Positions 1-64,000 of a stretch of DNA of 64,000 nucleotides are shown here, in pieces. Location of the stretch: the NCBI GenBank assembly GCA_025459125.1, contig JALORE010000001.1:1-64000 (forward strand), given 5' to 3'. The translations under genes were made by a program, and so were the position numbers. Every line of letters begins with the position of its first letter. The stretch's first letter is position 1. The notes under the pieces were generated by a model that saw only the letters and a program-made list of their open reading frames with translations, was not told the origin of the DNA and ran no database searches. This DNA comes from Planctomycetota bacterium (lineage in GTDB: Bacteria > Planctomycetota > Phycisphaerae > Sedimentisphaerales > Anaerobacaceae).

Positions 1-149
1 TCGGTGTAGTCGATCTCGAACTCGTACTCGGGTTGCATCTTCGGGTCAGATGCGATCTTCTCGTACTTGTCCTCGGACGCCTCGTCCTTCCCGTCGAGGT
101 CCTCTTTCAGCTCCTCCGGACTCTTCATTGCCTGGGTCATTCCGCCCAT
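1..149 (-). CDS. Partial CDS (truncated by window edge), small acidic protein MGGMTQAMKSPEELKEDLDGKDEASEDKYEKIASDPKMQPEYEFEIDYT; position after tube gene suggests tail assembly protein
   Basis: Translated by eye on the minus strand; start CAT at 147-149 with GGAGAGCGGGAAC upstream. Confidence 0.55.
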   Translation of the reverse strand, partial: MGGMTQAMKSPEELKEDLDGKDEASEDKYEKIASDPKMQPEYEFEIDYT

Positions 150-197
150 TGTTCCCGCTCTCCTTTCTGCGCATCCCACCGGTTGCGGTAGAGGATG

Positions 198-644
198 CTA
201 GCTGTCAGACTCGTCGCGCATGCGAATTGCGACGAACGTCATGTCCTGGCCCACGATACCACGGGCGTTGATGGTGAAGTTGTGGCTCGCGAGCTTCACC
301 TGTTCGACCGTGAGCAGGATCTTTTTGGTCTTGTTGTCTTCGATGGTGGCCGCGAGGTCACCCGACAGCAGCACGTTCTTGAGATGTTCCTCGGGACTGG
401 TACCAAGCTTGGGGAACCAGCCGGCGCTCTTGACGCTCTCTCCGACGATCCGCACCATCGATGCGGTGAAACTTACGCGATAGCCGGTCGGTGCGTATTC
501 CTCGACCTGGAGGTTGTCCAGCACTTCAATGGGTTCGTAGGTGATCTCCTCGGACCCCGAGACGTTGGTCGCGTAGCCGACTTTCTTGCCGTTCAGCAGA
601 AAGCGGGCCCGTGCTCCGGTGAAAACTCGCCCTTTCTCGGCCAT
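198..644 (-). CDS. Phage tail tube-like protein
   Basis: 148 aa ORF directly downstream of the tail sheath gene; beta-rich composition typical of a tail tube protein. Confidence 0.6.
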   Translation of the reverse strand: MAEKGRVFTGARARFLLNGKKVGYATNVSGSEEITYEPIEVLDNLQVEEYAPTGYRVSFTASMVRIVGESVKSAGWFPKLGTSPEEHLKNVLLSGDLAATIEDNKTKKILLTVEQVKLASHNFTINARGIVGQDMTFVAIRMRDESDS

Positions 645-653
645 GGTTCTCTC

Positions 654-2978
654 CTATGCCGTCGCCGCGCTCTGGGGCACGGCAACAAGGTGGACGGTGG
701 ACTTGACGAAGTTGATCGGCAACACCGGTGCCATCTCGACCGCCACCTCCAGCACGTCGAGAATCAGCGAGATCTGGAGCGAGCGGTATGCCACCAACGC
801 TACCCCGACGAGCTGGCCGAGGATGTTGACGCCCAGGCCGTAGGCGGCCGTGACCGACCCGGCGAATCCGCTCTTGCCTACCATCGTCTCCATCTGCCCG
901 CGGAAGTTGTAGACCGCGTAGTTGACGGCTTCGTTCACCGATGCCTCGGTGTAGGCGATGTTCGAGCTCGACAGGTGGGTCGTGACGTTGCGGACCACCC
1001 GCCGCCCCACGCCATCGACGGTCTCGCCGAAACACAGACCAGCCTGGATCATCTCCTCGGCATCGTCGTTGGGGTTCCAGCTGCTGTGCTGCTTGAGCGA
1101 CAGCGTGTTCATGTACTTCCAGGTCAGCGACGTGCCAACGGGGCTACCCGCTTGCATGCCCGCGATGATGCACGCTCCAAAGGGGGGATCGAACAGCTCC
1201 TTTTCGCCAACTGTGTTGTACCGCTCCACCTGCTGGGCCCACACGCGGGCGTGACGGGTGTTGAGGTCCACGATCTGGGCTTTGATCTCGGCCTTGGTGG
1301 CCAAACTGGTCATGCCCGTGTTGAGCACCCCCACCACCATGTCACGTTCGGAACGACCGACTCCACCCATGTACTTGCAGTGTTCCTTCACCGCCGCATG
1401 CACAGCCGGATCAGCCGTGATTGCGACGATGGTGTTGACCCGAACCTTCTTGAGCAGGTCCAGCGCTCCCTGCCAGTCCGCGAACGTCGTGGTGGGCACC
1501 CCCTCCTGGCCCGGCGTGTCGTCCCCCTCGTGCCCGCCGGCGAGGTATACCGGGCCCGTGGTGTTGTCGGGCGCTCCCGATCCGCCGGTGGCCCGGGCTG
1601 CCGAGATGAGCGCCGACTCGTTGTTCAGCTTCTCCACGATCAACGCCAGGTTCGCGTAGAACGTGGCCTCGGCCGGGTCGAGCACGTTGGTCGCCGCGGC
1701 ATAGTCGAGGTCGGACCCCAAGAACGTCGTGCGCCCGGTAACGAGGGTGAGCGTGTAGCCGGGCGTGCCATTGAAGCGGTCAGCCAGCTTCTGCAGCGTC
1801 GGCAGACCAGCGAACGGGGCGCTGACGGACTTGGCCGAGACCGTCACGGTCCCGGCCGCAGCCACCTCGCCCATGGCCAGGTAGTCCAGCGCCGACCAGG
1901 TGCCGGTGGTGGACACCGGGGTCGTTCCCGTGAGGGTCACCTTCTCCATCTGGGCCGCCCCGCCGTTGTTCTTTCCGATCACCAGCAGGCTCTCGGTACC
2001 AGAGGCCGAACGGACCGCCGACAGGACCACCTTCGCCACCGCGACATCCGACAGCACGCGCAGCCCTTTCGTGAGGGCCACCGATGTCAGGGTCGTGATC
2101 GTGGAACCTCCGGACAGGTTTCGGATGGTGATGGTCCCATCCGGAGCGCTGCCAATCTTGGCCCCGTGGACCTTGTTCCAGGTCTTGGTGCTCTGCACCA
2201 CGCTCGTGCCGTCGACCACCACGTCCTCGGACTGGGCAGCGTTGGTCGCGCTCAGGCCGTAGACCGTGACCGTCTGGTCGTCATCGGCGTCGCTGGACAC
2301 CAACTCGAACTTCGCACCCGGCGTCACCTGGTTGCTGATGTCGCTGTCCAGGCCGGCCCGGGCGACCGTGAACGAGCTGTAGAGCTCGGATGCGGTGACC
2401 GTCGCCGTCAGCGTCGAGTACCCGTCGGCCGGGGTGGTCGCCGCGAACGTGATCTTGAACATCTCGTCCCCGCCCACGTCGTCAAACACCTCCTCCACGT
2501 CCTCGAAGATCACGGTCAAGAGCTTGCCCTTGTTCGTCCCGTTTCCGATCTGCTGGTTGATCTGGGTCGTGAAGTAGCCGTAGTCGCGGCTCTCGGTTTC
2601 CAAGGCCGTCCCCCCGCTGTTGGAGAACGACGCCACCGAGGGCGCAGCGGGGTTGGTCTTGACGAACACCACCTCCTGGGCTCCCGCGGGGATGTCCTCG
2701 TCATCCGACGGCCCGAACAGCAACGGGGCCGCTTCCTTGAGGTCACCCTCGCGGAAGAACCTGGGCGGCTGCGCCGGAGACGAAGCCACTTGCAGGTTAG
2801 TCCTGACATCGCTGTCTCCGACTTCCGTCCAGGGCTTTCCCCCTACGGCTGTCCCCAGGCAGGCGACAATGCCCGAGGCGGTCAGCCCGACGGTCTCAAG
2901 TCCGGAGGCATCCACCTCGGTGTAGCTTCCGGGCACAGAGATCAGTCGGCCGTTGAAAAAGATCGTGGTAGCGGCCAT
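654..2978 (-). CDS. Contractile tail sheath protein
   Basis: 774 aa; C-terminal region (VNTIVAITADPAVHAAVKEHC..., RVVRNVTTHLS, GEVAAAG...) resembles phage tail sheath proteins. Confidence 0.8.
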   Translation of the reverse strand: MAATTIFFNGRLISVPGSYTEVDASGLETVGLTASGIVACLGTAVGGKPWTEVGDSDVRTNLQVASSPAQPPRFFREGDLKEAAPLLFGPSDDEDIPAGAQEVVFVKTNPAAPSVASFSNSGGTALETESRDYGYFTTQINQQIGNGTNKGKLLTVIFEDVEEVFDDVGGDEMFKITFAATTPADGYSTLTATVTASELYSSFTVARAGLDSDISNQVTPGAKFELVSSDADDDQTVTVYGLSATNAAQSEDVVVDGTSVVQSTKTWNKVHGAKIGSAPDGTITIRNLSGGSTITTLTSVALTKGLRVLSDVAVAKVVLSAVRSASGTESLLVIGKNNGGAAQMEKVTLTGTTPVSTTGTWSALDYLAMGEVAAAGTVTVSAKSVSAPFAGLPTLQKLADRFNGTPGYTLTLVTGRTTFLGSDLDYAAATNVLDPAEATFYANLALIVEKLNNESALISAARATGGSGAPDNTTGPVYLAGGHEGDDTPGQEGVPTTTFADWQGALDLLKKVRVNTIVAITADPAVHAAVKEHCKYMGGVGRSERDMVVGVLNTGMTSLATKAEIKAQIVDLNTRHARVWAQQVERYNTVGEKELFDPPFGACIIAGMQAGSPVGTSLTWKYMNTLSLKQHSSWNPNDDAEEMIQAGLCFGETVDGVGRRVVRNVTTHLSSSNIAYTEASVNEAVNYAVYNFRGQMETMVGKSGFAGSVTAAYGLGVNILGQLVGVALVAYRSLQISLILDVLEVAVEMAPVLPINFVKSTVHLVAVPQSAATA

Positions 2979-2990
2979 GTGATGCCTCCT

Positions 2991-3158
2991 CTAGTTGGTT
3001 ACCGGGGTGGACCAGAACCTGTCCCATAGGACGGTCCACTCCTGAATCGAAGCCCTATGGTTCTTCCCGCACTGCGCGGCAGCCCAATGAAGGAACCCCC
3101 CGCATCGTTCCCAGCGTTCTCCTCGCGCAATCGTGAATTGCCTGGCTGTCAACTTCAT
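2991..3158 (-). CDS. Small hypothetical protein (55 aa) missed by the ORF track: MKLTARQFTIARGERWERCGGFLHWAAAQCGKNHRASIQEWTVLWDRFWSTPVTN
   Basis: Manual translation; ATG overlaps TGA of upstream gene (ATGA at 3155-3158), TAG at 2991-2993. Confidence 0.6.
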   Translation of the reverse strand: MKLTARQFTIARGERWERCGGFLHWAAAQCGKNHRASIQEWTVLWDRFWSTPVTN

Positions 3159-3868
3159 GTGGGTTCCTCCGTGTAGACGGTGACGCCTCGGACCACCGAC
3201 TCGGCTTCTGTCCGTTCGGCCTCGGTCATGCCCGGGGCCACGACCGGTTCGTCATCGGCGACAACCATGCCCCTGATCGTGGTCCCACGCTGCGGTATCG
3301 GGTCATGGTACTCCTCATCGGCCCGAAGGGTTATCGAGAACCGCCGGGTGAACATTTCCGACGGCATGTAGCGTGGGTCGGGCGCCAGCTCGGCGCCGCT
3401 GTAGGTGATCTCGTCCAGGCCCTCTGCCTGAAACACGGATCGGCCGCTGACCAGGATGTGCTTGGCGAGCTGGTAGAGATACAAGCATTCGTCCGGGTGG
3501 TCCGCATAGACATAGGCGTCGTACCGTTGTTCCCACCGACGGACGTGCGGATCTTCGACGTTGCCATGGTCGTCAAGGTAGGGCATGCCGTCTTCGTCCA
3601 GCATCTCCCCGTCCTCGCCGATGTAGTCCTGGGCAGTCGACTCCTGTCCCAGCACCAGGGCAATCACCGGGAACGGAGTTCCCCCACGGGCGTAACCGTG
3701 GACCACCGAAACCGGGCGCTCCTCCCAGCGCTCGCGCCCGATCTTGGCTTCCTCTTCCGGCAGGCCACACCCGATCAGGAACTTCTCGTAGAGCACGGGT
3801 TCGAGCTTGAGCTCCTCGACCTGGCTGTGCAGCCGCTCCCAGATGATCCTTTCGACAAACGCGCTCAT
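3155..3868 (-). CDS. Phage structural/neck hypothetical protein
   Basis: 237 aa ORF, ATGA-type overlaps with both neighbours, position between sheath and connector genes. Confidence 0.6.
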   Translation of the reverse strand: MSAFVERIIWERLHSQVEELKLEPVLYEKFLIGCGLPEEEAKIGRERWEERPVSVVHGYARGGTPFPVIALVLGQESTAQDYIGEDGEMLDEDGMPYLDDHGNVEDPHVRRWEQRYDAYVYADHPDECLYLYQLAKHILVSGRSVFQAEGLDEITYSGAELAPDPRYMPSEMFTRRFSITLRADEEYHDPIPQRGTTIRGMVVADDEPVVAPGMTEAERTEAESVVRGVTVYTEEPT

Positions 3869-4683
3869 TTCCCACTCATGGCAGCCTGGATGGCCTGGTT
3901 GATCACAGCCGGAACAATGACCCCAACATGGTCGGCGACCTGCTCGACAAATCGGTGGGGTTCGATGCCTGGATGGATCCAGCCCGTGGTGTTCTCGGTG
4001 CTAATCCGGCGAAACGTGCCGTAAGTGCTTTGCACAGTTGTCTTGCCCGTGGTCGGATTGACGTAGGGCTTTCGCTCGTGCCGCATGCCCGTGTAGATAC
4101 CCGTCGCGTGGTGCGGCCGTAGCAGAGGACCGCCCTCGCTCGCCGGCACCGTCGTGCGTCCTTTCCCGTGCGGTCCGCGGGAGGATAACCGCTTGGCCGC
4201 GGCATAGACGGCCTTGCCCAGGGCCTTCGCGGCATCGGCCGTGAGCGGCCCTCCGGCCCGCGACAACGCCCCCGCCGGAGCGTAGGGGGAGCCCATTGGC
4301 TGACCGGCCAGACCGGTCGACCCGGGTGTGCCATGACGGAACGGCACGTTGGCGTACCAGCCCCCGGATCTCGACGCACGCCGGGTGGTAGCGTTCGGCC
4401 CAAGTAGCGTCTCCCTCAGATCGAACGAGTCCATCCCGTTCTCGACCGCGTTCGCGAGCCAACCAACCAGCGCGATCGAGCGCAGACCGGGCTCGCTCTC
4501 CACCTCCTGGATCCCCTCGATGTAGCTTTGCCTGGTCGTATGCAACTCCGTCTGGGCCAGCCTTTGCCACTTGGCCCGGGCGGACGCGGCCACGTCGTCG
4601 AGAACGGCCTCGACCAGATCGAGGCTCTCAAGCATCTGCATCAGGGATTCGGGCAGAGCCTCGCTGATGTCCACGTCGATCAC
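3865..4683 (-). CDS. Phage virion morphogenesis-like hypothetical protein
   Basis: Longer track ORF trimmed to GTG at 4681-4683 (VIDVDISEALPESLMQML...), overlapping the upstream stop. Confidence 0.55.
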   Translation of the reverse strand: MIDVDISEALPESLMQMLESLDLVEAVLDDVAASARAKWQRLAQTELHTTRQSYIEGIQEVESEPGLRSIALVGWLANAVENGMDSFDLRETLLGPNATTRRASRSGGWYANVPFRHGTPGSTGLAGQPMGSPYAPAGALSRAGGPLTADAAKALGKAVYAAAKRLSSRGPHGKGRTTVPASEGGPLLRPHHATGIYTGMRHERKPYVNPTTGKTTVQSTYGTFRRISTENTTGWIHPGIEPHRFVEQVADHVGVIVPAVINQAIQAAMSGK

Positions 4684-5519
4684 TCGCCACCTCCCCCCAG
4701 CAGGAAATCCAGCTTGACCATCGCGTTCACCGGCAACATCCGATGCTGTTCTTGCTTGGTTTTCGCTTTCTTGGCGACATTTGTATCCCGGACCGCGTGA
4801 ACGTGGTCCATTACCCGGTAGACTGGATGGATCTCGTAGTTGCAGGTCAGTATCGTCCCCGCCGCGGGCGGTGTGATCGACCATTTGATCGACCCGTCCG
4901 CCAAGTCCAGCTGCCAGTCGCTGCCCTCGGCATAGACCCGTGACTCGCTGCGTAGCAGATTGACCGATACCACCGGGTACCAGAGCGCCTTCTGCCCGGC
5001 CGCGGCGGTTTTGACCGAGATCCGCGCACTGCCGTCGGCCTGAAGCAGCTGCCCGAACATCATCAGCGACTCGGACATCACCAGGCGGTCGCGGTAGCCC
5101 AGGCGGTTGCGGCTGTGGACCGTCGCCCGGAAGGTGCCGAAGATGAACCCCCCGAACCGCTCGTAGACCTGGGGGTCCTGGGTCGCCTGGGTCATCACCG
5201 CCGAGATCAGAACCGCATCGCCAGCGGCGTTGATTTCGATGGGGTTTCCATCGGCGTCCTCGGCGCAATTCTGTAGGCCCACCTCGGGCAGGTAGAAGTG
5301 CCATCCGCTGCCCTTGCACAGGGGGCAGGTGAGCTTGGGCTGTTCGGTCTGATCGTTCTGGCGACAGGGGCAGACGGCCGCCCTGGACCACCACACGAGG
5401 TAGCCCTTGCTGTCCAGGAACGCATCGATCAACTCCGGGCGCATGTCCGCCCGAGGCCGGCCCTTGTTTCCTGTCGGAAGGCCCGTGAGGATGCGCGGCT
5501 TGAGATCCAGATCGCTCAT
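4680..5519 (-). CDS. Phage neck/structural hypothetical protein with CxC...CPLC cysteine pairs
   Basis: Trimmed to MSDLDLKPRILTGLPTGNKG; coding density and overlaps. Confidence 0.55.
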   Translation of the reverse strand: MSDLDLKPRILTGLPTGNKGRPRADMRPELIDAFLDSKGYLVWWSRAAVCPCRQNDQTEQPKLTCPLCKGSGWHFYLPEVGLQNCAEDADGNPIEINAAGDAVLISAVMTQATQDPQVYERFGGFIFGTFRATVHSRNRLGYRDRLVMSESLMMFGQLLQADGSARISVKTAAAGQKALWYPVVSVNLLRSESRVYAEGSDWQLDLADGSIKWSITPPAAGTILTCNYEIHPVYRVMDHVHAVRDTNVAKKAKTKQEQHRMLPVNAMVKLDFLLGGGGE

Positions 5520-5520
5520 C

Positions 5521-6543
5521 TCATACCGCCGCCAGCCGGACGCCCTTGTAGAAGTTTCTGAGCATCGGAAGCCAGGCTTTGATCTCCTTTTCGTACTGAA
5601 TGATCCGCGCGCCGTATCCGGCATTGGTCGCGGAGCTCGTGGTGCTGATGGACTGGCTCACGCCATCTAGCGACACGCTCTGGCTGGCGATGCCAGCGCC
5701 TGCGATGAGGTCACCCGCGACGTTCAGGGGTCCGCACGCAGCCTTCTTCCCGATGAGCTCCCGGAGGTCGAACGGGAGCTTGCCAGCCTCGAACCCCGCA
5801 GTGTACTGCACACGGATGGCGTTAGGGATGTAGTCCCGGCCCTGGGCCAGCAGGGGCAGGAACGTCCCGCCGGCCGTAAACAACACCTGGCTGATTCCGG
5901 TCGAGGTCGGGACGATGTTGATGTGCCCACAGTCCTTGATCAGGCTGATCCACTCGGCAGGGAATACCATCACCTCGGTATTCGCCGGCCACATAAGGGC
6001 TACCTGTTCGACCGAGATGACCGGGCTCTGCCGGAGTTTGATGAACATCCACTCGGAGAAATCCCTTCGGTAATAGTCGTACCGCTCATCCATCGTTGTC
6101 GGGCGCAACCGGATGTCCAGCTCGTGCTCCAACCAGTCGATGGCGAACTTGATCGACCACTCGAACATCACGTCCGGGAATGGCTCCCCGAGATCATTGG
6201 TCAGGTCCACGCCGAACAGGTAGATGTCCTTGAGATCCTGGACGCTCATGACCAGGCTGTTGAGCTCCATGTCCTCGCCCTGCCGGGGGTCGGACTGCCC
6301 GCTCTCTAGCGCGGTGTCGGTGTGGTAGTAGCTGGTCTTGTACCAGCTGGTCGTTTGGCCCGCGGCATCGTCGAACAGGTAGAGCGTGATCCCCTGTTGC
6401 AAGCGGATGCGACTGTCCTCGTCGGTGATCTCCGAGTAGGTGCCGCTGATGCCGTCGTCCGCGCGGTAGACCTTGATCCGATTGAACAGCGTGAGCACGT
6501 TCTCCAACTCGGCGACGCTGATCTTGAGCTTGATCGCGGCCAT
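5521..6543 (-). CDS. Head-tail connector-like protein
   Basis: 340 aa; FPDVMFEWSIKFAIDWLEHELDIRL...VQYTAGFEAGKLPFDLRELIGKKAA resembles phage head-tail connector/gp6-like proteins. Confidence 0.5.
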   Translation of the reverse strand: MAAIKLKISVAELENVLTLFNRIKVYRADDGISGTYSEITDEDSRIRLQQGITLYLFDDAAGQTTSWYKTSYYHTDTALESGQSDPRQGEDMELNSLVMSVQDLKDIYLFGVDLTNDLGEPFPDVMFEWSIKFAIDWLEHELDIRLRPTTMDERYDYYRRDFSEWMFIKLRQSPVISVEQVALMWPANTEVMVFPAEWISLIKDCGHINIVPTSTGISQVLFTAGGTFLPLLAQGRDYIPNAIRVQYTAGFEAGKLPFDLRELIGKKAACGPLNVAGDLIAGAGIASQSVSLDGVSQSISTTSSATNAGYGARIIQYEKEIKAWLPMLRNFYKGVRLAAV

Positions 6544-6999
6544 CTATTCGTCCTCCTGCTTCTTGGTGTCGACGATCAAGGGCCGCAGATCCTCGGTCTG
6601 CTTGGCGGCCGGTTTGGGCGCCTGTTGCGTGTCCGTGACGCTGGGACGCAAGTCCTTGCCCTTAGCCAGGCTGGGACGCGGTCCCTTGCGCGCGCTCACC
6701 CGCGGCCGGGGCCCGGCAGAGGTTTCGGTCAGCTCGGGCTTGAGCACGCGCGAACGAGCGCTGGGCCTGCGCGGCTTCTCCGCGCCGTCCGTGACCGCCG
6801 GTCGCAACACCTTGGCTCGGACGCCAGACCGCCGCGGAGACTCGCTGCCATCCACCAGCTGCGGTCGTAACTCGACCGTCTCACGTATCACCGGCTCCAG
6901 CGGCTTGTCCGGCCAGACCGCGGGCATACCACCACCCCATCCCCAGGTCGTGATCGCCCCGGCCCCGTGTCCCAAAGTGACGATAGCTCCCAGGGTCAT
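6544..6999 (-). CDS. Basic repeat protein (LRPxVTD...PRRxSxR repeats)
   Basis: 151 aa with 4-5 degenerate ~21-residue repeats. Confidence 0.6.
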   Translation of the reverse strand: MTLGAIVTLGHGAGAITTWGWGGGMPAVWPDKPLEPVIRETVELRPQLVDGSESPRRSGVRAKVLRPAVTDGAEKPRRPSARSRVLKPELTETSAGPRPRVSARKGPRPSLAKGKDLRPSVTDTQQAPKPAAKQTEDLRPLIVDTKKQEDE

Positions 7000-7607
7000 G
7001 CGGGCCTCCTGCGAGCGGGCGTGAAGCCAGCGATCCGGATGCCCTGGCCGTCCTTGTCTTGCACGTCCCAGGTGAGCAGCGGCGTAACGCTGTCGTCGTC
7101 GTAGAGCACCCAGTTGGAGGCTGCGCCCTCAGTGAGCTCTAGACGGTTCTGCATGATCTTTCTGGCGAGCGTGGCCTGGTCGGAGATGCTGGGGATCAAG
7201 TCCAGGCTGGCAGCCCTGGCCGCTGTCAGACGCGCTTCCAGCGTCGCGACCACGGCCGCGAGCGACCCAGGAACCCCCGAGTGGTCGGCAACTACCTCCC
7301 GAAGCACCGCATCCGCGATGGGGCCAGTCAGCCCGTTGATGGACCGCCAACTTTCCATGCCAATCCCATAGGCCGGGTCCTCGACAGTCCGCGCGGCATC
7401 CAAGAACACCCTGTACGTCACGGAGTAGATGTCAGACGCCGCCGGGATCCAGCTGCCCTCGTACAGGCCGTCGATCACATGCGCCAGGTCGACTTCCGAT
7501 TCGAGAGACCCCAGACGATAGGCCGATGCCCTTGGATAGCGGTTGGACAGCCCATCCTCCAGCTGCAAACTGAGCCTGGCGATCTCGCCCGCGGCGTACA
7601 GATTCAT
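6996..7607 (-). CDS. Phage structural hypothetical protein
   Basis: Trimmed to MNLYAAGEIARLSLQLEDGLSNRYP; ATGA overlap at 6996-6999. Confidence 0.55.
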   Translation of the reverse strand: MNLYAAGEIARLSLQLEDGLSNRYPRASAYRLGSLESEVDLAHVIDGLYEGSWIPAASDIYSVTYRVFLDAARTVEDPAYGIGMESWRSINGLTGPIADAVLREVVADHSGVPGSLAAVVATLEARLTAARAASLDLIPSISDQATLARKIMQNRLELTEGAASNWVLYDDDSVTPLLTWDVQDKDGQGIRIAGFTPARRRPA

Positions 7608-8740
7608 CAGTACGGCACTCCCACGAACCGCAGCGGCATGGCGCTCCCCCCCGTGGGCATCCACTGGACCCACACCGTGAAGCTGCTTCCCGGGTCGTAC
7701 TTGCCAGAAACCGCGCCCTTGGTGTTGTCCCCGGTCGATGCCGATCCGTCCGGGATCAGGATCTTGCCGCCGGAGGTAATGCCAGCCACAGCCCACTGGG
7801 CACCTCCCCACTGGCCGCCTCGGGGGTTGAGCAGGAACCCCAGCTTCTTGCTGTCGCTGGCCTTGGTGTTCAAGTGCATCTTGTAGAGCACCCCGTAGTT
7901 GCCGGTCAGCGTCTGCGACGAGCTGTCGGTGGCGTCCACACCGACGGCGTTGGTGTCGTTTGTCGAGCCGGCTGCCACTGGCAACTGTTGCACCCCGTCG
8001 GCTGTGTCGATCTGGATTCCGCTGGCCGTGTCGTAGACCTTGTCGGCATACGGGAACGTCCCCCGCTGGTGTGAGTCTCTGGAGAGCACTGACAGGCCCG
8101 GGCAGACGGAGACCGGATCGTCGTTGCGGTCCAGCGCGCAGACCGTGATCTGGTGGGTCTGGGTGAAACTGTAGTCGTAGATTCCGTGCATCAGATACGC
8201 GGGCGAGGCCAGTGTCTCGATAGCGGTCGTCAACCTCACGGTCTGCCCGGCCGTGACCGTGACCGGAGTCTCCGCGGTCGACTGCAGCCAACGCTGGAAC
8301 GCCAGCTTGCCCGCGTAAAGGTAACTCGTACTCGGCCCGGCGGTCCCTGTCTTCTGCACAGTCAAGGTACCCGACGATCCACTGGTGTTCTTCAGCAGCA
8401 CCGCGAACTTCATCTTGGTCGACCCGCTGTAGCCGTTGACGTGGTAGACGAAGACGCGGTTGTAGGTTGTCCCGCTTGTGTAGGACAGCCCGGTGTCCTC
8501 GTAGAGCTTGCCCCGCTGGGTCGGCGTCTCGGGCGAATCGGCGAAAATCAACTTCCCGCCGGTCCATGTTTCTCCCATGCTGATCTCAGGGCAGTTGAGC
8601 GGGTTGACCCCACTGAGCGAGATCACCGCGGCCTGCGAGGCAGCGTTCAGGTCGGTTGCCAACTGTGATGGTGTCGGACACGTCTGCGCATGCGAGAGAG
8701 ACGATGCAAGCAGGACCAGCGACAGCAGAAAGACTCTCAT
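7607..8740 (-). CDS. Secreted/surface protein with N-terminal Sec signal peptide
   Basis: MRVFLLSLVLLASSLSHAQTCP... canonical signal peptide with AxA-type cleavage site; SD AGGAG upstream. Confidence 0.65.
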   Translation of the reverse strand: MRVFLLSLVLLASSLSHAQTCPTPSQLATDLNAASQAAVISLSGVNPLNCPEISMGETWTGGKLIFADSPETPTQRGKLYEDTGLSYTSGTTYNRVFVYHVNGYSGSTKMKFAVLLKNTSGSSGTLTVQKTGTAGPSTSYLYAGKLAFQRWLQSTAETPVTVTAGQTVRLTTAIETLASPAYLMHGIYDYSFTQTHQITVCALDRNDDPVSVCPGLSVLSRDSHQRGTFPYADKVYDTASGIQIDTADGVQQLPVAAGSTNDTNAVGVDATDSSSQTLTGNYGVLYKMHLNTKASDSKKLGFLLNPRGGQWGGAQWAVAGITSGGKILIPDGSASTGDNTKGAVSGKYDPGSSFTVWVQWMPTGGSAMPLRFVGVPY

Positions 8741-8751
8741 GATCGGTTCTC

Positions 8752-9465
8752 CTATTCTTCCCAGATGCGAAGTTCGCCACGAATCACAGTGGACGTGGCT
8801 TGGTTGGGCACGACGGTGATTCTGATGTACGCCTTCTCCGAGTAGGGCACCCCCAGCAGTTTCTTGTCGAACTCCAGGTGGCCCGGCGGTGTGGCGATGC
8901 CCATGAGGTTGTGGAGGTCCCAGTGCTCGTCGACCAGGTTCAACCCGTAGGTAGACCGACCCAGGAGCTTGAACTTCACTTCATCGTCCACGCACGCCCA
9001 CCAGCTGTGCACATACCCAGACTTTCCAGCTGGCACGTAGTGGTGGCACAGGAAAGCGTCATAGGTGCCGACGCCGATCCCGCAGAACTCCGCGGCCTCA
9101 CCGCCCGTACCGTTTAGCAGCTTGATCGCTCCCACAGCCGCAGCACCTTCGATCACATGGAACTTCTCCACGAAGCGAATGTCGCTGTTCGCGGTATTGA
9201 CCTTGCTCGTGCCGTTCAGCGTCACGTCCTCGGACTTGAGAACGTAGTTGCTGGTCAGGTACACGATCCTGACCTTCTTGGCTCCGCTCCCGCCGGCAGC
9301 GTCCTGGGCAGACGTGGATTGGACAGATCGCTGGGCCTCACTGCTCTGCTCGACGTAGGCCCTGGCCGCCAGTAGCACCTCTGACCCAGACGCGGCTGTG
9401 AGATTGCCGAACCGGCGCAGCATCCGTGGGTCGCAGAACGCGAGGTTGAACGAGTTGACTGGCAT
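8752..9465 (-). CDS. Virion-associated hypothetical protein
   Basis: 237 aa ORF in the structural operon. Confidence 0.5.
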   Translation of the reverse strand: MPVNSFNLAFCDPRMLRRFGNLTAASGSEVLLAARAYVEQSSEAQRSVQSTSAQDAAGGSGAKKVRIVYLTSNYVLKSEDVTLNGTSKVNTANSDIRFVEKFHVIEGAAAVGAIKLLNGTGGEAAEFCGIGVGTYDAFLCHHYVPAGKSGYVHSWWACVDDEVKFKLLGRSTYGLNLVDEHWDLHNLMGIATPPGHLEFDKKLLGVPYSEKAYIRITVVPNQATSTVIRGELRIWEE

Positions 9466-9466
9466 G

Positions 9467-10567
9467 TCACACCACGTACCCGCGAATCACGGCGAACACC
9501 TCCTGTGCCGCACCTGAAAGACGATGGCGCAGCAGCCGGATCTTCTTCGTCGAGCCGTCACCCAGCATAGTGGTCCCGTCTATGGACTTGCTCGTGTCAG
9601 GCAGCGTCTCAAACACGCTCGATCCAGCGATGTAGACCCGTTCCACATATCGCATGGTGCCGTTGTCGTTGAAGATCACGTCAATGCGAGACCCCCTCTC
9701 GGATGGGTCTCCCTCGGCTCCACAGGAGATGTTCTGCAGGTGGAAGATCTTGCCATCTGGAATGGTGTACTCGTCGTAGTCGTCACTGGTGATCGACAGC
9801 GGGTCATCCGAGGCGAGCACCACCTCAGTCGAAGCTCCGGGCGGCTTGGGTGGAGCGGCAGCCACCCTGAGCACTCCGTCCTCTTCGACCAGTAGGAAGT
9901 GAGCGTCGCCCTCGGCGCAGGACCCCATTGCAAGCAACCCGCGGGTGTTCGCCGGAATGCTTGTAGAGTCGGCGCAAGCTAGTTCAACCGCGTTCACTCC
10001 GTCGACCAGCTTGGATGGCCAGGCCGAGGCATTGGCCGCGGCCGTTCCCTGCGCGATTTTTCCCACTTCGTTCGTGCCGGCGGGTAGTGGGTCGGTGATC
10101 TTCTTAACCCCGTCCGTGCTCTTGATCGCGGCCAGCGTGGTTTCACTGGCCCTGGTAGAAAGGGCCACGTCCAGCTGCGCCAGCACCGCAGCCAGCGTGG
10201 TCTGCGTCGCGAAGTCCTTGCCCGCAAGCGTCGCCAGGTTCCCGCCAGACTCAGCCGCACGAGTGGACAGGGCCACGTCCAACTTGGCCAGGATCGCCGC
10301 CAGGGTCGTCTGAGTCGCGGGGTCGCTCGACAGCTTGGCCAGAACCGCGGCCAAAGTCGTCTGGGTAGAGAAGTCCTTTCCCGCCAGAGTGGCGAGGTTC
10401 CCTGACTCCTGAGCCGCCCCAGCCGGTAGCGGCAACGTCGAGGCCGAGACGGGCTGCGTCGTCGCCCCCGTCGGGTCGGTGCGGAACGGCTTGGAGCTGG
10501 TGCCCTTCTCCTCGTACCCGCCTACGCCATCCGAGCCGTAGATGATCGATACCGGCGAGTCGCTCAT
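9467..10567 (-). CDS. Structural protein with helical TQTTLAAILAKLDVALSTRA repeats
   Basis: Repeats LATLAGKDFxTQTTLAAVLAxL near the N-terminus; beta-rich C-terminus. Confidence 0.6.
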   Translation of the reverse strand: MSDSPVSIIYGSDGVGGYEEKGTSSKPFRTDPTGATTQPVSASTLPLPAGAAQESGNLATLAGKDFSTQTTLAAVLAKLSSDPATQTTLAAILAKLDVALSTRAAESGGNLATLAGKDFATQTTLAAVLAQLDVALSTRASETTLAAIKSTDGVKKITDPLPAGTNEVGKIAQGTAAANASAWPSKLVDGVNAVELACADSTSIPANTRGLLAMGSCAEGDAHFLLVEEDGVLRVAAAPPKPPGASTEVVLASDDPLSITSDDYDEYTIPDGKIFHLQNISCGAEGDPSERGSRIDVIFNDNGTMRYVERVYIAGSSVFETLPDTSKSIDGTTMLGDGSTKKIRLLRHRLSGAAQEVFAVIRGYVV

Positions 10568-11133
10568 GACACGGTCCTTGTTCTGCTGGTCTCGAACGCA
10601 CCGCTGTAGGTGATGCTGTCTGTCACGGTCGCGACCAGTGCTCCAGCCACATCGTAGACCTTCCAGACGACCGTAGTCGGAAAGGCTCCAGTCCAGGTGA
10701 TCAACTTCTCGACGATCTTCTTCAGCTTAGAGCTCGACTCCCACCAGACGATGGCGGTGGGAAAGACGGTTCCGGTCACCTCCCGATAGGATCCGCTGTC
10801 GAACCCCTCGGCCGGACCTTCATCGATGAAGTGGATCAGCTGCCGCAGCACCTTGTGCCCATCGGCCGTCAAGCCAGACCCGCCGGTAGCCAGGTCTTGC
10901 AGGGTGTGCGGCCCGGTGGTCTGGTCCTGGAACTTCCAGTCCGACCCGTCCCGCCAGATCAGAACATCCTCGTCAGCCGGCCCGCCGGCTGGTTGCCCGT
11001 AAAGCCCCCGACCAGACAAGGCATCCTCGGTCTCGTCGATGCCGGTGGGGTAGGCGTCTTCCTGCGTGCCACCGTGGGAAGGGTCCTCCCACTTGACAGC
11101 CTGCACGCGGTCGAGGTTGGGGGGTGGCGCCAC
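10564..11133 (-). CDS. Structural hypothetical protein
   Basis: Trimmed to GTG at 11131-11133 (TAGTG overlap); ends in ATGA overlap. Confidence 0.5.
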   Translation of the reverse strand: MAPPPNLDRVQAVKWEDPSHGGTQEDAYPTGIDETEDALSGRGLYGQPAGGPADEDVLIWRDGSDWKFQDQTTGPHTLQDLATGGSGLTADGHKVLRQLIHFIDEGPAEGFDSGSYREVTGTVFPTAIVWWESSSKLKKIVEKLITWTGAFPTTVVWKVYDVAGALVATVTDSITYSGAFETSRTRTVS

Positions 11134-11348
11134 TACGCCTCCAACCGGGCCAGGACGATGGTGGGCTTCCCGTCTACCACCACAGCCTGTGGAACCATGG
11201 CCGCCCACTTAGAAGCCTGGGCGGCCGAGGTGAAGTGCGCAGCCAGGTAAGTGCGCCTGGATTTGCACCGGACTGCACCGGAGACGGCAGCCGACCGGCG
11301 AAGGTCAGCCACCGTCTCCGGTGCCTTGGCTTTGGTCCGGCGGGCCAT
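11133..11348 (-). CDS. Small hypothetical protein
   Basis: 71 aa MARRTKAKAPETVADLRRSAAVSGAV... Confidence 0.45.
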   Translation of the reverse strand: MARRTKAKAPETVADLRRSAAVSGAVRCKSRRTYLAAHFTSAAQASKWAAMVPQAVVVDGKPTIVLARLEA

Positions 11349-11349
11349 G

Positions 11350-11595
11350 CTAGGTCGCCGTGGCCAGCACGATGTGCTTGTCAGACACGGGGATGTCCGT
11401 TCGGTACCCAAGCGCCTCCACGTCATGCTTCCACTGCTGGGCCTGGCCGTGCGTGGTGAAGTGACCCACCACGTACCCGGACCGGTCCTTGGTGCGCGTG
11501 CAGCCGGTCGCCACCTGCGCGCTGCCTCGGACCAAGATGCGGGTAGCCCGGTCAGCGAACCTCTTGGGAGTGATCTTGATGTCAGGCTTTGCCAT
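11350..11595 (-). CDS. Small hypothetical protein related in layout to its neighbour
   Basis: 81 aa; HFTTHGQAQQWKHDVEALG resembles HFTSAAQASKWAAMVPQA in the adjacent ORF. Confidence 0.5.
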   Translation of the reverse strand: MAKPDIKITPKRFADRATRILVRGSAQVATGCTRTKDRSGYVVGHFTTHGQAQQWKHDVEALGYRTDIPVSDKHIVLATAT

Positions 11596-11602
11596 GGCTC
11601 AC

Positions 11603-13342
11603 CTACGCTGCTTTCTTCCCGTAGTCCTTGATGTCGACCATCAGGTCGGTGTCGCCGATGGCGTAGCCGATCAGGATCACGCGCTTGCCTGCCGCCGGCA
11701 GGCCCGTTCCGATGCCACCTCCGTCCTGGAGGTAGTACGGGGTGTTCGCCGTGGCGCTCGACAGAACACCATCGCACCGGCCGCAGGTGACCACTTGCAC
11801 CGCCTGCGGCGCAGCCCCCGAGCCACTGCGGATGATGCCGAGAACCCTGGCCTTGGTGTCGGTCGTGTCGGCCTTGCCGATGGTCTCGTCGCCGTTGGCG
11901 TACACCGGGTCGGCCACGGCCACCGTGTCGGTCGCGGTGGTCAGGGTGTTCTCGACGCGCTTGGCCTCGGCCGTCTCGGCCGCTTGGATCTGGCCAGAGC
12001 CGTTGAAGGTGATGGTCGTGCCGTCGACCTTGACCTGCACGCCATCGCCGTCCACCGCCACGCCCTTGTTCCCGTTCGGCTTGACCTGCAGGTCTCCGGA
12101 CCCGTCGTACTGCAGGCCGGGGTTGCTGGCCGCGATGTCCACACCGAAGCCGCTGGCGCCGACGCTCATGGCCTTGGACGAATCGGCCACGCCAGCCAGC
12201 CCGTTACCGCCGACCGTCAATCCCTTGCTGGCCTCGATCTTGACGGCCAGCTCCTTGGGCGTCCCGGTGGCGAACTGCAAGCCACCCGAGGTCGACAGTT
12301 TCAGCCGCAGGATGCCGGTAGCGAGGTACAGCGCGTAGTCCTCGTCAGCCGTCATCTTGCCCTTGGTCCCACCGCCAGCGGCCGAGGTCGCGTCCGGGAT
12401 CGAGCCGGTGCCGCTGAACTGCTGCCAGACATCGGTGTCGGCGTCCCAGCCCCAGATCTCGTCCTCGCCCAGGAAGTAGTGCAGCTCGCCGTCTACCAGG
12501 GCCGCGGCCTGAGCCCGGTAGCCGAAGCGGCCGGCCGCTGGGTCCGAAGACGGCAGGTCCACCGCGGTGATGCCGGTGTAGTCGTTTGCCACGGTCGGGG
12601 TAGCACCGCTGGCGTACTGCACGACCTTCGAGTTTGTCTGCGTTCCCCACACGCCGTAGATGCGGCTGGCGCTGGCCCCCGAGGCGGTCGTCCGCTCGAC
12701 CACCACGATCACGCCGTCGGCGTTGATGCGGTCCTGATCGGCCGGCTCCCAGAAGAGGTCCCACTGGGTGTTGCCCGTGTCGGCCATGGCGCGCGTCACC
12801 AGGCGCTGCATGGCGGTCACGGCGTCGGACTCGATGGACACATCGGTGTCGGCCGACTCTGCCCCCTGGTTCGCGACGAAGGTGTAGGTCCTGGTGAGTG
12901 TCCCGTTCTTGAAGATCACGGTGTCGGTGGCGACGGGCTGGGCTGCGAAGAACAGCACCTCCGCGGCCTTGATGCCCAGGGAGTCCGACTTCTGGTCGGT
13001 GGTCAGCAGGGCCGCCTTGAACTGGCCGCCGGTGACCACCATGGTGTCGACGTAGCTCTTGCTGGCTGCGTCCCCCGCAGCGCTCGGAGCCCCCAGCCCG
13101 GTGATCTTGTTGTCGCCCATGGTGAGGTTGCCGGTCAGGGCCAGCCCCGCCAGGCTGCCTCCCGACTGTCCATACGCCAGAGCGTCTCCCGAGCCGGTCG
13201 CCGCTCCCATGCCGGTGACCTTGTTGGTCCCCATGGCGATGTTGCCGCCCATGGTGAGTCCACCCAGGGTCATACTGTCGCCGGTGGCCATCTCCTCGCT
13301 GAAACCCTCGGTCCCCATGAACAACGGTTTGCGAGCTGCCAT
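11603..13342 (-). CDS. Tail fibre-like protein
   Basis: 579 aa; N-terminal LTMGGNIAMGTNKVTGMGAATGSGDA...LTGNLTMGDNKITGLGAPSAAGDAASKSYVD is characteristic of phage tail fibres. Confidence 0.7.
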   Translation of the reverse strand: MAARKPLFMGTEGFSEEMATGDSMTLGGLTMGGNIAMGTNKVTGMGAATGSGDALAYGQSGGSLAGLALTGNLTMGDNKITGLGAPSAAGDAASKSYVDTMVVTGGQFKAALLTTDQKSDSLGIKAAEVLFFAAQPVATDTVIFKNGTLTRTYTFVANQGAESADTDVSIESDAVTAMQRLVTRAMADTGNTQWDLFWEPADQDRINADGVIVVVERTTASGASASRIYGVWGTQTNSKVVQYASGATPTVANDYTGITAVDLPSSDPAAGRFGYRAQAAALVDGELHYFLGEDEIWGWDADTDVWQQFSGTGSIPDATSAAGGGTKGKMTADEDYALYLATGILRLKLSTSGGLQFATGTPKELAVKIEASKGLTVGGNGLAGVADSSKAMSVGASGFGVDIAASNPGLQYDGSGDLQVKPNGNKGVAVDGDGVQVKVDGTTITFNGSGQIQAAETAEAKRVENTLTTATDTVAVADPVYANGDETIGKADTTDTKARVLGIIRSGSGAAPQAVQVVTCGRCDGVLSSATANTPYYLQDGGGIGTGLPAAGKRVILIGYAIGDTDLMVDIKDYGKKAA

Positions 13343-13404
13343 TTTCGTGTCCCCTTCCGAAGTCCAGAAAGCCGAGGTGCTACGCCGACACCATGCCGGA
13401 CGAG

Positions 13405-13824
13405 CTACTCGGTCGTTTCCTTGGTGAGATCCCGCAGAATGCCAGTGTCGGGATCGTAGGCCATCTTCGTGGCGTCAAGTCCGTACTTTTGCGCCACCTC
13501 TTGGATCGTGCTCTCCTGCTCCTTCTTCTTCACGCTGAAAGCAGAGATCAGCTGCGCCCGATGGGCGGCACGGGCCTGCATCGCGTCCGCGTGCTCCCTG
13601 GCCAGCTGGTTGGTCTCCAGGTCATGGATGCGAATCGCCTGTGCGAGGTTGGCCAGCTCGGCTTCGACCTTGCCGACGTTCAGCCGCTCCAGCGGCTCCA
13701 TCTTCAGCACCTCGTCGACCGGATAGATGATCGGTACGGGAGCTCGGAAGTGCTCCCGGCACACGTCCATCCCCTCTTGCTGTTGCCGTCGGCAACCCTT
13801 CACGCCGCATCGCTTGCGTTTCAT
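13405..13824 (-). CDS. Hypothetical protein with N-terminal C/H metal-binding motif
   Basis: MKRKRCGVKGCRRQQQEGMDVCREHF...; strong SD box GGAGAGCGGGAAC. Confidence 0.55.
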   Translation of the reverse strand: MKRKRCGVKGCRRQQQEGMDVCREHFRAPVPIIYPVDEVLKMEPLERLNVGKVEAELANLAQAIRIHDLETNQLAREHADAMQARAAHRAQLISAFSVKKKEQESTIQEVAQKYGLDATKMAYDPDTGILRDLTKETTE

Positions 13825-13837
13825 CGTTCCCGCTCTC

Positions 13838-14254
13838 CTATGAAGCCTGCAGAACAACAGGCTGATCAATCCGAAGCAAAAGCGCATCCGTCGCCAATGC
13901 CACACCGGCAGCCTGCAGCCACCTCTTCCCGGACAGTGGCCTCCCGGGTGGAGAATGCGTCAGACGCGCTCCAGATCCAGATCCAAGAAACAGATGATGT
14001 CCCGGAGTCAAACCGGAATAGACAGAGGTAGCCTCACCGTCGAGCAACACCGTCCCGAGGGTGGAAGTCGACTTCTGCAGTATCATGCCCACGGGTCGCC
14101 GGTTCGGGAAGTCTATGTGGCACAGGTCGACCAGATACAACCCCCCGGGGGTCTTGTCCCCGGCGACGTAGACCATGTCGCCGACCAGCGCTCCCGCCGG
14201 GCATTCGACAACCAGAGTGCGACTTCCCCCGGATCGTCGTAGCGTGACCCCCAT
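13838..14254 (-). CDS. Hypothetical (decoration-like, capsid-fiber-like) protein
   Basis: 138 aa; small beta-barrel-like composition. Confidence 0.4.
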   Translation of the reverse strand: MGVTLRRSGGSRTLVVECPAGALVGDMVYVAGDKTPGGLYLVDLCHIDFPNRRPVGMILQKSTSTLGTVLLDGEATSVYSGLTPGHHLFLGSGSGARLTHSPPGRPLSGKRWLQAAGVALATDALLLRIDQPVVLQAS

Positions 14255-14290
14255 GGATACCTCTCGTGTCCATGGCCCAAAGCTGCGTCG

Positions 14291-14590
14291 TTACCCGCGG
14301 CGAATGAAGGCCAGGGCTTCCCATGTTGTCGTGCTCACCGTGGCCTTTACCCAGATGGTCGCCGACTCTGCCGGCCATGGGCCCACGGTGACCCCGTTTC
14401 CAACCGTCCACCCAACTCCCGCGTCGGCGTCCTCTTTCGAGAGTGCCAACAGCAATGGATTCGCACCGGTGTTCTTGAACACCAGCGAATTGCAGGGTCC
14501 GTCTGGGAACTCGAACCTGCTCCAGGCCGTGGCGTCGGCCCCGCCCGCCAGAAACCGCGGGATCCCTCCGCGGATGTACATGGCGCTCAT
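14291..14590 (-). CDS. Hypothetical structural protein
   Basis: 99 aa ORF in the operon. Confidence 0.45.
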   Translation of the reverse strand: MSAMYIRGGIPRFLAGGADATAWSRFEFPDGPCNSLVFKNTGANPLLLALSKEDADAGVGWTVGNGVTVGPWPAESATIWVKATVSTTTWEALAFIRRG

Positions 14591-14593
14591 GGT

Positions 14594-14896
14594 CTACTCC
14601 GTCGCCTGGACACCCTGAACCAGGACGTGAACGATCTCGGCGGCCACCCCGTGGAGCAGATCGAATCCCGCCTCGGTGATGCTGGACTCGTCGACATGGA
14701 CCACCGACGCGGTTTCGCCCCCGACCAAGATGCGGTAGTTGGCATCGGCCATCGGGAGCAGCCCCTGGTCTTTGAAGAGGATCGAATGCGGGGCCGACCC
14801 CGCGAGGGTCACTTTGAAGGACAGGATCTTCTCTCCCGCGACCGTATCGGCGTCGAGCTGCTCGATGTCGCGGTGGGTCACACGTTCTACGCTCAT
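14594..14896 (-). CDS. Hypothetical structural protein
   Basis: 100 aa ORF; ATGA overlap with upstream gene. Confidence 0.45.
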   Translation of the reverse strand: MSVERVTHRDIEQLDADTVAGEKILSFKVTLAGSAPHSILFKDQGLLPMADANYRILVGGETASVVHVDESSITEAGFDLLHGVAAEIVHVLVQGVQATE

Positions 14897-15219
14897 TTCC
14901 GCTTCTCCTCCTCGGCCTCAACGGCCGCGGCGATCTTGTTGGTCGACAACCGACGGTCGAGCTTGATTCCAAGCGTCTCGGCCCGGGCGAGCAGGCGCTC
15001 GCGCTCGACATCCGGCGCAGCCGGAGCGGGGGTGGGGGCGGGAGGCGGCCGAACGGCTTGCTTCACCTGCACCCAACCAGAGCCCTGGAGCATCATCGCC
15101 GCGTGCTCGTCGGACACGTCCACCTGCCCGATCTCGTCGATCACGTAGCGCGCGCCGCCGACCAGAATCAGACCCGGGTCGTTTGCCCCGCGCCGTCGGA
15201 CTCGATGCTGGACTCGCAT
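14893..15219 (-). CDS. Hypothetical protein
   Basis: 108 aa ORF downstream of capsid gene. Confidence 0.45.
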   Translation of the reverse strand: MRVQHRVRRRGANDPGLILVGGARYVIDEIGQVDVSDEHAAMMLQGSGWVQVKQAVRPPPAPTPAPAAPDVERERLLARAETLGIKLDRRLSTNKIAAAVEAEEEKRK

Positions 15220-15238
15220 GCTACCTCCCTTGGCTATC

Positions 15239-15270
15239 GGGGGGCCCGGGCCAACCGCCCAGGCCCCCCC
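15239..15270 (-). terminator. Strong GC hairpin immediately downstream of the major capsid gene (no U-tract)
   Basis: GGGGGGCCtGGGC-GGTTG-GCCCgGGCCCCCC, about 13-bp stem with one mismatch. Confidence 0.4.
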
Positions 15271-15296
15271 ACTAGCCTACGTTCATCCGGTCACGG

Positions 15297-16754
15297 CTAG
15301 ACGCCGTAGAGCCGAGAGTTGTCGAGCCCAGCGCTTCCGCTGGCGCGACCGACGTTCTTGTAGATCACGGCTCGCCCGGGGGCGTAGACCACGGGCGTCC
15401 CGTAGATCAGCTGCATCCACCGGATCGCGGTGGAGATGGTGGCGAGCGGGATCTTCAGGAACGGCGCCAGCTGCTTGAACGAGAAGAACTCCAGGTTCTG
15501 CTGGATCAGGACCGCCTTGGAGGTCCCGGGGAGCTCGGCGTTCCAGTCGGTGAGCACAGTGGTTGCGCCGGAGCGCGCCGTGGTCTTCGCCAGCTTGCAC
15601 GTTGTCGCCAGGCCATCCTTGGTTGAGCGATAGAGCTCGAAGGCCGTGCCGGCGTCACTGCCGTCGGCGACGGTCATGGTCACCTTCTTGCCGCTGCTGA
15701 CAGTGCAGGGACCTGTCATCGCCACCGCGGCCGACCGGCCGTAGCGGTTGATGGCGCAGACCTTGTAGTAGTAGTCGCCGCTGTCGCTGGCGACCCAGTA
15801 CGAGGTCTCGCCCCCGCCAAGCGACACTTCCGTCGGAGCCACGCTCTCGGTCGGGGTGCTCGGGCGCTTGCCCGAGGGGCCCGCGGCGGTCGATGGCGCC
15901 ACCGGGCCAAACTGGATGAAGGTGTCGGGGCTGAACTTGATCGGTCCGAACTGGCTGTAGAAGCCCTGGATGTTCAGACCGACCATCCCGTTCTGCCACC
16001 CAGCGGGATTGAGCGGGATGCGCTCGGCCGGGTAGAAGCCCTTGGCCAGATCGCTGAAGGCGCCATCGGCCAGGTAGAGGTCGGTAGCGCGCCCGTAGTT
16101 GGGCTCGGTCTTGACGATCAGGCACCCGTCGTTGAGCGCATCCTCGGACAGCGGGCGGCCACGCATGTCGATCACGTTCAGGGTGGGATTCGGGGCGCCG
16201 GCGGTGATCTGCTTGACCAGGCCATCCCACTGCTGGGGGATCATCGTGCTGTCACCGAAGAACAGCGCCCGCTCCACCTGGCGCAGCAGCCAGGCGGTGC
16301 CGTTCACGGTCTCCTGCGCGATCACGTTGCCGTGGGCCGGGCGGATCAAGGACATGACGTGCGACACCGACCGCGTCACACCCATGTACTTGACCACGCT
16401 GTACTCACGGCTGTAGGTCGAGTCGTCCGACTCGGGGAGATCCCCCTCGTCGATGAACGCCGCGACCCCCGAGCCGTACTCGCGCAACCTGTTGTGCTCC
16501 TCGACCGTGTTGAACGCCGGCAGCTTGGTCACGCTCTGCCACAGCCGCACGTCATCCATGCGGTAGGTGACGACCTTCAGCGTGTTCTCCAGGGACTCGA
16601 TCCTGAGCGGGAAGCCCTCGCCCGCGGACACGCCCGGGTTGTTGATCGACTGACCAGCGGTGAGCGCCTTGCGCAGATCGGCCAGGTCATCCGGAGACGG
16701 CACCCCGTACCCTTCGACGCCGGCGTAGTCCCGCCACGACACGTTGCCTTGCAT
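15297..16754 (-). CDS. Major capsid protein (HK97-fold candidate) with Ig/FN3-like insertion
   Basis: 485 aa after protease and scaffold-like genes; VTYRMDDVRLWQSVTKLPAFNTVEE..., FFGDSTMIPQQWDGL; inserted SYWVASDSGDYYYKVCAINRYGRS FN3-like segment. Confidence 0.75.
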   Translation of the reverse strand: MQGNVSWRDYAGVEGYGVPSPDDLADLRKALTAGQSINNPGVSAGEGFPLRIESLENTLKVVTYRMDDVRLWQSVTKLPAFNTVEEHNRLREYGSGVAAFIDEGDLPESDDSTYSREYSVVKYMGVTRSVSHVMSLIRPAHGNVIAQETVNGTAWLLRQVERALFFGDSTMIPQQWDGLVKQITAGAPNPTLNVIDMRGRPLSEDALNDGCLIVKTEPNYGRATDLYLADGAFSDLAKGFYPAERIPLNPAGWQNGMVGLNIQGFYSQFGPIKFSPDTFIQFGPVAPSTAAGPSGKRPSTPTESVAPTEVSLGGGETSYWVASDSGDYYYKVCAINRYGRSAAVAMTGPCTVSSGKKVTMTVADGSDAGTAFELYRSTKDGLATTCKLAKTTARSGATTVLTDWNAELPGTSKAVLIQQNLEFFSFKQLAPFLKIPLATISTAIRWMQLIYGTPVVYAPGRAVIYKNVGRASGSAGLDNSRLYGV

Positions 16755-16807
16755 GATGTTCTCCTCTGCTCGTGTGAGTTGACGCCCGAACGTCTCGGGC
16801 GGGTTGT

Positions 16808-17899
16808 CTACTTGCCCAGCTCGGCCTTGATGTCGCCGAGCATGCTCTTGGAGATGTGCCCGGTCGTCTCGTACAGAGCGACCGCGCGCTCAAGCGGCTC
16901 CCCGCAGGGGGCCATGAAGTTGTTGTTGCGGGACTTCTGCATGAGACGCTCCATGCCCTCAAGGATCTGCTCGCGCGAGAGCGCATCCCCCGCCTGGCCG
17001 CCGTCGAAGGACTTGGCGAGCGCCCTGGTGCCACTCACGCTCTTGCGCGGCATGGGCGTCGACTCGACCACCCCCAGGCGCTCGGAGAGCGCGCGGATCT
17101 GGGTCTGCTGGCTCTTGATCAGGTCCGCCTGCTCAAGCACGGTCTGGCCGATGTTGCGGAAGGACTTGGCGAGAGCCGCGTTGAAGCTGCTCTGCCGCTC
17201 GCTCGACTTTTCCATGCTCGTGCGCAGGAAGTCGAGACCCTCGGCAATCAGCTGAGAGTGCCGCTCGATGAAGGGGCTGATCTCGTAGTCCTGCTTGAGC
17301 TGGTCATCGTTCGCGAACAGCTCTTTGAAGGACTTGTCCAGATCCTCGCCCTCGGGCTCGGCCGTCCCGCCAAGCAGCTGCACCAGCTCTTGCTGCTCGG
17401 CCTTCTCGATGGTCCCGTCGGCGAGCTTGGCCGCGAGCTCGGCGCGGCGGTCCACCGGGCCGTCGGCCCCGGCGGCCGTGGCTTCCAGCACGTCCAGGGC
17501 CTTCATGAGGTCGCTCTCGGCGATGTCGGACTTGCAGGCTTTCTTCTTCTTCATGTCCTCGCCATCCTCCTCGCCTTCGGCCTTCTTCGCCCTCTTCTCC
17601 TCCTCCTCCTCCCCCTCTTCCTCCTCCTCCTCGCCCTCTTCCTTCTCGTCCTCTTCCTCGGCCTTGGCGACCGACTTCTGCGTCTTGGCCCAAGGGGGAG
17701 CCGGCTTCTTCTCCTCGTCCTTGTCCTTCTCCTGCTCCTCGGCCTTCTTGGCCTTGCCGACCATCGGTTTGCCGGGAGCCTTGTCCGACAGACCACCATC
17801 GGCGGCCTGCTGAGACTGGGGCATCCCTCCCTCGCTCTTGCCGAACATCCTCTCGGCCGCAGCGGTCGCGGCCTCGTCGGCGGTCATCAGGTGTTGCAT
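16808..17899 (-). CDS. Acidic low-complexity scaffold/core-like protein
   Basis: 363 aa with long KE/E runs, located between prohead protease and capsid. Confidence 0.6.
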   Translation of the reverse strand: MQHLMTADEAATAAAERMFGKSEGGMPQSQQAADGGLSDKAPGKPMVGKAKKAEEQEKDKDEEKKPAPPWAKTQKSVAKAEEEDEKEEGEEEEEEGEEEEEKRAKKAEGEEDGEDMKKKKACKSDIAESDLMKALDVLEATAAGADGPVDRRAELAAKLADGTIEKAEQQELVQLLGGTAEPEGEDLDKSFKELFANDDQLKQDYEISPFIERHSQLIAEGLDFLRTSMEKSSERQSSFNAALAKSFRNIGQTVLEQADLIKSQQTQIRALSERLGVVESTPMPRKSVSGTRALAKSFDGGQAGDALSREQILEGMERLMQKSRNNNFMAPCGEPLERAVALYETTGHISKSMLGDIKAELGK

Positions 17900-17901
17900 T
17901 C

Positions 17902-18678
17902 TCAGGCTCCTTTCCTGGTCATCCTGGCCGCGAATCGCCAGATTCGTTCGGCGGCCCGCCCGGTGATGTGCGGGTGCCGTTCATGGATCACGCGCATGGC
18001 CTCGGCCTTGGTCAGCCGTCGCTTGCGCTTCTTTTTCTGCGGACGAGACGGGCTACTGACGCCCTCCAGTGATTCGGTGCGCAGAGCAAACCCATCGCCA
18101 GGGGTCGGAGTCGCTGGAGGGGATATGGCGGCTCCGGCGGTGAGCATCTTCTCGACCGCCAGCATGCTCTTGGCAAGGACATCCAGTCCGGTTTTGGTGT
18201 TAACGGGGCAGTTAGTTACAGCTACATTGGTGACGCGAGCCGAAGCGATTGTCCTGCCGTCATCACCGGAGCGCCTGAGAACCTTGCCCTCGATGGAGAA
18301 CCCCAGACGCCGGTCCGTCTGCTGGAGCGCCTGGGCCAATTCCCAGAGCTTGTCCGCCTGGGTGGTGCCTGCGAGGAGATAGCCCTCCATCCGCGTCGCG
18401 GGCTTGCCGTCTACGACCGTGCGCTCGACCTTGAGCGGATAGCCAACGACCCCGGCGGTGTCCCGGCTGTGGTTGTCGTTGAGCCAGCCGTTCCGGATGA
18501 AGTCCGAGAACTCCAGGCCGCGCTGGAGTACCACCTCGCCCTGCTTGTCCTCGTGCTCGGTGCTGATTACCCCGCCGATCCGGCGTTCTTTGCCAGGCTC
18601 GCCGGCCTTGTGCCACACCTCGATGGGAATGTCGATCCGGAACGGGATTTCGGGACTGACAGGATACTCAGGGGCCAT
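17902..18678 (-). CDS. HK97-type prohead protease
   Basis: 258 aa; GGVISTEHEDKQGEVV...NGWLNDNHSR...LGFSIEGKVLRR...VTNVAVTNCPVN is typical of phage prohead (S78-like) proteases. Confidence 0.8.
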   Translation of the reverse strand: MAPEYPVSPEIPFRIDIPIEVWHKAGEPGKERRIGGVISTEHEDKQGEVVLQRGLEFSDFIRNGWLNDNHSRDTAGVVGYPLKVERTVVDGKPATRMEGYLLAGTTQADKLWELAQALQQTDRRLGFSIEGKVLRRSGDDGRTIASARVTNVAVTNCPVNTKTGLDVLAKSMLAVEKMLTAGAAISPPATPTPGDGFALRTESLEGVSSPSRPQKKKRKRRLTKAEAMRVIHERHPHITGRAAERIWRFAARMTRKGA

Positions 18679-18760
18679 ACGCGCCTCATCGGCACCCCGC
18701 CTCTTTGTCAGGCCCCTGGGGTTGGATCGGATGTGTCTCTAACGCTACGGGCGACCGAGA

Positions 18761-18982
18761 TTAGCTGTCAACCTTTTTCGCAATGACCAGCCGACGGGCA
18801 TCGTCGGCGAGCGCCTTTGATAGCTCTGACCCTACCTGCAAGTCGATGGGCACGGGCTCGCCGCATTGGCGACAGATCACCTGTACCGCGCCCTTGTCGA
18901 TCAGCAGCATGGACGTGCGAATCTTAAGCTTTTCTCCCGCGTGGTAGACCACCATGTGCGAGCAGGATGGGCACCTGGTCAT
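18761..18982 (-). CDS. Small zinc-ribbon (Com-like) protein
   Basis: CPSC...CRQC pair in 73 aa; ATGA overlap. Confidence 0.55.
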   Translation of the reverse strand: MTRCPSCSHMVVYHAGEKLKIRTSMLLIDKGAVQVICRQCGEPVPIDLQVGSELSKALADDARRLVIAKKVDS

Positions 18983-21969
18983 TGGCGCAGCTGTCCAGGG
19001 CCAAGGGTGAGTCGACCGGCTTGCAGCCGCCGACCGCGACGCTCGGCCTCTTGGTCGAATACCTCACGGTTGGCCTCGGTGCCACGCTCGTCGCGGCCCT
19101 CCATCTCGGGCATCGGGTGGGCCCAGTTTTGATTGGGCGGGGCCAATGCTCGCATGCGATCCTGTTTTTCCTTCGGACCGTCGGTGAACCCGCGGCGCTT
19201 CTTCTTTCTCCGCCGCTCCTCGCTCGCCGGATGGTCACCGGCCATCCTCGGCGCGAACGCCACCTGTCCGGGAGTACGCGCGGGATCGCCGTAGTTGCCC
19301 ATGGTCCCGACGGAAGAGCGGTGGCTGATGTCGACCGCCAGGGCATCGGCCTTGCCGAACAGGTCGAGCTGCTCGTGATGTTCGAGCAGCGACCAGTCGG
19401 CCGAAGCCGCCGCGGGCCCGGCCTCCCAGCGGATCTTGTCGACCCGCGTGAGGCTCTCCTCGCCAGCGCCAGCCCGAGCCCCGTGGGGCCGGTCACCGCG
19501 GATGTACTCCACTGGTCGCAAGCCCTTGTCCGCAAGCGCCCTGTAGGTGTTCCCCTGCTCGGTCGCAAGCTGGTAGGTGATGAACAGCCCGGGCTTGCTG
19601 AGATCGCCGCGCTTGCTTGTCTCCAGCAGGTCGAGCAACCGGGCGATCAGCATGCTCGCGGCGTTCTTGGTCGTGCCGTCGCTGGCGACCCGGGTGAGCT
19701 CGACGACGTTGCGGGGATCCAGCCCGCGCAGAGCCCTGCCGGTGGGATGGCCGGCGGTGGCGACCGCGACCAGGCGATTGCCGCGCTTGACGCCGATGGC
19801 GTACATGAGGCCGCGCGGGTTGAGGTAGGGCAGCGTCTTGTGGTGCTCGGCGATGAACTTCGCCGCCTCGGTCTTGGGCACGTTGACCAGGCGTAGCTCG
19901 CGGTGCTCGCGGTCCATGCTGTCGGCAAGGATGGCCGCGGCCACCCACGTCGGGATCGCCATCCCCTCCCGGAACCGCTCGGGGTTCCAATCGTCCATCC
20001 ACCCTCGGCGGTGCTTGACCTTGGGCAACTCGATTCCGGTCTCACCCTGGGCCGCATGGGCGTAGGTCTCGCCGGCGATGTGGACCAAGCGCTCGGCGAT
20101 CATCAGGCGCTGGTCGTCGGTGTAGGGTTCGCCCTGGCCATCCTTGTAGGGAACGTGGAGCAGATCGGGGAGGTCGGAGTAGGTGAAGCCCTGCCACTCG
20201 GGCTCCTCGCCCCCCTCCGGCTCCTGGTCGCCCAGCTTGGCGATCATTCCGTAGTCCACGTCCTCCCAGACCTTGCGCGCGGCGGCGATCATGTCGTGCG
20301 CCAGCACGTCCGGGTCCTCGCCGTCCCACGCGCCCTCGGGGCGCTTGATCGGTTCCTTGTAGCCGCGCTCTCCTTCCTGCGGAGCTCCACTGGGGCCGAA
20401 CCGTTCATGCAGGCGTGGCCCGCCCTTCGGCTCCTCTGGCTGATAGGACCGCGTGTGCTGCGGATCCGCCCAGCGTCCGCCGCGCGGGCCGAGGTAGAGC
20501 TGCCGGGCCTTGACCAGCTCACCCTTTCGATACTTGCCCGCGAGACAGTTGGCGCGGAACTTCTCCACCGGGATCGTGGTCGCCGATCCCCAGAACCCGG
20601 GGTTGTCGTAGTGGCTCAGATAGGCGTGCTTGGCGCTGGCCAGGTCGGGCCAGCCAAGCATGATCTTGTCCTCGTCCACCTCCGTGAACTCCGGAGCGCG
20701 CATCTGATGAACCACGTAGACCTGTTTGGCGTTCTCGTCCGGGCCCAGGAACACGTCCAGGTGGTCTCCGTCGGTCCCCTCGGTCATGCGGATGTAGCCG
20801 TATGGCACGCGCATGCGCGTCTCGCCGTCGGTGCCAGTGGCCTGGTCATGCCAACGACGGATGCTGCCCTTCCGATTCTCGACGCTGATCGGCAAGCCCG
20901 CGAACATCGTGCGGTAGTGGAGCTTGCGCGCCTTGCTCAGTGGCTGGTAGTGCTGAATCAGCTTCAGCGCCAGCTTGCGACGCTCCCACATGTCCCGGCG
21001 TCGCTCGGGATCCTCTTCCTTGGTGGCCATCACCCGCAACTGATCGACCACGCGCAACAGTCGCGCCACCAGGTCATCCGCGGCGACGGGCGCTTCACTC
21101 TTTTCCGACTCCTCCGTGAGCATGCTCTCGGGCACGAGATCCCAGTCATCGTTGAACGCCATGCCCCGGGGGACGCGGGTCAGGACGCACTGGCACCAGG
21201 GATGAACGGCGCCCATAACCGGCAGCCAGTCGTCGCGCTTGCGCCCGACGTTGTTGACCCCCTGCTCGGCCCACCAACTCGCCGGATGGGCCTCGGGCTT
21301 GCCATCCTCGTCGAGGTACAACCGCTTGCAATCGGGGCACGCAGTCGGTTCTGGCATTTTTGCCAGAAGCTCCTCCGACCCATACCGCCGCATGGTCGAC
21401 TCCAGAAACCCCTGCTGGTAGGCCATCTGGCTCTCGGTCGACGCAATCCTCCCCCAGTCGCGCGCCCAGTCCCTGCTCATCTGCCGGAGCTTGGTGGTCA
21501 GCGTCCCCACGGCCTCCCGCCTGACCACATTGGCTGCGGTCTCATCCCGGATGCCCTCGCGGAATTGCTGGGCCAGCTTTTCGTCGATGGGTACCACGGC
21601 CGGCCCCACCTCGCCTGACCAGCGGGTGCCCAGGCCGACGCAGAACTGCCCAGCGCGATCTCGCGCGAGCTCCCAAGCTCGACGCTCTTGTTCGCTCATC
21701 TCGACCGGGTTCTTTTCGAGGTATCGCTTGAAGTCCTCGTAGCTCATCTGCGCGAGGCCGGGCAGCTTTTCCAGCAGCCTACCGTACTCGAAAGCGTCCA
21801 GGGTCAGGTCGCGGATGTCCTCTTCGCGGAGGTATCCGAGGTCGACCAGGCGCTTGAGCTCATCTGGCCCCACCCGCAAGCCAGTGGTGGCCACCGACAC
21901 CGCGGTGCTGGCGTCGCGGACGATCTGGCGAAGCTCCTCAAGTTGCTGGGGGGTAAGCAGCGGCATCAA
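18979..21969 (-). CDS. Polyvalent protein: MuF/SPP1-gp7-like head morphogenesis + inorganic-pyrophosphatase-like (InPase) + N-acetyltransferase-like domains
   Basis: CPDCKRLY...HPWCQCVL (MuF-like); GLPISVENRKGSIRRWHD...RMRVPYGYIRMTEGTDGDHLDVFLGP...VYVVHQ (InPase); LNPRGLMYAIGVKRGNRLVAVATAGHPTGR...VELTRVASDGTTKNAASMLIARLL (acetyltransferase-like). Confidence 0.8.
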   Translation of the reverse strand: MMPLLTPQQLEELRQIVRDASTAVSVATTGLRVGPDELKRLVDLGYLREEDIRDLTLDAFEYGRLLEKLPGLAQMSYEDFKRYLEKNPVEMSEQERRAWELARDRAGQFCVGLGTRWSGEVGPAVVPIDEKLAQQFREGIRDETAANVVRREAVGTLTTKLRQMSRDWARDWGRIASTESQMAYQQGFLESTMRRYGSEELLAKMPEPTACPDCKRLYLDEDGKPEAHPASWWAEQGVNNVGRKRDDWLPVMGAVHPWCQCVLTRVPRGMAFNDDWDLVPESMLTEESEKSEAPVAADDLVARLLRVVDQLRVMATKEEDPERRRDMWERRKLALKLIQHYQPLSKARKLHYRTMFAGLPISVENRKGSIRRWHDQATGTDGETRMRVPYGYIRMTEGTDGDHLDVFLGPDENAKQVYVVHQMRAPEFTEVDEDKIMLGWPDLASAKHAYLSHYDNPGFWGSATTIPVEKFRANCLAGKYRKGELVKARQLYLGPRGGRWADPQHTRSYQPEEPKGGPRLHERFGPSGAPQEGERGYKEPIKRPEGAWDGEDPDVLAHDMIAAARKVWEDVDYGMIAKLGDQEPEGGEEPEWQGFTYSDLPDLLHVPYKDGQGEPYTDDQRLMIAERLVHIAGETYAHAAQGETGIELPKVKHRRGWMDDWNPERFREGMAIPTWVAAAILADSMDREHRELRLVNVPKTEAAKFIAEHHKTLPYLNPRGLMYAIGVKRGNRLVAVATAGHPTGRALRGLDPRNVVELTRVASDGTTKNAASMLIARLLDLLETSKRGDLSKPGLFITYQLATEQGNTYRALADKGLRPVEYIRGDRPHGARAGAGEESLTRVDKIRWEAGPAAASADWSLLEHHEQLDLFGKADALAVDISHRSSVGTMGNYGDPARTPGQVAFAPRMAGDHPASEERRRKKKRRGFTDGPKEKQDRMRALAPPNQNWAHPMPEMEGRDERGTEANREVFDQEAERRGRRLQAGRLTLGPGQLRQ

Positions 21970-22205
21970 ATCGATCCCTTGAGCGTCTCTTCCATCCGGC
22001 GCACCATCGCCTGGCGGATGCGCTCGACCACCGGACCAGCCAGGTCAATCGATTCCTGAAGCGCCCGGGCGTCGAGCTTGCGCGGCTGCTGATCGTCGGC
22101 GGTGGCCTTGCACAGATGATCGTGGGCCTCAGATCGTAACTTTTCGATCAGCGGTTCGAGCTTGTCTGCCAGCTCCCCCTCATCCGCCTGAATCAACACC
22201 CTCAT
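21966..22205 (-). CDS. Hypothetical protein
   Basis: 79 aa, ATGA overlaps on both sides. Confidence 0.5.
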   Translation of the reverse strand: MRVLIQADEGELADKLEPLIEKLRSEAHDHLCKATADDQQPRKLDARALQESIDLAGPVVERIRQAMVRRMEETLKGSI

Positions 22206-22606
22206 GGCACGCCGGCGACCAGGTAGGTCACGATTGCGTCCTCGGTTGTCGAGGCGTTGCTGGCCTTGATCTCCGTGATCTCGCCCTCCCAGAACAGCTT
22301 GGCCTTGGCGCCGCTCGTGGGAGTGAGCTTGAACTGCTCGGTCCCGCCGTTGAGCTTGAGCGTCAACTCCTGGTCGGTCTCCATGTACAGCAGGTTCGCC
22401 GTGCCCACGCCACCCAGGTCCAAGTCAGCGTCGGTTGTGGATTTGGGGATCACCCGCGTGTCGCTCTTGCCCACCTCCAGATCCGTGCGGATGGTCTGGA
22501 TCGTGGTCTTTTCCGCTCGCTCGAATCCGACCAGCTTCTCGTCCGAGTCCAGGGTCGCCAGGATCGCGATGCTGTGCTTCACTCGATAGGTGCTCGCCAT
22601 CGTCAA
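22202..22606 (-). CDS. Hypothetical structural protein
   Basis: 134 aa, ATGA overlaps. Confidence 0.5.
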   Translation of the reverse strand: MTMASTYRVKHSIAILATLDSDEKLVGFERAEKTTIQTIRTDLEVGKSDTRVIPKSTTDADLDLGGVGTANLLYMETDQELTLKLNGGTEQFKLTPTSGAKAKLFWEGEITEIKASNASTTEDAIVTYLVAGVP

Positions 22607-24303
22607 ACCTCGATTCGGTAGGTGCGCCGGTGGCGCATAGACTTTTTCTGCTCCTCCTCCGGCTCGCCCTCGGTGCCGGGGAACTCATCGAACTGAGAGA
22701 GCATCTCATCCCAGGGCCCCGGCTGTCCCTCCTCCTGGCCCTCGTCTCCCGGCGGCTGACCGCCCTCGGACTCCGGCGGCTGTTCGCCTTCTCCCTCCTC
22801 CGGGGCGGCGCCCTCGGCTCCCGCTGGACCCATCTGCTGCTGCTGGGCCGCCATCTCCTTTGCCTGCGAGAACTGCAGCCACGTCGGGTCGAGGATGCAC
22901 TCGCCCTTACCGTCTGGCAGCGGCGGTAGATCGTCCTCGGCCCGGATCTCGTCTACGGTCTTGAGGTAGGTGGACTGTTTCTTCTGCAGGTCAGCGATCT
23001 CGGCCCCGCTTCTCATGTCCAGGCCGGTGAAGACGATCTGGTAATCCTCGTCGATACGCCAGATCAAGTAGCGGTTGAGCCACTCTCCGAGTGCCCGCAA
23101 CAACGGACGCAGGCCGCGGTCCTTCGAGCTCTTGATCCTCCCCTCGGCCGGCGCCTGGAACATCTGCTGCTGCTGGCCGGTGTTGCCGAACAGGAAGTTG
23201 ATCTCCGATGGATCAATCTGATAGACGGCGCTGGCGATCTTGATCAGCCAGTCCAGGAACGCCGAGAACTCCATGTCCCGGTTGCTGCTATGGAGGTTGA
23301 TGTACTGCAGATCCTCGGCGTTGATCACCGGCGTCCGCCAGGCGTTCGCCACGCCGGCGATCTGCTGGTACCACTGGCGACGGAAGGCTTCGAGCTTGGT
23401 GTCGGGGATGGCGCCCTTGATGTTGATCAGGCCCTTGGTCACGCTGCCCTGGGAGAAGAATCGGGCGTTGTACTCGAAGGCCCAGAGCATCGCCGTGACC
23501 GTGCGGATGAGCATCTCGATCTCACTCATGCCATAGCCATTGAGACGAATGCCCGTGCGGGGGTTGCGGACGCCGAAGCACAACTCCGACGCCGCGAACT
23601 CGGCGATCACCACGTCGTCATAGACCTGAACATAGCGCACGCGCTTGGGGTCGTCGCTCGGTTCAGCGGCCGTGGGGATGTCAGCCAGGCGGATGGTGCT
23701 GGCATCGACGGCGTAGAAGTCGCTGGGCTCGCCCTTGCGGTTGTCGACCACCTCGAAACAGCCCTGGTCGTAGACGAGGCTGTCCCGGATCAGCTTGCGA
23801 ACGAAGGACTCCAGCGAGTCCTTGCCATAGGCGCGGGTGCTCCCGGTGTAGCGCAGCCAGTCCTCAATGGCCTTCGCCCGGACCATCTCTTTCTTGGTCG
23901 GCGACTTCTCTTCGTCCCGGAGCTTGATCTGGTAGCCCGGCTCCCGGTCGTTCAGCTGGGGGATGCAGAAGTTGGCGACCTGGTTGACGCGGGTTTGGAT
24001 GATCGCCGAGACCACCGGGACCTTGCGGTGGATGTCTTCGAGCATGGCATAGGTCATGCCCGACGGGCGGTCCTTGAACCCCAGCTGATCGATCACGCTG
24101 AATGGGTCGTACAGTAGGGCTTTGGCCCCCTGATCCGCAGGATCTGGCATGTCCGGCGGGTTGTTCAGGTGCCCGTCGTTCTTGGCGCCCGGCGCCGCCT
24201 GGGCGGCCTTGGCGAACGTGTCGAACGCCAGGCCACCCATGTAGCCCAGCGCCCCCCCGAGAGCGCTGGACACGCTCTCGCGCAGTCGATCCTGCCAGCC
24301 CAT
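22603..24303 (-). CDS. Portal protein
   Basis: 566 aa; VVSAIIQTRVNQVANFCIP...LIRDSLVYDQGCFEVV...FYAVDASTIRLAD...YGMSEIEMLI, Q/E-rich C-terminus; typical portal. Confidence 0.8.
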   Translation of the reverse strand: MGWQDRLRESVSSALGGALGYMGGLAFDTFAKAAQAAPGAKNDGHLNNPPDMPDPADQGAKALLYDPFSVIDQLGFKDRPSGMTYAMLEDIHRKVPVVSAIIQTRVNQVANFCIPQLNDREPGYQIKLRDEEKSPTKKEMVRAKAIEDWLRYTGSTRAYGKDSLESFVRKLIRDSLVYDQGCFEVVDNRKGEPSDFYAVDASTIRLADIPTAAEPSDDPKRVRYVQVYDDVVIAEFAASELCFGVRNPRTGIRLNGYGMSEIEMLIRTVTAMLWAFEYNARFFSQGSVTKGLINIKGAIPDTKLEAFRRQWYQQIAGVANAWRTPVINAEDLQYINLHSSNRDMEFSAFLDWLIKIASAVYQIDPSEINFLFGNTGQQQQMFQAPAEGRIKSSKDRGLRPLLRALGEWLNRYLIWRIDEDYQIVFTGLDMRSGAEIADLQKKQSTYLKTVDEIRAEDDLPPLPDGKGECILDPTWLQFSQAKEMAAQQQQMGPAGAEGAAPEEGEGEQPPESEGGQPPGDEGQEEGQPGPWDEMLSQFDEFPGTEGEPEEEQKKSMRHRRTYRIEV

Positions 24304-24320
24304 GGTCGCTCCTCGGTCGG

Positions 24321-27300
24321 TCAGTCGCGCTTCCGGAACGCCTGCCTCACCATCGGGTCACTGTCATCGACCACGGTAGTCGGAGGAACGGCGGCCCCCA
24401 TGAAACCGAACCACGCGGGGTCGCCCCCGTTGCCCTGGTTGCCCGCGGCGTCGTCTTCGAGCGTCTGATCGAGCACCTGCTGGCGCATGAACGCCTCACG
24501 GTCGTCCGCCTGGTTGGGCAACGCGGCCTCGCCCTGGTAGATCGTGCCCTTCATCATGTCCACGTTCAGCCGCCGCGGCTGATCGTAGTGCCGGGCGCCG
24601 ACCCCGAGTTCCATCCCACCGTCCATGGCCTTGCAAACGTACTCGTCCGAGGACAGTCCCAGGTCGACCGAGCCCATGCGGACGCTCTTGTGCGCCTCGG
24701 GCAGGGGCGGATTGTCCGGCTCGACATGCGGCTTCAGCTTCGGCATCTTTCCAACTCCTTCCTTGTCCAGCTTGATCAGAGGGGCCTTGGCCTTCCTGGC
24801 GGTGCCCCTCTCGATGCGGTCATCCTCCGGTGACGCAACAGACGCGCTTCGGCGCCAGTGCTGAAGGTTGTGCTCCTTGCGGAGCTTCTCAGCCTGGTTC
24901 GCGTGCTCGTGCATCTTGGACCGAGCGGCTTCGACGGCCTCGTGCGGATGGCCCTGTTCCTGTCTCTTCGCCGACCGCTCGCGCCACTTGTCACTCTGGG
25001 TGTCGTGGTGCTGGATCTCCTTCTTCGCGGCCTCGGTCTTGACGTGTCGCTCTGCCTGCTCTTGGGTTCCCCCTTGAGCTCCCATGCCAGGGTACCAGTA
25101 GACGTAGCCACCTGGCCCCATCTTCCGGAACCCTCCCTTGGCCCCTCCTGGGATCGGGGACCAACCGGACCCCGGGGGGCGCTTGCCGAGCTTGGCTGCG
25201 ATGCGGTGGAGCAGCCCGGGCTTTTTCTCCTCCGCGTGCTCGCCTGCTACCGGCTTGTACGGGCTTGGTCTCTCCCTGCCCGTTCGCTCGGCCACGGCGG
25301 TCATGGCCGACTTGCCCAACTTGCCCCGCTCGTCGATCAGATCGGCCCTCGCCATTCTCGCACCCTCGAACTGGGCCGTGAGGTGCTGTGACGGCGAACC
25401 AGAGACGATCGCTCGCAGGTAGGCCCGATAGTGCAATCCCTCTTGCCCCTCGTGCTTCGATGCGTCCAACAACTTCTTGGCCGTATCTTTCCACCGGTTT
25501 GCTTCTGCCTCACCCTCCGAGGTTCCTCCACTACCGCCGGCCGCTTTCTGCGAGGCTTCCTCGGCCACGCGACTTCTCTCGGCGGCGTGTGCAACATCCT
25601 CCTCGTTGCCCGTCCGAGACGCATTTTCGTGAGCGATAGCGGCGTTCTTGTGGGCCATGTACGCCGCTCCGTGGGAGTCCCGCGCTTCCTTGTGCGGATC
25701 GGCCCGCATCATCTTTTGCGCCGGCAGCTTCTTGAGGACTTCCTCGTGTTCGATCATCGCGGCCATGTGCTTCTCCGCGGCCTTATGGTGCGGATTTCGA
25801 GGCACGTCCTTCGGCTCTGCGAGAAGCGCCGCCGTTGCGCGATGGTGCTCGGCCAGGTCGGCCTCGTGCGGCTCGGTAGTTGTCACGCCCTTCCCCGGAT
25901 ACCAGTAGATGTACCCGGACCCATGGCGCTTGCGGTATCCACCGTGGGCGCTCCTCGGCACCGGCTCGTATCCCGCGGGGGCTTTCGACGACTTCTCCAT
26001 TCTCTGGAGCTTGATGTAGTAGTGCCTGTCCTCCGTCAGGTGGTCCATCGCAATCTCCCGTGCGACCTTCCGGTCGCGGGTGTGCTCCATCTCGACCTTG
26101 ATCCCGGCATGGAGCTGTTCCTGGTCGAAGTCCTCCGGACGCTTGCCCGCAGCCACCCCTCCGGGGATGCGCTCAGCCTTCTCAAGCCAGTCGTCGAGTT
26201 CCGAGGTCAGGCCGATCATCGCCCGCAGGGCCTTGGCCACCTCCACCCCAAAGAACCGGTCCATCGCCGCGTTGCGGTCCTCGCCCTCGGGCATCTTCTG
26301 GATCTCATCCCACTGGCTGCGCACGCGCTTCATGATCTCCGCATGTTTTCGCTCGGCCGGATCCTTCGCGGGTTGTCCACCGGGCTCCCACTTGAAGTTG
26401 ATGCCGTTTCCCTTGTCTCCGATGTGAGCCTCTGGGGGGGGCTTGCCGTCGAGAATCTTATGGGGATCGGTTCCGTAGTCCTTGAGCAGCTTCGCGAACT
26501 GCTTGTCTTCCTCGTCGTCTCCGAACACCTCGCCGATGGTCTGGCGCGCGTCCGATTGTTCGATCACGACGTTCATGTCGCCGCCCTTGAAGGAAAACTC
26601 GGGGCTCCTGCCGGCGAGGCGGCTGATCAGGAACTTAGGAGTCATCTCCCCGAGTTCCTGTGCCGCCTGCTGGAGCAGAGCCTTCGAGCTCGGCGGCAGA
26701 TCATCGCGGCGGTCGATCTCGGCAGAAAGCGCCCGTTTGACGCCGCCGATCATGGCCTTGACCTTGGCCTTATCCTCGGGCTTGCGCTCGCCGTCCTTGG
26801 GCTTGGGAAACATCTCCTGCGCCAGCCGGATCTTGACCAGACACTCGACCGCCTCGGGCCGGTCGAACATCACCTCCGGCATCTTGTCCGAGAACAGGTG
26901 GGTGTTGTCGGCCAACCGAATGGCGCTCCCGAAGTGGTCGCCCTTCCAATCGACGGCCGTGCCGCTATGGTTGGCGACCGCCTGGACGTAGGTCTCGAAC
27001 TTGTCGGCGCCGAACAGTTCCTCGTACTTCTTTCGCTGTTGCATCACCAGGACCGCGCTCGCCTGGGGATGGTAGTTGTCCTTCACCGCAAAGCCACCCT
27101 GGGCAATGGCTGGGGTGGTGTAGCCCATGTCATGATCGATCCAAGCCTGATAGGCCATGAATCGATCCCGCGGGTCCAGCTCGACCCCGCCCTTTTCCAG
27201 CTGGTCGAAGATCGCGTCGGACATCCGGGCGTTCGACGCCAGGTGCCGCACGCCATGGTCGCCCAGGGTCCGCCGGGCGCTCTCGGTTTCCTGCTGCGCG

Positions 27301-28007
27301 AGCTTTCGGACGTTCTCTTCCATCACCTCCGTCAGCTTCTGCCTGTCGATGCCCGCGGCCTGACCATGCTTGACCATCTGGCCCATCATCTCCTTCGCCT
27401 TCTCGACGTTCGAGGGGATGATGTAGCCCTGCCGGCCGAGGTGCTCGATGTGAGCGTCGACGGCCTTGCCGAGGTCTCCCTTGTACTCCCTGGGCGGGCC
27501 CTGGCGGTCCTCGATCTGCTTCTGGACGTTCTCCCAATCGGCGGTCATCACCGCCCGGGTCTTCTTGTCCAAGTCGTTGAAGCCCGGGGGCAGCTGACTA
27601 GGGTCGATGATCACCTCGGCCTTGGGTGGCTTGTCCTCTTTCTTCGCCTCTGGCTCGGGCTTGGCAGGTTCTTTCTCGGGCGCTGTCTTGCCCTCGCCCG
27701 CGCCTCCCTCCTGGGGCTTGCTCGTGATCCCCACGCCCGGATACCAGTAGATGTACCCGGCCCCATGCTTCTTGTGGTACCCGCCGTGCTTGCTGTTGGC
27801 GATGGGAGAAAAGCCAGCCGGAGCCTTGGAGGTCGAGTCGGCTTTCACCAGGTCCAATACCAGTCTCTCGGACTTCGCGCCCTTCGCGTGCTGGTAGATT
27901 CCCATGATGTAAGCGTAGTCCCCCGACCGACCCTCTTCCTTAGCGCGACGCTTGGCCAGCGACCACAGGTGCTCGTCGCGCTTGGTCTTCACGGCTCCGA
28001 CTGGCAT
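24321..28007 (-). CDS. Polyvalent protein with HD-phosphohydrolase-like domain and three GGYxKxxGxGYxYWYP headers
   Basis: Trimmed to MPVGAVKTKRDEHLWSLAKRRAKEEG; HGVRHLASN...WIDHDMGYT...NHSGTAVDW (HD-like); KAPAGFSPIANSKHGGYHKKHGAGYIYWYPG and two more copies. Confidence 0.75.
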   Translation of the reverse strand: MPVGAVKTKRDEHLWSLAKRRAKEEGRSGDYAYIMGIYQHAKGAKSERLVLDLVKADSTSKAPAGFSPIANSKHGGYHKKHGAGYIYWYPGVGITSKPQEGGAGEGKTAPEKEPAKPEPEAKKEDKPPKAEVIIDPSQLPPGFNDLDKKTRAVMTADWENVQKQIEDRQGPPREYKGDLGKAVDAHIEHLGRQGYIIPSNVEKAKEMMGQMVKHGQAAGIDRQKLTEVMEENVRKLAQQETESARRTLGDHGVRHLASNARMSDAIFDQLEKGGVELDPRDRFMAYQAWIDHDMGYTTPAIAQGGFAVKDNYHPQASAVLVMQQRKKYEELFGADKFETYVQAVANHSGTAVDWKGDHFGSAIRLADNTHLFSDKMPEVMFDRPEAVECLVKIRLAQEMFPKPKDGERKPEDKAKVKAMIGGVKRALSAEIDRRDDLPPSSKALLQQAAQELGEMTPKFLISRLAGRSPEFSFKGGDMNVVIEQSDARQTIGEVFGDDEEDKQFAKLLKDYGTDPHKILDGKPPPEAHIGDKGNGINFKWEPGGQPAKDPAERKHAEIMKRVRSQWDEIQKMPEGEDRNAAMDRFFGVEVAKALRAMIGLTSELDDWLEKAERIPGGVAAGKRPEDFDQEQLHAGIKVEMEHTRDRKVAREIAMDHLTEDRHYYIKLQRMEKSSKAPAGYEPVPRSAHGGYRKRHGSGYIYWYPGKGVTTTEPHEADLAEHHRATAALLAEPKDVPRNPHHKAAEKHMAAMIEHEEVLKKLPAQKMMRADPHKEARDSHGAAYMAHKNAAIAHENASRTGNEEDVAHAAERSRVAEEASQKAAGGSGGTSEGEAEANRWKDTAKKLLDASKHEGQEGLHYRAYLRAIVSGSPSQHLTAQFEGARMARADLIDERGKLGKSAMTAVAERTGRERPSPYKPVAGEHAEEKKPGLLHRIAAKLGKRPPGSGWSPIPGGAKGGFRKMGPGGYVYWYPGMGAQGGTQEQAERHVKTEAAKKEIQHHDTQSDKWRERSAKRQEQGHPHEAVEAARSKMHEHANQAEKLRKEHNLQHWRRSASVASPEDDRIERGTARKAKAPLIKLDKEGVGKMPKLKPHVEPDNPPLPEAHKSVRMGSVDLGLSSDEYVCKAMDGGMELGVGARHYDQPRRLNVDMMKGTIYQGEAALPNQADDREAFMRQQVLDQTLEDDAAGNQGNGGDPAWFGFMGAAVPPTTVVDDSDPMVRQAFRKRD

Positions 28008-28023
28008 GGCTCTCCCTCCTTGC

Positions 28024-28605
28024 CTACAGGTCGCCAAAGGTCTCGTCGACGGTCACGCCGAGGATGGGACGGAACTGGTTGTACTGCGCCTGCGTCACGC
28101 TGGTGTCCCCGGTGCGATTCAGGACCGCCTGGGCCAGCTCGATCCACTGGTTGTTCGCCCCAACGGCCGCCTGCACGTCCGCGTCTGATGGCGCTTTCTC
28201 CGAGCCGGTGGTGGCGGGCGTGCCCTTGACCGCCACGACTGTGATCGTGCCGGCGACGTTCTTGGCCACGATCCTCGCGCGGCAGCTCTTGCCCGATGTC
28301 AGCCCCGTCAGGAAGCTCCCACTGTGGATGGCGAAGTCGGCCAGGGCGTCGATGTCCTTGACCACCCCGTCCACGACCACCTGTCCGAGTGCGTAGTTGA
28401 TGTTCCAGAGCGTGTCGCCCGTGCCGGTGGCCTGATCGCTGGGCGTGGTCGGATCGTCGGTCAGAACGCCGAACAGCACCTTGTTGGTCTCGTGCGCGCG
28501 GATGGCCTCGAACCACCTGGCGATGATGTCGCTGATCTCCTCGATGTCCTCGGGCTGGTACTTGTGGCTCTTGCGGCTTTCAGCGACGACAGATCGGCTG
28601 CTCAT
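28024..28605 (-). CDS. Hypothetical phage protein
   Basis: 193 aa ORF with coding-like composition. Confidence 0.5.
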   Translation of the reverse strand: MSSRSVVAESRKSHKYQPEDIEEISDIIARWFEAIRAHETNKVLFGVLTDDPTTPSDQATGTGDTLWNINYALGQVVVDGVVKDIDALADFAIHSGSFLTGLTSGKSCRARIVAKNVAGTITVVAVKGTPATTGSEKAPSDADVQAAVGANNQWIELAQAVLNRTGDTSVTQAQYNQFRPILGVTVDETFGDL

Positions 28606-28614
28606 TGGTGCCTC

Positions 28615-28929
28615 CTATTCCACGTCCTGGTCGTGGATGAGATAGAGCTCCCCATCGGGAGAGCTGGTCATGTTCGAGTTGTACTTCGAGAAAGCATGCG
28701 CGTACTGGAAAGAGTAGGCCCGGCGGTCCAGCTCGGCCGGTGATATCCCCGCGTAATAGGGGGTGGCCGAGGGGTCGGTAAAGGGGCCCAGGTGAAACAG
28801 CTGGTCGGGCCCGAAGCCGTTGCGCTTGAGCTCGCTCTTGACGTGCCACCACCAGATGCCGAAGTTGCGGTAGTAGAGCGGCACCTTCTGCAGGATCGCC
28901 ACCACGTTCTGCGCTTGTTCCTTGGTCAT
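28615..28929 (-). CDS. Hypothetical protein
   Basis: 104 aa, ATGA overlap with the DarB-like gene. Confidence 0.5.
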   Translation of the reverse strand: MTKEQAQNVVAILQKVPLYYRNFGIWWWHVKSELKRNGFGPDQLFHLGPFTDPSATPYYAGISPAELDRRAYSFQYAHAFSKYNSNMTSSPDGELYLIHDQDVE

Positions 28930-31900
28930 GCCGAACGCCTTTCTTCCCAGGCCGATTCTGCCTCTTTTGCCACGGCGCTGAACAGCCCCTCAGAGCGACT
29001 GTAGCCATAGCCGCCGCCCCCGTAGTTCTGCCGTCCGACCTTGAGCAGCGGGTTCTCCCACTCGCGCCACGATGGTCCCTTGTTCGCCTCGGCCAGCGCC
29101 CGCACCAGATCCTGGCGATCCTTGCCCCAGGGGTAGACGATCTTGAGGCCGCCGATCTTGTCCGTTGGCGCGACCACGATGTCTCCCCCAGCATCTCGAA
29201 CCAGCATTTCCCGGCCACGACCGTGCTTTGACAGCCATTCCCGCACGGCCCCGTCCACCATGTCCTGGTTGGCCGCCAGCACGTCCGGTGAGATGTGGGT
29301 GATGGCTTCCAGCGGCGTGAGGTACGACACGTCGGCATTCTTTCCGAGCGCCTCGCGCAGCTCGTCGACCGCGGTGTACTTGCTGACGGTGTACCCGTGC
29401 TCGGCGATCTTGTCCACGTCGATGGTGTGGCTGTGGGGGTATCCCCAGCTGCGCACCGTGAGCTTTCGCTCACCAAGGTCGACCTTCTCAACCACCATCC
29501 GCCCGGGCTGGCCGTAGCCGGTGTCCTTCTCCTGAATCACCGTTCCCGCGCGAATGAGGCCGGCCGCCAGACGCCGGGCGTCTCCTTCTCCCGTGAGGTA
29601 GGTATTGACCGCCACCGGCGCGGTGTCCCCGGAGTTGAGCAGGGCCTTGATCTCCAGCGGCAGCAACTCGTTCCGAAGCAACTGCCGCTTGAGCCGACTG
29701 GACTCCTCGACCAGGCGGTCACGGGTCTCTCCCTCTCGCATCTTCCCCATGCGCTCGATCTTCCGCTGGTAGCTGTAGAACCCGTCCACCGCCAGCTGCG
29801 CTTGCCTGGTGTACCAGGCGCTCTCGGCGCTGGCCCGCTTTTCCTTGATCAGGCGCAGGGCCTCGTCGGGGTTGTCCGAAAGCATGGCCAGCATTTCCAC
29901 CTCGTCCAGCCCCTGGCCGTCCATGTCGTTGTCAATGTCATTAGCCCCACTCCGGAGCTTGTCGAGCCATCGTTCCTTGCCCATGAGCGTCGAATGGCGG
30001 AAGCCATCGAAGCTGCCTTTGGCGAGGTAGGTGTGGACGTTGACCTGCTCGGCCCGGTTACCCTGACGCACCCCGCGGCCATTGCGCTGGTGCAGCGTCC
30101 CGGGATCCCACGGCTGATCCAGATGGTGGATGTCCGTCGTCCCGGCCGCATGTTTCTTGCCCTGGAGGTTGACCCCCTCGCCCATGGTTCCGGTGTTTCC
30201 GATCACGACCTTGATTTCACCACGGTTGAAGCGGTCCCCCACTCGCTGGCGCGCCTCGGAGTCAGGCGCGACCTGGGCGTTGATGATGCCGATCTGGTCC
30301 TCGCGCAGCCCGCGCTCCATCAGCAGCTTTTTCAGACGCTCGTGGCTGGCGTTGTGGTCGCAGAAGATGATCTGCCCTCCGCGCTCGCGCACTCCCTTGG
30401 AAGCCTCATCCGCACAGGCCAGGTACTTTGGGCTCTCGGTCCAGCCGTCGGGGTACTCCTCGGGATCGTAGAGCGACAGATCCTGGGCAGCCTTTTTCAT
30501 CTGGTCCAGCATCCGGAACATCCCGCCCGGGTCCTTGCGGCTGTCCGCAGTCTGAGCTTTCGCCCGGAGGTCGAAATAGACAGCCTTCTGCGTGGGCGTC
30601 ATGTCGACCAGGTGCATCTCCTGCTTGGCGTCCGGGATCTTCAACCCAACGTCGGTGGCCGTCTGGAGCATCATGTACTTGTCCATGATCCCCTCAAGCT
30701 CCTTGAGGTTGGTGAACCCAACGACGCACTGAGCCTCCTCCAGATTGCCCGCGCCCTCGAAGTCATCGTGGAACTGGGTCTCGTCCTCGTCCTCCTCGTC
30801 TTCGCCCTTCTTCTTCGGGCCCCTGCCCGGGGGCGTGAGAATCAGCCGGTCTTCGAGCTTGCAGAAGCGGTCGATGAACTCTTCGCTGTTGCGCACGCCG
30901 ATGTCGATGAACGCCTGGGGGTCGATGTGCTGGAGCATGTTGAACACCTCCAGCGGAGAGTTTTTGGTCGGCGTCGCAGTCAGCAGGTACACCCCGTTCG
31001 ACGGGTCCTGCTCCCGGACATTGTGCGCCATGTGCTGCATCTTGCGGGCTTGCTTGGACTGGCCCGAGCCGCCAAGGAACTTGGGGTTCTTCCCGAACCT
31101 GGACCGCGCGGCGTACAAATTCTTGTAGCAGTTGTGGACCAGCACTCCCTCGGCAAAATAGGTGCGATGGTCATCTACTTCTAGGTTGAAAACCACACCG
31201 CCTGGGCACAGCCCTCCAAACGTTCCATCACCTGTCGGTTCGAGAACCTCAACACTCGCCACCCGCCTTGGCTCAAGAACCTGTCCTTCTTCTGGTCTTG
31301 GGCCCGCCGGATATGGGATCGATGCGATTCTCCGTCCACTTCCACGGCGATCATCAGCCCCGGATGAGCGATGTCGATCCGTCCCCGCTGGCGGTGCCAT
31401 TCCTGGACTCGCGTCAGGACCAGCATCTCCTTGCACCATTCGCATCGGGCCTTCATAGCTACACCTGTTTTTGTAGAGACTATCCCCTACAAGAACATCC
31501 CGAGCAAGAACGTATCCATCGGGCGTGAAGATCGGATGTGCTCCCGTGCAAATCACGGTTGTCCCATCGTCGAGCGTCAAGCGCCGCAAGCTGTCGGGAA
31601 CCTGAATTTGGACGTTGGCAACGCGAGCCATGACAACGCGGCCCGTGGCGTGATCGAATGCACTCACAAGATCCCCGCGGCGCAGCGTCTCGATTGGTCG
31701 GCCGTCGATCAGGGTGCCGGAAGGAAAGCAATGAGCCTCATCTGCGATCAGGGTGTCGACCCCCAGATCCTCCCAGAACACCATGTCCATCTGGTGCTGG
31801 AACTTCTGCTGGAGCTTGTCCTGGGCCCAGGACGCCTTGAGCTTCTCGATCCGCTTGTCGGCCGTCTGCTGCTGCTTCGAGCCCTCGACGATCTTGTCAA

Positions 31901-34900
31901 TGCGAGCGCCGCGCTGGTACCAGAAGTCCTCTTTCTCATAGCGTTCGATGGTGTCGTGCTTGAGCGGGATTCGCTCGAAAGCGGGCTTGGTGCAGACGAT
32001 CAGGTCATACTCGTTCTGCTTGACCGAGGCCAGCTTGCGGTTGCGCTCGGTATCATCGTCCGAGGCGGTCGACCAGCTGTTGGCCTCGACGTACTTGTCA
32101 AACGCTTCCCCGGATAGGCCCTGAGCCCGGGCTTCGGTCTCGGCCTTCTTTTTCGCCGCCCGTGACTGCGCGCGATGCTCGCCTATGACCAGCACGCGCG
32201 AGCCAGGAAACAGGGTCTCGATCTCTTCCTTCCAGTTGGTGGCGACGCTTTTCGGCACCACTACCATCGGCCGGCGGGCGAGCCCCTGCTGCTTGCGCAA
32301 ACGCGCGAGCAAAATCGCGATGAAGGTCTTTCCCAGGCCCACGTCCTGACCGAGGATCCCCCTGCCGGTCTCGGCCGCCCAACGGACAGCGGTGTTCTGG
32401 TAGTCGTGCGGCACCACGCCCGTGGCTATTCCCTCAAGCCCCAGGGGGTCGCCGCTGTACTCGCGCCTGAACTCGGCGTTGAACGTCCGGTTGTAGAGCT
32501 CCTCCAGTTTTCCCCGGAGGTCGCTGGCCTTGATCCACTCATTGAAGCCCTTTTCAACATGCTCCTCCACGTCCCGGCATTTCTCTTTCTTGAGCGAAAG
32601 CCGGTTCATGTACTTGAGCCAGTCGGTACCATCCGAGGAATGTCTGGCTACGTCTCCCGCGGCGTTCAGGACTTCGAGCGTGTAGACCCCCTGGTCATAG
32701 ACCAGACGCACTCGCTTGCCTTCCTCGCGCCATCCCAGGGCCTGCTTTTTCCCCTCGGGCGTGTTCAGCCAGCGGTTGAACCAGTCCAGGGGCATCCAGC
32801 CCATGACCCGCAGCTGGAGGGGGATGTCATCGATGGAGCGACGCCTGGTATCCAGCCGCTTCCGGATAAGGTCCACCTGTCGTTCTACCTGAGCCCGTTC
32901 AGATCCCTCCAACCCGGCCATACGGGTGGTCTCGCGGTCCAGCTTCTCGTAGAGGTTCCCCGTGAGGTAATCCTCCATGTGCTGGATCGCGCCGTCGGCC
33001 GTGCCATCGGTGGCGTAGTCGCCCGACTTGAGCAACCGCGAACGCGCGTCGTCTTCGCTTTCCCACCCTTCCCAGTTGTGCTGCAGATCCTCGAACGGGA
33101 CATACCCGCGGTTGCGGCGCGCGGTGTAGGCGGCTACCGACAAGAGGTCGGCTTTGTCCACTTCCGCGGCCTTGAGCGTCACGGCCGCGTCCTTCGAGAG
33201 CAGATCCGATAGCTCGCCGTTGGAATCGACGCAGGCCATGAAGTCGATCAGCGTCGGGGCGCTCTTGGAGAGCACGCCCAGGGCTCGATGAGAACCGGGG
33301 ATACCGTTCTCCTTCACCCACGCTCGCACCTTATCCGCCACCCGACGCCGAATTGCGCGGGACTTGTAGAACTCTCCCGCGTCGCGGGCGCGGATAAGCT
33401 CCTGAAGCTCAACCGCGATCTCGTGCGCCTGTTTGATTGCGGCGTCACCGCTCTTGGTGATTATCTGACTGACATCGTCCACCGACTCCATCAGCGTCCA
33501 CTTCGGCGGTTCGCCGATGTAGATGTAGCGTCTGCTGTCGATGGTCTGGGTGTTCCCCAGCGCCGGCGGCACGGCCGCCACGTCGATGTCCGCCTGGGCG
33601 GCCTGGAGCGAGACTTTCATCTGCTCGATCTCGCCCAGCTGATCGGCGGTGACTGGCTTGGCCGCGGGGTCGACGTACTTGCTGTCGATCTTGGCCTTGG
33701 TTAGGTCGCGCAGCGCCGCCGGGACCTTGTCCGCGTCTCCGATCACGGTCGCACGCCACCCGGTTTCGTCCGCGGTCAGGGCCTTGCCCAGAATCCGATC
33801 CGGATGCTTCTCGAAGTAGTCCCCGTCTACTAGCTGCTGATCCCAGCATCCCAGACCCTCCATCACCCCCTGCAGCTCCCCGCGGGCTTGGGAGTAGGCC
33901 AGGGCCCTCCCCGCCAGATCGTCGCGCTTGCGCACTACCAGCACGTCCGCGCCAATGCCACAGTGGACATGAGCGAAGATGTCGTTGGGCAGCCTGAAAG
34001 CGTCCAGTACCTCGGCCCGGGCGAGCAGGCGCTCGCGGAAGTCGCAGGCTCCTGGAGACCGGTTTCCCATCACCCCGCCATGGATCAGCAGCACCGCCAC
34101 ACCGCCGTCCTTCATGTGGTCGAGGCTGGTGTCGATGAAATACTGATCGGCGCTCTTGTACTCGGGCTTGTGCCGCGGGATGTCCCCGGTCCGGGTGCAG
34201 TAGGGGGGGTTGGCGATCACGGCATCGAACTGGGGTGGGGTGCCCATGCGCTCGATGGTGAACTGCTCGAACGCCTTGCTCTCTATCGTATGGCCCTTGT
34301 GCGCGTGGAGCACCTCGGCCACGGCCGCAGCCTGGTCGTCGAGCTCGACGCCCGTGACCTTGACCCCCTTGGGCGCGGTCTGCAGAAACACTCCGCTGCC
34401 GCACGATGGCTCAAGCACCGTCTGCACGTTCTGCTGGTAGGCCCCCATCACGTCCCACATGGCCTCGGCGATGTCCGTCCGGGTGTAGAACTGGTTTAGG
34501 TCACCGCTGATGCCGCCCTTGCCCGTGTAGCTCGCGACCTTCACCGCCTCGGCATCGGTCAACCCGCGGCCCTCGGCCCGGGCCTTCATCACGATCTTGA
34601 CCGCCTCGTCATTGGCTTCACGGCGCTGGCCCTTGGTCCGGTCCTTGGACATGGCCTCCGCGACCTGCTCCTCCTGTTTCTCCTGAGCCGGCTGGGGCGC
34701 GGGAACGGGCTTAGGCGCTTCCTCGGGGTCGCCCGGCTCGGGCGCGTGCTGGATTGCCTGCTTGTCGGGATACCAATACTCGTAGTGGTCCCCGTGCCGT
34801 CGGCGGTACCCGCCGTGCTTGCCGCGGGGGATCATCTCCCATCCCCCCCCGGGGGGGCGCGCGGCGCCGAACCCGAACATCCCCAGCTGACGTGGGTTGG

Positions 34901-36497
34901 CTGCCCGCCGGGCCTTTTCAAGGTCCAGGATCAGACGCGGTCCGTGGAGGTCAAGCACCAGGCGCATGCCGCCGTGGAGCATGCTCTTGATCACCGTCGG
35001 AATCTGGTCTTCTCCCTTGGAAGCCTTCTCACGATGCTTTCGCTCCACTTCTACTTCCTTGGCGATGATCTCCGATGCTGGATGTTTCTTCTTGTCGACA
35101 TTGACCCAATGCCCGTCCTGGGTGTGGTTCCACCACTGGCGGTAGGCCATCGGCTGCCGATCCTTCCAGCTGATGATCATCCGGCGATCCCGCCCCTGGG
35201 TGAAGATCGTGTCGGCGTGCTTGTCGGTCCTTTCGACCACACGCCAGTGCGCTGGGATGTTCAGTGCCTCGCGCAGTCCCTGGGCGGTAGTCGGAATCTC
35301 TCCGTGCAGTTTTTCGGCCTGGTAGAGCGCCTCCACCGCCGCCGCGAACCTGTCCTTCATCTCCTCCGGACTTCCCGACATCCTCGAAGCAAAAGCATCC
35401 ACAACCGCCCCGCGGGCCATGCCAACGTCCTCGTGCTTGAGCTTGCCGGCCTCCACCATCGTCCTCACTCGGGCAAGCCGATGCTCGCGGATGTGCTGAC
35501 GTCCCTTGTCCGACACGACCACCATCACATTGCCCGGACCAAAGTGAGCCCGCCCGGTGGTGCCCCTCTCGGTGACGCGCAGGTACCCCTGGTCGATCAG
35601 CCGCGCGTACTTCCGCTCCTCCACGTTGACCTGTCCCCAGTTGGCAAAGTCGAACAGCGTCTTCTTCTCTTCGTCAGTCAAGCTCTCCGGAACTGCGGCG
35701 GGCGGCTCTCGCAGCTGACGGGCTCGATCAACAGCGGCAGCGTAGGATGAGAACCCGCCTTCCACCTTCCCCCAGTTTCCTCCGGGCGGCCTGGCATCCA
35801 GTCGGAAGCTCTTGGGCGCGCCCGAGCCTGGGATGTGCTCGCTCTGCACCCGGTAGAGCGTCGGCCCTTTTTCTCCAAGCATCATCTGCTGGCCGCTATG
35901 GCCGCCGCCGCGAGGCTTGACCGGGGCGCCAATGGCGCGGTGGACCTCCACCTGTTCTTCGTAGGTCGTGGCGGTGTAGCGGGGCTTGGAAGTCGGCCGG
36001 ATCTTGTTCTTGGGCCCCTTGTCCGTGTAGGTCGTGACCGACTCACCCACGGGCACGTACTCGAACACCTGGCCACCGGGCGCCATCTCCCGGTCCTCCA
36101 GCGTGGCCGCCGCGAGCTCTTTGGGATTGACCCACTGGACGATCTGGTAACCGTGAGGCGCAAGGTCAGAGAACTTGCTCACCGCCCGATGCGTCCGCTT
36201 GAGCTCCGCTCGCGGGATCGCCGCCGGAGTCGGTGGCCCCGCTGGCGGTGCGGGAGGCGGATTCGACTCCTGCACCACAACCGGTTCCTTGGGCGCCGCC
36301 GACCCGGATCCGGCATCCCCTGGGTGCGGGACGCTGGTCGTTCCGGTATCGAAATACCAGTAGATGTACCCCGCCCCATGGCGCTTGTGGTAGCCACCGC
36401 GCTTCGATCCGGGAATGGGAGAGAAACCAGCCGGTGCCTTTGCTCGGCCGAACAGACTGAGTTGCTCGGCCTTGATCAGATCCAGCAACAGACGCAT
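28926..36497 (-). CDS. DarB-like giant antirestriction/polyvalent protein: N6-adenine DNA methyltransferase + SNF2 helicase, interrupted by an intein
   Basis: Trimmed to MRLLLDLIKAEQLSLFG (TGATG overlap at 36495-36499); FYTRTDIAEAMWDVM...VLEPSCGSGVFLQ...DAVIANPPY (MTase); GQDVGLGKTF, ADEAH, NGRGVRQGN (SNF2 helicase). Confidence 0.85.
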   Translation of the reverse strand: MRLLLDLIKAEQLSLFGRAKAPAGFSPIPGSKRGGYHKRHGAGYIYWYFDTGTTSVPHPGDAGSGSAAPKEPVVVQESNPPPAPPAGPPTPAAIPRAELKRTHRAVSKFSDLAPHGYQIVQWVNPKELAAATLEDREMAPGGQVFEYVPVGESVTTYTDKGPKNKIRPTSKPRYTATTYEEQVEVHRAIGAPVKPRGGGHSGQQMMLGEKGPTLYRVQSEHIPGSGAPKSFRLDARPPGGNWGKVEGGFSSYAAAVDRARQLREPPAAVPESLTDEEKKTLFDFANWGQVNVEERKYARLIDQGYLRVTERGTTGRAHFGPGNVMVVVSDKGRQHIREHRLARVRTMVEAGKLKHEDVGMARGAVVDAFASRMSGSPEEMKDRFAAAVEALYQAEKLHGEIPTTAQGLREALNIPAHWRVVERTDKHADTIFTQGRDRRMIISWKDRQPMAYRQWWNHTQDGHWVNVDKKKHPASEIIAKEVEVERKHREKASKGEDQIPTVIKSMLHGGMRLVLDLHGPRLILDLEKARRAANPRQLGMFGFGAARPPGGGWEMIPRGKHGGYRRRHGDHYEYWYPDKQAIQHAPEPGDPEEAPKPVPAPQPAQEKQEEQVAEAMSKDRTKGQRREANDEAVKIVMKARAEGRGLTDAEAVKVASYTGKGGISGDLNQFYTRTDIAEAMWDVMGAYQQNVQTVLEPSCGSGVFLQTAPKGVKVTGVELDDQAAAVAEVLHAHKGHTIESKAFEQFTIERMGTPPQFDAVIANPPYCTRTGDIPRHKPEYKSADQYFIDTSLDHMKDGGVAVLLIHGGVMGNRSPGACDFRERLLARAEVLDAFRLPNDIFAHVHCGIGADVLVVRKRDDLAGRALAYSQARGELQGVMEGLGCWDQQLVDGDYFEKHPDRILGKALTADETGWRATVIGDADKVPAALRDLTKAKIDSKYVDPAAKPVTADQLGEIEQMKVSLQAAQADIDVAAVPPALGNTQTIDSRRYIYIGEPPKWTLMESVDDVSQIITKSGDAAIKQAHEIAVELQELIRARDAGEFYKSRAIRRRVADKVRAWVKENGIPGSHRALGVLSKSAPTLIDFMACVDSNGELSDLLSKDAAVTLKAAEVDKADLLSVAAYTARRNRGYVPFEDLQHNWEGWESEDDARSRLLKSGDYATDGTADGAIQHMEDYLTGNLYEKLDRETTRMAGLEGSERAQVERQVDLIRKRLDTRRRSIDDIPLQLRVMGWMPLDWFNRWLNTPEGKKQALGWREEGKRVRLVYDQGVYTLEVLNAAGDVARHSSDGTDWLKYMNRLSLKKEKCRDVEEHVEKGFNEWIKASDLRGKLEELYNRTFNAEFRREYSGDPLGLEGIATGVVPHDYQNTAVRWAAETGRGILGQDVGLGKTFIAILLARLRKQQGLARRPMVVVPKSVATNWKEEIETLFPGSRVLVIGEHRAQSRAAKKKAETEARAQGLSGEAFDKYVEANSWSTASDDDTERNRKLASVKQNEYDLIVCTKPAFERIPLKHDTIERYEKEDFWYQRGARIDKIVEGSKQQQTADKRIEKLKASWAQDKLQQKFQHQMDMVFWEDLGVDTLIADEAHCFPSGTLIDGRPIETLRRGDLVSAFDHATGRVVMARVANVQIQVPDSLRRLTLDDGTTVICTGAHPIFTPDGYVLARDVLVGDSLYKNRCSYEGPMRMVQGDAGPDASPGMAPPAGTDRHRSSGADDRRGSGRRIASIPYPAGPRPEEGQVLEPRRVASVEVLEPTGDGTFGGLCPGGVVFNLEVDDHRTYFAEGVLVHNCYKNLYAARSRFGKNPKFLGGSGQSKQARKMQHMAHNVREQDPSNGVYLLTATPTKNSPLEVFNMLQHIDPQAFIDIGVRNSEEFIDRFCKLEDRLILTPPGRGPKKKGEDEEDEDETQFHDDFEGAGNLEEAQCVVGFTNLKELEGIMDKYMMLQTATDVGLKIPDAKQEMHLVDMTPTQKAVYFDLRAKAQTADSRKDPGGMFRMLDQMKKAAQDLSLYDPEEYPDGWTESPKYLACADEASKGVRERGGQIIFCDHNASHERLKKLLMERGLREDQIGIINAQVAPDSEARQRVGDRFNRGEIKVVIGNTGTMGEGVNLQGKKHAAGTTDIHHLDQPWDPGTLHQRNGRGVRQGNRAEQVNVHTYLAKGSFDGFRHSTLMGKERWLDKLRSGANDIDNDMDGQGLDEVEMLAMLSDNPDEALRLIKEKRASAESAWYTRQAQLAVDGFYSYQRKIERMGKMREGETRDRLVEESSRLKRQLLRNELLPLEIKALLNSGDTAPVAVNTYLTGEGDARRLAAGLIRAGTVIQEKDTGYGQPGRMVVEKVDLGERKLTVRSWGYPHSHTIDVDKIAEHGYTVSKYTAVDELREALGKNADVSYLTPLEAITHISPDVLAANQDMVDGAVREWLSKHGRGREMLVRDAGGDIVVAPTDKIGGLKIVYPWGKDRQDLVRALAEANKGPSWREWENPLLKVGRQNYGGGGYGYSRSEGLFSAVAKEAESAWEERRSA
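31131..31730 (-). other. Intein (200 aa) inserted after the DEAH motif of the SNF2 helicase; extein junctions DEAH/CFPSGTL...VLVHN/CYKN
   Basis: Block A CFPSGTLIDGRPIETLRRGDLV, block B TVICTGAHPIFTPDGYVLARDVLVGD, block F/G FNLEVDDHRTYFAEGVLVHN followed by C; exactly 600 nt in frame. Confidence 0.92.
31181..31456 (-). CDS. Nested out-of-frame (+1) DUF559/Vsr-like endonuclease ORF inside the intein
   Basis: MKARCEWCKEMLVLTRVQEWHRQRGRIDIAHPGLMIAVEVDGESHRSHIRRAQDQKKDRFLSQGGWRVLRFSNRQVMERLEGCAQAVWFST; VEVDGxxH...D..K...L...GWRVLRFSN..V signature; AGGTG 6 nt upstream of ATG. Confidence 0.8.
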   Translation of the reverse strand: MKARCEWCKEMLVLTRVQEWHRQRGRIDIAHPGLMIAVEVDGESHRSHIRRAQDQKKDRFLSQGGWRVLRFSNRQVMERLEGCAQAVWFST

Positions 36498-39340
36498 CAC
36501 TGGCGAACCTCCCCGGCCGTCATCGCGACCAGCGCCTTGACGATCCCGCGCACGGACTTTTCGTTCACGGCCGCCAGACCCGCGGCCAGCTGCGGATCGG
36601 CAAGCGCGGCCTGCTGGGCATCGTCCAGCACCCGTCGCACCACCTGATCCAGGCGCACCGCCGGCGCCCGGCCGGCCAGGGTCGCCCGATGCACCTCGGC
36701 CTGCACCAGCCATCGGGCGTGGTGGATGGCACGGTTCAGCAGGGCGTTCCCTCCAACGGCCTTGATCAAGGTCGGGCGCGAACGGTCGGACGCCGCGAAC
36801 AGCGCCCCCTGGTCTCGGTCGGCCTCTGCCTGGAGCTTGTCCAATCGCTTGCGCTCGCGCTCGGCGTCCTTCTCGGCCCGGGCAGCTTCCTTTGCCGCGG
36901 TTTCCCGTTCTCGCTTCTCTGCCGCCCGCGCGGGAGACATACCGAACTCGATGTCCAGCGCCTCGGCCGGCGTCACGCGAGTCCGCCCGAACCCGGCCAG
37001 CACTCCCACGCCCCCCCGGGCCCCCTCGGAGAACGCATGATCCTCATGGTCCTGGACAGAGCGCAGGGCAAAGCCGCGGAAAGCCGCCGGCATCTTGGTC
37101 GTGCCGACGTGTTCGCGGATGATGGTCAGGAGGGCCTTGGCCACGGGGTCCGCGTGGATGCGCTTGGACAGGTCCAGCCCCGAGCTGCCGATCTCCGTCT
37201 GCTGCAGGAACTCCCGATGCGCGACCTTCGCGCCCTTGTCCGACGTGGCCCGGATGTGCAGGTCGGCCTCGACGGCAAGCTTCAAGGACTCGGCGATGGG
37301 CCAGCCATGCTGCTCGGCAACCACCAGGCTGGGAGTTGATAGCGCGAGCGACTCGCGGAGCGTGGGATTCATGCGCTCCAGGATATCCGCGTCGGGCACC
37401 AGCCTCGCGGCCATCACCCGCTCGACCCGCCGGCGACCGTCCTCGTTCAGTAGCGTCCCCCTGCCACCGTTTTCGATGTACTGGGCCTTGTTGTAGTCGT
37501 CGATGATTCCGGCCTGACGCAGTGACCTGACGAAGTCCTCGCTCGCCTTGGAGTACAGGAACTCCGAGAGCGTCTGGTCTGGCTCGATTGCTCCGACCAG
37601 CGCGTCCGTGACGTGCGAGGTTACGAACTGCGCGACCGCCACCTCCTCGCTGCGCGGGTCAAGCCCCTGGGTCAGCGCCTCGTTCATCCGCCGGCCCAAG
37701 AGCTTGAGCTTGGCGTTCTTCTCCCCGGGGTCCTTGACCGTCATCCTCCTGACAATCATCGGTTGCTTCATCGCCCGCACGTCCGCGGCGCTCACGCCGT
37801 ACTTCCGGGCGTTGGCCACGAGGTACGACCGGAGCTTCTCGGCGCTGTCGGGGTACTCGCGGTAGGAGCGTTGGATCGCCATCGCCCGGCCGTTGCCGCC
37901 AAGAACCACGCGGTCCTGGGTGATGATCGGCGGACCGTTCACGGCATCGGGGTTGGTGTTGATCATGATCGCCGGGTCCAGGTTCTTGGCGATCCGGTCC
38001 ACCTTCTCCTGCTCGGCCGTGATCGCGTGGTAGCGGCGCTCCTGGACGTTTTCGGGATAGGCCGGATTCTGGGGGAAGTGCCCGAGGGCCTCGGGCTTGT
38101 GGCTGGCGATCAGATCCGAGGCGTCCATCAGCACGTACTCGGCCTGGACGTTGTCGATTCCCTTGCCGTCAGCAGAACGCAGCTTGACCGAGGTTTCCTC
38201 CCCCTTCACTTCCCGCTGGCGGCCGGCCTCGCGCTTGCGCTTGCTCACAAGGCAGAAGCCGTTGGGCTGCTTCATCACCGCCCACTCGCGGTCCCCGCCC
38301 ATGGCCGCCGCCTGGGCCTCCAGCTCGGCCGCGTCGGGCGAGAACCCTTCGATGTTGTCGTACTCGCCGCGGGCCAAATCGGCCATGCTGATCCGCGCCA
38401 GCGGCGCCGCCTGGGCCTTGCCCTCGGGGGCCTTCTCCGCGGTCGCCTGGCGGTGGTAGCTCTGGACCATCCGGTGGAGGTCTCGCTCGTGGACGTGCGC
38501 CTCTCGACCACTCTCGTCGTGCTTGACGTGGACGATCCCGCGTTTCTTGTCGTGCGCGAGCACCTCGAAGTGCCCTTCTTTCCCCTCGTGCTTGACTTTG
38601 AACTTCGCGCCCGTCGCCAGATCCTCGGACGACGTGAGCCGGCCCTTGGACGGCAAGCGATAGAAGTAGCGCCACCGCGGCCTGGGCTTGCCGGTGGGGA
38701 CGCGCTTCAGGTACTTGTGCCCTGCGGCCTTGCCCACTAGCTCCTCGCCGATGGCTTCTCGGGCCTCCAAGTCATCACCCTCGGCGACCATCCACACCAA
38801 CTCCGGCGGCACAGGCTCGGACCGGAGACGGAGCGCCAGGCGCTCGGCCCGGAGGGAGGGCCCGGCGTAGGCCCCGGGGATGTCCCAGGTAAGCAACTCG
38901 CCCTCGGTCGACTTCTGCACCATCACCCGGTCGACACGTCCACCCCACCGATCCGGCCGCGGTGGCGCGCTCGACCGGTAGAGCTCAACGCACCGCCTGG
39001 CGATCTCGGACCGCAGCTGCAGGTCCCGGGGCGCCATCCCGCGCAGCCCGGTGAGCAGGTGCCGACGGAACGTGATCGGGTCTGGCGCTGTCACCCAATC
39101 CCTAACAGCCTCGCCCAGCGCCTGCTCGGCAGCGATGGACAGGCCCAGCCCTCGACTCACGTCATCCGGAGAGCGAACGGGAAAGCCTCCGGGCAAGATC
39201 GCCTCGGGCTCGCGAGACACCTCGGTCAGCCGGGTAAGCGCCGACTGATCGATCATCACCGGCCGGCGCAAGCCGAAGATCAATCGCGGTCCCTGGCCAG
39301 CGGTTCCTGCGCCCAGGGCGCCCGGCAATGATCCGATCAT
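36497..39340 (-). CDS. DdrB-like polyvalent protein with ParB-like (ddrB-ParB) domain
   Basis: Trimmed to MIGSLPGALGAGTAGQGPRL; YVLMDASDLIASHKPEALGHFPQNPAYPENVQERRYH...INTNPDAVNGPPIITQDRVVLGGNGRAMAIQRSY typical ddrB-ParB; KYLKRVPTGKPRPRWRYFYRLP motif. Confidence 0.8.
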   Translation of the reverse strand: MIGSLPGALGAGTAGQGPRLIFGLRRPVMIDQSALTRLTEVSREPEAILPGGFPVRSPDDVSRGLGLSIAAEQALGEAVRDWVTAPDPITFRRHLLTGLRGMAPRDLQLRSEIARRCVELYRSSAPPRPDRWGGRVDRVMVQKSTEGELLTWDIPGAYAGPSLRAERLALRLRSEPVPPELVWMVAEGDDLEAREAIGEELVGKAAGHKYLKRVPTGKPRPRWRYFYRLPSKGRLTSSEDLATGAKFKVKHEGKEGHFEVLAHDKKRGIVHVKHDESGREAHVHERDLHRMVQSYHRQATAEKAPEGKAQAAPLARISMADLARGEYDNIEGFSPDAAELEAQAAAMGGDREWAVMKQPNGFCLVSKRKREAGRQREVKGEETSVKLRSADGKGIDNVQAEYVLMDASDLIASHKPEALGHFPQNPAYPENVQERRYHAITAEQEKVDRIAKNLDPAIMINTNPDAVNGPPIITQDRVVLGGNGRAMAIQRSYREYPDSAEKLRSYLVANARKYGVSAADVRAMKQPMIVRRMTVKDPGEKNAKLKLLGRRMNEALTQGLDPRSEEVAVAQFVTSHVTDALVGAIEPDQTLSEFLYSKASEDFVRSLRQAGIIDDYNKAQYIENGGRGTLLNEDGRRRVERVMAARLVPDADILERMNPTLRESLALSTPSLVVAEQHGWPIAESLKLAVEADLHIRATSDKGAKVAHREFLQQTEIGSSGLDLSKRIHADPVAKALLTIIREHVGTTKMPAAFRGFALRSVQDHEDHAFSEGARGGVGVLAGFGRTRVTPAEALDIEFGMSPARAAEKRERETAAKEAARAEKDAERERKRLDKLQAEADRDQGALFAASDRSRPTLIKAVGGNALLNRAIHHARWLVQAEVHRATLAGRAPAVRLDQVVRRVLDDAQQAALADPQLAAGLAAVNEKSVRGIVKALVAMTAGEVRQ

Positions 39341-39363
39341 CCGAGGTACCTCCGCTTGAAAGA

Positions 39364-39389
39364 GAGGCGGCCCCCCACCTGACCGCCTC
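39364..39389 (-). terminator. Hairpin between terL and ddrB-like gene (GAGGCGG-N12-CCGCCTC TCTTT)
   Basis: 7-bp perfect stem followed by T-rich stretch on the minus strand. Confidence 0.35.
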
Positions 39390-39459
39390 GGTCCCTCCGA
39401 TGCAGAGGAAGGAGAGCGGGAACCCTCAGAACCTCGGCACCGGAACACTCCTGACCATG

Positions 39460-41352
39460 TCAGAAGCCCCCGCCGATGCCGTATCCAAATCCCAGATCGG
39501 CAGCAGTCGGCGATCTCTCGTCGAGCGAAGGATCGCAACGCGCAGGGGTGTCATGCTCCTGACGATACTCTGGGGGATCAAGCGGAGCAACTGTATTTGC
39601 GGGAGGTTGCACGACATGGGCAGGAAGCGCCGCCCGCGCCGGGCCTGGAAGGGCGGCTACTTCTTGCGGCAGAGCGTTAATCTGTGCCTGTTGCGCGTCC
39701 CCGAAACTAAACTGGAATCCGCCGGCGCGGATGGCCGTGTCAGCCATCCACATTGCCATGACACAGTCATCGTGCTCGCCGACGCTGACCACCTGTCCAT
39801 TCTGCCAGCTCATGGCCATCAGCTCGCCCATGATGATGTCAGTTACCTCGATACTGCGCTGATCGCCACGGGGCCAACGCCACTTGCGATTCTCCAAGGT
39901 CATCCTGAGCGAGGGCACGCCGCGGTCGAGGTTGTGCTTGCCCATGGTGAGCGAGGTCATCCCCTTCCGCCAGGGCTGCTTGGGCTGGACGCCCGAGGTG
40001 AAGAACTTGCGGATCGGGATGTCGGTGTCGCGTCGGAGCTCGTCGGTGAAGATCCTCTGGAACTGGTTGCTCTCCGCGTGCGCCACCTCGAAGCCGTAGA
40101 TCACGTAGACTTCCTTGATCTCGTCCAACTGCTTCTGAAACCCCCATCCGCGACCGCGCCGGCAGTCCACCAACCAGCGGTTGCGCTGCTCGTCGACGGC
40201 GGTCGTGAAGATCACGGTCCAGTCGGCAGAACTTGAGGCGCTCATGGCAAAGTCGATGCCCGTGTAGATCATGCAGCCACGCTCGCGCCAGTAGCCCCCA
40301 GGCAACCCCAAGATGTACGGCAGGCGCACGTCCCCGCCCTCGAACAGCTTGCTCGGGAACAGCGACGCCTCGTCCGACAGCGGCTGACACAGAAACTCCC
40401 GGGCGAACCGCGCCGGGCCGAGTTCCTGGCGCTTCGCCTCCAACCGGTCGCGGTTGTAGCGCTCCGGAAACAGCACCCGTCCGAACTTGTCAATCGCGGG
40501 ATACTTCCGGACCGTGTACCTGCCGGTCCCCTCGATGTGCCCGTAGAGGTCGGCGTAGTGCATCGGCGTGCCGACCACCACGATCTGGCCACCGGGCGTG
40601 ACCATGTTCGAGATGGCCGACAAGAAGTAATCGATGTTCCTCCGGCGGATCGTCTCGGAGTAGATGTCCTCATCCGTGAGGCAGTCGTCGACGACAATCC
40701 AGCTCGGGTGACCACCGCGGATCTTCACGCCCATGCCGCGAGCGCGAATGATCGTGCCGTTGCGGAGCGTGATCTCTTTCTTGCTCCACAGGCGATCCTC
40801 GGTGACTGGAACCAGGTGCCGGAGCTTGGGGTTGGTCAGCAGCTCCTCTTTGACCAGCGCCAGCAGTGCATTCGCGGTGTCCTGGGTCGATGAGAAGATG
40901 TAGCCCAGGCTCTTGGGCTTGCGGTAGCCACCCATCCAGATGGGATAGGCGAGGCTGAAGAAATGCGACTTACCGTGGTCGCGGGCAGCTTCAACTAGGA
41001 CTCGATCATGGGTGGTGACCAGCTCGTCCCACTCTTCATGATGCCGTCCGACCAACGACTTCCCATTGTAGGGCGGCTCCTGCGGGGCGGTGATTACCTC
41101 CGAGAAAAAGTAGGCCAGGGAAGTGGACAGCAACTCGCGCTGCGCTACGTTCCAGATCCTGTCGTCTTCGGGAGCCACCTCCGCGAGCTTGAGGCTGGAC
41201 TCCACCTGATCAGACGAAACATCGGCTGAGAAGATGAGCTCGGACAGCGGCAGCGCCCGGATTCCGCCAAGGATGGGGGTCCGGTCGTGAGGCTGGTTGC
41301 GTAGCAACGCCGGCGGAACGTGCTCGGCTACGGGTGTGCGCTCGATGATCAC
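39460..41352 (-). CDS. Terminase large subunit
   Basis: EAARDHGKSHFFS (Walker A variant), PSWIVVDDCLTDED (Walker B), VVVGTPMHYADLY, YTGIDFAMSASSSADWTVI (nuclease domain). Confidence 0.85.
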   Translation of the reverse strand: MIIERTPVAEHVPPALLRNQPHDRTPILGGIRALPLSELIFSADVSSDQVESSLKLAEVAPEDDRIWNVAQRELLSTSLAYFFSEVITAPQEPPYNGKSLVGRHHEEWDELVTTHDRVLVEAARDHGKSHFFSLAYPIWMGGYRKPKSLGYIFSSTQDTANALLALVKEELLTNPKLRHLVPVTEDRLWSKKEITLRNGTIIRARGMGVKIRGGHPSWIVVDDCLTDEDIYSETIRRRNIDYFLSAISNMVTPGGQIVVVGTPMHYADLYGHIEGTGRYTVRKYPAIDKFGRVLFPERYNRDRLEAKRQELGPARFAREFLCQPLSDEASLFPSKLFEGGDVRLPYILGLPGGYWRERGCMIYTGIDFAMSASSSADWTVIFTTAVDEQRNRWLVDCRRGRGWGFQKQLDEIKEVYVIYGFEVAHAESNQFQRIFTDELRRDTDIPIRKFFTSGVQPKQPWRKGMTSLTMGKHNLDRGVPSLRMTLENRKWRWPRGDQRSIEVTDIIMGELMAMSWQNGQVVSVGEHDDCVMAMWMADTAIRAGGFQFSFGDAQQAQINALPQEVAALPGPARAALPAHVVQPPANTVAPLDPPEYRQEHDTPARCDPSLDERSPTAADLGFGYGIGGGF

Positions 41353-41732
41353 GAGATCAACGGCGCCTCGCGCACGATCTCCAGCGTCACGCGCGACAAA
41401 AACGGGGGACGCCCTAGCTTCACCCAGAGGGCCCAGCTCAAATCAACCACGGCGCGCCGCCGCCAGCCGCGCTTCAACCTGATCTGCACCTCCCACCGCC
41501 GGCCGTCGGTGGCCCCCCACGGCCCGGAGTCGCGGACTGTCGACCAAACGCACCGTCGCCCGCCGCCCACGCACACGCGAACGCGAGCACCGCACCGGCC
41601 ACGCCAGCGACGGATGGCGATGTGCTCGGACTGCCACGTCAGCCGGCCGCCGCACGCGAGCTCTCCATGGTTGTGGCCGTCGCCCGGGTGATAGACGCTC
41701 AGGGCCCCGACCAGGACAAGTGCTTCGATCAT
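41349..41732 (-). CDS. RlpA-like/double-psi beta-barrel candidate
   Basis: MIEALVLVGALSVYHPGDGHNHGELACGGRLTWQSEHIAIRRWRGRCGARVRVCVGG resembles RlpA/DPBB (GxxxACGGxLt...hIAxRxwrCGxrvrV). Confidence 0.55.
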   Translation of the reverse strand: MIEALVLVGALSVYHPGDGHNHGELACGGRLTWQSEHIAIRRWRGRCGARVRVCVGGGRRCVWSTVRDSGPWGATDGRRWEVQIRLKRGWRRRAVVDLSWALWVKLGRPPFLSRVTLEIVREAPLIS

Positions 41733-41992
41733 CTGCTGTAGATGCGCTTGCCTGCCCCGCCCTCGCGCCCGGTGGTCCCGCGGTCTCGCCAATCGCGACC
41801 GAACTCGCGCTCGATCCTGTCGGGCCCGCCAATGATGGCTCCAGAGGGGCCAGCCACCCGAACCAGGGCGGGGGCGCTCATCAGACGCTCCATGCCAGAC
41901 CCGCAGCGGCACGTTGGCGCGGGCCCGTCAAAAGCGACGTGGTGCTCACTCACATGGCCACACGTTGGACATCGGTAGTCGTACAACGGCAT
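41729..41992 (-). CDS. FmdB-family zinc-ribbon protein
   Basis: MPLYDYRCPTCGHVSEHHVAFDGPAPTCRCGSGMERLMSAP. Confidence 0.75.
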   Translation of the reverse strand: MPLYDYRCPTCGHVSEHHVAFDGPAPTCRCGSGMERLMSAPALVRVAGPSGAIIGGPDRIEREFGRDWRDRGTTGREGGAGKRIYSR

Positions 41993-41998
41993 CGATTG

Positions 41999-42385
41999 TC
42001 ACTTCCCCTTCTCCAGAAACGGAGCCACCGACAGAAACTCTCCGCTCCGGCGCTTTTCGCTGAGAGCCTGGGTCACCCGGTGCCCCCGCTCGGCCACGCG
42101 CCCGGCGATGTCCATCACACGCTTTACGCGATGGCGGGCGATCTTGGCCTCGGCCATCACCCGCGGCCCTCGTCGGCGACTGCGCAATCCGTCCTGTGCG
42201 GACAACGCGGTCTCCAGGTCTGCCTCGGAGATCACGCCCATGGCGATCAACAGGCGTCCGAGCAAGGCGTCTGGATCTCCGCGTTGCTGTCCTATGGCCT
42301 CTGACAGCTGGGCTTCGTTGATCATGCCAAGGGCCAACAGGACGTTCCCGATGTTGGTCCGATCCGGATCTTTATCTTTCATCAT
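41999..42385 (-). CDS. Protein with two tandem MshEN/T2SSE-N-like motifs
   Basis: NIGNVLLALGMINEAQLSEAIGQQ and LLGRLLIAMGVISEADLETALSAQ match the MshEN repeat pattern. Confidence 0.6.
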   Translation of the reverse strand: MMKDKDPDRTNIGNVLLALGMINEAQLSEAIGQQRGDPDALLGRLLIAMGVISEADLETALSAQDGLRSRRRGPRVMAEAKIARHRVKRVMDIAGRVAERGHRVTQALSEKRRSGEFLSVAPFLEKGK

Positions 42386-42612
42386 CGCAGGCTCCTGGCA
42401 ATCTCCTGGATCAGCTCCTCCATCCGCGACAGCACCACCTCGGTCTTGGTCGCGGCCTCCGTCTGCCCCACCGCCAGTCCGATCACCGTGTCCTGTAGCT
42501 TGGCCGTCTCTCGGCGTTCAAGCCAGTAGAGAACAACCATGATCGCCGCCACCAAATACCCGCCGCCGGTGGCGATCATCTTGCCGAGCAACGTCGAGAA
42601 AATGCCATCCAC
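42382..42612 (-). CDS. Single-TM protein, holin-like candidate
   Basis: 76 aa; MIATGGGYLVAAIMVVLYWL TM segment, charged C-terminus, in the lysis region. Confidence 0.5.
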   Translation of the reverse strand: MDGIFSTLLGKMIATGGGYLVAAIMVVLYWLERRETAKLQDTVIGLAVGQTEAATKTEVVLSRMEELIQEIARSLR

Positions 42613-42642
42613 GGAGCACCTCGGGATAGAAATCAGGGGGGC

Positions 42643-43254
42643 CTACGTCTGCCAGCGCCCCAACCACTCAATTGCCACCTTCGCCGCCTCGGACTCGACG
42701 TACCCCTGTATCACAAGCCCGGCCCGCAGCGCCATGGTCGCCGCAGCCTGGCAGATGTCCGCTTCCGAACAGGCGTAGCTCTTGAGCGACCTGGCCCGGG
42801 ACAAAGCGAAGTCGTAGGGGTTGAACTTGCCGTTGGACATCCACCACTCGATCTCCATGTCCGAGCCATAGGCTTCAGCCTCGTATCCGGCGCGGTGGGA
42901 GCTCGAAGCCAGGTAGCGCGTGTCGTAGACCACCCATCCCTCGCGGTCGCCCTGCACCACATGCGTGTGCTCGTGGACCGCCACCCGGAGTTGTTCTGGC
43001 AACGTCCAGATCGGCGTCGCCTGGCCGACCGAGAACGGGGTGTAGATGGTCCTGCCGACGGTCGTGACAAAGCGCTCCATGAACTGGTCGCGCTCCTGGA
43101 TGTCCAGCGTGTCCAGCAGGGCCGCCGCCGCGCGCATCATTTCGGACGTGTTCTTGGGAGAGACTTGACTCCCAAAGCGCTGCTGCATATGCCCCCACAG
43201 GCCCGTAACCATCTGTGAGCCGATCTCGATCATTTTCCGCTCACACACCGACAA
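42643..43254 (-). CDS. HExxH zincin-like metallopeptidase
   Basis: LRVAVHEHTHVVQGD...AGYEAEAYGSD: HExxH plus downstream E-rich helix. Confidence 0.6.
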   Translation of the reverse strand: MSVCERKMIEIGSQMVTGLWGHMQQRFGSQVSPKNTSEMMRAAAALLDTLDIQERDQFMERFVTTVGRTIYTPFSVGQATPIWTLPEQLRVAVHEHTHVVQGDREGWVVYDTRYLASSSHRAGYEAEAYGSDMEIEWWMSNGKFNPYDFALSRARSLKSYACSEADICQAAATMALRAGLVIQGYVESEAAKVAIEWLGRWQT

Positions 43255-43460
43255 CCGGCGTCGGTCTCACCGCACGACCATCGGACGGGCACGGCATCCC
43301 TGGCGGGACGGACCTTGGAACAATCCATGGCCCGCTGCCACTTGCTGTTTGAGCCGCACAGCTCAAGAACGCTGCCGTTGCATCGGGTGGAATTGGGCAT
43401 CTGACACGGGGCCCCGCAGGCGGCTCCGAGGAGGGCCATGGCCACTGTCACCACCTTCAT
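43230..43460 (-). CDS. Cys-rich lipoprotein (o-spanin position)
   Basis: MKVVTVAMALLGAACGAPC... signal peptide with lipobox LGAAC; TRCNGSVLELCGSNSKWQRAMDC motif. Confidence 0.6.
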   Translation of the reverse strand: MKVVTVAMALLGAACGAPCQMPNSTRCNGSVLELCGSNSKWQRAMDCSKVRPARDAVPVRWSCGETDAGCRCVSGK

Positions 43461-43693
43461 TTGACGAGATCCTTCTGCGCGAGCTCCCAGGCCACGCGCA
43501 ACGGGCAGTCGGGCGGACAGCGCAGGATCGACTGGGCAATCCATCCCATGGCCTGGGCCATCTGGCTGTAGGAAGTCTGGAGCGCGGAGGTATTGGCTTC
43601 GACCCCACGCAGACGCCTTTCTATCCGATGCAGCGCCGCCGTTACCGGGTCCTGCGATTCTTCCAGCTGCGGCAATTCTTCCGAGGGTGTCAT
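43457..43693 (-). CDS. Small coiled-coil-like protein in lysis region
   Basis: 78 aa; ATGA overlap with the lipoprotein gene. Confidence 0.5.
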   Translation of the reverse strand: MTPSEELPQLEESQDPVTAALHRIERRLRGVEANTSALQTSYSQMAQAMGWIAQSILRCPPDCPLRVAWELAQKDLVK

Positions 43694-43703
43694 GCTTCCC
43701 AGA

Positions 43704-44357
43704 TTAGCCGCCGAAAGCCGCTGTTACAACCCTCTCCAGAAAGGTCAGCCATTTGGCAGAGTCCATCGCACGAATGGTCTTCTCTGAGGGCGAAAAGATC
43801 ACGTCCGTGAGCGCTCTCCGGGTGGCCGGGCCGAGGTCTCCATCGATGCCGCCCGGCAGCGCATGCCCGAACACGTAGCTCAGAGCCGCCTGCATGAACA
43901 GCGTGCGAGACCGAGAGCCATAGGCCCAGTCGGTCGCAGTGCCGTCGTCGCAATGCCAGTGATCCTCGTGAGCTTGGTTGTACCAGAAATTGAGCACCAT
44001 CCCCAGGTGCATGCGCAGCACGGCCTCGACCCCAAGATACCGGCGAGCGTCAAACGGGGCATTGCGCGTGATCAACGGTGGCTGGTCCTTCCACCAGATT
44101 GCGTCAATGTCGATGGCGCGACCCTCGCCGTGGCGCCCGGCCTTCTCGACATAGCAGCCGCCGGACACCAGGCACTCGGGCGCGCCCAGCTGCGACCGCT
44201 TCCACAGGTCGAGCAAGCACCGTTCGAGCGTGGCGTGGAAGTTCTGCTCCAGCCTCACGGTGCGAGGGCCCTTGCCCTGCGTCCCGTAGGGCGCCACCGG
44301 CTGCCTGGCGTAGTGAATCGGGACTCCCGCGATGTGGTCAAACGATACGAGCACCAT
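43704..44357 (-). CDS. Endolysin: M15/extensin-like peptidase with C-terminal PG-binding-like segment
   Basis: GRHGEGRAIDIDAIWW...QAHEDHWHCDDG metal-ligand pattern (H...D...HxxH); LPGGIDGDLGPATRRAL. Confidence 0.65.
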   Translation of the reverse strand: MVLVSFDHIAGVPIHYARQPVAPYGTQGKGPRTVRLEQNFHATLERCLLDLWKRSQLGAPECLVSGGCYVEKAGRHGEGRAIDIDAIWWKDQPPLITRNAPFDARRYLGVEAVLRMHLGMVLNFWYNQAHEDHWHCDDGTATDWAYGSRSRTLFMQAALSYVFGHALPGGIDGDLGPATRRALTDVIFSPSEKTIRAMDSAKWLTFLERVVTAAFGG

Positions 44358-44389
44358 GGGCCGGCCTCCATCGGCTGATGGCGACCAGA

Positions 44390-44773
44390 TTAGCTGCTGC
44401 CGTAGTAATCCGCCAGCCCCTGGGCTCGGGCCTGGCGCGCGAGGCTTTCTGCCCCGAGCTCGCCGTGGATGGAAACCGAGAACGACACGCGCCCCCCGGG
44501 CCAGGCCGCAACCCACACCGTGGCTCTCCCGCGACGCTCGACTCGCCAGACGCCGCCGAGGTCTGCGGGGTCGGCCTGAACCACAGCCTCTGTCCGGGGC
44601 TTCCCCAAGTCGGCCTCCGTCTGGTCGCGCCAGGCGACGGACGCGTCCAACGCCTTGCGCTTCCCGCCGTGCAGCCGGTCGGAGAACAGCTTGGAGTGGG
44701 TGCGTCCTCGCCAGCGCACCCGGACGAACCAGCCGCGGTTGCGGCCGTAGTCAAAGCGGCTAATCGACTTCAT
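44390..44773 (-). CDS. AP2-like DNA-binding domain protein
   Basis: MKSISRFDYGRNRGWFVRVRWRGRTHSKLFSDRLHGGKRKALDASVAWRDQTE. Confidence 0.6.
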   Translation of the reverse strand: MKSISRFDYGRNRGWFVRVRWRGRTHSKLFSDRLHGGKRKALDASVAWRDQTEADLGKPRTEAVVQADPADLGGVWRVERRGRATVWVAAWPGGRVSFSVSIHGELGAESLARQARAQGLADYYGSS

Positions 44774-44957
44774 CCCGGTCCCGATCTTCCTCGCCCCAGC
44801 ACGGACATCCTCGGCAGTGGTGTTCGTCGCAGACAACGCACCTTTGCCACCGGCCCCAGGCCCCGCAGCCAGGGCAGGGAGTACAGCACATGCCGTCGTC
44901 GGGCGCGTAGGTTTGGCCACAGCCGGGGCACCGGGCGGTGTAGCTGAAGTCGCTCAT
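44760..44957 (-). CDS. Zinc-ribbon small protein
   Basis: CPGC...CTPCPGC...CVVC...C repeated Cys pairs. Confidence 0.55.
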   Translation of the reverse strand: MSDFSYTARCPGCGQTYAPDDGMCCTPCPGCGAWGRWQRCVVCDEHHCRGCPCWGEEDRDRDEVD

Positions 44958-45154
44958 GGCCGCTCGCCGAACGCCAGATCCAGCGCCGACGCCAGGGAGT
45001 CAGCGCGCCATTCCTCGCCATCCATCCGTGCCACATGGGCCTCGCCGTTGGCACCAAGAGAGAAGCTACCCAGCAGGCGCTTGGTGCGCTCCTCGCGAAT
45101 GACACCGAACGTCTCACTCCGATCCCAGGACTCGACCACCAACTGGGTCCTCAT
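44954..45154 (-). CDS. Hypothetical protein
   Basis: 66 aa, ATGA overlaps. Confidence 0.45.
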   Translation of the reverse strand: MRTQLVVESWDRSETFGVIREERTKRLLGSFSLGANGEAHVARMDGEEWRADSLASALDLAFGERP

Positions 45155-45426
45155 GTTTCCTCCATGCTCCAGCCCTTGCGGTTCAGAGCCCGCTCGACCC
45201 GCTCAAGCTCCTCGATCTGGGCGTGCTGCTCGGGGGAGATCACGAAGCCCGCGTGGACCACGGTTCCAACGTAGTCCGGGCGATGCAGCTGATCGTCCAG
45301 CCGCACGCTGTAGGCGGCCACGTCCAAGTACGTCGGGCTGAGCATCCTGCGGTAGTTGACTGTCGCCGCGCGCCAGCGGTCACCGACGTAGGCAAATACC
45401 CTGTCTCCCGTATTGAACCCGCTCAC
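45151..45426 (-). CDS. Hypothetical protein
   Basis: 91 aa, ATGA overlap. Confidence 0.5.
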   Translation of the reverse strand: MSGFNTGDRVFAYVGDRWRAATVNYRRMLSPTYLDVAAYSVRLDDQLHRPDYVGTVVHAGFVISPEQHAQIEELERVERALNRKGWSMEET

Positions 45427-45486
45427 AGTCCCCTCCTATGGACGCCCGCCGTAGAGCTTGAGCATTTCCTGTGGCTTTGTCATGCG

Positions 45487-46587
45487 TCACTTCTCGGGCT
45501 GCGGATCCCAGTATTCGACCAACTCGAATTTGATCAACTCCGATTGTCCGGTCTGTCGACCAGCCGCGGGGGAGAAAGAACTCCGCGCCATACGCAAGCA
45601 CCTGCGTAGCCACCGCTCCAATTCCGCGGGGGTCATGAAGTTCACGGTCGGAGCGCTAAAGACAAATGGGATCTCAGTGCCGGGCGGAAGCGTCTCGAAC
45701 CACTTGAGACCAAACCCACCTGACCTGGTGCCCGCTCCATTCTTGGGGCTACCAGCGATCTGCACTGCAGGCCGGTGCTGCATGACCACCTTGACAGGCG
45801 GCAGCAGCTCGGTCGGCTCGACATAGAACAAGTTGGTCATCCAGGGGTTGCACTTGAGAATCTTGTCGCGCGATCCATAGTGGGCTGAGTTGAGATGCCA
45901 CTCCAGAAAGCCGGTGAAGTTCCTCGACCCGATCATGATCCCGCCGTTTGGCCCGCGGTCAAAGCACAGGGGATAGTCGGCGGGATCCCAGTCGCTGGCA
46001 TCGAAGGTCTTGTTGAACTTGGATTCCTTGATCTGCTCGATCAATCCGGCCGAATACGGATATCCGCCACGGATCTCGCTGATGAGCTTGACTGTGATTC
46101 TGAACGTGGCCCAGTTGTCCGGGTGGCTAATCTCCTTCCCCGTGTCTCGACCGCCAGGCTGGGCCTCCAGGGCGTATGCCAAGGCCATGCCCGCCGGATC
46201 CTCCTTCAGGCGCGCCAGGAGTTTGTCCACCTGCGCAATCTCCAGAGAACAGTTGTACTGCAGCTTCTTCGTCGAGTAGACACGATCCTTGCCCTCTCTG
46301 TTTGCGGCCAGAAAGTCTTTCTTACGGAGCGCCTCCAGAACCCGGCTCATCGTCCCCGGGTGAACCACGCTGTTGAGCTGGTCCTTAATCATCTGCACGA
46401 TCTCGATGCAGGTCTGCGCCCCGCGAGCCTGCACACCATAGAGGCCGAGCAGCCAGAGCTGCTCCCAGTTGTCCTTGGTGAAGCGCCGACCCTCAAGTTC
46501 TTCGACTGTCTTGGCGCTCTCGCCATTGCCCTTTGTCGGGATCTTTGGCGGCGCCTCCTGTTTCTCGGTTTCCTTCTGGATTCGCAT
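45487..46587 (-). CDS. Winged-helix-like hypothetical protein
   Basis: LLGLYGVQARGAQTCIEIVQMIKDQLNSVVHPGTMSRVLEALRKKDFLAANREGKDRVYS (wHTH-like); SD AAAAGGAGAGCGGGAG. Confidence 0.6.
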   Translation of the reverse strand: MRIQKETEKQEAPPKIPTKGNGESAKTVEELEGRRFTKDNWEQLWLLGLYGVQARGAQTCIEIVQMIKDQLNSVVHPGTMSRVLEALRKKDFLAANREGKDRVYSTKKLQYNCSLEIAQVDKLLARLKEDPAGMALAYALEAQPGGRDTGKEISHPDNWATFRITVKLISEIRGGYPYSAGLIEQIKESKFNKTFDASDWDPADYPLCFDRGPNGGIMIGSRNFTGFLEWHLNSAHYGSRDKILKCNPWMTNLFYVEPTELLPPVKVVMQHRPAVQIAGSPKNGAGTRSGGFGLKWFETLPPGTEIPFVFSAPTVNFMTPAELERWLRRCLRMARSSFSPAAGRQTGQSELIKFELVEYWDPQPEK

Positions 46588-46894
46588 TCTCCCGCTCTCC
46601 TTTTGTGCCCGCTTCAAAAAGCGAACACCTCATTCAGTCACTCAACCCTTCGCGCGTGCTTGCTTGCCTCCACACAGCCCTACCGCCTATCGGACCAACG
46701 GACGAGCTATCCGTCCTGCCCGCCTTCTCTCGTGCCGCCCGACCTGCAGCCAGCCGTACCTCCGTTGCCCCTCGCCTTCCAACCATCCCTTCCGACCATC
46801 GTCCCATCATCCATCCCTCCGTCCCTCAGATCGCCCCATCCTCCTCGGCCTCGCGCCTTCTTCCTACCGCCCCGTCCCTCCAGCCATTGTCACG

Positions 46895-47107
46895 TCATCG
46901 AATCTGCCCCTTCGCTCGGGCCAGTTCCCACAACCCAAGCAGAGCGCCCGGGCCGTTGCCCTCTTCATCGGCCGAGATGCCCAGCACCAGCGCGCTGTCG
47001 TCTGGCATGTGGAGTTCAACCCACGGCATGTCGTCATCTAACCCAACGTCCACGATTTTCGCTCCGACGAGAAGCCGAAGCGCCTTCAACAGCGATTTCT
47101 GGTTCAT
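46895..47107 (-). CDS. Small hypothetical protein
   Basis: 70 aa MNQKSLLKALRLLVGAKIVDVGLDDDMPWVELHMPDDSALVLGI. Confidence 0.5.
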   Translation of the reverse strand: MNQKSLLKALRLLVGAKIVDVGLDDDMPWVELHMPDDSALVLGISADEEGNGPGALLGLWELARAKGQIR

Positions 47108-47394
47108 GCCTGCCACCCGTGCCCGCAGTCGCAGATCATCGCCGATGCCGGACTCGTGCGCCCGCACTTGGGGCAGTCCTTGGCCCTCGGGGGGTTCACT
47201 GCCGGCCGTGACACCCACTCCCTCATCTGCACCATCCGCTCGAACGCCGCCAGCATCGCCGCGGTGTTCTTGGCGGTCCTGCGCGTGTGGATCCAGATGA
47301 AGATCGGGGACAAGAACAGAACCACCATCAGCACCGCCCACAGAACCTTCAGACCGACAAGCGCCGACAGAAACGGACCGATCATGGTGTCCAT
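47104..47394 (-). CDS. TM protein with C-terminal zinc ribbon
   Basis: VLWAVLMVVLFLSPIFIWI TM; CPKCGR...CDCGHGW. Confidence 0.55.
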   Translation of the reverse strand: MDTMIGPFLSALVGLKVLWAVLMVVLFLSPIFIWIHTRRTAKNTAAMLAAFERMVQMREWVSRPAVNPPRAKDCPKCGRTSPASAMICDCGHGWQA

Positions 47395-47660
47395 CAGCAG
47401 CCCCCCTTCACCGCGCCCTGCACGCGGTACACCAGCTTGCCCGACATCCTGGGGGCCCTGGCCCGGGCGAGCTTGAATCGCAGGTCATCGGCGGTGTCCC
47501 CGTGCTCGTAGTCTGCCGACGGGAAACTCTCGACCACCACCCCCTGGCGATGAGCAGGGGCCAACACGGAATCCCAGGTACCTTGGCTGTGGTCGAACAC
47601 CTCCTGTTCGTCCTGAAGCGCGTGGACAACATCGTACCGGTGAAACACGCAGTTGCACAT
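47394..47660 (-). CDS. Hypothetical protein
   Basis: 88 aa; AAAGGAG SD and UUCG hairpin upstream. Confidence 0.5.
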   Translation of the reverse strand: MCNCVFHRYDVVHALQDEQEVFDHSQGTWDSVLAPAHRQGVVVESFPSADYEHGDTADDLRFKLARARAPRMSGKLVYRVQGAVKGGC

Positions 47661-47705
47661 GCTGGTCTCCTTTGCGCCCGAAGGCGCGGGTTGTTCAGAT
47701 GGCGG

Positions 47706-47948
47706 TCAGTCTTCCGGGCCGACGCGCCTGTAGATCTTGTACTCCCGACCGCTCTCGTGGTCGCGGATGGTAAGGCGGTCCATCAACTGCCGCGCGACCA
47801 GGCCCTTGATCAGGCGCCGCACCCGGCTCACGGGCAACGCAGTCCAGGCCGCCAGTTCCGCGGGGGTCTCGCCAAAGAGAGCGCAGCCGAGCAGGCGCGC
47901 CTCGTCTTCCGTGACCTGCTGGGGACCATTCCAGGTCTGAACGATCAT
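47706..47948 (-). CDS. wHTH-like small regulator
   Basis: 80 aa; LAAWTALPVSRVRRLIKGLVARQLMDRLTIRDHESGREYKIYRR. Confidence 0.55.
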   Translation of the reverse strand: MIVQTWNGPQQVTEDEARLLGCALFGETPAELAAWTALPVSRVRRLIKGLVARQLMDRLTIRDHESGREYKIYRRVGPED

Positions 47949-47997
47949 CCGGTCTCCTTCTGCCCGAAGGCTCTCGAACCCGAAGGTTCTACTCAAG

Positions 47998-48025
47998 AGT
48001 ATAACCAAGCACTGGCGCCGGTCAA
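47998..48025 (-). promoter_or_regulatory. Sigma70-like promoter: TTGACC - 16 bp - TATACT
   Basis: Rev-comp of 47998-48025; drives the 47948 gene and downstream operon. Confidence 0.6.
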
Positions 48026-48038
48026 GGGGGGGGTGATG

Positions 48039-48082
48039 AAAAAAAGCCCGGACGCGCGAAGGAGAGAAGGACGCGGCCGGGC
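48039..48082 (-). terminator. Rho-independent terminator after the wHTH gene
   Basis: GCCCGG...CCGGGC stem followed by TTTTTTT on the minus strand. Confidence 0.65.
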
Positions 48083-48123
48083 GAAGGAAGGCTACTTAGA
48101 GTAGGCCGATCCGGGATTGCCGG

Positions 48124-48339
48124 TCAACCCCGGCGGGCGGCTTTGCCGTCGGCGGTGAGAAGGTATCGGGTATCCCCGGCCTTGGTCGACTCGGCGTCCA
48201 GGAATCCTTTGCCCTTCAGGCTGATCATCGATCTGGCTATCGGGCCCGGGCGACTGCCGAGCTTCTCGGCCATGGTCTTGGCCGTGGCGCCAGCGCCGAT
48301 GCTGGTCAGAATGTCCTTCTGGGTCTTGCTCAGTCGCAT
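48124..48339 (-). CDS. MarR/wHTH-like regulator
   Basis: MRLSKTQKDILTSIGAGATAKTMAEKLGSRPGPIARSMISLKGKGFLDAESTKAGDTRYLLTADGKAA. Confidence 0.65.
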   Translation of the reverse strand: MRLSKTQKDILTSIGAGATAKTMAEKLGSRPGPIARSMISLKGKGFLDAESTKAGDTRYLLTADGKAARRG

Positions 48340-48427
48340 GATGCTCCCCGTTTCTTCAGTGGTGGTTGGCGGGCAATGCCCGCCCGGTAGATCCAGATCA
48401 AATACAAATCAGATCCTGATCGCAACG

Positions 48428-49846
48428 TCAACCGGCCTGTAGCCGCAGTCGCGCCAGATGGACGTAATTGGGATCTATCTCGACCCCTACGCAATCCAGG
48501 CCCAGGCGCCGGCAGACGGCCAGGGTCGAGCCCACGCCCGCGAACGGATCCAGCACCAGCGCCCCGGGTGGCGCGTGTCGCCGAAGCAGCCGCTCAAGCA
48601 ACCACTCGGGCTTCTGCGTCGGATGGTCGAGCCGCTCGTTCCCGCCGCACACTGGCCCCTCGATCAGGTTGTGCGCCTCGGGCGCGCCGGCGTTCTCCCA
48701 GGGCATGAAGTGGTAGCGGTCGCCGCGGGTTGCCCAGCAGACGGCCTCGACCGACGACAGGTAGACGTTCCGGTGGGCCGTACCGGGGTTGGTCTTCTTC
48801 CAGATGATCGCCCCGCGCCACGTTAGCCCGATGTTCTCGCAGATGAACTTGTACTCGCCGATGGCCTCCAGCGGAGCAAACACCAGAAGCTGACCGCCGT
48901 CGACCAACAGTGGCGCCGCCTGGACAACCCACCCCACGTCGAGCTTGTCCCACGCGCCGAAGTTCGAGGAGATGTTCCCGCGCGCAACGTGCGCGACCAG
49001 GCTCTGCCGCTGGCCGTATGGAGGGTCGGTCAAGATCAGCTGGAAGGTCCCGTTCTCGGTCCGCCCAAAGAACTGGCGGTTGTCCTCCATGTGCAGAATC
49101 CGGCGCGCCTCGGGCCCGAGTTCCTCGACCTTTTCCTGGCGCTTCGCCTCGGCCTCCTTGGCCCGGGCTTCGAGCTTGGACCGCTTGCGCTCGACGCGCA
49201 CCTTCCGCAGCACCTTGCGAACGGCCTGGTTGCGCTTGCTGGCGGTGTCTGATTTCTCAATCTCTGCCAAGTCCCCCCGCGGCAGATTCGCTACCTCGAT
49301 GCACTCCTGCACGAACCGCTCGCCCTTGCCAATCTCGCGGGCGATGATCTTCGTCGCTCTCTCCGGCGCGGGATCAGGATTCGCACCCTTCGCAAAGTCT
49401 GCTTTGGTGCGGACGGACTTGCCCTTGCCCGAACCGCGCCCTCCGGTCGCCCCGACTTTCGTCCCGGGGTACAGCTGCTCATGCAGCACCTTCTGTCGCT
49501 GGAACCCGCGGCCCAGTTCGAGCACGTCGAAGTCCTTGCGCGCGACGTTTTCGGCCAGCTGCGCGTGCAGGGCAGACAGCTCGGTCTCGGCCGAGACTTC
49601 CACCGCCAGGACCGGCCGCCCCAGCCGCTGGCAGGCGGTCATCCGCCGAACGCCGGCAACCACCTCCCACTCGCCTTCGATTTTGCGCACGGCGATGGGT
49701 TGGATCTGGCCCTGCTTGGCAATGCTCGAACAGAGGGCGTTGATGTCACCAGCGTCAGACCGGGCCCGCCATCCCACCTTGATCGTCCCCGGATCCAGAG
49801 ATAGCACCGGGTTCTTGTTCGTCGTCTTCTCGGTCGTCATCATCAT
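48428..49846 (-). CDS. ParB-like N-domain fused to a DNA methyltransferase
   Basis: IKVGWRARSDAGDINALCSSIAKQGQIQPIAVRKIEGEWEVVAGVRRMTACQRLG (ParB); ILTDPPYGQ...ERLDHPTQKPEWLLERLLRRHAPPGALVLDPFAGVGSTL (N4/N6 MTase). Confidence 0.85.
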   Translation of the reverse strand: MMMTTEKTTNKNPVLSLDPGTIKVGWRARSDAGDINALCSSIAKQGQIQPIAVRKIEGEWEVVAGVRRMTACQRLGRPVLAVEVSAETELSALHAQLAENVARKDFDVLELGRGFQRQKVLHEQLYPGTKVGATGGRGSGKGKSVRTKADFAKGANPDPAPERATKIIAREIGKGERFVQECIEVANLPRGDLAEIEKSDTASKRNQAVRKVLRKVRVERKRSKLEARAKEAEAKRQEKVEELGPEARRILHMEDNRQFFGRTENGTFQLILTDPPYGQRQSLVAHVARGNISSNFGAWDKLDVGWVVQAAPLLVDGGQLLVFAPLEAIGEYKFICENIGLTWRGAIIWKKTNPGTAHRNVYLSSVEAVCWATRGDRYHFMPWENAGAPEAHNLIEGPVCGGNERLDHPTQKPEWLLERLLRRHAPPGALVLDPFAGVGSTLAVCRRLGLDCVGVEIDPNYVHLARLRLQAG

Positions 49847-50429
49847 CGATCCCTAGTTCCTCCCGCCGCCGCTTGCGGCGCTCGCGCAGGAGGTTGTGCG
49901 CCAGGCGGCGCATCTCATCCTTGTTGAACGGCAGCTCCCTACCCTCGGAGGCAGCGCCAGCTATCTCCTGCTCACTCGCGGCCAGCATTGGCTCGATTGA
50001 GGTCAGGATCGCCGCGCGCTTGGTCTCTACCAGATCATCGAGGATGGCGTAAGCCTTGATCATGCCCTCCCACGAGCGGGGGGCGATGGGGAAGCGCTCG
50101 ATCCCTCGCTCGTCGACCTTTGGCCGGATGAACTGGAAGACCTTGCCCTTGAGCTCCGATGCCTCGGCCAGCTCGGCCACCCGAGCTTGAACCAGAGAGA
50201 CATGCTTCTGCCTAAGCCAGGCGGCCTGCACCCCACGCCAGAACGCCAGACGGCGCTCTACCCAATGATGGGTCCGTGCATGTTCCTGGAAGGTCGGAAG
50301 CACCAAGTGCTTCGAGAGCATCCGATCCCACCACCACTCCAGTGAACGGCGGTTGGGGTCGGCAATGAACTCCGACTCAGTCCGCAGCAAAAGGATCTGC
50401 GTGTCCTCGGATGTCACGTCCCTGGCCAA
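49755..50429 (-). CDS. Hypothetical protein
   Basis: 224 aa; acidic tail GIDDDDDREDDEQE overlaps the ParB-MTase start by about 90 nt. Confidence 0.5.
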   Translation of the reverse strand: MARDVTSEDTQILLLRTESEFIADPNRRSLEWWWDRMLSKHLVLPTFQEHARTHHWVERRLAFWRGVQAAWLRQKHVSLVQARVAELAEASELKGKVFQFIRPKVDERGIERFPIAPRSWEGMIKAYAILDDLVETKRAAILTSIEPMLAASEQEIAGAASEGRELPFNKDEMRRLAHNLLRERRKRRREELGIDDDDDREDDEQEPGAISGSGDDQGGMAGPV

Positions 50430-50898
50430 GCAGGTCCTCCCACTGTTGGGTGTCCAGGTCCGGCCTCTCGCTTCGGGCGAACGCCGCGATCCGGTCGTTC
50501 ACGTCGGCCAGGAACCGCTGATAGAAGGTCCCGATCACCGCCTTGGCATGTTCTTGCCCCAGCTGCTCGGGCGACTTGCCCGCGGAGTCCTGGATCGACG
50601 GATGGGGGACGGCCATGTACCCCGGAGGGAAATCCACGTCGATCCTGGGAACCAAATGCTGTGTCAGCGGGTGGGTGTCGAGCTCGACCTTGATCGCCTC
50701 GACCGGCAGCTGCAGCTCGCGGGCGATGGCCAGGCGAAGATCCAGCAGCCGGGTCAGGAACACCCCCCGCCGCGTGATCATGCAGGTGCCCCCCGGTGGG
50801 AGGGGGAAACCCGCGCTGGCCATGGCCTCGGCCCACTCGCGGTAAGCGCGATAGCCCTCGGTCAGGGCGTCAAGCGATTCATTGGCCATTGGCGGCAT
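50377..50898 (-). CDS. Hypothetical protein
   Basis: 173 aa. Confidence 0.5.
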   Translation of the reverse strand: MPPMANESLDALTEGYRAYREWAEAMASAGFPLPPGGTCMITRRGVFLTRLLDLRLAIARELQLPVEAIKVELDTHPLTQHLVPRIDVDFPPGYMAVPHPSIQDSAGKSPEQLGQEHAKAVIGTFYQRFLADVNDRIAAFARSERPDLDTQQWEDLLGQGRDIRGHADPFAAD

Positions 50899-51112
50899 CC
50901 TCGTATCGCACGATCACCTCCGGCAGATCGCCGATGGTGCTCAGGTCGGGATCAATCCACACGCCACGCACGGTAGCTCCCCGGGGCAACACCAGCACCG
51001 CCGCTTCGTTGTTGTCCTTGCGAAGCCACGCGGACAGACGCGCGGCGATGTCCTGCATGTGCCGATCATCGTCACGCACGCCACTCAACGCCAACAGCAA
51101 CTTCCGCTTCAT
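50879..51112 (-). CDS. Hypothetical protein
   Basis: Trimmed to MKRKLLLALSGVRDDDRHM. Confidence 0.5.
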   Translation of the reverse strand: MKRKLLLALSGVRDDDRHMQDIAARLSAWLRKDNNEAAVLVLPRGATVRGVWIDPDLSTIGDLPEVIVRYEDAANGQ

Positions 51113-51165
51113 CAGGTTTCCTTCACTCGGCCGCCCCACAGTAGCACATGCTCGGCTTGGCCATG

Positions 51166-51708
51166 TCAAGCGCTCCGCAGGATCTTCAGAAAGTCCTCGT
51201 ACTCGATCCTCACCGGCAAATACCCCTGGTCTTTGGTCTCCGGGAACTCCCCTCCGCAGCAGCGCACAAGGTCGGCCAATCGCATGCACGCCACGGCAGA
51301 TCGAGCTCCCCGCTGGTGACAGATGGCCACTGGCCGGGTCCATCTCCGCTCCGACGGTCCATCGGCCCGCCGCCAGTGCATTGCCAGATCGCGCTCGGCC
51401 TGACGGAGCTTGGCCTCGGGCGAGATGGTTGCCGAGTCCTGGAGCTCCATCCACCAGGAACAGGGGGCAATCACGTCCGGCTCGTGAGCATTCCGACCCT
51501 GCTCCCCGCGGCGCACGGTCGTGCCGGCCATCGCGGCCTTGAGCGTCTTCCTGTCAGCCGCGGCAATCGCGGCCAGCACCTCCGGCGCGTCGTAGATTTC
51601 CCGGAGGTCCCGCGCCACCTGCTGCTCGAACGCCTTGCCCTTCCTACGCGAGCGCCGGCCCGCCGCCTGGCGTTTGGGATCCTTGGCCAGCTTCTCGCTG
51701 CTCGGCAT
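51166..51708 (-). CDS. PD-(D/E)xK Holliday-junction-resolvase-like protein
   Basis: RRSRRKGKAFEQQVARDLREIY...VRRGEQGRNAHEPDVIAPCSWWMELQDSATIS. Confidence 0.55.
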   Translation of the reverse strand: MPSSEKLAKDPKRQAAGRRSRRKGKAFEQQVARDLREIYDAPEVLAAIAAADRKTLKAAMAGTTVRRGEQGRNAHEPDVIAPCSWWMELQDSATISPEAKLRQAERDLAMHWRRADGPSERRWTRPVAICHQRGARSAVACMRLADLVRCCGGEFPETKDQGYLPVRIEYEDFLKILRSA

Positions 51709-52099
51709 GTTCTACCCCCTCGGTCATCAGACGCTTGGCCTCGGCCACATGCAACGGCCGCAGCTGGACGTAGTGGACGTTCGATGTCACCAGCAACACC
51801 GGCATGCGCAAGTTGGCCTCACTCATCCGGCGCAGGTCCTCGCCCATGGCGTCGGGCAACCCCATTGGCACGACACAGATCGCCAGCTCGGGCGACAGGT
51901 CCAGCTGGTCACCCTGGGCCCCCACGCGGAGGTTGTTCAAATGGATCCTGTGGCCACACTGCTGGCACTTGATCGAAGCCGCGTAGCGAACGCCGCGCAC
52001 CAGGATGTTGTGCTCCCCCACCTCGGCGATCCGCTTGGCCACCCCATCGAACAACTGGGTCATCTTGTACCAGGTGGGCTTTCGCAGGGCATCTTTCAT
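51644..52099 (-). CDS. Hypothetical protein with CxxC
   Basis: 151 aa; CQQCGHRIHL. Confidence 0.5.
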   Translation of the reverse strand: MKDALRKPTWYKMTQLFDGVAKRIAEVGEHNILVRGVRYAASIKCQQCGHRIHLNNLRVGAQGDQLDLSPELAICVVPMGLPDAMGEDLRRMSEANLRMPVLLVTSNVHYVQLRPLHVAEAKRLMTEGVEHAEQREAGQGSQTPGGGPALA

Positions 52100-52431
52100 G
52101 GTTGCACCCCCAGGGCCGCCTCGGCCGTGCGATGCAGCAGGGCCGAGAGTAGTTGGCGTTTCAGGGTCTCGAACATCGGGATCGGTACATGCCCGAATGC
52201 CTGCAGGGCCATCAGCGTCCCGATGGCCTGGCCATGGTAGAGCATGAGCTTTCTCTCCCAGCGCAGGTACGCCACGCTCGTCAGCTGATCAGTCGGTGGC
52301 GGTGGTTGTCGGCGGATGGTTTCATACACCGCCTGGATCCGCTCAAGCACGTAGTTCTGCGCCTGCTCGGGCGTCGCCAGTTGCCCGGCCACCACTCGCG
52401 GATCGACGATCAGATGGTCCTCGACGGTCAT
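52096..52431 (-). CDS. Hypothetical protein
   Basis: Trimmed to MTVEDHLIVDPRVVAGQL. Confidence 0.5.
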   Translation of the reverse strand: MTVEDHLIVDPRVVAGQLATPEQAQNYVLERIQAVYETIRRQPPPPTDQLTSVAYLRWERKLMLYHGQAIGTLMALQAFGHVPIPMFETLKRQLLSALLHRTAEAALGVQP

Positions 52432-52796
52432 GACACGACCTTCCCGCCGTTGCCAGGGACCGCCTGCTCGGCCAGCTCCTCGCGCCCGGCCCGGGCCGCC
52501 GCCTCGATCAGAATGCCGTAGCCGGCGATGTCCAGTCCGGGCGACTCGAAGGCCCGTCCACAATGGGGGCATGGAATGTGGCCGGCCAGATGGTCTGTGC
52601 CTGTGGCCAGCCGGAACAGCTTGTCGATCAAGCGCGTGACCGCCAAGAGCGTGCGGAACTGACAGACCGCGACGCCGTTGGGGTAGAGCGCCTCAAGCAC
52701 CTTGCAGCTCAGCCGGAACGACTCGCCGTACTGCCTGTTCTTCGTCTCGACCAGCTGGCCGATCTCGGTGCCGATCTTCTCGAACTCACCACTCAC
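52428..52796 (-). CDS. DUF1599/nucleotide-modification-associated-domain-like protein
   Basis: GTG start; LVETKNRQYGESFRLSCKVLEALYP...RTLLAVTRLIDKLFRLATG...DIAGYGILIEAA. Confidence 0.55.
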   Translation of the reverse strand: MSGEFEKIGTEIGQLVETKNRQYGESFRLSCKVLEALYPNGVAVCQFRTLLAVTRLIDKLFRLATGTDHLAGHIPCPHCGRAFESPGLDIAGYGILIEAAARAGREELAEQAVPGNGGKVVS

Positions 52797-53407
52797 TTGT
52801 CGTCTCCCTTTCTCTTGAACTTCGCCGCATCGGGACAGGTGGCGAAGTGGTTGCAGGCGTCTCCGTCGTAGGGCGTGATCTTCCCGCGCTTCGTCCGAAC
52901 AAACCAGATCGTGGCCGTGCAAGTCGGTCCCTTGCAGGGCAGGCGGTCACCCACCACGTCCAACAACCTCCGGATGTTCTCGCGGAGCTCGGAGACCAGG
53001 TCCTGGAGCTTCAGCCGCTCGCCGATCAGCTCCTCGCACCGGGCCTTCCAGGTGAGGTCCGGGAACTCGTGCTCTCCGACGTAGACCTGTCGACGCAGGG
53101 ACCGATTCTCTTCCTCCAGGTCCGAGACCCTGCGCACGAGGTCCATCCAGTCGTAAGCGACCGACTGGCCTTCCACCATGGGCGTTGGTATGGTTGTGAC
53201 GGTCTGCCCCCACTCTCTGGACATCGCCTCACGCGCGGCGTTGGCGGCCTCGTTAGCCAGGGCCTCTTGTGGCTGGCACGGGACTGACGATGTCAGGACC
53301 CTCGCACCAATGACCGTAGCCACGGGCAACCCACCTGGGCCGAGGGCCGAAACCTTGACCTTGACCGAAAACCTATCAGCAACTACTGGCCCCACTTGGC
53401 CCTCCAC
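52793..53407 (-). CDS. Coiled-coil hypothetical protein with C-terminal Cys cluster
   Basis: LVRRVSDLEEENRSLRRQV; C..CT...C..F..C. Confidence 0.45.
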   Translation of the reverse strand: MEGQVGPVVADRFSVKVKVSALGPGGLPVATVIGARVLTSSVPCQPQEALANEAANAAREAMSREWGQTVTTIPTPMVEGQSVAYDWMDLVRRVSDLEEENRSLRRQVYVGEHEFPDLTWKARCEELIGERLKLQDLVSELRENIRRLLDVVGDRLPCKGPTCTATIWFVRTKRGKITPYDGDACNHFATCPDAAKFKRKGDDK

Positions 53408-53700
53408 ATTGCGAACACCGGACGCGGGATCGTGTAGCGGACGATCCTGCCGGTGGGCTGCATGTTCACGCGATAGGCCATGGTATCAGGCGTTGACCGC
53501 TCGTGATCGGGGGTGATTGTGGGGTTCCCGTATTCCGGCAAGTCCACCACGATGTCGCCGGTTTCGCGGCATTGGCGCTCAACCTTCTCGGCCGCGATAA
53601 ATACCCGCCTATCCTCTCGCGCAACCAACAACGAAGCGCAGGTTTCGCTGATGGCCTTGTTCATGGCCTTGTTCATGCGCTCTCGTAACAACTCTTCCAT
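53383..53700 (-). CDS. Hypothetical protein
   Basis: 105 aa. Confidence 0.45.
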   Translation of the reverse strand: MEELLRERMNKAMNKAISETCASLLVAREDRRVFIAAEKVERQCRETGDIVVDLPEYGNPTITPDHERSTPDTMAYRVNMQPTGRIVRYTIPRPVFAMWRAKWGQ

Positions 53701-53715
53701 TGCTGCACGCCTCCT

Positions 53716-54306
53716 TCACTCTAAGATGGGGGGCAAATCGTCACGTCCAGACGGCCGCCCGAACGCCGCGGCTGCGAGCTCGGAACAGGTGGCGATCATC
53801 CGTCGCAACAGGGCCTTGTCCAGAACAACGCGCGCCCAGAAAGCGGCCTTCTTCGGATCGGCTCGGTGAAGCATAACCGTAGCGGCCTCATCCGGCGGGG
53901 GCTTGCCACTGTGGCACGCCTCCTGGAGAGCAGCGAAGATGCTGGCATGCCCGGGATGGTAGAAGTCCTGCCGGGAAAGAGCGCCGACTAGATATTCCGC
54001 CGCGTCAACAGGGCCGTTGGCGATGATCGAAAGAACGCTTTTCTCGGCTTCGAGGTTGTGCGGCATGGCGCGCCCCTCGCGCTTGTCATGGCGCGCCTTA
54101 CACGCTGGCTCCTGACTCTTTTGGGTCTTCCCCGCGTACTCTCCGCACCAGTCGTCTGACATCACATCTGGCCAATATGAATCAAGGACCCTTTCGACAG
54201 GGTTGCACACCACTTGTGGCGCCCGCCTCCGACACTCGGAAATCTCTTCTTCCTCGTCGTGCTGATTGAAATAGAAATACCGGCAATCTTCGCATTTCAT
54301 GGTCAT
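53716..54306 (-). CDS. DnaB N-terminal-domain-only protein fused to N-terminal Cys domain
   Basis: HNLEAEKSVLSIIANGPVDAAEYLVGALSRQDFYHPGHASIFAALQEACHSGKPPPDEAATVMLHR...LLRRMIATCSELAAAAF is DnaB-N-like; no RecA/Walker motifs follow. Confidence 0.7.
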   Translation of the reverse strand: MTMKCEDCRYFYFNQHDEEEEISECRRRAPQVVCNPVERVLDSYWPDVMSDDWCGEYAGKTQKSQEPACKARHDKREGRAMPHNLEAEKSVLSIIANGPVDAAEYLVGALSRQDFYHPGHASIFAALQEACHSGKPPPDEAATVMLHRADPKKAAFWARVVLDKALLRRMIATCSELAAAAFGRPSGRDDLPPILE

Positions 54307-54313
54307 CTTCCTT

Positions 54314-54466
54314 TCATCGGCAGCAGCCGAATGTCAGTTGTTGCGCGGCCATTGCCCGCTCGCGCCGCCAGCGACAAACCAAGGCCATCCGACAAACGAA
54401 CCCGCGGCCAGTCAGCCGCAGGTCCCGTTCAGGCAAAAACTCTCCGCACCGTCGACAAGCTACCAT
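54314..54466 (-). CDS. Small zinc-ribbon protein
   Basis: MVACRRCGEFLPERDLRLTGRGFVCRMALVCRW...; ATG overlaps upstream TAG. Confidence 0.45.
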   Translation of the reverse strand: MVACRRCGEFLPERDLRLTGRGFVCRMALVCRWRRERAMAAQQLTFGCCR

Positions 54467-55464
54467 TCCGGCTGGCTCGTTTTGGTGCCCCACATCTCGT
54501 CGTCGATCCATGCGCGCAGTTCCTTGTTCGCCACCAACAGCCCCGAGCCCTTCGGCCGCTTCACCCGGGCCAGCCCGTCGAAGTCGCCGGCCATCAGTCC
54601 CAGCACCGGAACCGCGCTCCACTTCTCGATGGTCGCGAGCTTGTTCGCCCAGTGGCTCGCCCAACAGAGCTCCTCCAGCCCGACGGCCACGGCGATCCAG
54701 CGGATGTCCGACCAGGGTGACGCCTTGAGCTTACCCTCCCAGCCGGTGCCCTCGACCGGGATATCCGGCTTCTGCGGGAGCTTCCCGCGCAAGAGCGCAA
54801 CCCCGGCGTCGTCGGCCAGCATCAGCCCCTTGTCCGGGAAGCCCGGGCAGCGCATGCCGCTGGTCAAACCGGCAATCACCCCGTCCTCGGGACGCCACAG
54901 GCGGCTCACGAGCTCGCGCAGCCCCTGGGTGGAAGAATCCCGACCGCGCACGAGGTCCAGAATCTGGTGGCTGATGGGATCCAGCCCGAACAGCTGGCCA
55001 TCCTGGCGCATTAGCGTGGGCCAGCCGGTCTCACCCACGTTCTCCTGCCGCTCGGACAGCGGCGTCACGTCCATGACCATCCCGTCGATCACCGCCAGCT
55101 TCCGGCTGTGATCGCCCTCGGGAACCGCGGGGTCAACCCCCACGATCAGCTCCACATCCCGCGGATCAACCCGCTCGGGCGGCCCCTCCTGGGTCAAGCG
55201 CGTGATGCTCTGCCCGTACACCTGGCGGTCGCGAGCCTCGGTTGCTGGCGTCTGAATCTGCCGGCGGTATCCCACGTCCTCCGGCCCATTGGGCCGCGGT
55301 TCCACCTCGTCCGGACCGGCGACCTTGCCCCGCCGGTCGAACAGCAGACGCTGGCCTTTCAGAGACGCTCGCTCAACCTCGTCGCGCTTCTTCACCGCCC
55401 TGCTCATGGACTCCTCAAACGGGTTCTGAGGGGAGTTGAGCATCTCCTCGAACGTCCTGGTCAT
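54460..55464 (-). CDS. Hypothetical protein of replication module
   Basis: 334 aa; ATGA overlap with DnaC-like gene. Confidence 0.5.
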   Translation of the reverse strand: MTRTFEEMLNSPQNPFEESMSRAVKKRDEVERASLKGQRLLFDRRGKVAGPDEVEPRPNGPEDVGYRRQIQTPATEARDRQVYGQSITRLTQEGPPERVDPRDVELIVGVDPAVPEGDHSRKLAVIDGMVMDVTPLSERQENVGETGWPTLMRQDGQLFGLDPISHQILDLVRGRDSSTQGLRELVSRLWRPEDGVIAGLTSGMRCPGFPDKGLMLADDAGVALLRGKLPQKPDIPVEGTGWEGKLKASPWSDIRWIAVAVGLEELCWASHWANKLATIEKWSAVPVLGLMAGDFDGLARVKRPKGSGLLVANKELRAWIDDEMWGTKTSQPEW

Positions 55465-56165
55465 CGGATGGTCTCCCTCGGCACGACCAGCGCCGCGCCC
55501 TCAGCCTGGATGCGAGACATCAGGCGCGCGTCGTACCTCTGCCCGATGTCCTCGGGCCCGAGGTTGGTGGTGCAGATCGTCAGCCGCCCGGCATCCCACC
55601 GGCGCAACAACAGCTCCTCGACGTTGGTCGTGTCTTGCTCGCGCTCTCGGCCGAGGTCGTCCAGAACCAGGGCGACACAGCGGGCCTCGGAACAGTCTCG
55701 CTGTTCGCGAGCGGGAATCTGGCAGAAGTCCCAGGCCGTGACGAACAGCCCCCCGGCTCCGATGTCCGGCTGGTCATCGATCACCAGCTGGTCGCGCCGA
55801 CGATGGCGCTCGGCCAGGGCCCAGCAGGCGGCGACGGTCTTGCCGGTCCCCGGGGGTCCGGCGATCATCACCAGGCGCTTGCCATCGACCACCGCCTGGT
55901 TGGTCGACGAAGTCACCAAGCGCTTGCGGTCGATTCGTTGGATCGTCTCCAGGATGGCCGGGGGGATCCGCGAGCCGCTGGTCAGCCACGCCTGTCGCCG
56001 GGCTTCCGCCTGCCGCAACTGGAAGTCGCGCCACTCGCGCGCTCGCTCGGCGGCGGTCTCGGGGTCGACCGCGGCCATGGCGCGATTGGCAATCTCCTTC
56101 AGCCGCGACCCGATGAGCTCTCCGGCCTTGACCGGCCCGCTGTCGATGGCCAGCACCTTGCGCAT
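55461..56165 (-). CDS. DnaC/IstB-like AAA+ ATPase (helicase loader)
   Basis: VMIAGPPGTGKTVAACWAL (Walker A), CVALVLDDLGRE (Walker B), TICTTNLGPEDIGQRYDARLMSRI. Confidence 0.8.
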   Translation of the reverse strand: MRKVLAIDSGPVKAGELIGSRLKEIANRAMAAVDPETAAERAREWRDFQLRQAEARRQAWLTSGSRIPPAILETIQRIDRKRLVTSSTNQAVVDGKRLVMIAGPPGTGKTVAACWALAERHRRRDQLVIDDQPDIGAGGLFVTAWDFCQIPAREQRDCSEARCVALVLDDLGREREQDTTNVEELLLRRWDAGRLTICTTNLGPEDIGQRYDARLMSRIQAEGAALVVPRETIR

Positions 56166-56203
56166 GCGCAGCAGCTCCTCCTGAGCCCGTTCGATGATCT
56201 CGC

Positions 56204-57079
56204 TTATAGCCGGATCGCTTTTCGTTCGATGGCCTCGATCATCTCTTTGGTGGTCTCCACCTTGTGCACACCGTTGGAATTGCCGGACTTTTGTCTCTTG
56301 AACTGGCGCTCGATCTTGTCGAAAAACTCCCAGAATCGCGCGGCCCCGGTCACCACCTCCGACCAATGGCCTCCGTCCTTCCACCGGGGGCTTGACATGA
56401 TCGCCCAGCGGGCAACCTCCTGAGCGTAGGTGGCGGACGAAAGCAGGTCCGTCTTTCGTCGGGCCGCCAGTCGCTCGATTCCGGCATCCGAGGTTGTCAG
56501 GTCCAGAGCCTCGGGTTCTCCCGCTATCCCTAGAAGATTGTTGAAAGAAGAAAGAAAAAGGTGGGTGTGTGCGCGCGGTGGTGAAGCGCTTGTAACGTTA
56601 CAGTCTGTTTCGGTAACGGGATGTAACGCTACCGTGTAACTTTCTGTAACGTTACCCTCTCCTCTCCTCTCCTCTCCTCTTATCTTATCTTCTCTTATCT
56701 GATCTCCTCTGGAGGGGAGTGCAGAGGGGAGGTTTTTTTTCGCCGCCCGGTGTCGCCGCACGCGCTCGGCCGAGGATGGGATTCTTGTCTGATGGTCCAT
56801 CCAATCATGCACCAGAAGGCGGCCGTCTTCGGTGCGGTCTATCAGACCGACTTCGATTGCTCGCTCCATGGCCGGCGGCAGCTGTTCCATGTGCTCCGGT
56901 GGCCACAGAGCCGCTCGCGCGATGATGTGGGGTTTCCACATTCTGGTTACGTCTCCGGTTTCCGGGCTGTGGCGCATCGACAGCCGCCATATTGTCTCGA
57001 CGACATTGGCCGCCCAAAACCCTGCCTCTTGAAATTTGAAGTGATCTCTGTGGTTTATGTCATCCTTGAGCCAGGTCAT
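56204..57079 (-). CDS. Replication initiator-like (lambda O/DnaD-like) protein
   Basis: MTWLKDDINHRDHFKFQEAGFWAANVVETIWRLS...VGLIDRTEDGRLLVHDWMDHQ...; adjacent to the DnaC-like loader; internal repeats. Confidence 0.6.
   Translation of the reverse strand: MTWLKDDINHRDHFKFQEAGFWAANVVETIWRLSMRHSPETGDVTRMWKPHIIARAALWPPEHMEQLPPAMERAIEVGLIDRTEDGRLLVHDWMDHQTRIPSSAERVRRHRAAKKNLPSALPSRGDQIREDKIRGEERRGEGNVTESYTVALHPVTETDCNVTSASPPRAHTHLFLSSFNNLLGIAGEPEALDLTTSDAGIERLAARRKTDLLSSATYAQEVARWAIMSSPRWKDGGHWSEVVTGAARFWEFFDKIERQFKRQKSGNSNGVHKVETTKEMIEAIERKAIRL
56591..56710. other. Candidate replication origin inside the initiator gene (iterons + pyrimidine/AT-rich tract)
   Basis: TGTAACGTTACA, TGTAACGCTACC, TGTAACtttc, TGTAACGTTACC repeats then (TCTCC)n and TTATC repeats. 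Confidence 0.5.
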
Positions 57080-57257
57080 GGGCCTCTTCCTGATCTTTCT
57101 CGAACTCCGCAAGGGCTCGCTCAAGCAGACAGAGGGCCAGGGAATGGCGGGTCATCCTGACGGGTGTTCCGCCAGGCAAACGGGCCGTGTTTTTGATGCG
57201 GTCCAGCCTCTCAAGCACGGTTGACGACACGCGCAGGTGAAGATGCCCCTCGGACAC
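57060..57257 (-). CDS. Ribbon-helix-helix-like DNA-binding protein
   Basis: GTG start with AAGGAG SD; HLHLRVSSTVLERLDRIKNTA...RMTRHSLALCLLERALAEFEKD. Confidence 0.6.
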   Translation of the reverse strand: MSEGHLHLRVSSTVLERLDRIKNTARLPGGTPVRMTRHSLALCLLERALAEFEKDQEEAHDLAQG

Positions 57258-57284
57258 GGTACTCTCCTTGGTGGGAACGCGCGA

Positions 57285-57315
57285 ACAATAGGCACAATAA
57301 ACTCACGATGTCAAC
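57285..57315 (-). promoter_or_regulatory. Putative promoter TTGACA - 19 bp - TATTGT
   Basis: Rev-comp of 57285-57315 upstream of the RHH-like gene. Confidence 0.5.
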
Positions 57316-57350
57316 CCCTGCAGAACCCAGTGATGCGGGCCTGCCATTTG

Positions 57351-57390
57351 GTGACGCACGGTGACAAACCGTTACGCACGGTGACGCAGC
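57351..57390. repeat. Four tandem 10-bp repeats GGTGACGCAC GGTGACAAAC CGTTACGCAC GGTGACGCAG
   Basis: Read directly from the sequence. Confidence 0.85.
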
Positions 57391-57430
57391 GGGGAATCGT
57401 CGAATCGCCGGAGCCTCGCCAGGGGCTTCT

Positions 57431-57525
57431 GGAGCCTTTAGAAACGGAGATGCCAGGGGGGGGGGTGCACCCCTACCCCTCGGACGGGGTTTCATCTCGC
57501 CGGCGCCCAGGGAACTAAAGGCTCC
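57431..57525. other. Nested inverted repeats (structured RNA/DNA candidate)
   Basis: GGAGCCTTTAG/CTAAAGGCTCC outer 11-bp arms; GAGATG/CATCTC; GGGGTGCACCCC; ACCCC-TCGGAC-GGGGT. Confidence 0.6.
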
Positions 57526-57811
57526 GCGACGCTCTCGCGCGTCGTAGGCGATCCCCCGCGGCCCTATCCGCGGCGATCTGGATCTCCGTCCGCATGCGAG
57601 GGGGGTTTGGATTCCTGCCTGCCCGGTACGGGTACAGGGCACAGGTCTTGACACCGCACTCCTGGGCCATCTTCGTGTCACCGCTGCAGCAGTCCATGCA
57701 CTTCATCTTGGCCGCCTTGCGAATGGGCAACAGGTTGTCGGGGTCGTCGTAGTTAATCGACGTGAAATTGTGGAGGTCTCGGCACAATTTCAACTGCTCG
57801 CTGTAGTTCAT
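57515..57811 (-). CDS. Cys-rich phage hypothetical protein
   Basis: MNYSEQLKLCRDLHNFTSINYDDPDNLLPIRKAAKMKCMDCCSGDTKMAQECGVKTCALYPYRAGRNP. Confidence 0.65.
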   Translation of the reverse strand: MNYSEQLKLCRDLHNFTSINYDDPDNLLPIRKAAKMKCMDCCSGDTKMAQECGVKTCALYPYRAGRNPNPPRMRTEIQIAADRAAGDRLRRARASRSL

Positions 57812-58038
57812 CGGCCGTCCCTCGGCTTCTGCATCGCCTCGGTGATCGTGACGTGGTAGTCCGGCGGGTTCTCTCCCTCCCCCGGTCGGTCGTTTTTCCA
57901 CACCTCCACCCTCAAACGCCCGATGTTCCCGGCCATGTACTTCTTCCCGTCCTTGGTCTCGTTGAGCCACAGTCCCATCACGCGCAGCCGCGGTGGCCGC
58001 CTGTCGTTGTCCTGCATTTTCCTTTGTCCTTTCAGCAC
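57808..58038 (-). CDS. Hypothetical protein
   Basis: 76 aa; start may be internal (MQDNDRR). Confidence 0.55.
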   Translation of the reverse strand: MLKGQRKMQDNDRRPPRLRVMGLWLNETKDGKKYMAGNIGRLRVEVWKNDRPGEGENPPDYHVTITEAMQKPRDGR

Positions 58039-58095
58039 ACTGAACTGTTTGAAAACTCCGAATAGTTCGGATCGCCTGACCGACCCTGACCGACT

Positions 58096-58695
58096 CTACC
58101 CGGCCATGACCTTGACCGCGGCAGTCACGATCTGCGATGCGGCTTCGAGGTACCCCGCCAGCTGGGCCCGAGGCACCCGGCCTTGGGCGATCCTCGTGGC
58201 GGTCGCCCGCATCAGCGCTGGAAGGCCCTGCTCGACCGCCTGGGCGATCTTCTGGAGCACCCCAGCCGCATCCCTTACCACCATCCCTTCCTCGCCTCCT
58301 GCGGGCGTCTCCGGATGGTCGGCCATGACCCCCGCGTTCAGCCCAACGGTGTCTGCCGCAGTTGGCGCCACCGCCTGTTCGGTCGGTTGACCCATCGCTC
58401 GGCGGGCGTCGTTGGCGCTCCGGAGCTCCTCCTCCCCCTGGGCGCTGATCAGGTCGCCTCCCACCCCGATCTCGGGCGGGATGTACAATCCACCTCCGCG
58501 CGGCTGCTGTGTTGGCACGGCTGGCATGGGGGCGCCCGCGGGCGCGATCAGCGGCTGACCGGCCAACGCCGCCTGACGCGCTTCGGTCTGCCGGGCGAGG
58601 TCTCGCTCGAACGCCAGGCGCCTGGTCGCCGTTGACGGATCCGCGTCTCCTCCCCACGATCCAGGTGGCAAAACGGTTGGTGCTTCGGGGCTCAT
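58096..58695 (-). CDS. Hypothetical protein (Pro/Ala-rich)
   Basis: Trimmed to MSPEAPTVLPPGSWGG; AGGAGAG SD. Confidence 0.55.
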   Translation of the reverse strand: MSPEAPTVLPPGSWGGDADPSTATRRLAFERDLARQTEARQAALAGQPLIAPAGAPMPAVPTQQPRGGGLYIPPEIGVGGDLISAQGEEELRSANDARRAMGQPTEQAVAPTAADTVGLNAGVMADHPETPAGGEEGMVVRDAAGVLQKIAQAVEQGLPALMRATATRIAQGRVPRAQLAGYLEAASQIVTAAVKVMAG

Positions 58696-58783
58696 AATTG
58701 CTCTCCTGATTCTGTTGTAGATCCTGGTTATCACTCTCATTTTCGGAAATGTAGCCAACCCGATCGGTTGTTCATTCTGCTGA

Positions 58784-59059
58784 CTAGGGATCCAGCCGTT
58801 TCAGCCCGGAGACCACCGCCACACCCACCCTGCAGGCAGGGCAGTAGTCCTCCCTCAGACGCACCCCCTCCACCCCCGACGGACGGAGGATCAGCAGCCA
58901 TCCCCTGGGTGCTTTTTCATCCAACAACCACGTTGGGGCGCAACCACCCTTGGCACGGGCTTCGAGCTTCATGCCACAGTTGTCGCACCGGATATGAGGC
59001 GGCCCGGGCTCCAGCCCAAACCGGGCCATGCTCTGTCCCGCTCCACATTGGTAGCTCAT
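58784..59059 (-). CDS. Zinc-ribbon hypothetical protein
   Basis: MSYQCGAGQSMARFGLEPGPPHIRCDNCGMKLEAR...CPACRVG. Confidence 0.5.
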   Translation of the reverse strand: MSYQCGAGQSMARFGLEPGPPHIRCDNCGMKLEARAKGGCAPTWLLDEKAPRGWLLILRPSGVEGVRLREDYCPACRVGVAVVSGLKRLDP

Positions 59060-59220
59060 CGATACCCCATGTCCCGCAGGTTTTGCCTCCACCGCCAGGC
59101 CGCCATCACCCTCGGGAACCACCGCCACACGATCCGTGACAGCAGCCACTCCCGATGGCAGTAGGGGCAGGTGCGGTTGACCGGCCAGGCCGTCGGCGCG
59201 CCGCAGCTGATGCACCTCAT
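59056..59220 (-). CDS. Small zinc-ribbon protein missed by the ORF track (54 aa)
   Basis: Manual translation MRCISCGAPTAWPVNRTCPYCHREWLLSRIVWRWFPRVMAAWRWRQNLRDMGYR; ATGA overlaps both sides. Confidence 0.6.
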   Translation of the reverse strand: MRCISCGAPTAWPVNRTCPYCHREWLLSRIVWRWFPRVMAAWRWRQNLRDMGYR

Positions 59221-59588
59221 GGAACACCGTCCGGGTTATCACGGTCGCCCCCATCGTTTCCCGTTTCCTCTGGGCCTTCCGCCCGGCCGGACCATTGGAG
59301 GCAGGCGGGATAGTTGTCGGTAACCACCGTGGGCTTCTCATTCTGCCGCGGGAAGACGCACACCAGACCCTCGGTCACGGCATCGTCGGTTACGGTCAGC
59401 ATCCTCTTCTCGCACCACCGGCAGGTCCCGCACCGGTCTTCTTCTGGCCAGAGCACGCCCGGCTTCGGGTCGCTGTAGTAGCCCCGGCAGTCGCTGTCAC
59501 AGAGCCCTCCAGCCATCGCCAGGGGCACGCTCCGGCCTCGCGGGGCTTTGGTCCTGCCACAGGTCGTGCAGGTCACTCTGTCTGGCAT
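59217..59588 (-). CDS. Cys-rich protein with CGTCRWCEKRMLT motif
   Basis: Trimmed to MPDRVTCTTCGRTKAPRG. Confidence 0.55.
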   Translation of the reverse strand: MPDRVTCTTCGRTKAPRGRSVPLAMAGGLCDSDCRGYYSDPKPGVLWPEEDRCGTCRWCEKRMLTVTDDAVTEGLVCVFPRQNEKPTVVTDNYPACLQWSGRAEGPEETGNDGGDRDNPDGVP

Positions 59589-60034
59589 TCGGTCCTCCTT
59601 GGAAACTCCCACGGCGCGGGGAGCGGGCGCACCAGACGAAGGTCGACCAAGAACCGTTGCCGCCGGAAGTCGGTCACCCAAACGCCGGCCCAGTGGGCGC
59701 CATGGAGCTCGGGCGGGAACTCCACGACCGCCCGTGGCTCGCTCGCGGTCAGAATCTCCACCTCGACCCCTGGCTTGAGCACCCGGACCGCCCGGGCGTA
59801 GAGCGCCCATGGTGCCAGCCCCTCACCCTGGGCCGGCTGCCGGTAGACTCCACGGCCGTCGAGCTCGAACAAGAAGCGTTCGGCCACAACCTCGTCGGGT
59901 CCGGGTAGCGGCGGATCCTTCCACTCGGAAGTTGCCGGTTTCATCAGTGCCACCACCACGACCGGCGGCGGACACCTGTCAGGCAGGTCCAGGAACTCGA
60001 TCCAGCCGTCGGACCACACCAGCTGCACCCTCAT
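59573..60034 (-). CDS. Hypothetical protein
   Basis: Trimmed to MRVQLVWSDGWIEFLDLPDR. Confidence 0.5.
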   Translation of the reverse strand: MRVQLVWSDGWIEFLDLPDRCPPPVVVVALMKPATSEWKDPPLPGPDEVVAERFLFELDGRGVYRQPAQGEGLAPWALYARAVRVLKPGVEVEILTASEPRAVVEFPPELHGAHWAGVWVTDFRRQRFLVDLRLVRPLPAPWEFPRRTECQTE

Positions 60035-60654
60035 GGGGTCTCCTTCCTGGCGAACCTCGGACAGGCCCGCTGGCTGGCCGCAACCACGGGGTGGGTCCAT
60101 CGCCTCTTGGCGTCAGGCGGGTCGGCCGCGCAGCACAGCTCGCTCGCCAAACCCTGTTGGTCGATGGTCAGCATCTTCACCTCACACCAGTGGCACCGCC
60201 CACAGGTGTTCGATTCCTGCGCCCGGGTGTTCATACCCGATGGGGTTCCGTTCACGATCTCGGGCCCGGCGTTCACCTCGAACACCCCGCGTTCACCGCG
60301 CATCGCCTCGAAGGGCAGCTCCATCGGGTTCGCGAGCACAAAGTGCCAGGTCTCGCTATCCTGCTCGGCCCAAACCGACCGGTGGCCGCGCACGCAGTCC
60401 ACAAGGTCGACCTTCCCAATGATTCCGCCGAAGTCCCACTGGCCTACCCTGAGCATCGCCTCGGCCGCCTGGTCCAGTCCCCGCTCGCGCATCCACAGGG
60501 CGATGGCGTCGAGATCCTGCGAGCGGGGCGGCTTCTTGCTCGCGTGGATGAGCAGCGGACCGCGGTAGTAGGTCGGCCAGCTGCGGTTTTCAATGTCCTT
60601 GCCCCCGTGGATGATCAGCCAGGCCCACGGCTGCCAGATGGAAAGTGCTCTCAT
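60031..60654 (-). CDS. ASCH-domain protein with C-terminal Cys module
   Basis: MRALSIWQPWAWLIIHGGKDIENRSWPTYYRGPLLIHASK...GGIIGKVDLVDC (ASCH); CGRCHWCEVKMLT. Confidence 0.75.
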   Translation of the reverse strand: MRALSIWQPWAWLIIHGGKDIENRSWPTYYRGPLLIHASKKPPRSQDLDAIALWMRERGLDQAAEAMLRVGQWDFGGIIGKVDLVDCVRGHRSVWAEQDSETWHFVLANPMELPFEAMRGERGVFEVNAGPEIVNGTPSGMNTRAQESNTCGRCHWCEVKMLTIDQQGLASELCCAADPPDAKRRWTHPVVAASQRACPRFARKETP

Positions 60655-60971
60655 GCCAGCCTCTCAAGCCGTGCCCACCGCACCTCGCCCGACGCCAGCT
60701 TCTCCATCCACATGTCGTACAGCGGCGCGGTCTCGCCGTCGGAGATCTCGTCGAAGTCGGGGCTCACGGCCAGCACCTCCAGCTCGCCCCAGCCTTGGAC
60801 CGTGGCCACCACGAACAGGTGCGGTACCAGGGCCGCGATGTCCCCCCATCGCCGGCCCTGTACCATCTCCCCGACAATGTCTGCCGAGAACTTGACCCTA
60901 CCCCAGCGGCCCCGCGGTAGGCACCGCTGATTGAGCGGGCCACCCTCTCCGAACCAGACCCTGTCACTCAC
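60651..60971 (-). CDS. Hypothetical protein
   Basis: 106 aa. Confidence 0.45.
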   Translation of the reverse strand: MSDRVWFGEGGPLNQRCLPRGRWGRVKFSADIVGEMVQGRRWGDIAALVPHLFVVATVQGWGELEVLAVSPDFDEISDGETAPLYDMWMEKLASGEVRWARLERLA

Positions 60972-61317
60972 GGGGCACCCCCCCCTCCAGCCAGGTGGCC
61001 AGGTCCGACACGCGGGAGAACACCGGAATCCCCAGATCGACCGCCAACTCCCGCTCGGCCATTGCCCCGTCGCTCATCGTCCACGTACCAACCATCAGCA
61101 CCGCATCACACCGGCCCAAGAGCTCGGCCGTGGCTTTGAGCCAGAATCCGTCGTTGATGGTGCCGTTGAAGTATCGGTACATCGTGTGAGAGCACAGCGG
61201 AACCATCCCGGCGACGGTAGCCACCTCCAACGCCGCCTCTTCCGCGCGACGGATATTGGTCTCGACCGCCCAGGAGTTGTCACCCCGGAACGGACCGGCG
61301 ATGTAGACGATCTTCAT
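60964..61317 (-). CDS. DUF4406/nucleoside-2-deoxyribosyltransferase-like protein
   Basis: MKIVYIAGPFRGDNSWAVETNIRRAEEAALEVATVAGMVPLCSHTMYRYFNG...CDAVLMVGTWTMSDGAMAERELAVDLGIPVF. Confidence 0.75.
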   Translation of the reverse strand: MKIVYIAGPFRGDNSWAVETNIRRAEEAALEVATVAGMVPLCSHTMYRYFNGTINDGFWLKATAELLGRCDAVLMVGTWTMSDGAMAERELAVDLGIPVFSRVSDLATWLEGGVPRE

Positions 61318-61659
61318 CTACGCACCTCCTGCTCTACCGGCTCGGGCGGCCGGCGGATCACCAGCCCCACGCGCCAGCATCCATGTTCGTCGGAGTCAAT
61401 GACCCTGGTTCCGCACTCGTCGCACACCCAGGACCGGACTCCACACCCAGGACCGGACTTGGGGTAGCCTGGTGTGGATGGTGATGATGTAGGTGGTTCC
61501 ACAGCCGGGGCACACGGACTCCCACTCGGACTCGCCACCCAAGCGCGGCGAATGGGCGTTCTGGAATGGCTCGGCGTTCGTGATGCCACACTTGGGGCAA
61601 ACGGCTCGAACCAGATCTTCTCTTAGCTGTTCCATCTGGCTGCTCATTTGGACATCCAC
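61314..61659 (-). pseudogene. Zn-ribbon gene frameshifted by a 19-bp tandem duplication
   Basis: Two overlapping frames; deleting one 19-bp copy restores MDVQMSSQ...LPQVRSWVCDECGTRVIDSDEHGCWRVG...QEVRR (108 aa). Confidence 0.7.
61423..61460. repeat. 19-bp tandem duplication (CACACCCAGGACCGGACT + C/T spacer base, x2)
   Basis: 18 identical bases at 61423-61440 and 61442-61459. Confidence 0.95.
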
Positions 61660-61859
61660 CCCTGGCCTTTCACGTAGACGACGCGCCCATTCTTCCGCAG
61701 GCGCTGCAGAGAACGATCCACTTCGCGGAACTGGGGGCCTTGGGGGTTGATGCTCAGAGCCCAGCAGACTTCAGCGAACGTCACCCCCTGGTTGTTCTGC
61801 ACAACCTGGACAATGCGGGAGTCGAACTCTTCGTTTTTCACTTGGATACCTCCTGCCAT
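61644..61859 (-). CDS. wHTH-like small protein
   Basis: SRIVQVVQNNQGVTFAEVCWALSINPQGPQFREVDRSLQRLRKNGRVVYVKGQGW. Confidence 0.6.
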   Translation of the reverse strand: MAGGIQVKNEEFDSRIVQVVQNNQGVTFAEVCWALSINPQGPQFREVDRSLQRLRKNGRVVYVKGQGWMSK

Positions 61860-62515
61860 GGCCCACCAAAGTGGTCGGCCGCCCAGCGTCTGGCATCGAC
61901 GATCGCGGTCTTGGCCTGGGCGGCCCCCTCAAGCGACAGCGCCCAGTGGAGATAGATCAGATGGGCGCTCACCACGTCCTCCTCGCAATAGCGTGCGACC
62001 CGCTCGGGCCCTCCCTCCTCGGCCCACACGCGCGCTACATCCGCGCCCGAGATGTCGTGCTTGCCGGGCAGGCCCAGCACCCTGGCCACGCCGTCCATGG
62101 GCATCGCCCTGACACCCCCCTGGTCACCAAGGAGGTCCATCAGGTCGTAATGGACGAGCACCTGCTTGAAGTTGGCGTACCGGTGGCTCATGCCGCGCCA
62201 GAAGCTCCAGTCGATGCCATTGGCCATGGCGCGCAAGGACAGCAAGGGCATGTCGAACCCGCGCCCGTTCCAGGTGATAACCCGATGGGCTTGGCGCAGA
62301 TCGCGCCCGAGCGCTTCGAGGGCCTCGGCCTCGGAGGCGTAGATGAAGTCGTCCCCCATGGTCCAGGTGTGCAGATCGAACACGTCCTTGGCCCGGGTCA
62401 GCCAGCTGATCACGCACGGCCGGTGTTCGGGCAGGGGCGGAAACCGCGCCGGATCATCTTCAGGTGGTTCCCACTGTGGACAAATGGTTTCGATGTCCAG
62501 AGTTACGGTAATCAT
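61838..62515 (-). CDS. Predicted DEDD 3'-5' exonuclease (PolB-like exonuclease family)
   Basis: MITVTLDIETICPQW...RVITWNGRGFDMPLLSLRA...YCEEDVVSAHLIYLHWAL. Confidence 0.75.
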   Translation of the reverse strand: MITVTLDIETICPQWEPPEDDPARFPPLPEHRPCVISWLTRAKDVFDLHTWTMGDDFIYASEAEALEALGRDLRQAHRVITWNGRGFDMPLLSLRAMANGIDWSFWRGMSHRYANFKQVLVHYDLMDLLGDQGGVRAMPMDGVARVLGLPGKHDISGADVARVWAEEGGPERVARYCEEDVVSAHLIYLHWALSLEGAAQAKTAIVDARRWAADHFGGPWQEVSK

Positions 62516-62590
62516 TCTACTCCGCTCTCTTTCTGGGCTTCCCCAATACAACACTTTTTCACAAGATACCCGCGGGATGTCCGGATCCTA

Positions 62591-63529
62591 TCAACAGCCC
62601 CCATCGTCTTCGGCGACCAATCGATAGACGCGCTTACGCCTCCGGAGGATCCCCTGTTTGACCATCCAGTCGATCCGGGTCATGACCCGCGAGCGTGTGC
62701 AGCCGCTGCAGGCGCGAACGATATCCTGCATGCCCCACACCGGCTGGTGCTGGCGAACGTAGTCGATGATGGTCTTGTCCATGATCTCCACCGGCACGGG
62801 TGACCGGGTGACTTTCACCTGCACACCCGACGCGCGCTCCTCGCTTTTCTTGGCGCAGGCGTCCTTATACTTCTGGCTGCGCTCGCGGTGGAGCTCGTGG
62901 GCGGTCTTGTCCTGGGCCTCGGCCTCGGGGTCGCGCTTGTCGGGCTCGATCTCCAGGTCGTAGACCGTGGCCGGCTTCTGCTGCCCGGGCGCGGGTGCCC
63001 TGGGATCGATCCACCGGCTTTGTCTCAGCAGCGTGTTCTGACAGCCGGTGCTGCTACAGGCGTAGTCGCGGATGGTCCCGGTGGCCTCGTCCACGAGCTC
63101 GACCCGCAGTAGCCCCTGGTCGCACTGGCGGCATGCCACGGGCGTGAGGTCCCCGGGTTCCACATGTGCGGGGATGTCCTCGCCCCTACCCGCGCAGTCG
63201 CCGCGCAGGTCACAGATGCGGCACTGGGGGGCGTTCGTGAGGTAGCTCCGGCGGAAGCACGGTGGCTTGCCCTGGCGCTCGGCGCGCATGCGCTCGACCG
63301 CCTGGCGCAGCTCCGGCAGGGTCTCGCCCTCCAGCGCATAGCCGTAGCTCAGGGCCTCCCGGCGAAGGGCGTCGAGCTCGTCGCGCTTGGCCTTGAGGTC
63401 GATGATCTCCTGCTCGCGCTCGGCCCGTCGGATGGCAGCCTTCTCCTCGCGGGTCTTCTGCCCACGACGCCGTGGCGGGGGTTTCTCCGGCAGCTGAGGT
63501 CCGTCGTCGTTATCGAAGTCATTGTCCAT
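62591..63529 (-). CDS. Multi-Cys DNA-binding-like protein with C-terminal wHTH
   Basis: CRICDLRGDC...CRQCDQG...CSSTGC; IIDYVRQHQPVWGMQDIVRACSGCTRSRVMTRIDWMVKQGILRRRKRVYRL. Confidence 0.55.
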   Translation of the reverse strand: MDNDFDNDDGPQLPEKPPPRRRGQKTREEKAAIRRAEREQEIIDLKAKRDELDALRREALSYGYALEGETLPELRQAVERMRAERQGKPPCFRRSYLTNAPQCRICDLRGDCAGRGEDIPAHVEPGDLTPVACRQCDQGLLRVELVDEATGTIRDYACSSTGCQNTLLRQSRWIDPRAPAPGQQKPATVYDLEIEPDKRDPEAEAQDKTAHELHRERSQKYKDACAKKSEERASGVQVKVTRSPVPVEIMDKTIIDYVRQHQPVWGMQDIVRACSGCTRSRVMTRIDWMVKQGILRRRKRVYRLVAEDDGGC

Positions 63530-63740
63530 GGTCGTTCACTTCAAACTCTGCCTCTACCCACTCGAACGGGGCATTGACTCGAATGGGTATTTGGCAGCGG
63601 AGCACTTCTCCCTCGAAGTCGCACTCGCACTCCTCGAACACCAGGGCCGCCCTCGGGACCGAGGCACAATCGGGGATGTCCGCGGAGATGTCGCAGCCCA
63701 GGGCGCGGAGCTCGGCTGCGCTGATTCGGTCGTTGATCAT
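63519..63740 (-). CDS. Small acidic hypothetical protein
   Basis: Trimmed to MINDRISAAELRALGCDISAD. Confidence 0.5.
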   Translation of the reverse strand: MINDRISAAELRALGCDISADIPDCASVPRAALVFEECECDFEGEVLRCQIPIRVNAPFEWVEAEFEVNDHGQ

Positions 63741-63991
63741 GGCTGTAAGTCCCCGCAGTAGGCGCACCACGCGCGACCGCCCTCGTCAGCGTGTCCCGGG
63801 CATGTGGTAAAGCGGCGCAGCCAGAGCTCGGCCTGCTGTGGAGTAAGCAGGTCGGCCGCCTGGGCAAAGTTGATGATCGCCCCCGCGCATGCCAGCTGTG
63901 GAGGGCTGCAGTCATCGCGCAGGGTGCGCCACACGCTGTAAAGAGCATCCCAGGCTCGTGGGTTTGCCACCGTATCTCGCTCATCGGTCAT
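63737..63991 (-). CDS. Hypothetical protein
   Basis: 84 aa; C-terminal CPGHADEGGRAWCAYCG. Confidence 0.5.
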   Translation of the reverse strand: MTDERDTVANPRAWDALYSVWRTLRDDCSPPQLACAGAIINFAQAADLLTPQQAELWLRRFTTCPGHADEGGRAWCAYCGDLQP

Positions 63992-64000
63992 GGCAGTCTC

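Follow-up and report, generated by a model that had tools for sequence, protein, structure and literature searches.

A putative replication origin inside the initiator gene of an uncultured 98.7-kb tailed phage

Does a cluster of short repeats inside a replication initiator gene of a soil-metagenome phage mark the place where replication of that phage begins? A sequence-only reading of the locus had described a lambda-like origin embedded in the gene. We analyzed the repeats, the DNA around them, the encoded protein and the corresponding region of related phages. Taken together, the rank of the repeats within the genome, a duplex stability that is the lowest of the contig, the occurrence of repeats in several codon phases, the predicted linker and the same layout in relatives support an origin within the initiator gene. 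We conclude that the segment at about 56490-56715 is, with high probability, the replication origin of a circular tailed phage of ~98.7 kb, embedded in the gene of its own initiator.

The phage and its initiator operon

The window, i.e., the whole stretch of 64,000 bases analyzed, comprises bases 1-64000 of contig C436 (98,765 bp) in a 7.6-Mb assembly. The ends of the contig share 99 identical overlapping bases; it is therefore most likely a circular soil-metagenome phage molecule of about 98,666 bp. Genes for a major head protein, a minor head protein and baseplate J indicate a tailed phage, probably with a contractile tail. When IMG/VR was searched for close relatives with a single protein, a circularly permuted, near-identical copy (UViG_3300037461_000409, 98,779 bp) was found and no close relative beyond it. 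Over the 12.9 kb compared, the two copies differ by one 3-bp indel at 51722 and the origin segment is identical; with a copy so similar and its indel outside the origin, the pair carries no conservation signal for the origin. A search of 60 relatives of the host assembly did not find the initiator in any of them. GC skew had been proposed as a check of the origin, but it is uninformative, since all major genes of the contig lie on the minus strand and the skew has no switch along it. An Rfam search of 53-60 kb returned no match. Elsewhere on the minus strand, a 2595-aa protein (28926-36713) has methyltransferase, helicase and DarB-like antirestriction matches, and a 996-aa ORF (18979-21969) has a minor head protein match followed further along by Mom-like DNA modification profiles.

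The genes and sites of the initiator operon are as follows.

55461-56207, minus strand: DnaC-like AAA+ helicase loader with P-loop GPPGTGKT (PHROG 50, E 4e-17)
56204-57079, minus strand: initiator gene, 291 aa; predicted winged-helix N-domain (about residues 8-100), disordered linker (123-196) and helical C-terminal part
57060-57257, minus strand: small ORF of 65 aa between the promoter-like site and the initiator gene, with no convincing family match
57285-57314, minus strand: sigma-70-like promoter TTGACA-18-TATTGT, a consensus match only, reading into the initiator operon
57350-57388, no strand assigned: second array (GGTGACGCAC)x3.9 with GTKAC core and 10-bp period; candidate operator or auxiliary origin array

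The product of the 56204-57079 gene matched PHROG 9474 (replication initiation protein) with an E value of 4e-8 and, more weakly, PHROG 3926 (E 2e-4) and, below threshold, Pfam Phage_rep_org_N. K15, G42 and H91-D92-W93 are invariant across 22 sequences, and the HDW motif ends the N-domain. AlphaFold2, run with 21 viral relatives, predicted a confident helical domain with a two-strand wing at residues 8-100 (pLDDT mostly above 90), disorder at residues 123-196 (pLDDT below 50) and a C-terminal helical part of low to moderate confidence. The disordered linker corresponds to nucleotides 56492-56713 and the repeats to residues 142-164. A PDB profile search with the N-domain family yielded chance matches only. 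Foldseek searches of the PDB gave weak matches, to winged-helix proteins among others, and none reached E <= 0.001; in a viral library, replication initiation and replisome organiser phage proteins were among the best matches, a suggestive result (E 2e-3 at best).

The loader gene adjoins the initiator gene on its downstream side, the two ends overlapping, just as had been claimed. The search for a DnaB motor domain (DnaB_C) gave one match in the assembly, on another contig, and none on the phage contig; the loader thus presumably serves the host helicase. A separate 196-aa protein (53716-54306, minus strand) has a DnaB-type N-terminal domain only (Pfam DnaB, E 1e-9) and a Cys-containing N terminus. 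It may be an adaptor or decoy for the host helicase, loader or primase.

Repeats and unstable DNA within the initiator gene

The features in and beside the candidate origin are as follows.

56591-56656, no strand assigned: putative iteron cluster, five GTAAC starts and two palindromic GTTAC halves
56657-56712, no strand assigned: pyrimidine (coding-strand purine) tract (TCTCC)n-TTATC..., holding the least stable 30 bp of the contig; a probable DNA-unwinding element
56530-56562, no strand assigned: second A+T-rich purine tract on the opposite flank of the iterons, ranking second for instability among the 30-bp windows of the contig (56530)
56691-56740, plus strand: antisense-strand hairpin with T8 after it, within the initiator gene; terminator-like by eye

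All of the repeat strings reported earlier were present at their positions (TGTAACGTTACA at 56591-56602, GGTAAC at 56612, TGTAACGCTACC at 56622-56633, TGTAAC at 56635 and TGTAACGTTACC at 56645-56656), inside the coding sequence of the minus-strand 56204-57079 ORF. Successive starts are 21, 10, 13 and 10 bp apart. The cluster is followed directly by the (TCTCC)n and TTATC/TTCTC tract (tandem arrays at 56656-56680 and 56678-56705), a G-rich stretch and T8, also as described. Chance does not account for the cluster: the contig (98,765 bp) has 45 GTAAC/GTTAC sites, 7 of which lie between 56592 and 56655, within 65 bp, and both of its copies of GTAACGTTAC fall inside the cluster. When every short-word cluster was ranked in 120-bp windows across the whole contig, 56591-56656 came first at both k=5 and k=6 (-log10 P of 13.1 and 13.6). 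In 4.5 kb of phage lambda, a scan of this type ranked the annotated ori iterons first, and in Myxococcus phage Mx8 it returned a cluster within the coding sequence of the initiator.

Nearest-neighbour duplex stability was computed over all 98,765 bp in windows of 30, 60, 100 and 200 bp. At every size, the least stable window of the contig lies at this segment (56679, 56637, 56598 and 56524, respectively). In strand asymmetry, too, the tract at 56657 stands out, ranking second among all 40-bp stretches of the contig. Nowhere else in the contig does a top repeat cluster coincide with top instability in these scans. The adjacent plus-strand hairpin has a predicted RNA folding energy of -21.1 kcal/mol (z -1.65 vs shuffles) and was not called by a terminator scan; beside the origin, the hairpin and its T8 could stop antisense transcription that crosses it.

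Repeats within a gene may also be a chance product of the codons of a low-complexity linker, that is, peptide repeats with no function in the DNA. The predicted disorder of the linker fits this explanation. However, the repeats of the window occupy all three codon phases and both orientations, so they are no peptide repeat and the selection is on the DNA.

The same layout in related phages

We collected relatives regardless of repeats: 20 prophage or contig loci found with PHROG 9474 in 296 genomes of the phylum, 38 from an N-domain alignment scan of viral contigs and 13 annotated phages from a protein search. After near-duplicates and members with no clear N-domain were dropped, 50 loci remained, the window included. 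In 36 of these, the strongest repeat cluster within 3 kb falls 0-420 nt past the winged-helix codons, vs 4.7 expected (binomial P 3e-26), a zone that was set after inspection of the first prophage set; the loci of viral contigs and annotated phages, 33 in all, were inspected only later and gave a count of 22 vs about 2.4 expected. The top cluster lies outside the zone in the other 14 loci. The repeat words vary from phage to phage (TCCGGACA, AGCAATGC, CGGGAA, ATTCGCGA, GTGCGCAC, etc.), and GTAAC cores recur in two relatives (L007 and L010). The most purine-asymmetric 40 bp falls in the zone in 22/50 loci vs 4.7 expected. Low stability there is weakly general: 11/50 loci vs 4.7 expected at 60 bp, whereas with windows of 100 or 200 bp the result across the 50 loci was not significant. 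A crude scan found a P-loop ORF directly after the initiator gene in 13 of 47 loci, and we do not claim loader adjacency as a family trait. Members of PHROG 9474/3926 with the same N-domain family include Paenibacillus phage Harrison, Faecalibacterium FP_Lagaffe, Pseudomonas phiPSA1 and Microcystis and Synechococcus phages. As in the phage studied here, most members tested have their strongest local repeat cluster in the linker region, and the iteron words differ between phages; the fetched records carry no origin feature in their annotation tables.

Repeat words in the zone are often 11 nt apart: this distance gives a peak of 65 pairs, from 30 loci, where control DNA of those loci predicts 6.0. 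Further peaks lie at 22 (41 pairs, 5.4 predicted from control DNA), 33, 44 and 55. For distances 11, 22, 44 and 55 combined, 147 pairs were counted vs 18.9 +/- 4.5 in codon shuffles (maximum 33 in 500 shuffles). Taken singly, 24 of the 50 loci reach p 0.05 for the exact lattice. The window's own repeats, spaced 10/13/10/21, are off an exact 11-bp lattice (p 0.31) and close to helical phase (R 0.91 at 11 bp, five sites). We found no title or abstract describing an 11-bp lattice in this initiator family in the open-licence literature, a collection that is incomplete, and its novelty is unproven.

An 11-nt period crosses all codon phases and is therefore a signal in the DNA. Codon repeats cannot yield it, and it is far stronger than in the codon shuffles. 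Peaks at 6, 12, 18 and 24 nt, in turn, reflect dipeptide runs (VP, SP or TS, as in VPVP), which inflate the repeat count in some relatives and were not counted as evidence. Hence an origin of the repeats in linker codons alone appears very improbable, and selection on the DNA remains the preferred explanation.

These observations suggest a rule for the PHROG 9474 type, to which we assign even chances of being right: in a winged-helix initiator gene, the codons of the DNA-binding domain are directly followed by head-to-tail binding words, arranged in an 11-bp (one-turn) lattice, and by a strand-asymmetric purine tract, with words specific to each phage. If the rule is true, each helical turn would take one initiator protomer, the protomers being stacked along a single face of the DNA, and binding domain and origin would travel and co-evolve as one cassette. 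For many uncultured phages with an initiator of this family, it is probably possible to locate the origin from sequence, immediately past the winged-helix codons. In each, the DNA-binding domain would be linked to its cognate repeat words, and many such pairs could make a recognition code testable.

The second array, at 57350-57388, ranks second among the GTNAC arrays of the contig. It starts some 36 bp upstream of the site at 57314-57285 (minus strand); a search of 1.6 kb gave no other promoter-like site. The in-gene word is enriched upstream of the gene as well in 10 of 42 loci, the window included (empirical p <= 0.05), an outcome that is suggestive given coarse, overlapping controls. In phage nd4 and Roseburia phage Shimadzu (L070 and L071), the word ACGACC clusters around the initiator start, some 300 nt upstream from the HDW codons; such a placement would suit an initiator that also governs the expression of its own gene. 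The second array probably serves initiator autoregulation of the operon or as a second binding region, a proposal weaker than our main claim.

Such an array raises the question of whether all of the repeats are operators, bound by a repressor or by the initiator acting as a transcription regulator only, with replication starting elsewhere, e.g., at the 57350-57388 array. TGTAACGTTACA is palindromic, like many operators, and an array with the same core does lie directly upstream of the promoter-like site. The main array, however, is in mid-gene, about 600 nt downstream of that site, and the DNA on its flanks is the least stable in the contig. Many phages have this layout at the same place in the gene, built from unrelated words. 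We consider the operator explanation unlikely. Even less probable, in our judgment, is a partition (parS-like) or packaging site. The contig does encode a ParB-like domain fused to a DNA methyltransferase (48428-49846, minus strand), and the palindrome could be a parS; but this gene is distant and methyltransferase-fused, whereas the repeats lie in the initiator gene beside the loader, adjoin the least stable DNA and share their position with relatives.

Proposed mechanism and known systems

With the in-gene segment as the origin, the winged-helix domains of the initiator would bind the GTAAC-core sites, roughly one helical turn apart on one face of the DNA. The assembled complex would melt the adjoining A+T-rich purine/pyrimidine tracts, and the DnaC-like loader would then place the host DnaB helicase. 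Transcription from the promoter-like site at 57314-57285 would pass through the origin and may aid its opening, while the second GTKAC array just upstream of that site probably allows the initiator to regulate its own operon or provides a second binding region. We infer binding, melting and helicase loading from the anatomy of the locus and by comparison with lambda, SPP1 and pSK41. The segment offers a testable candidate origin for this uncultured 98.7-kb phage.

Lambda (gene O), SPP1 (gene 38) and the RepA_N plasmids are established cases of an origin embedded in the initiator gene. In lambda, iterons and an AT-rich unwinding region lie in the middle of gene O, and the loader gene P is directly downstream (PMC7466680), the layout seen here. 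Four iterons of 18 bp are annotated in the lambda record, their starts separated by 20, 24 and 23 bp. The cores of the window, spaced 21/10/13/10, do not follow this pattern of 18-bp iterons about 20-24 bp apart: they are short, mostly about 10-13 bp apart, have purine/pyrimidine tracts on both sides and are accompanied by a DnaC-like loader (PHROG 50). The initiator profile showed no similarity to lambda O (hhalign probability 0.04), nor did the protein match PHROG 391 (O-like). "Lambda-like," the term used in the sequence-only reading, is thus apt for the layout and not for kinship.

Bacillus phage SPP1 carries oriL, with direct repeats and an AT-rich DUE, in gene 38, which encodes the replisome organiser gp38; it has a gp39 loader, a DnaB-type helicase of its own (gp40) and oriR elsewhere (PMC6316719). 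The likeness in layout extends to repeats and AT-rich DUE in the initiator gene, the loader gene and a second repeat region. In contrast to oriR, ~13 kb off in SPP1, the second array here is ~700 bp off in the operon leader, and unlike SPP1 with its gp40, this phage contig has no DnaB-type helicase that we could find.

In the Rep protein of the RepA_N plasmid pSK41, an N-terminal winged helix and a separate C-terminal domain are joined by a central linker that is encoded by the origin and dispensable as protein, the Rep boxes being central in rep (PMC5703833). The phage initiator resembles it in having a predicted N-terminal winged-helix domain, origin DNA that would encode the central linker and a separate C-terminal part. 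It differs in that a Pfam search gave no RepA_N match at E up to 1 and the family profile no convincing PDB chain, and in that a phage with its own loader gene is concerned. By analogy with these three systems, we propose that the phage probably works as lambda, SPP1 and the RepA_N plasmids do.
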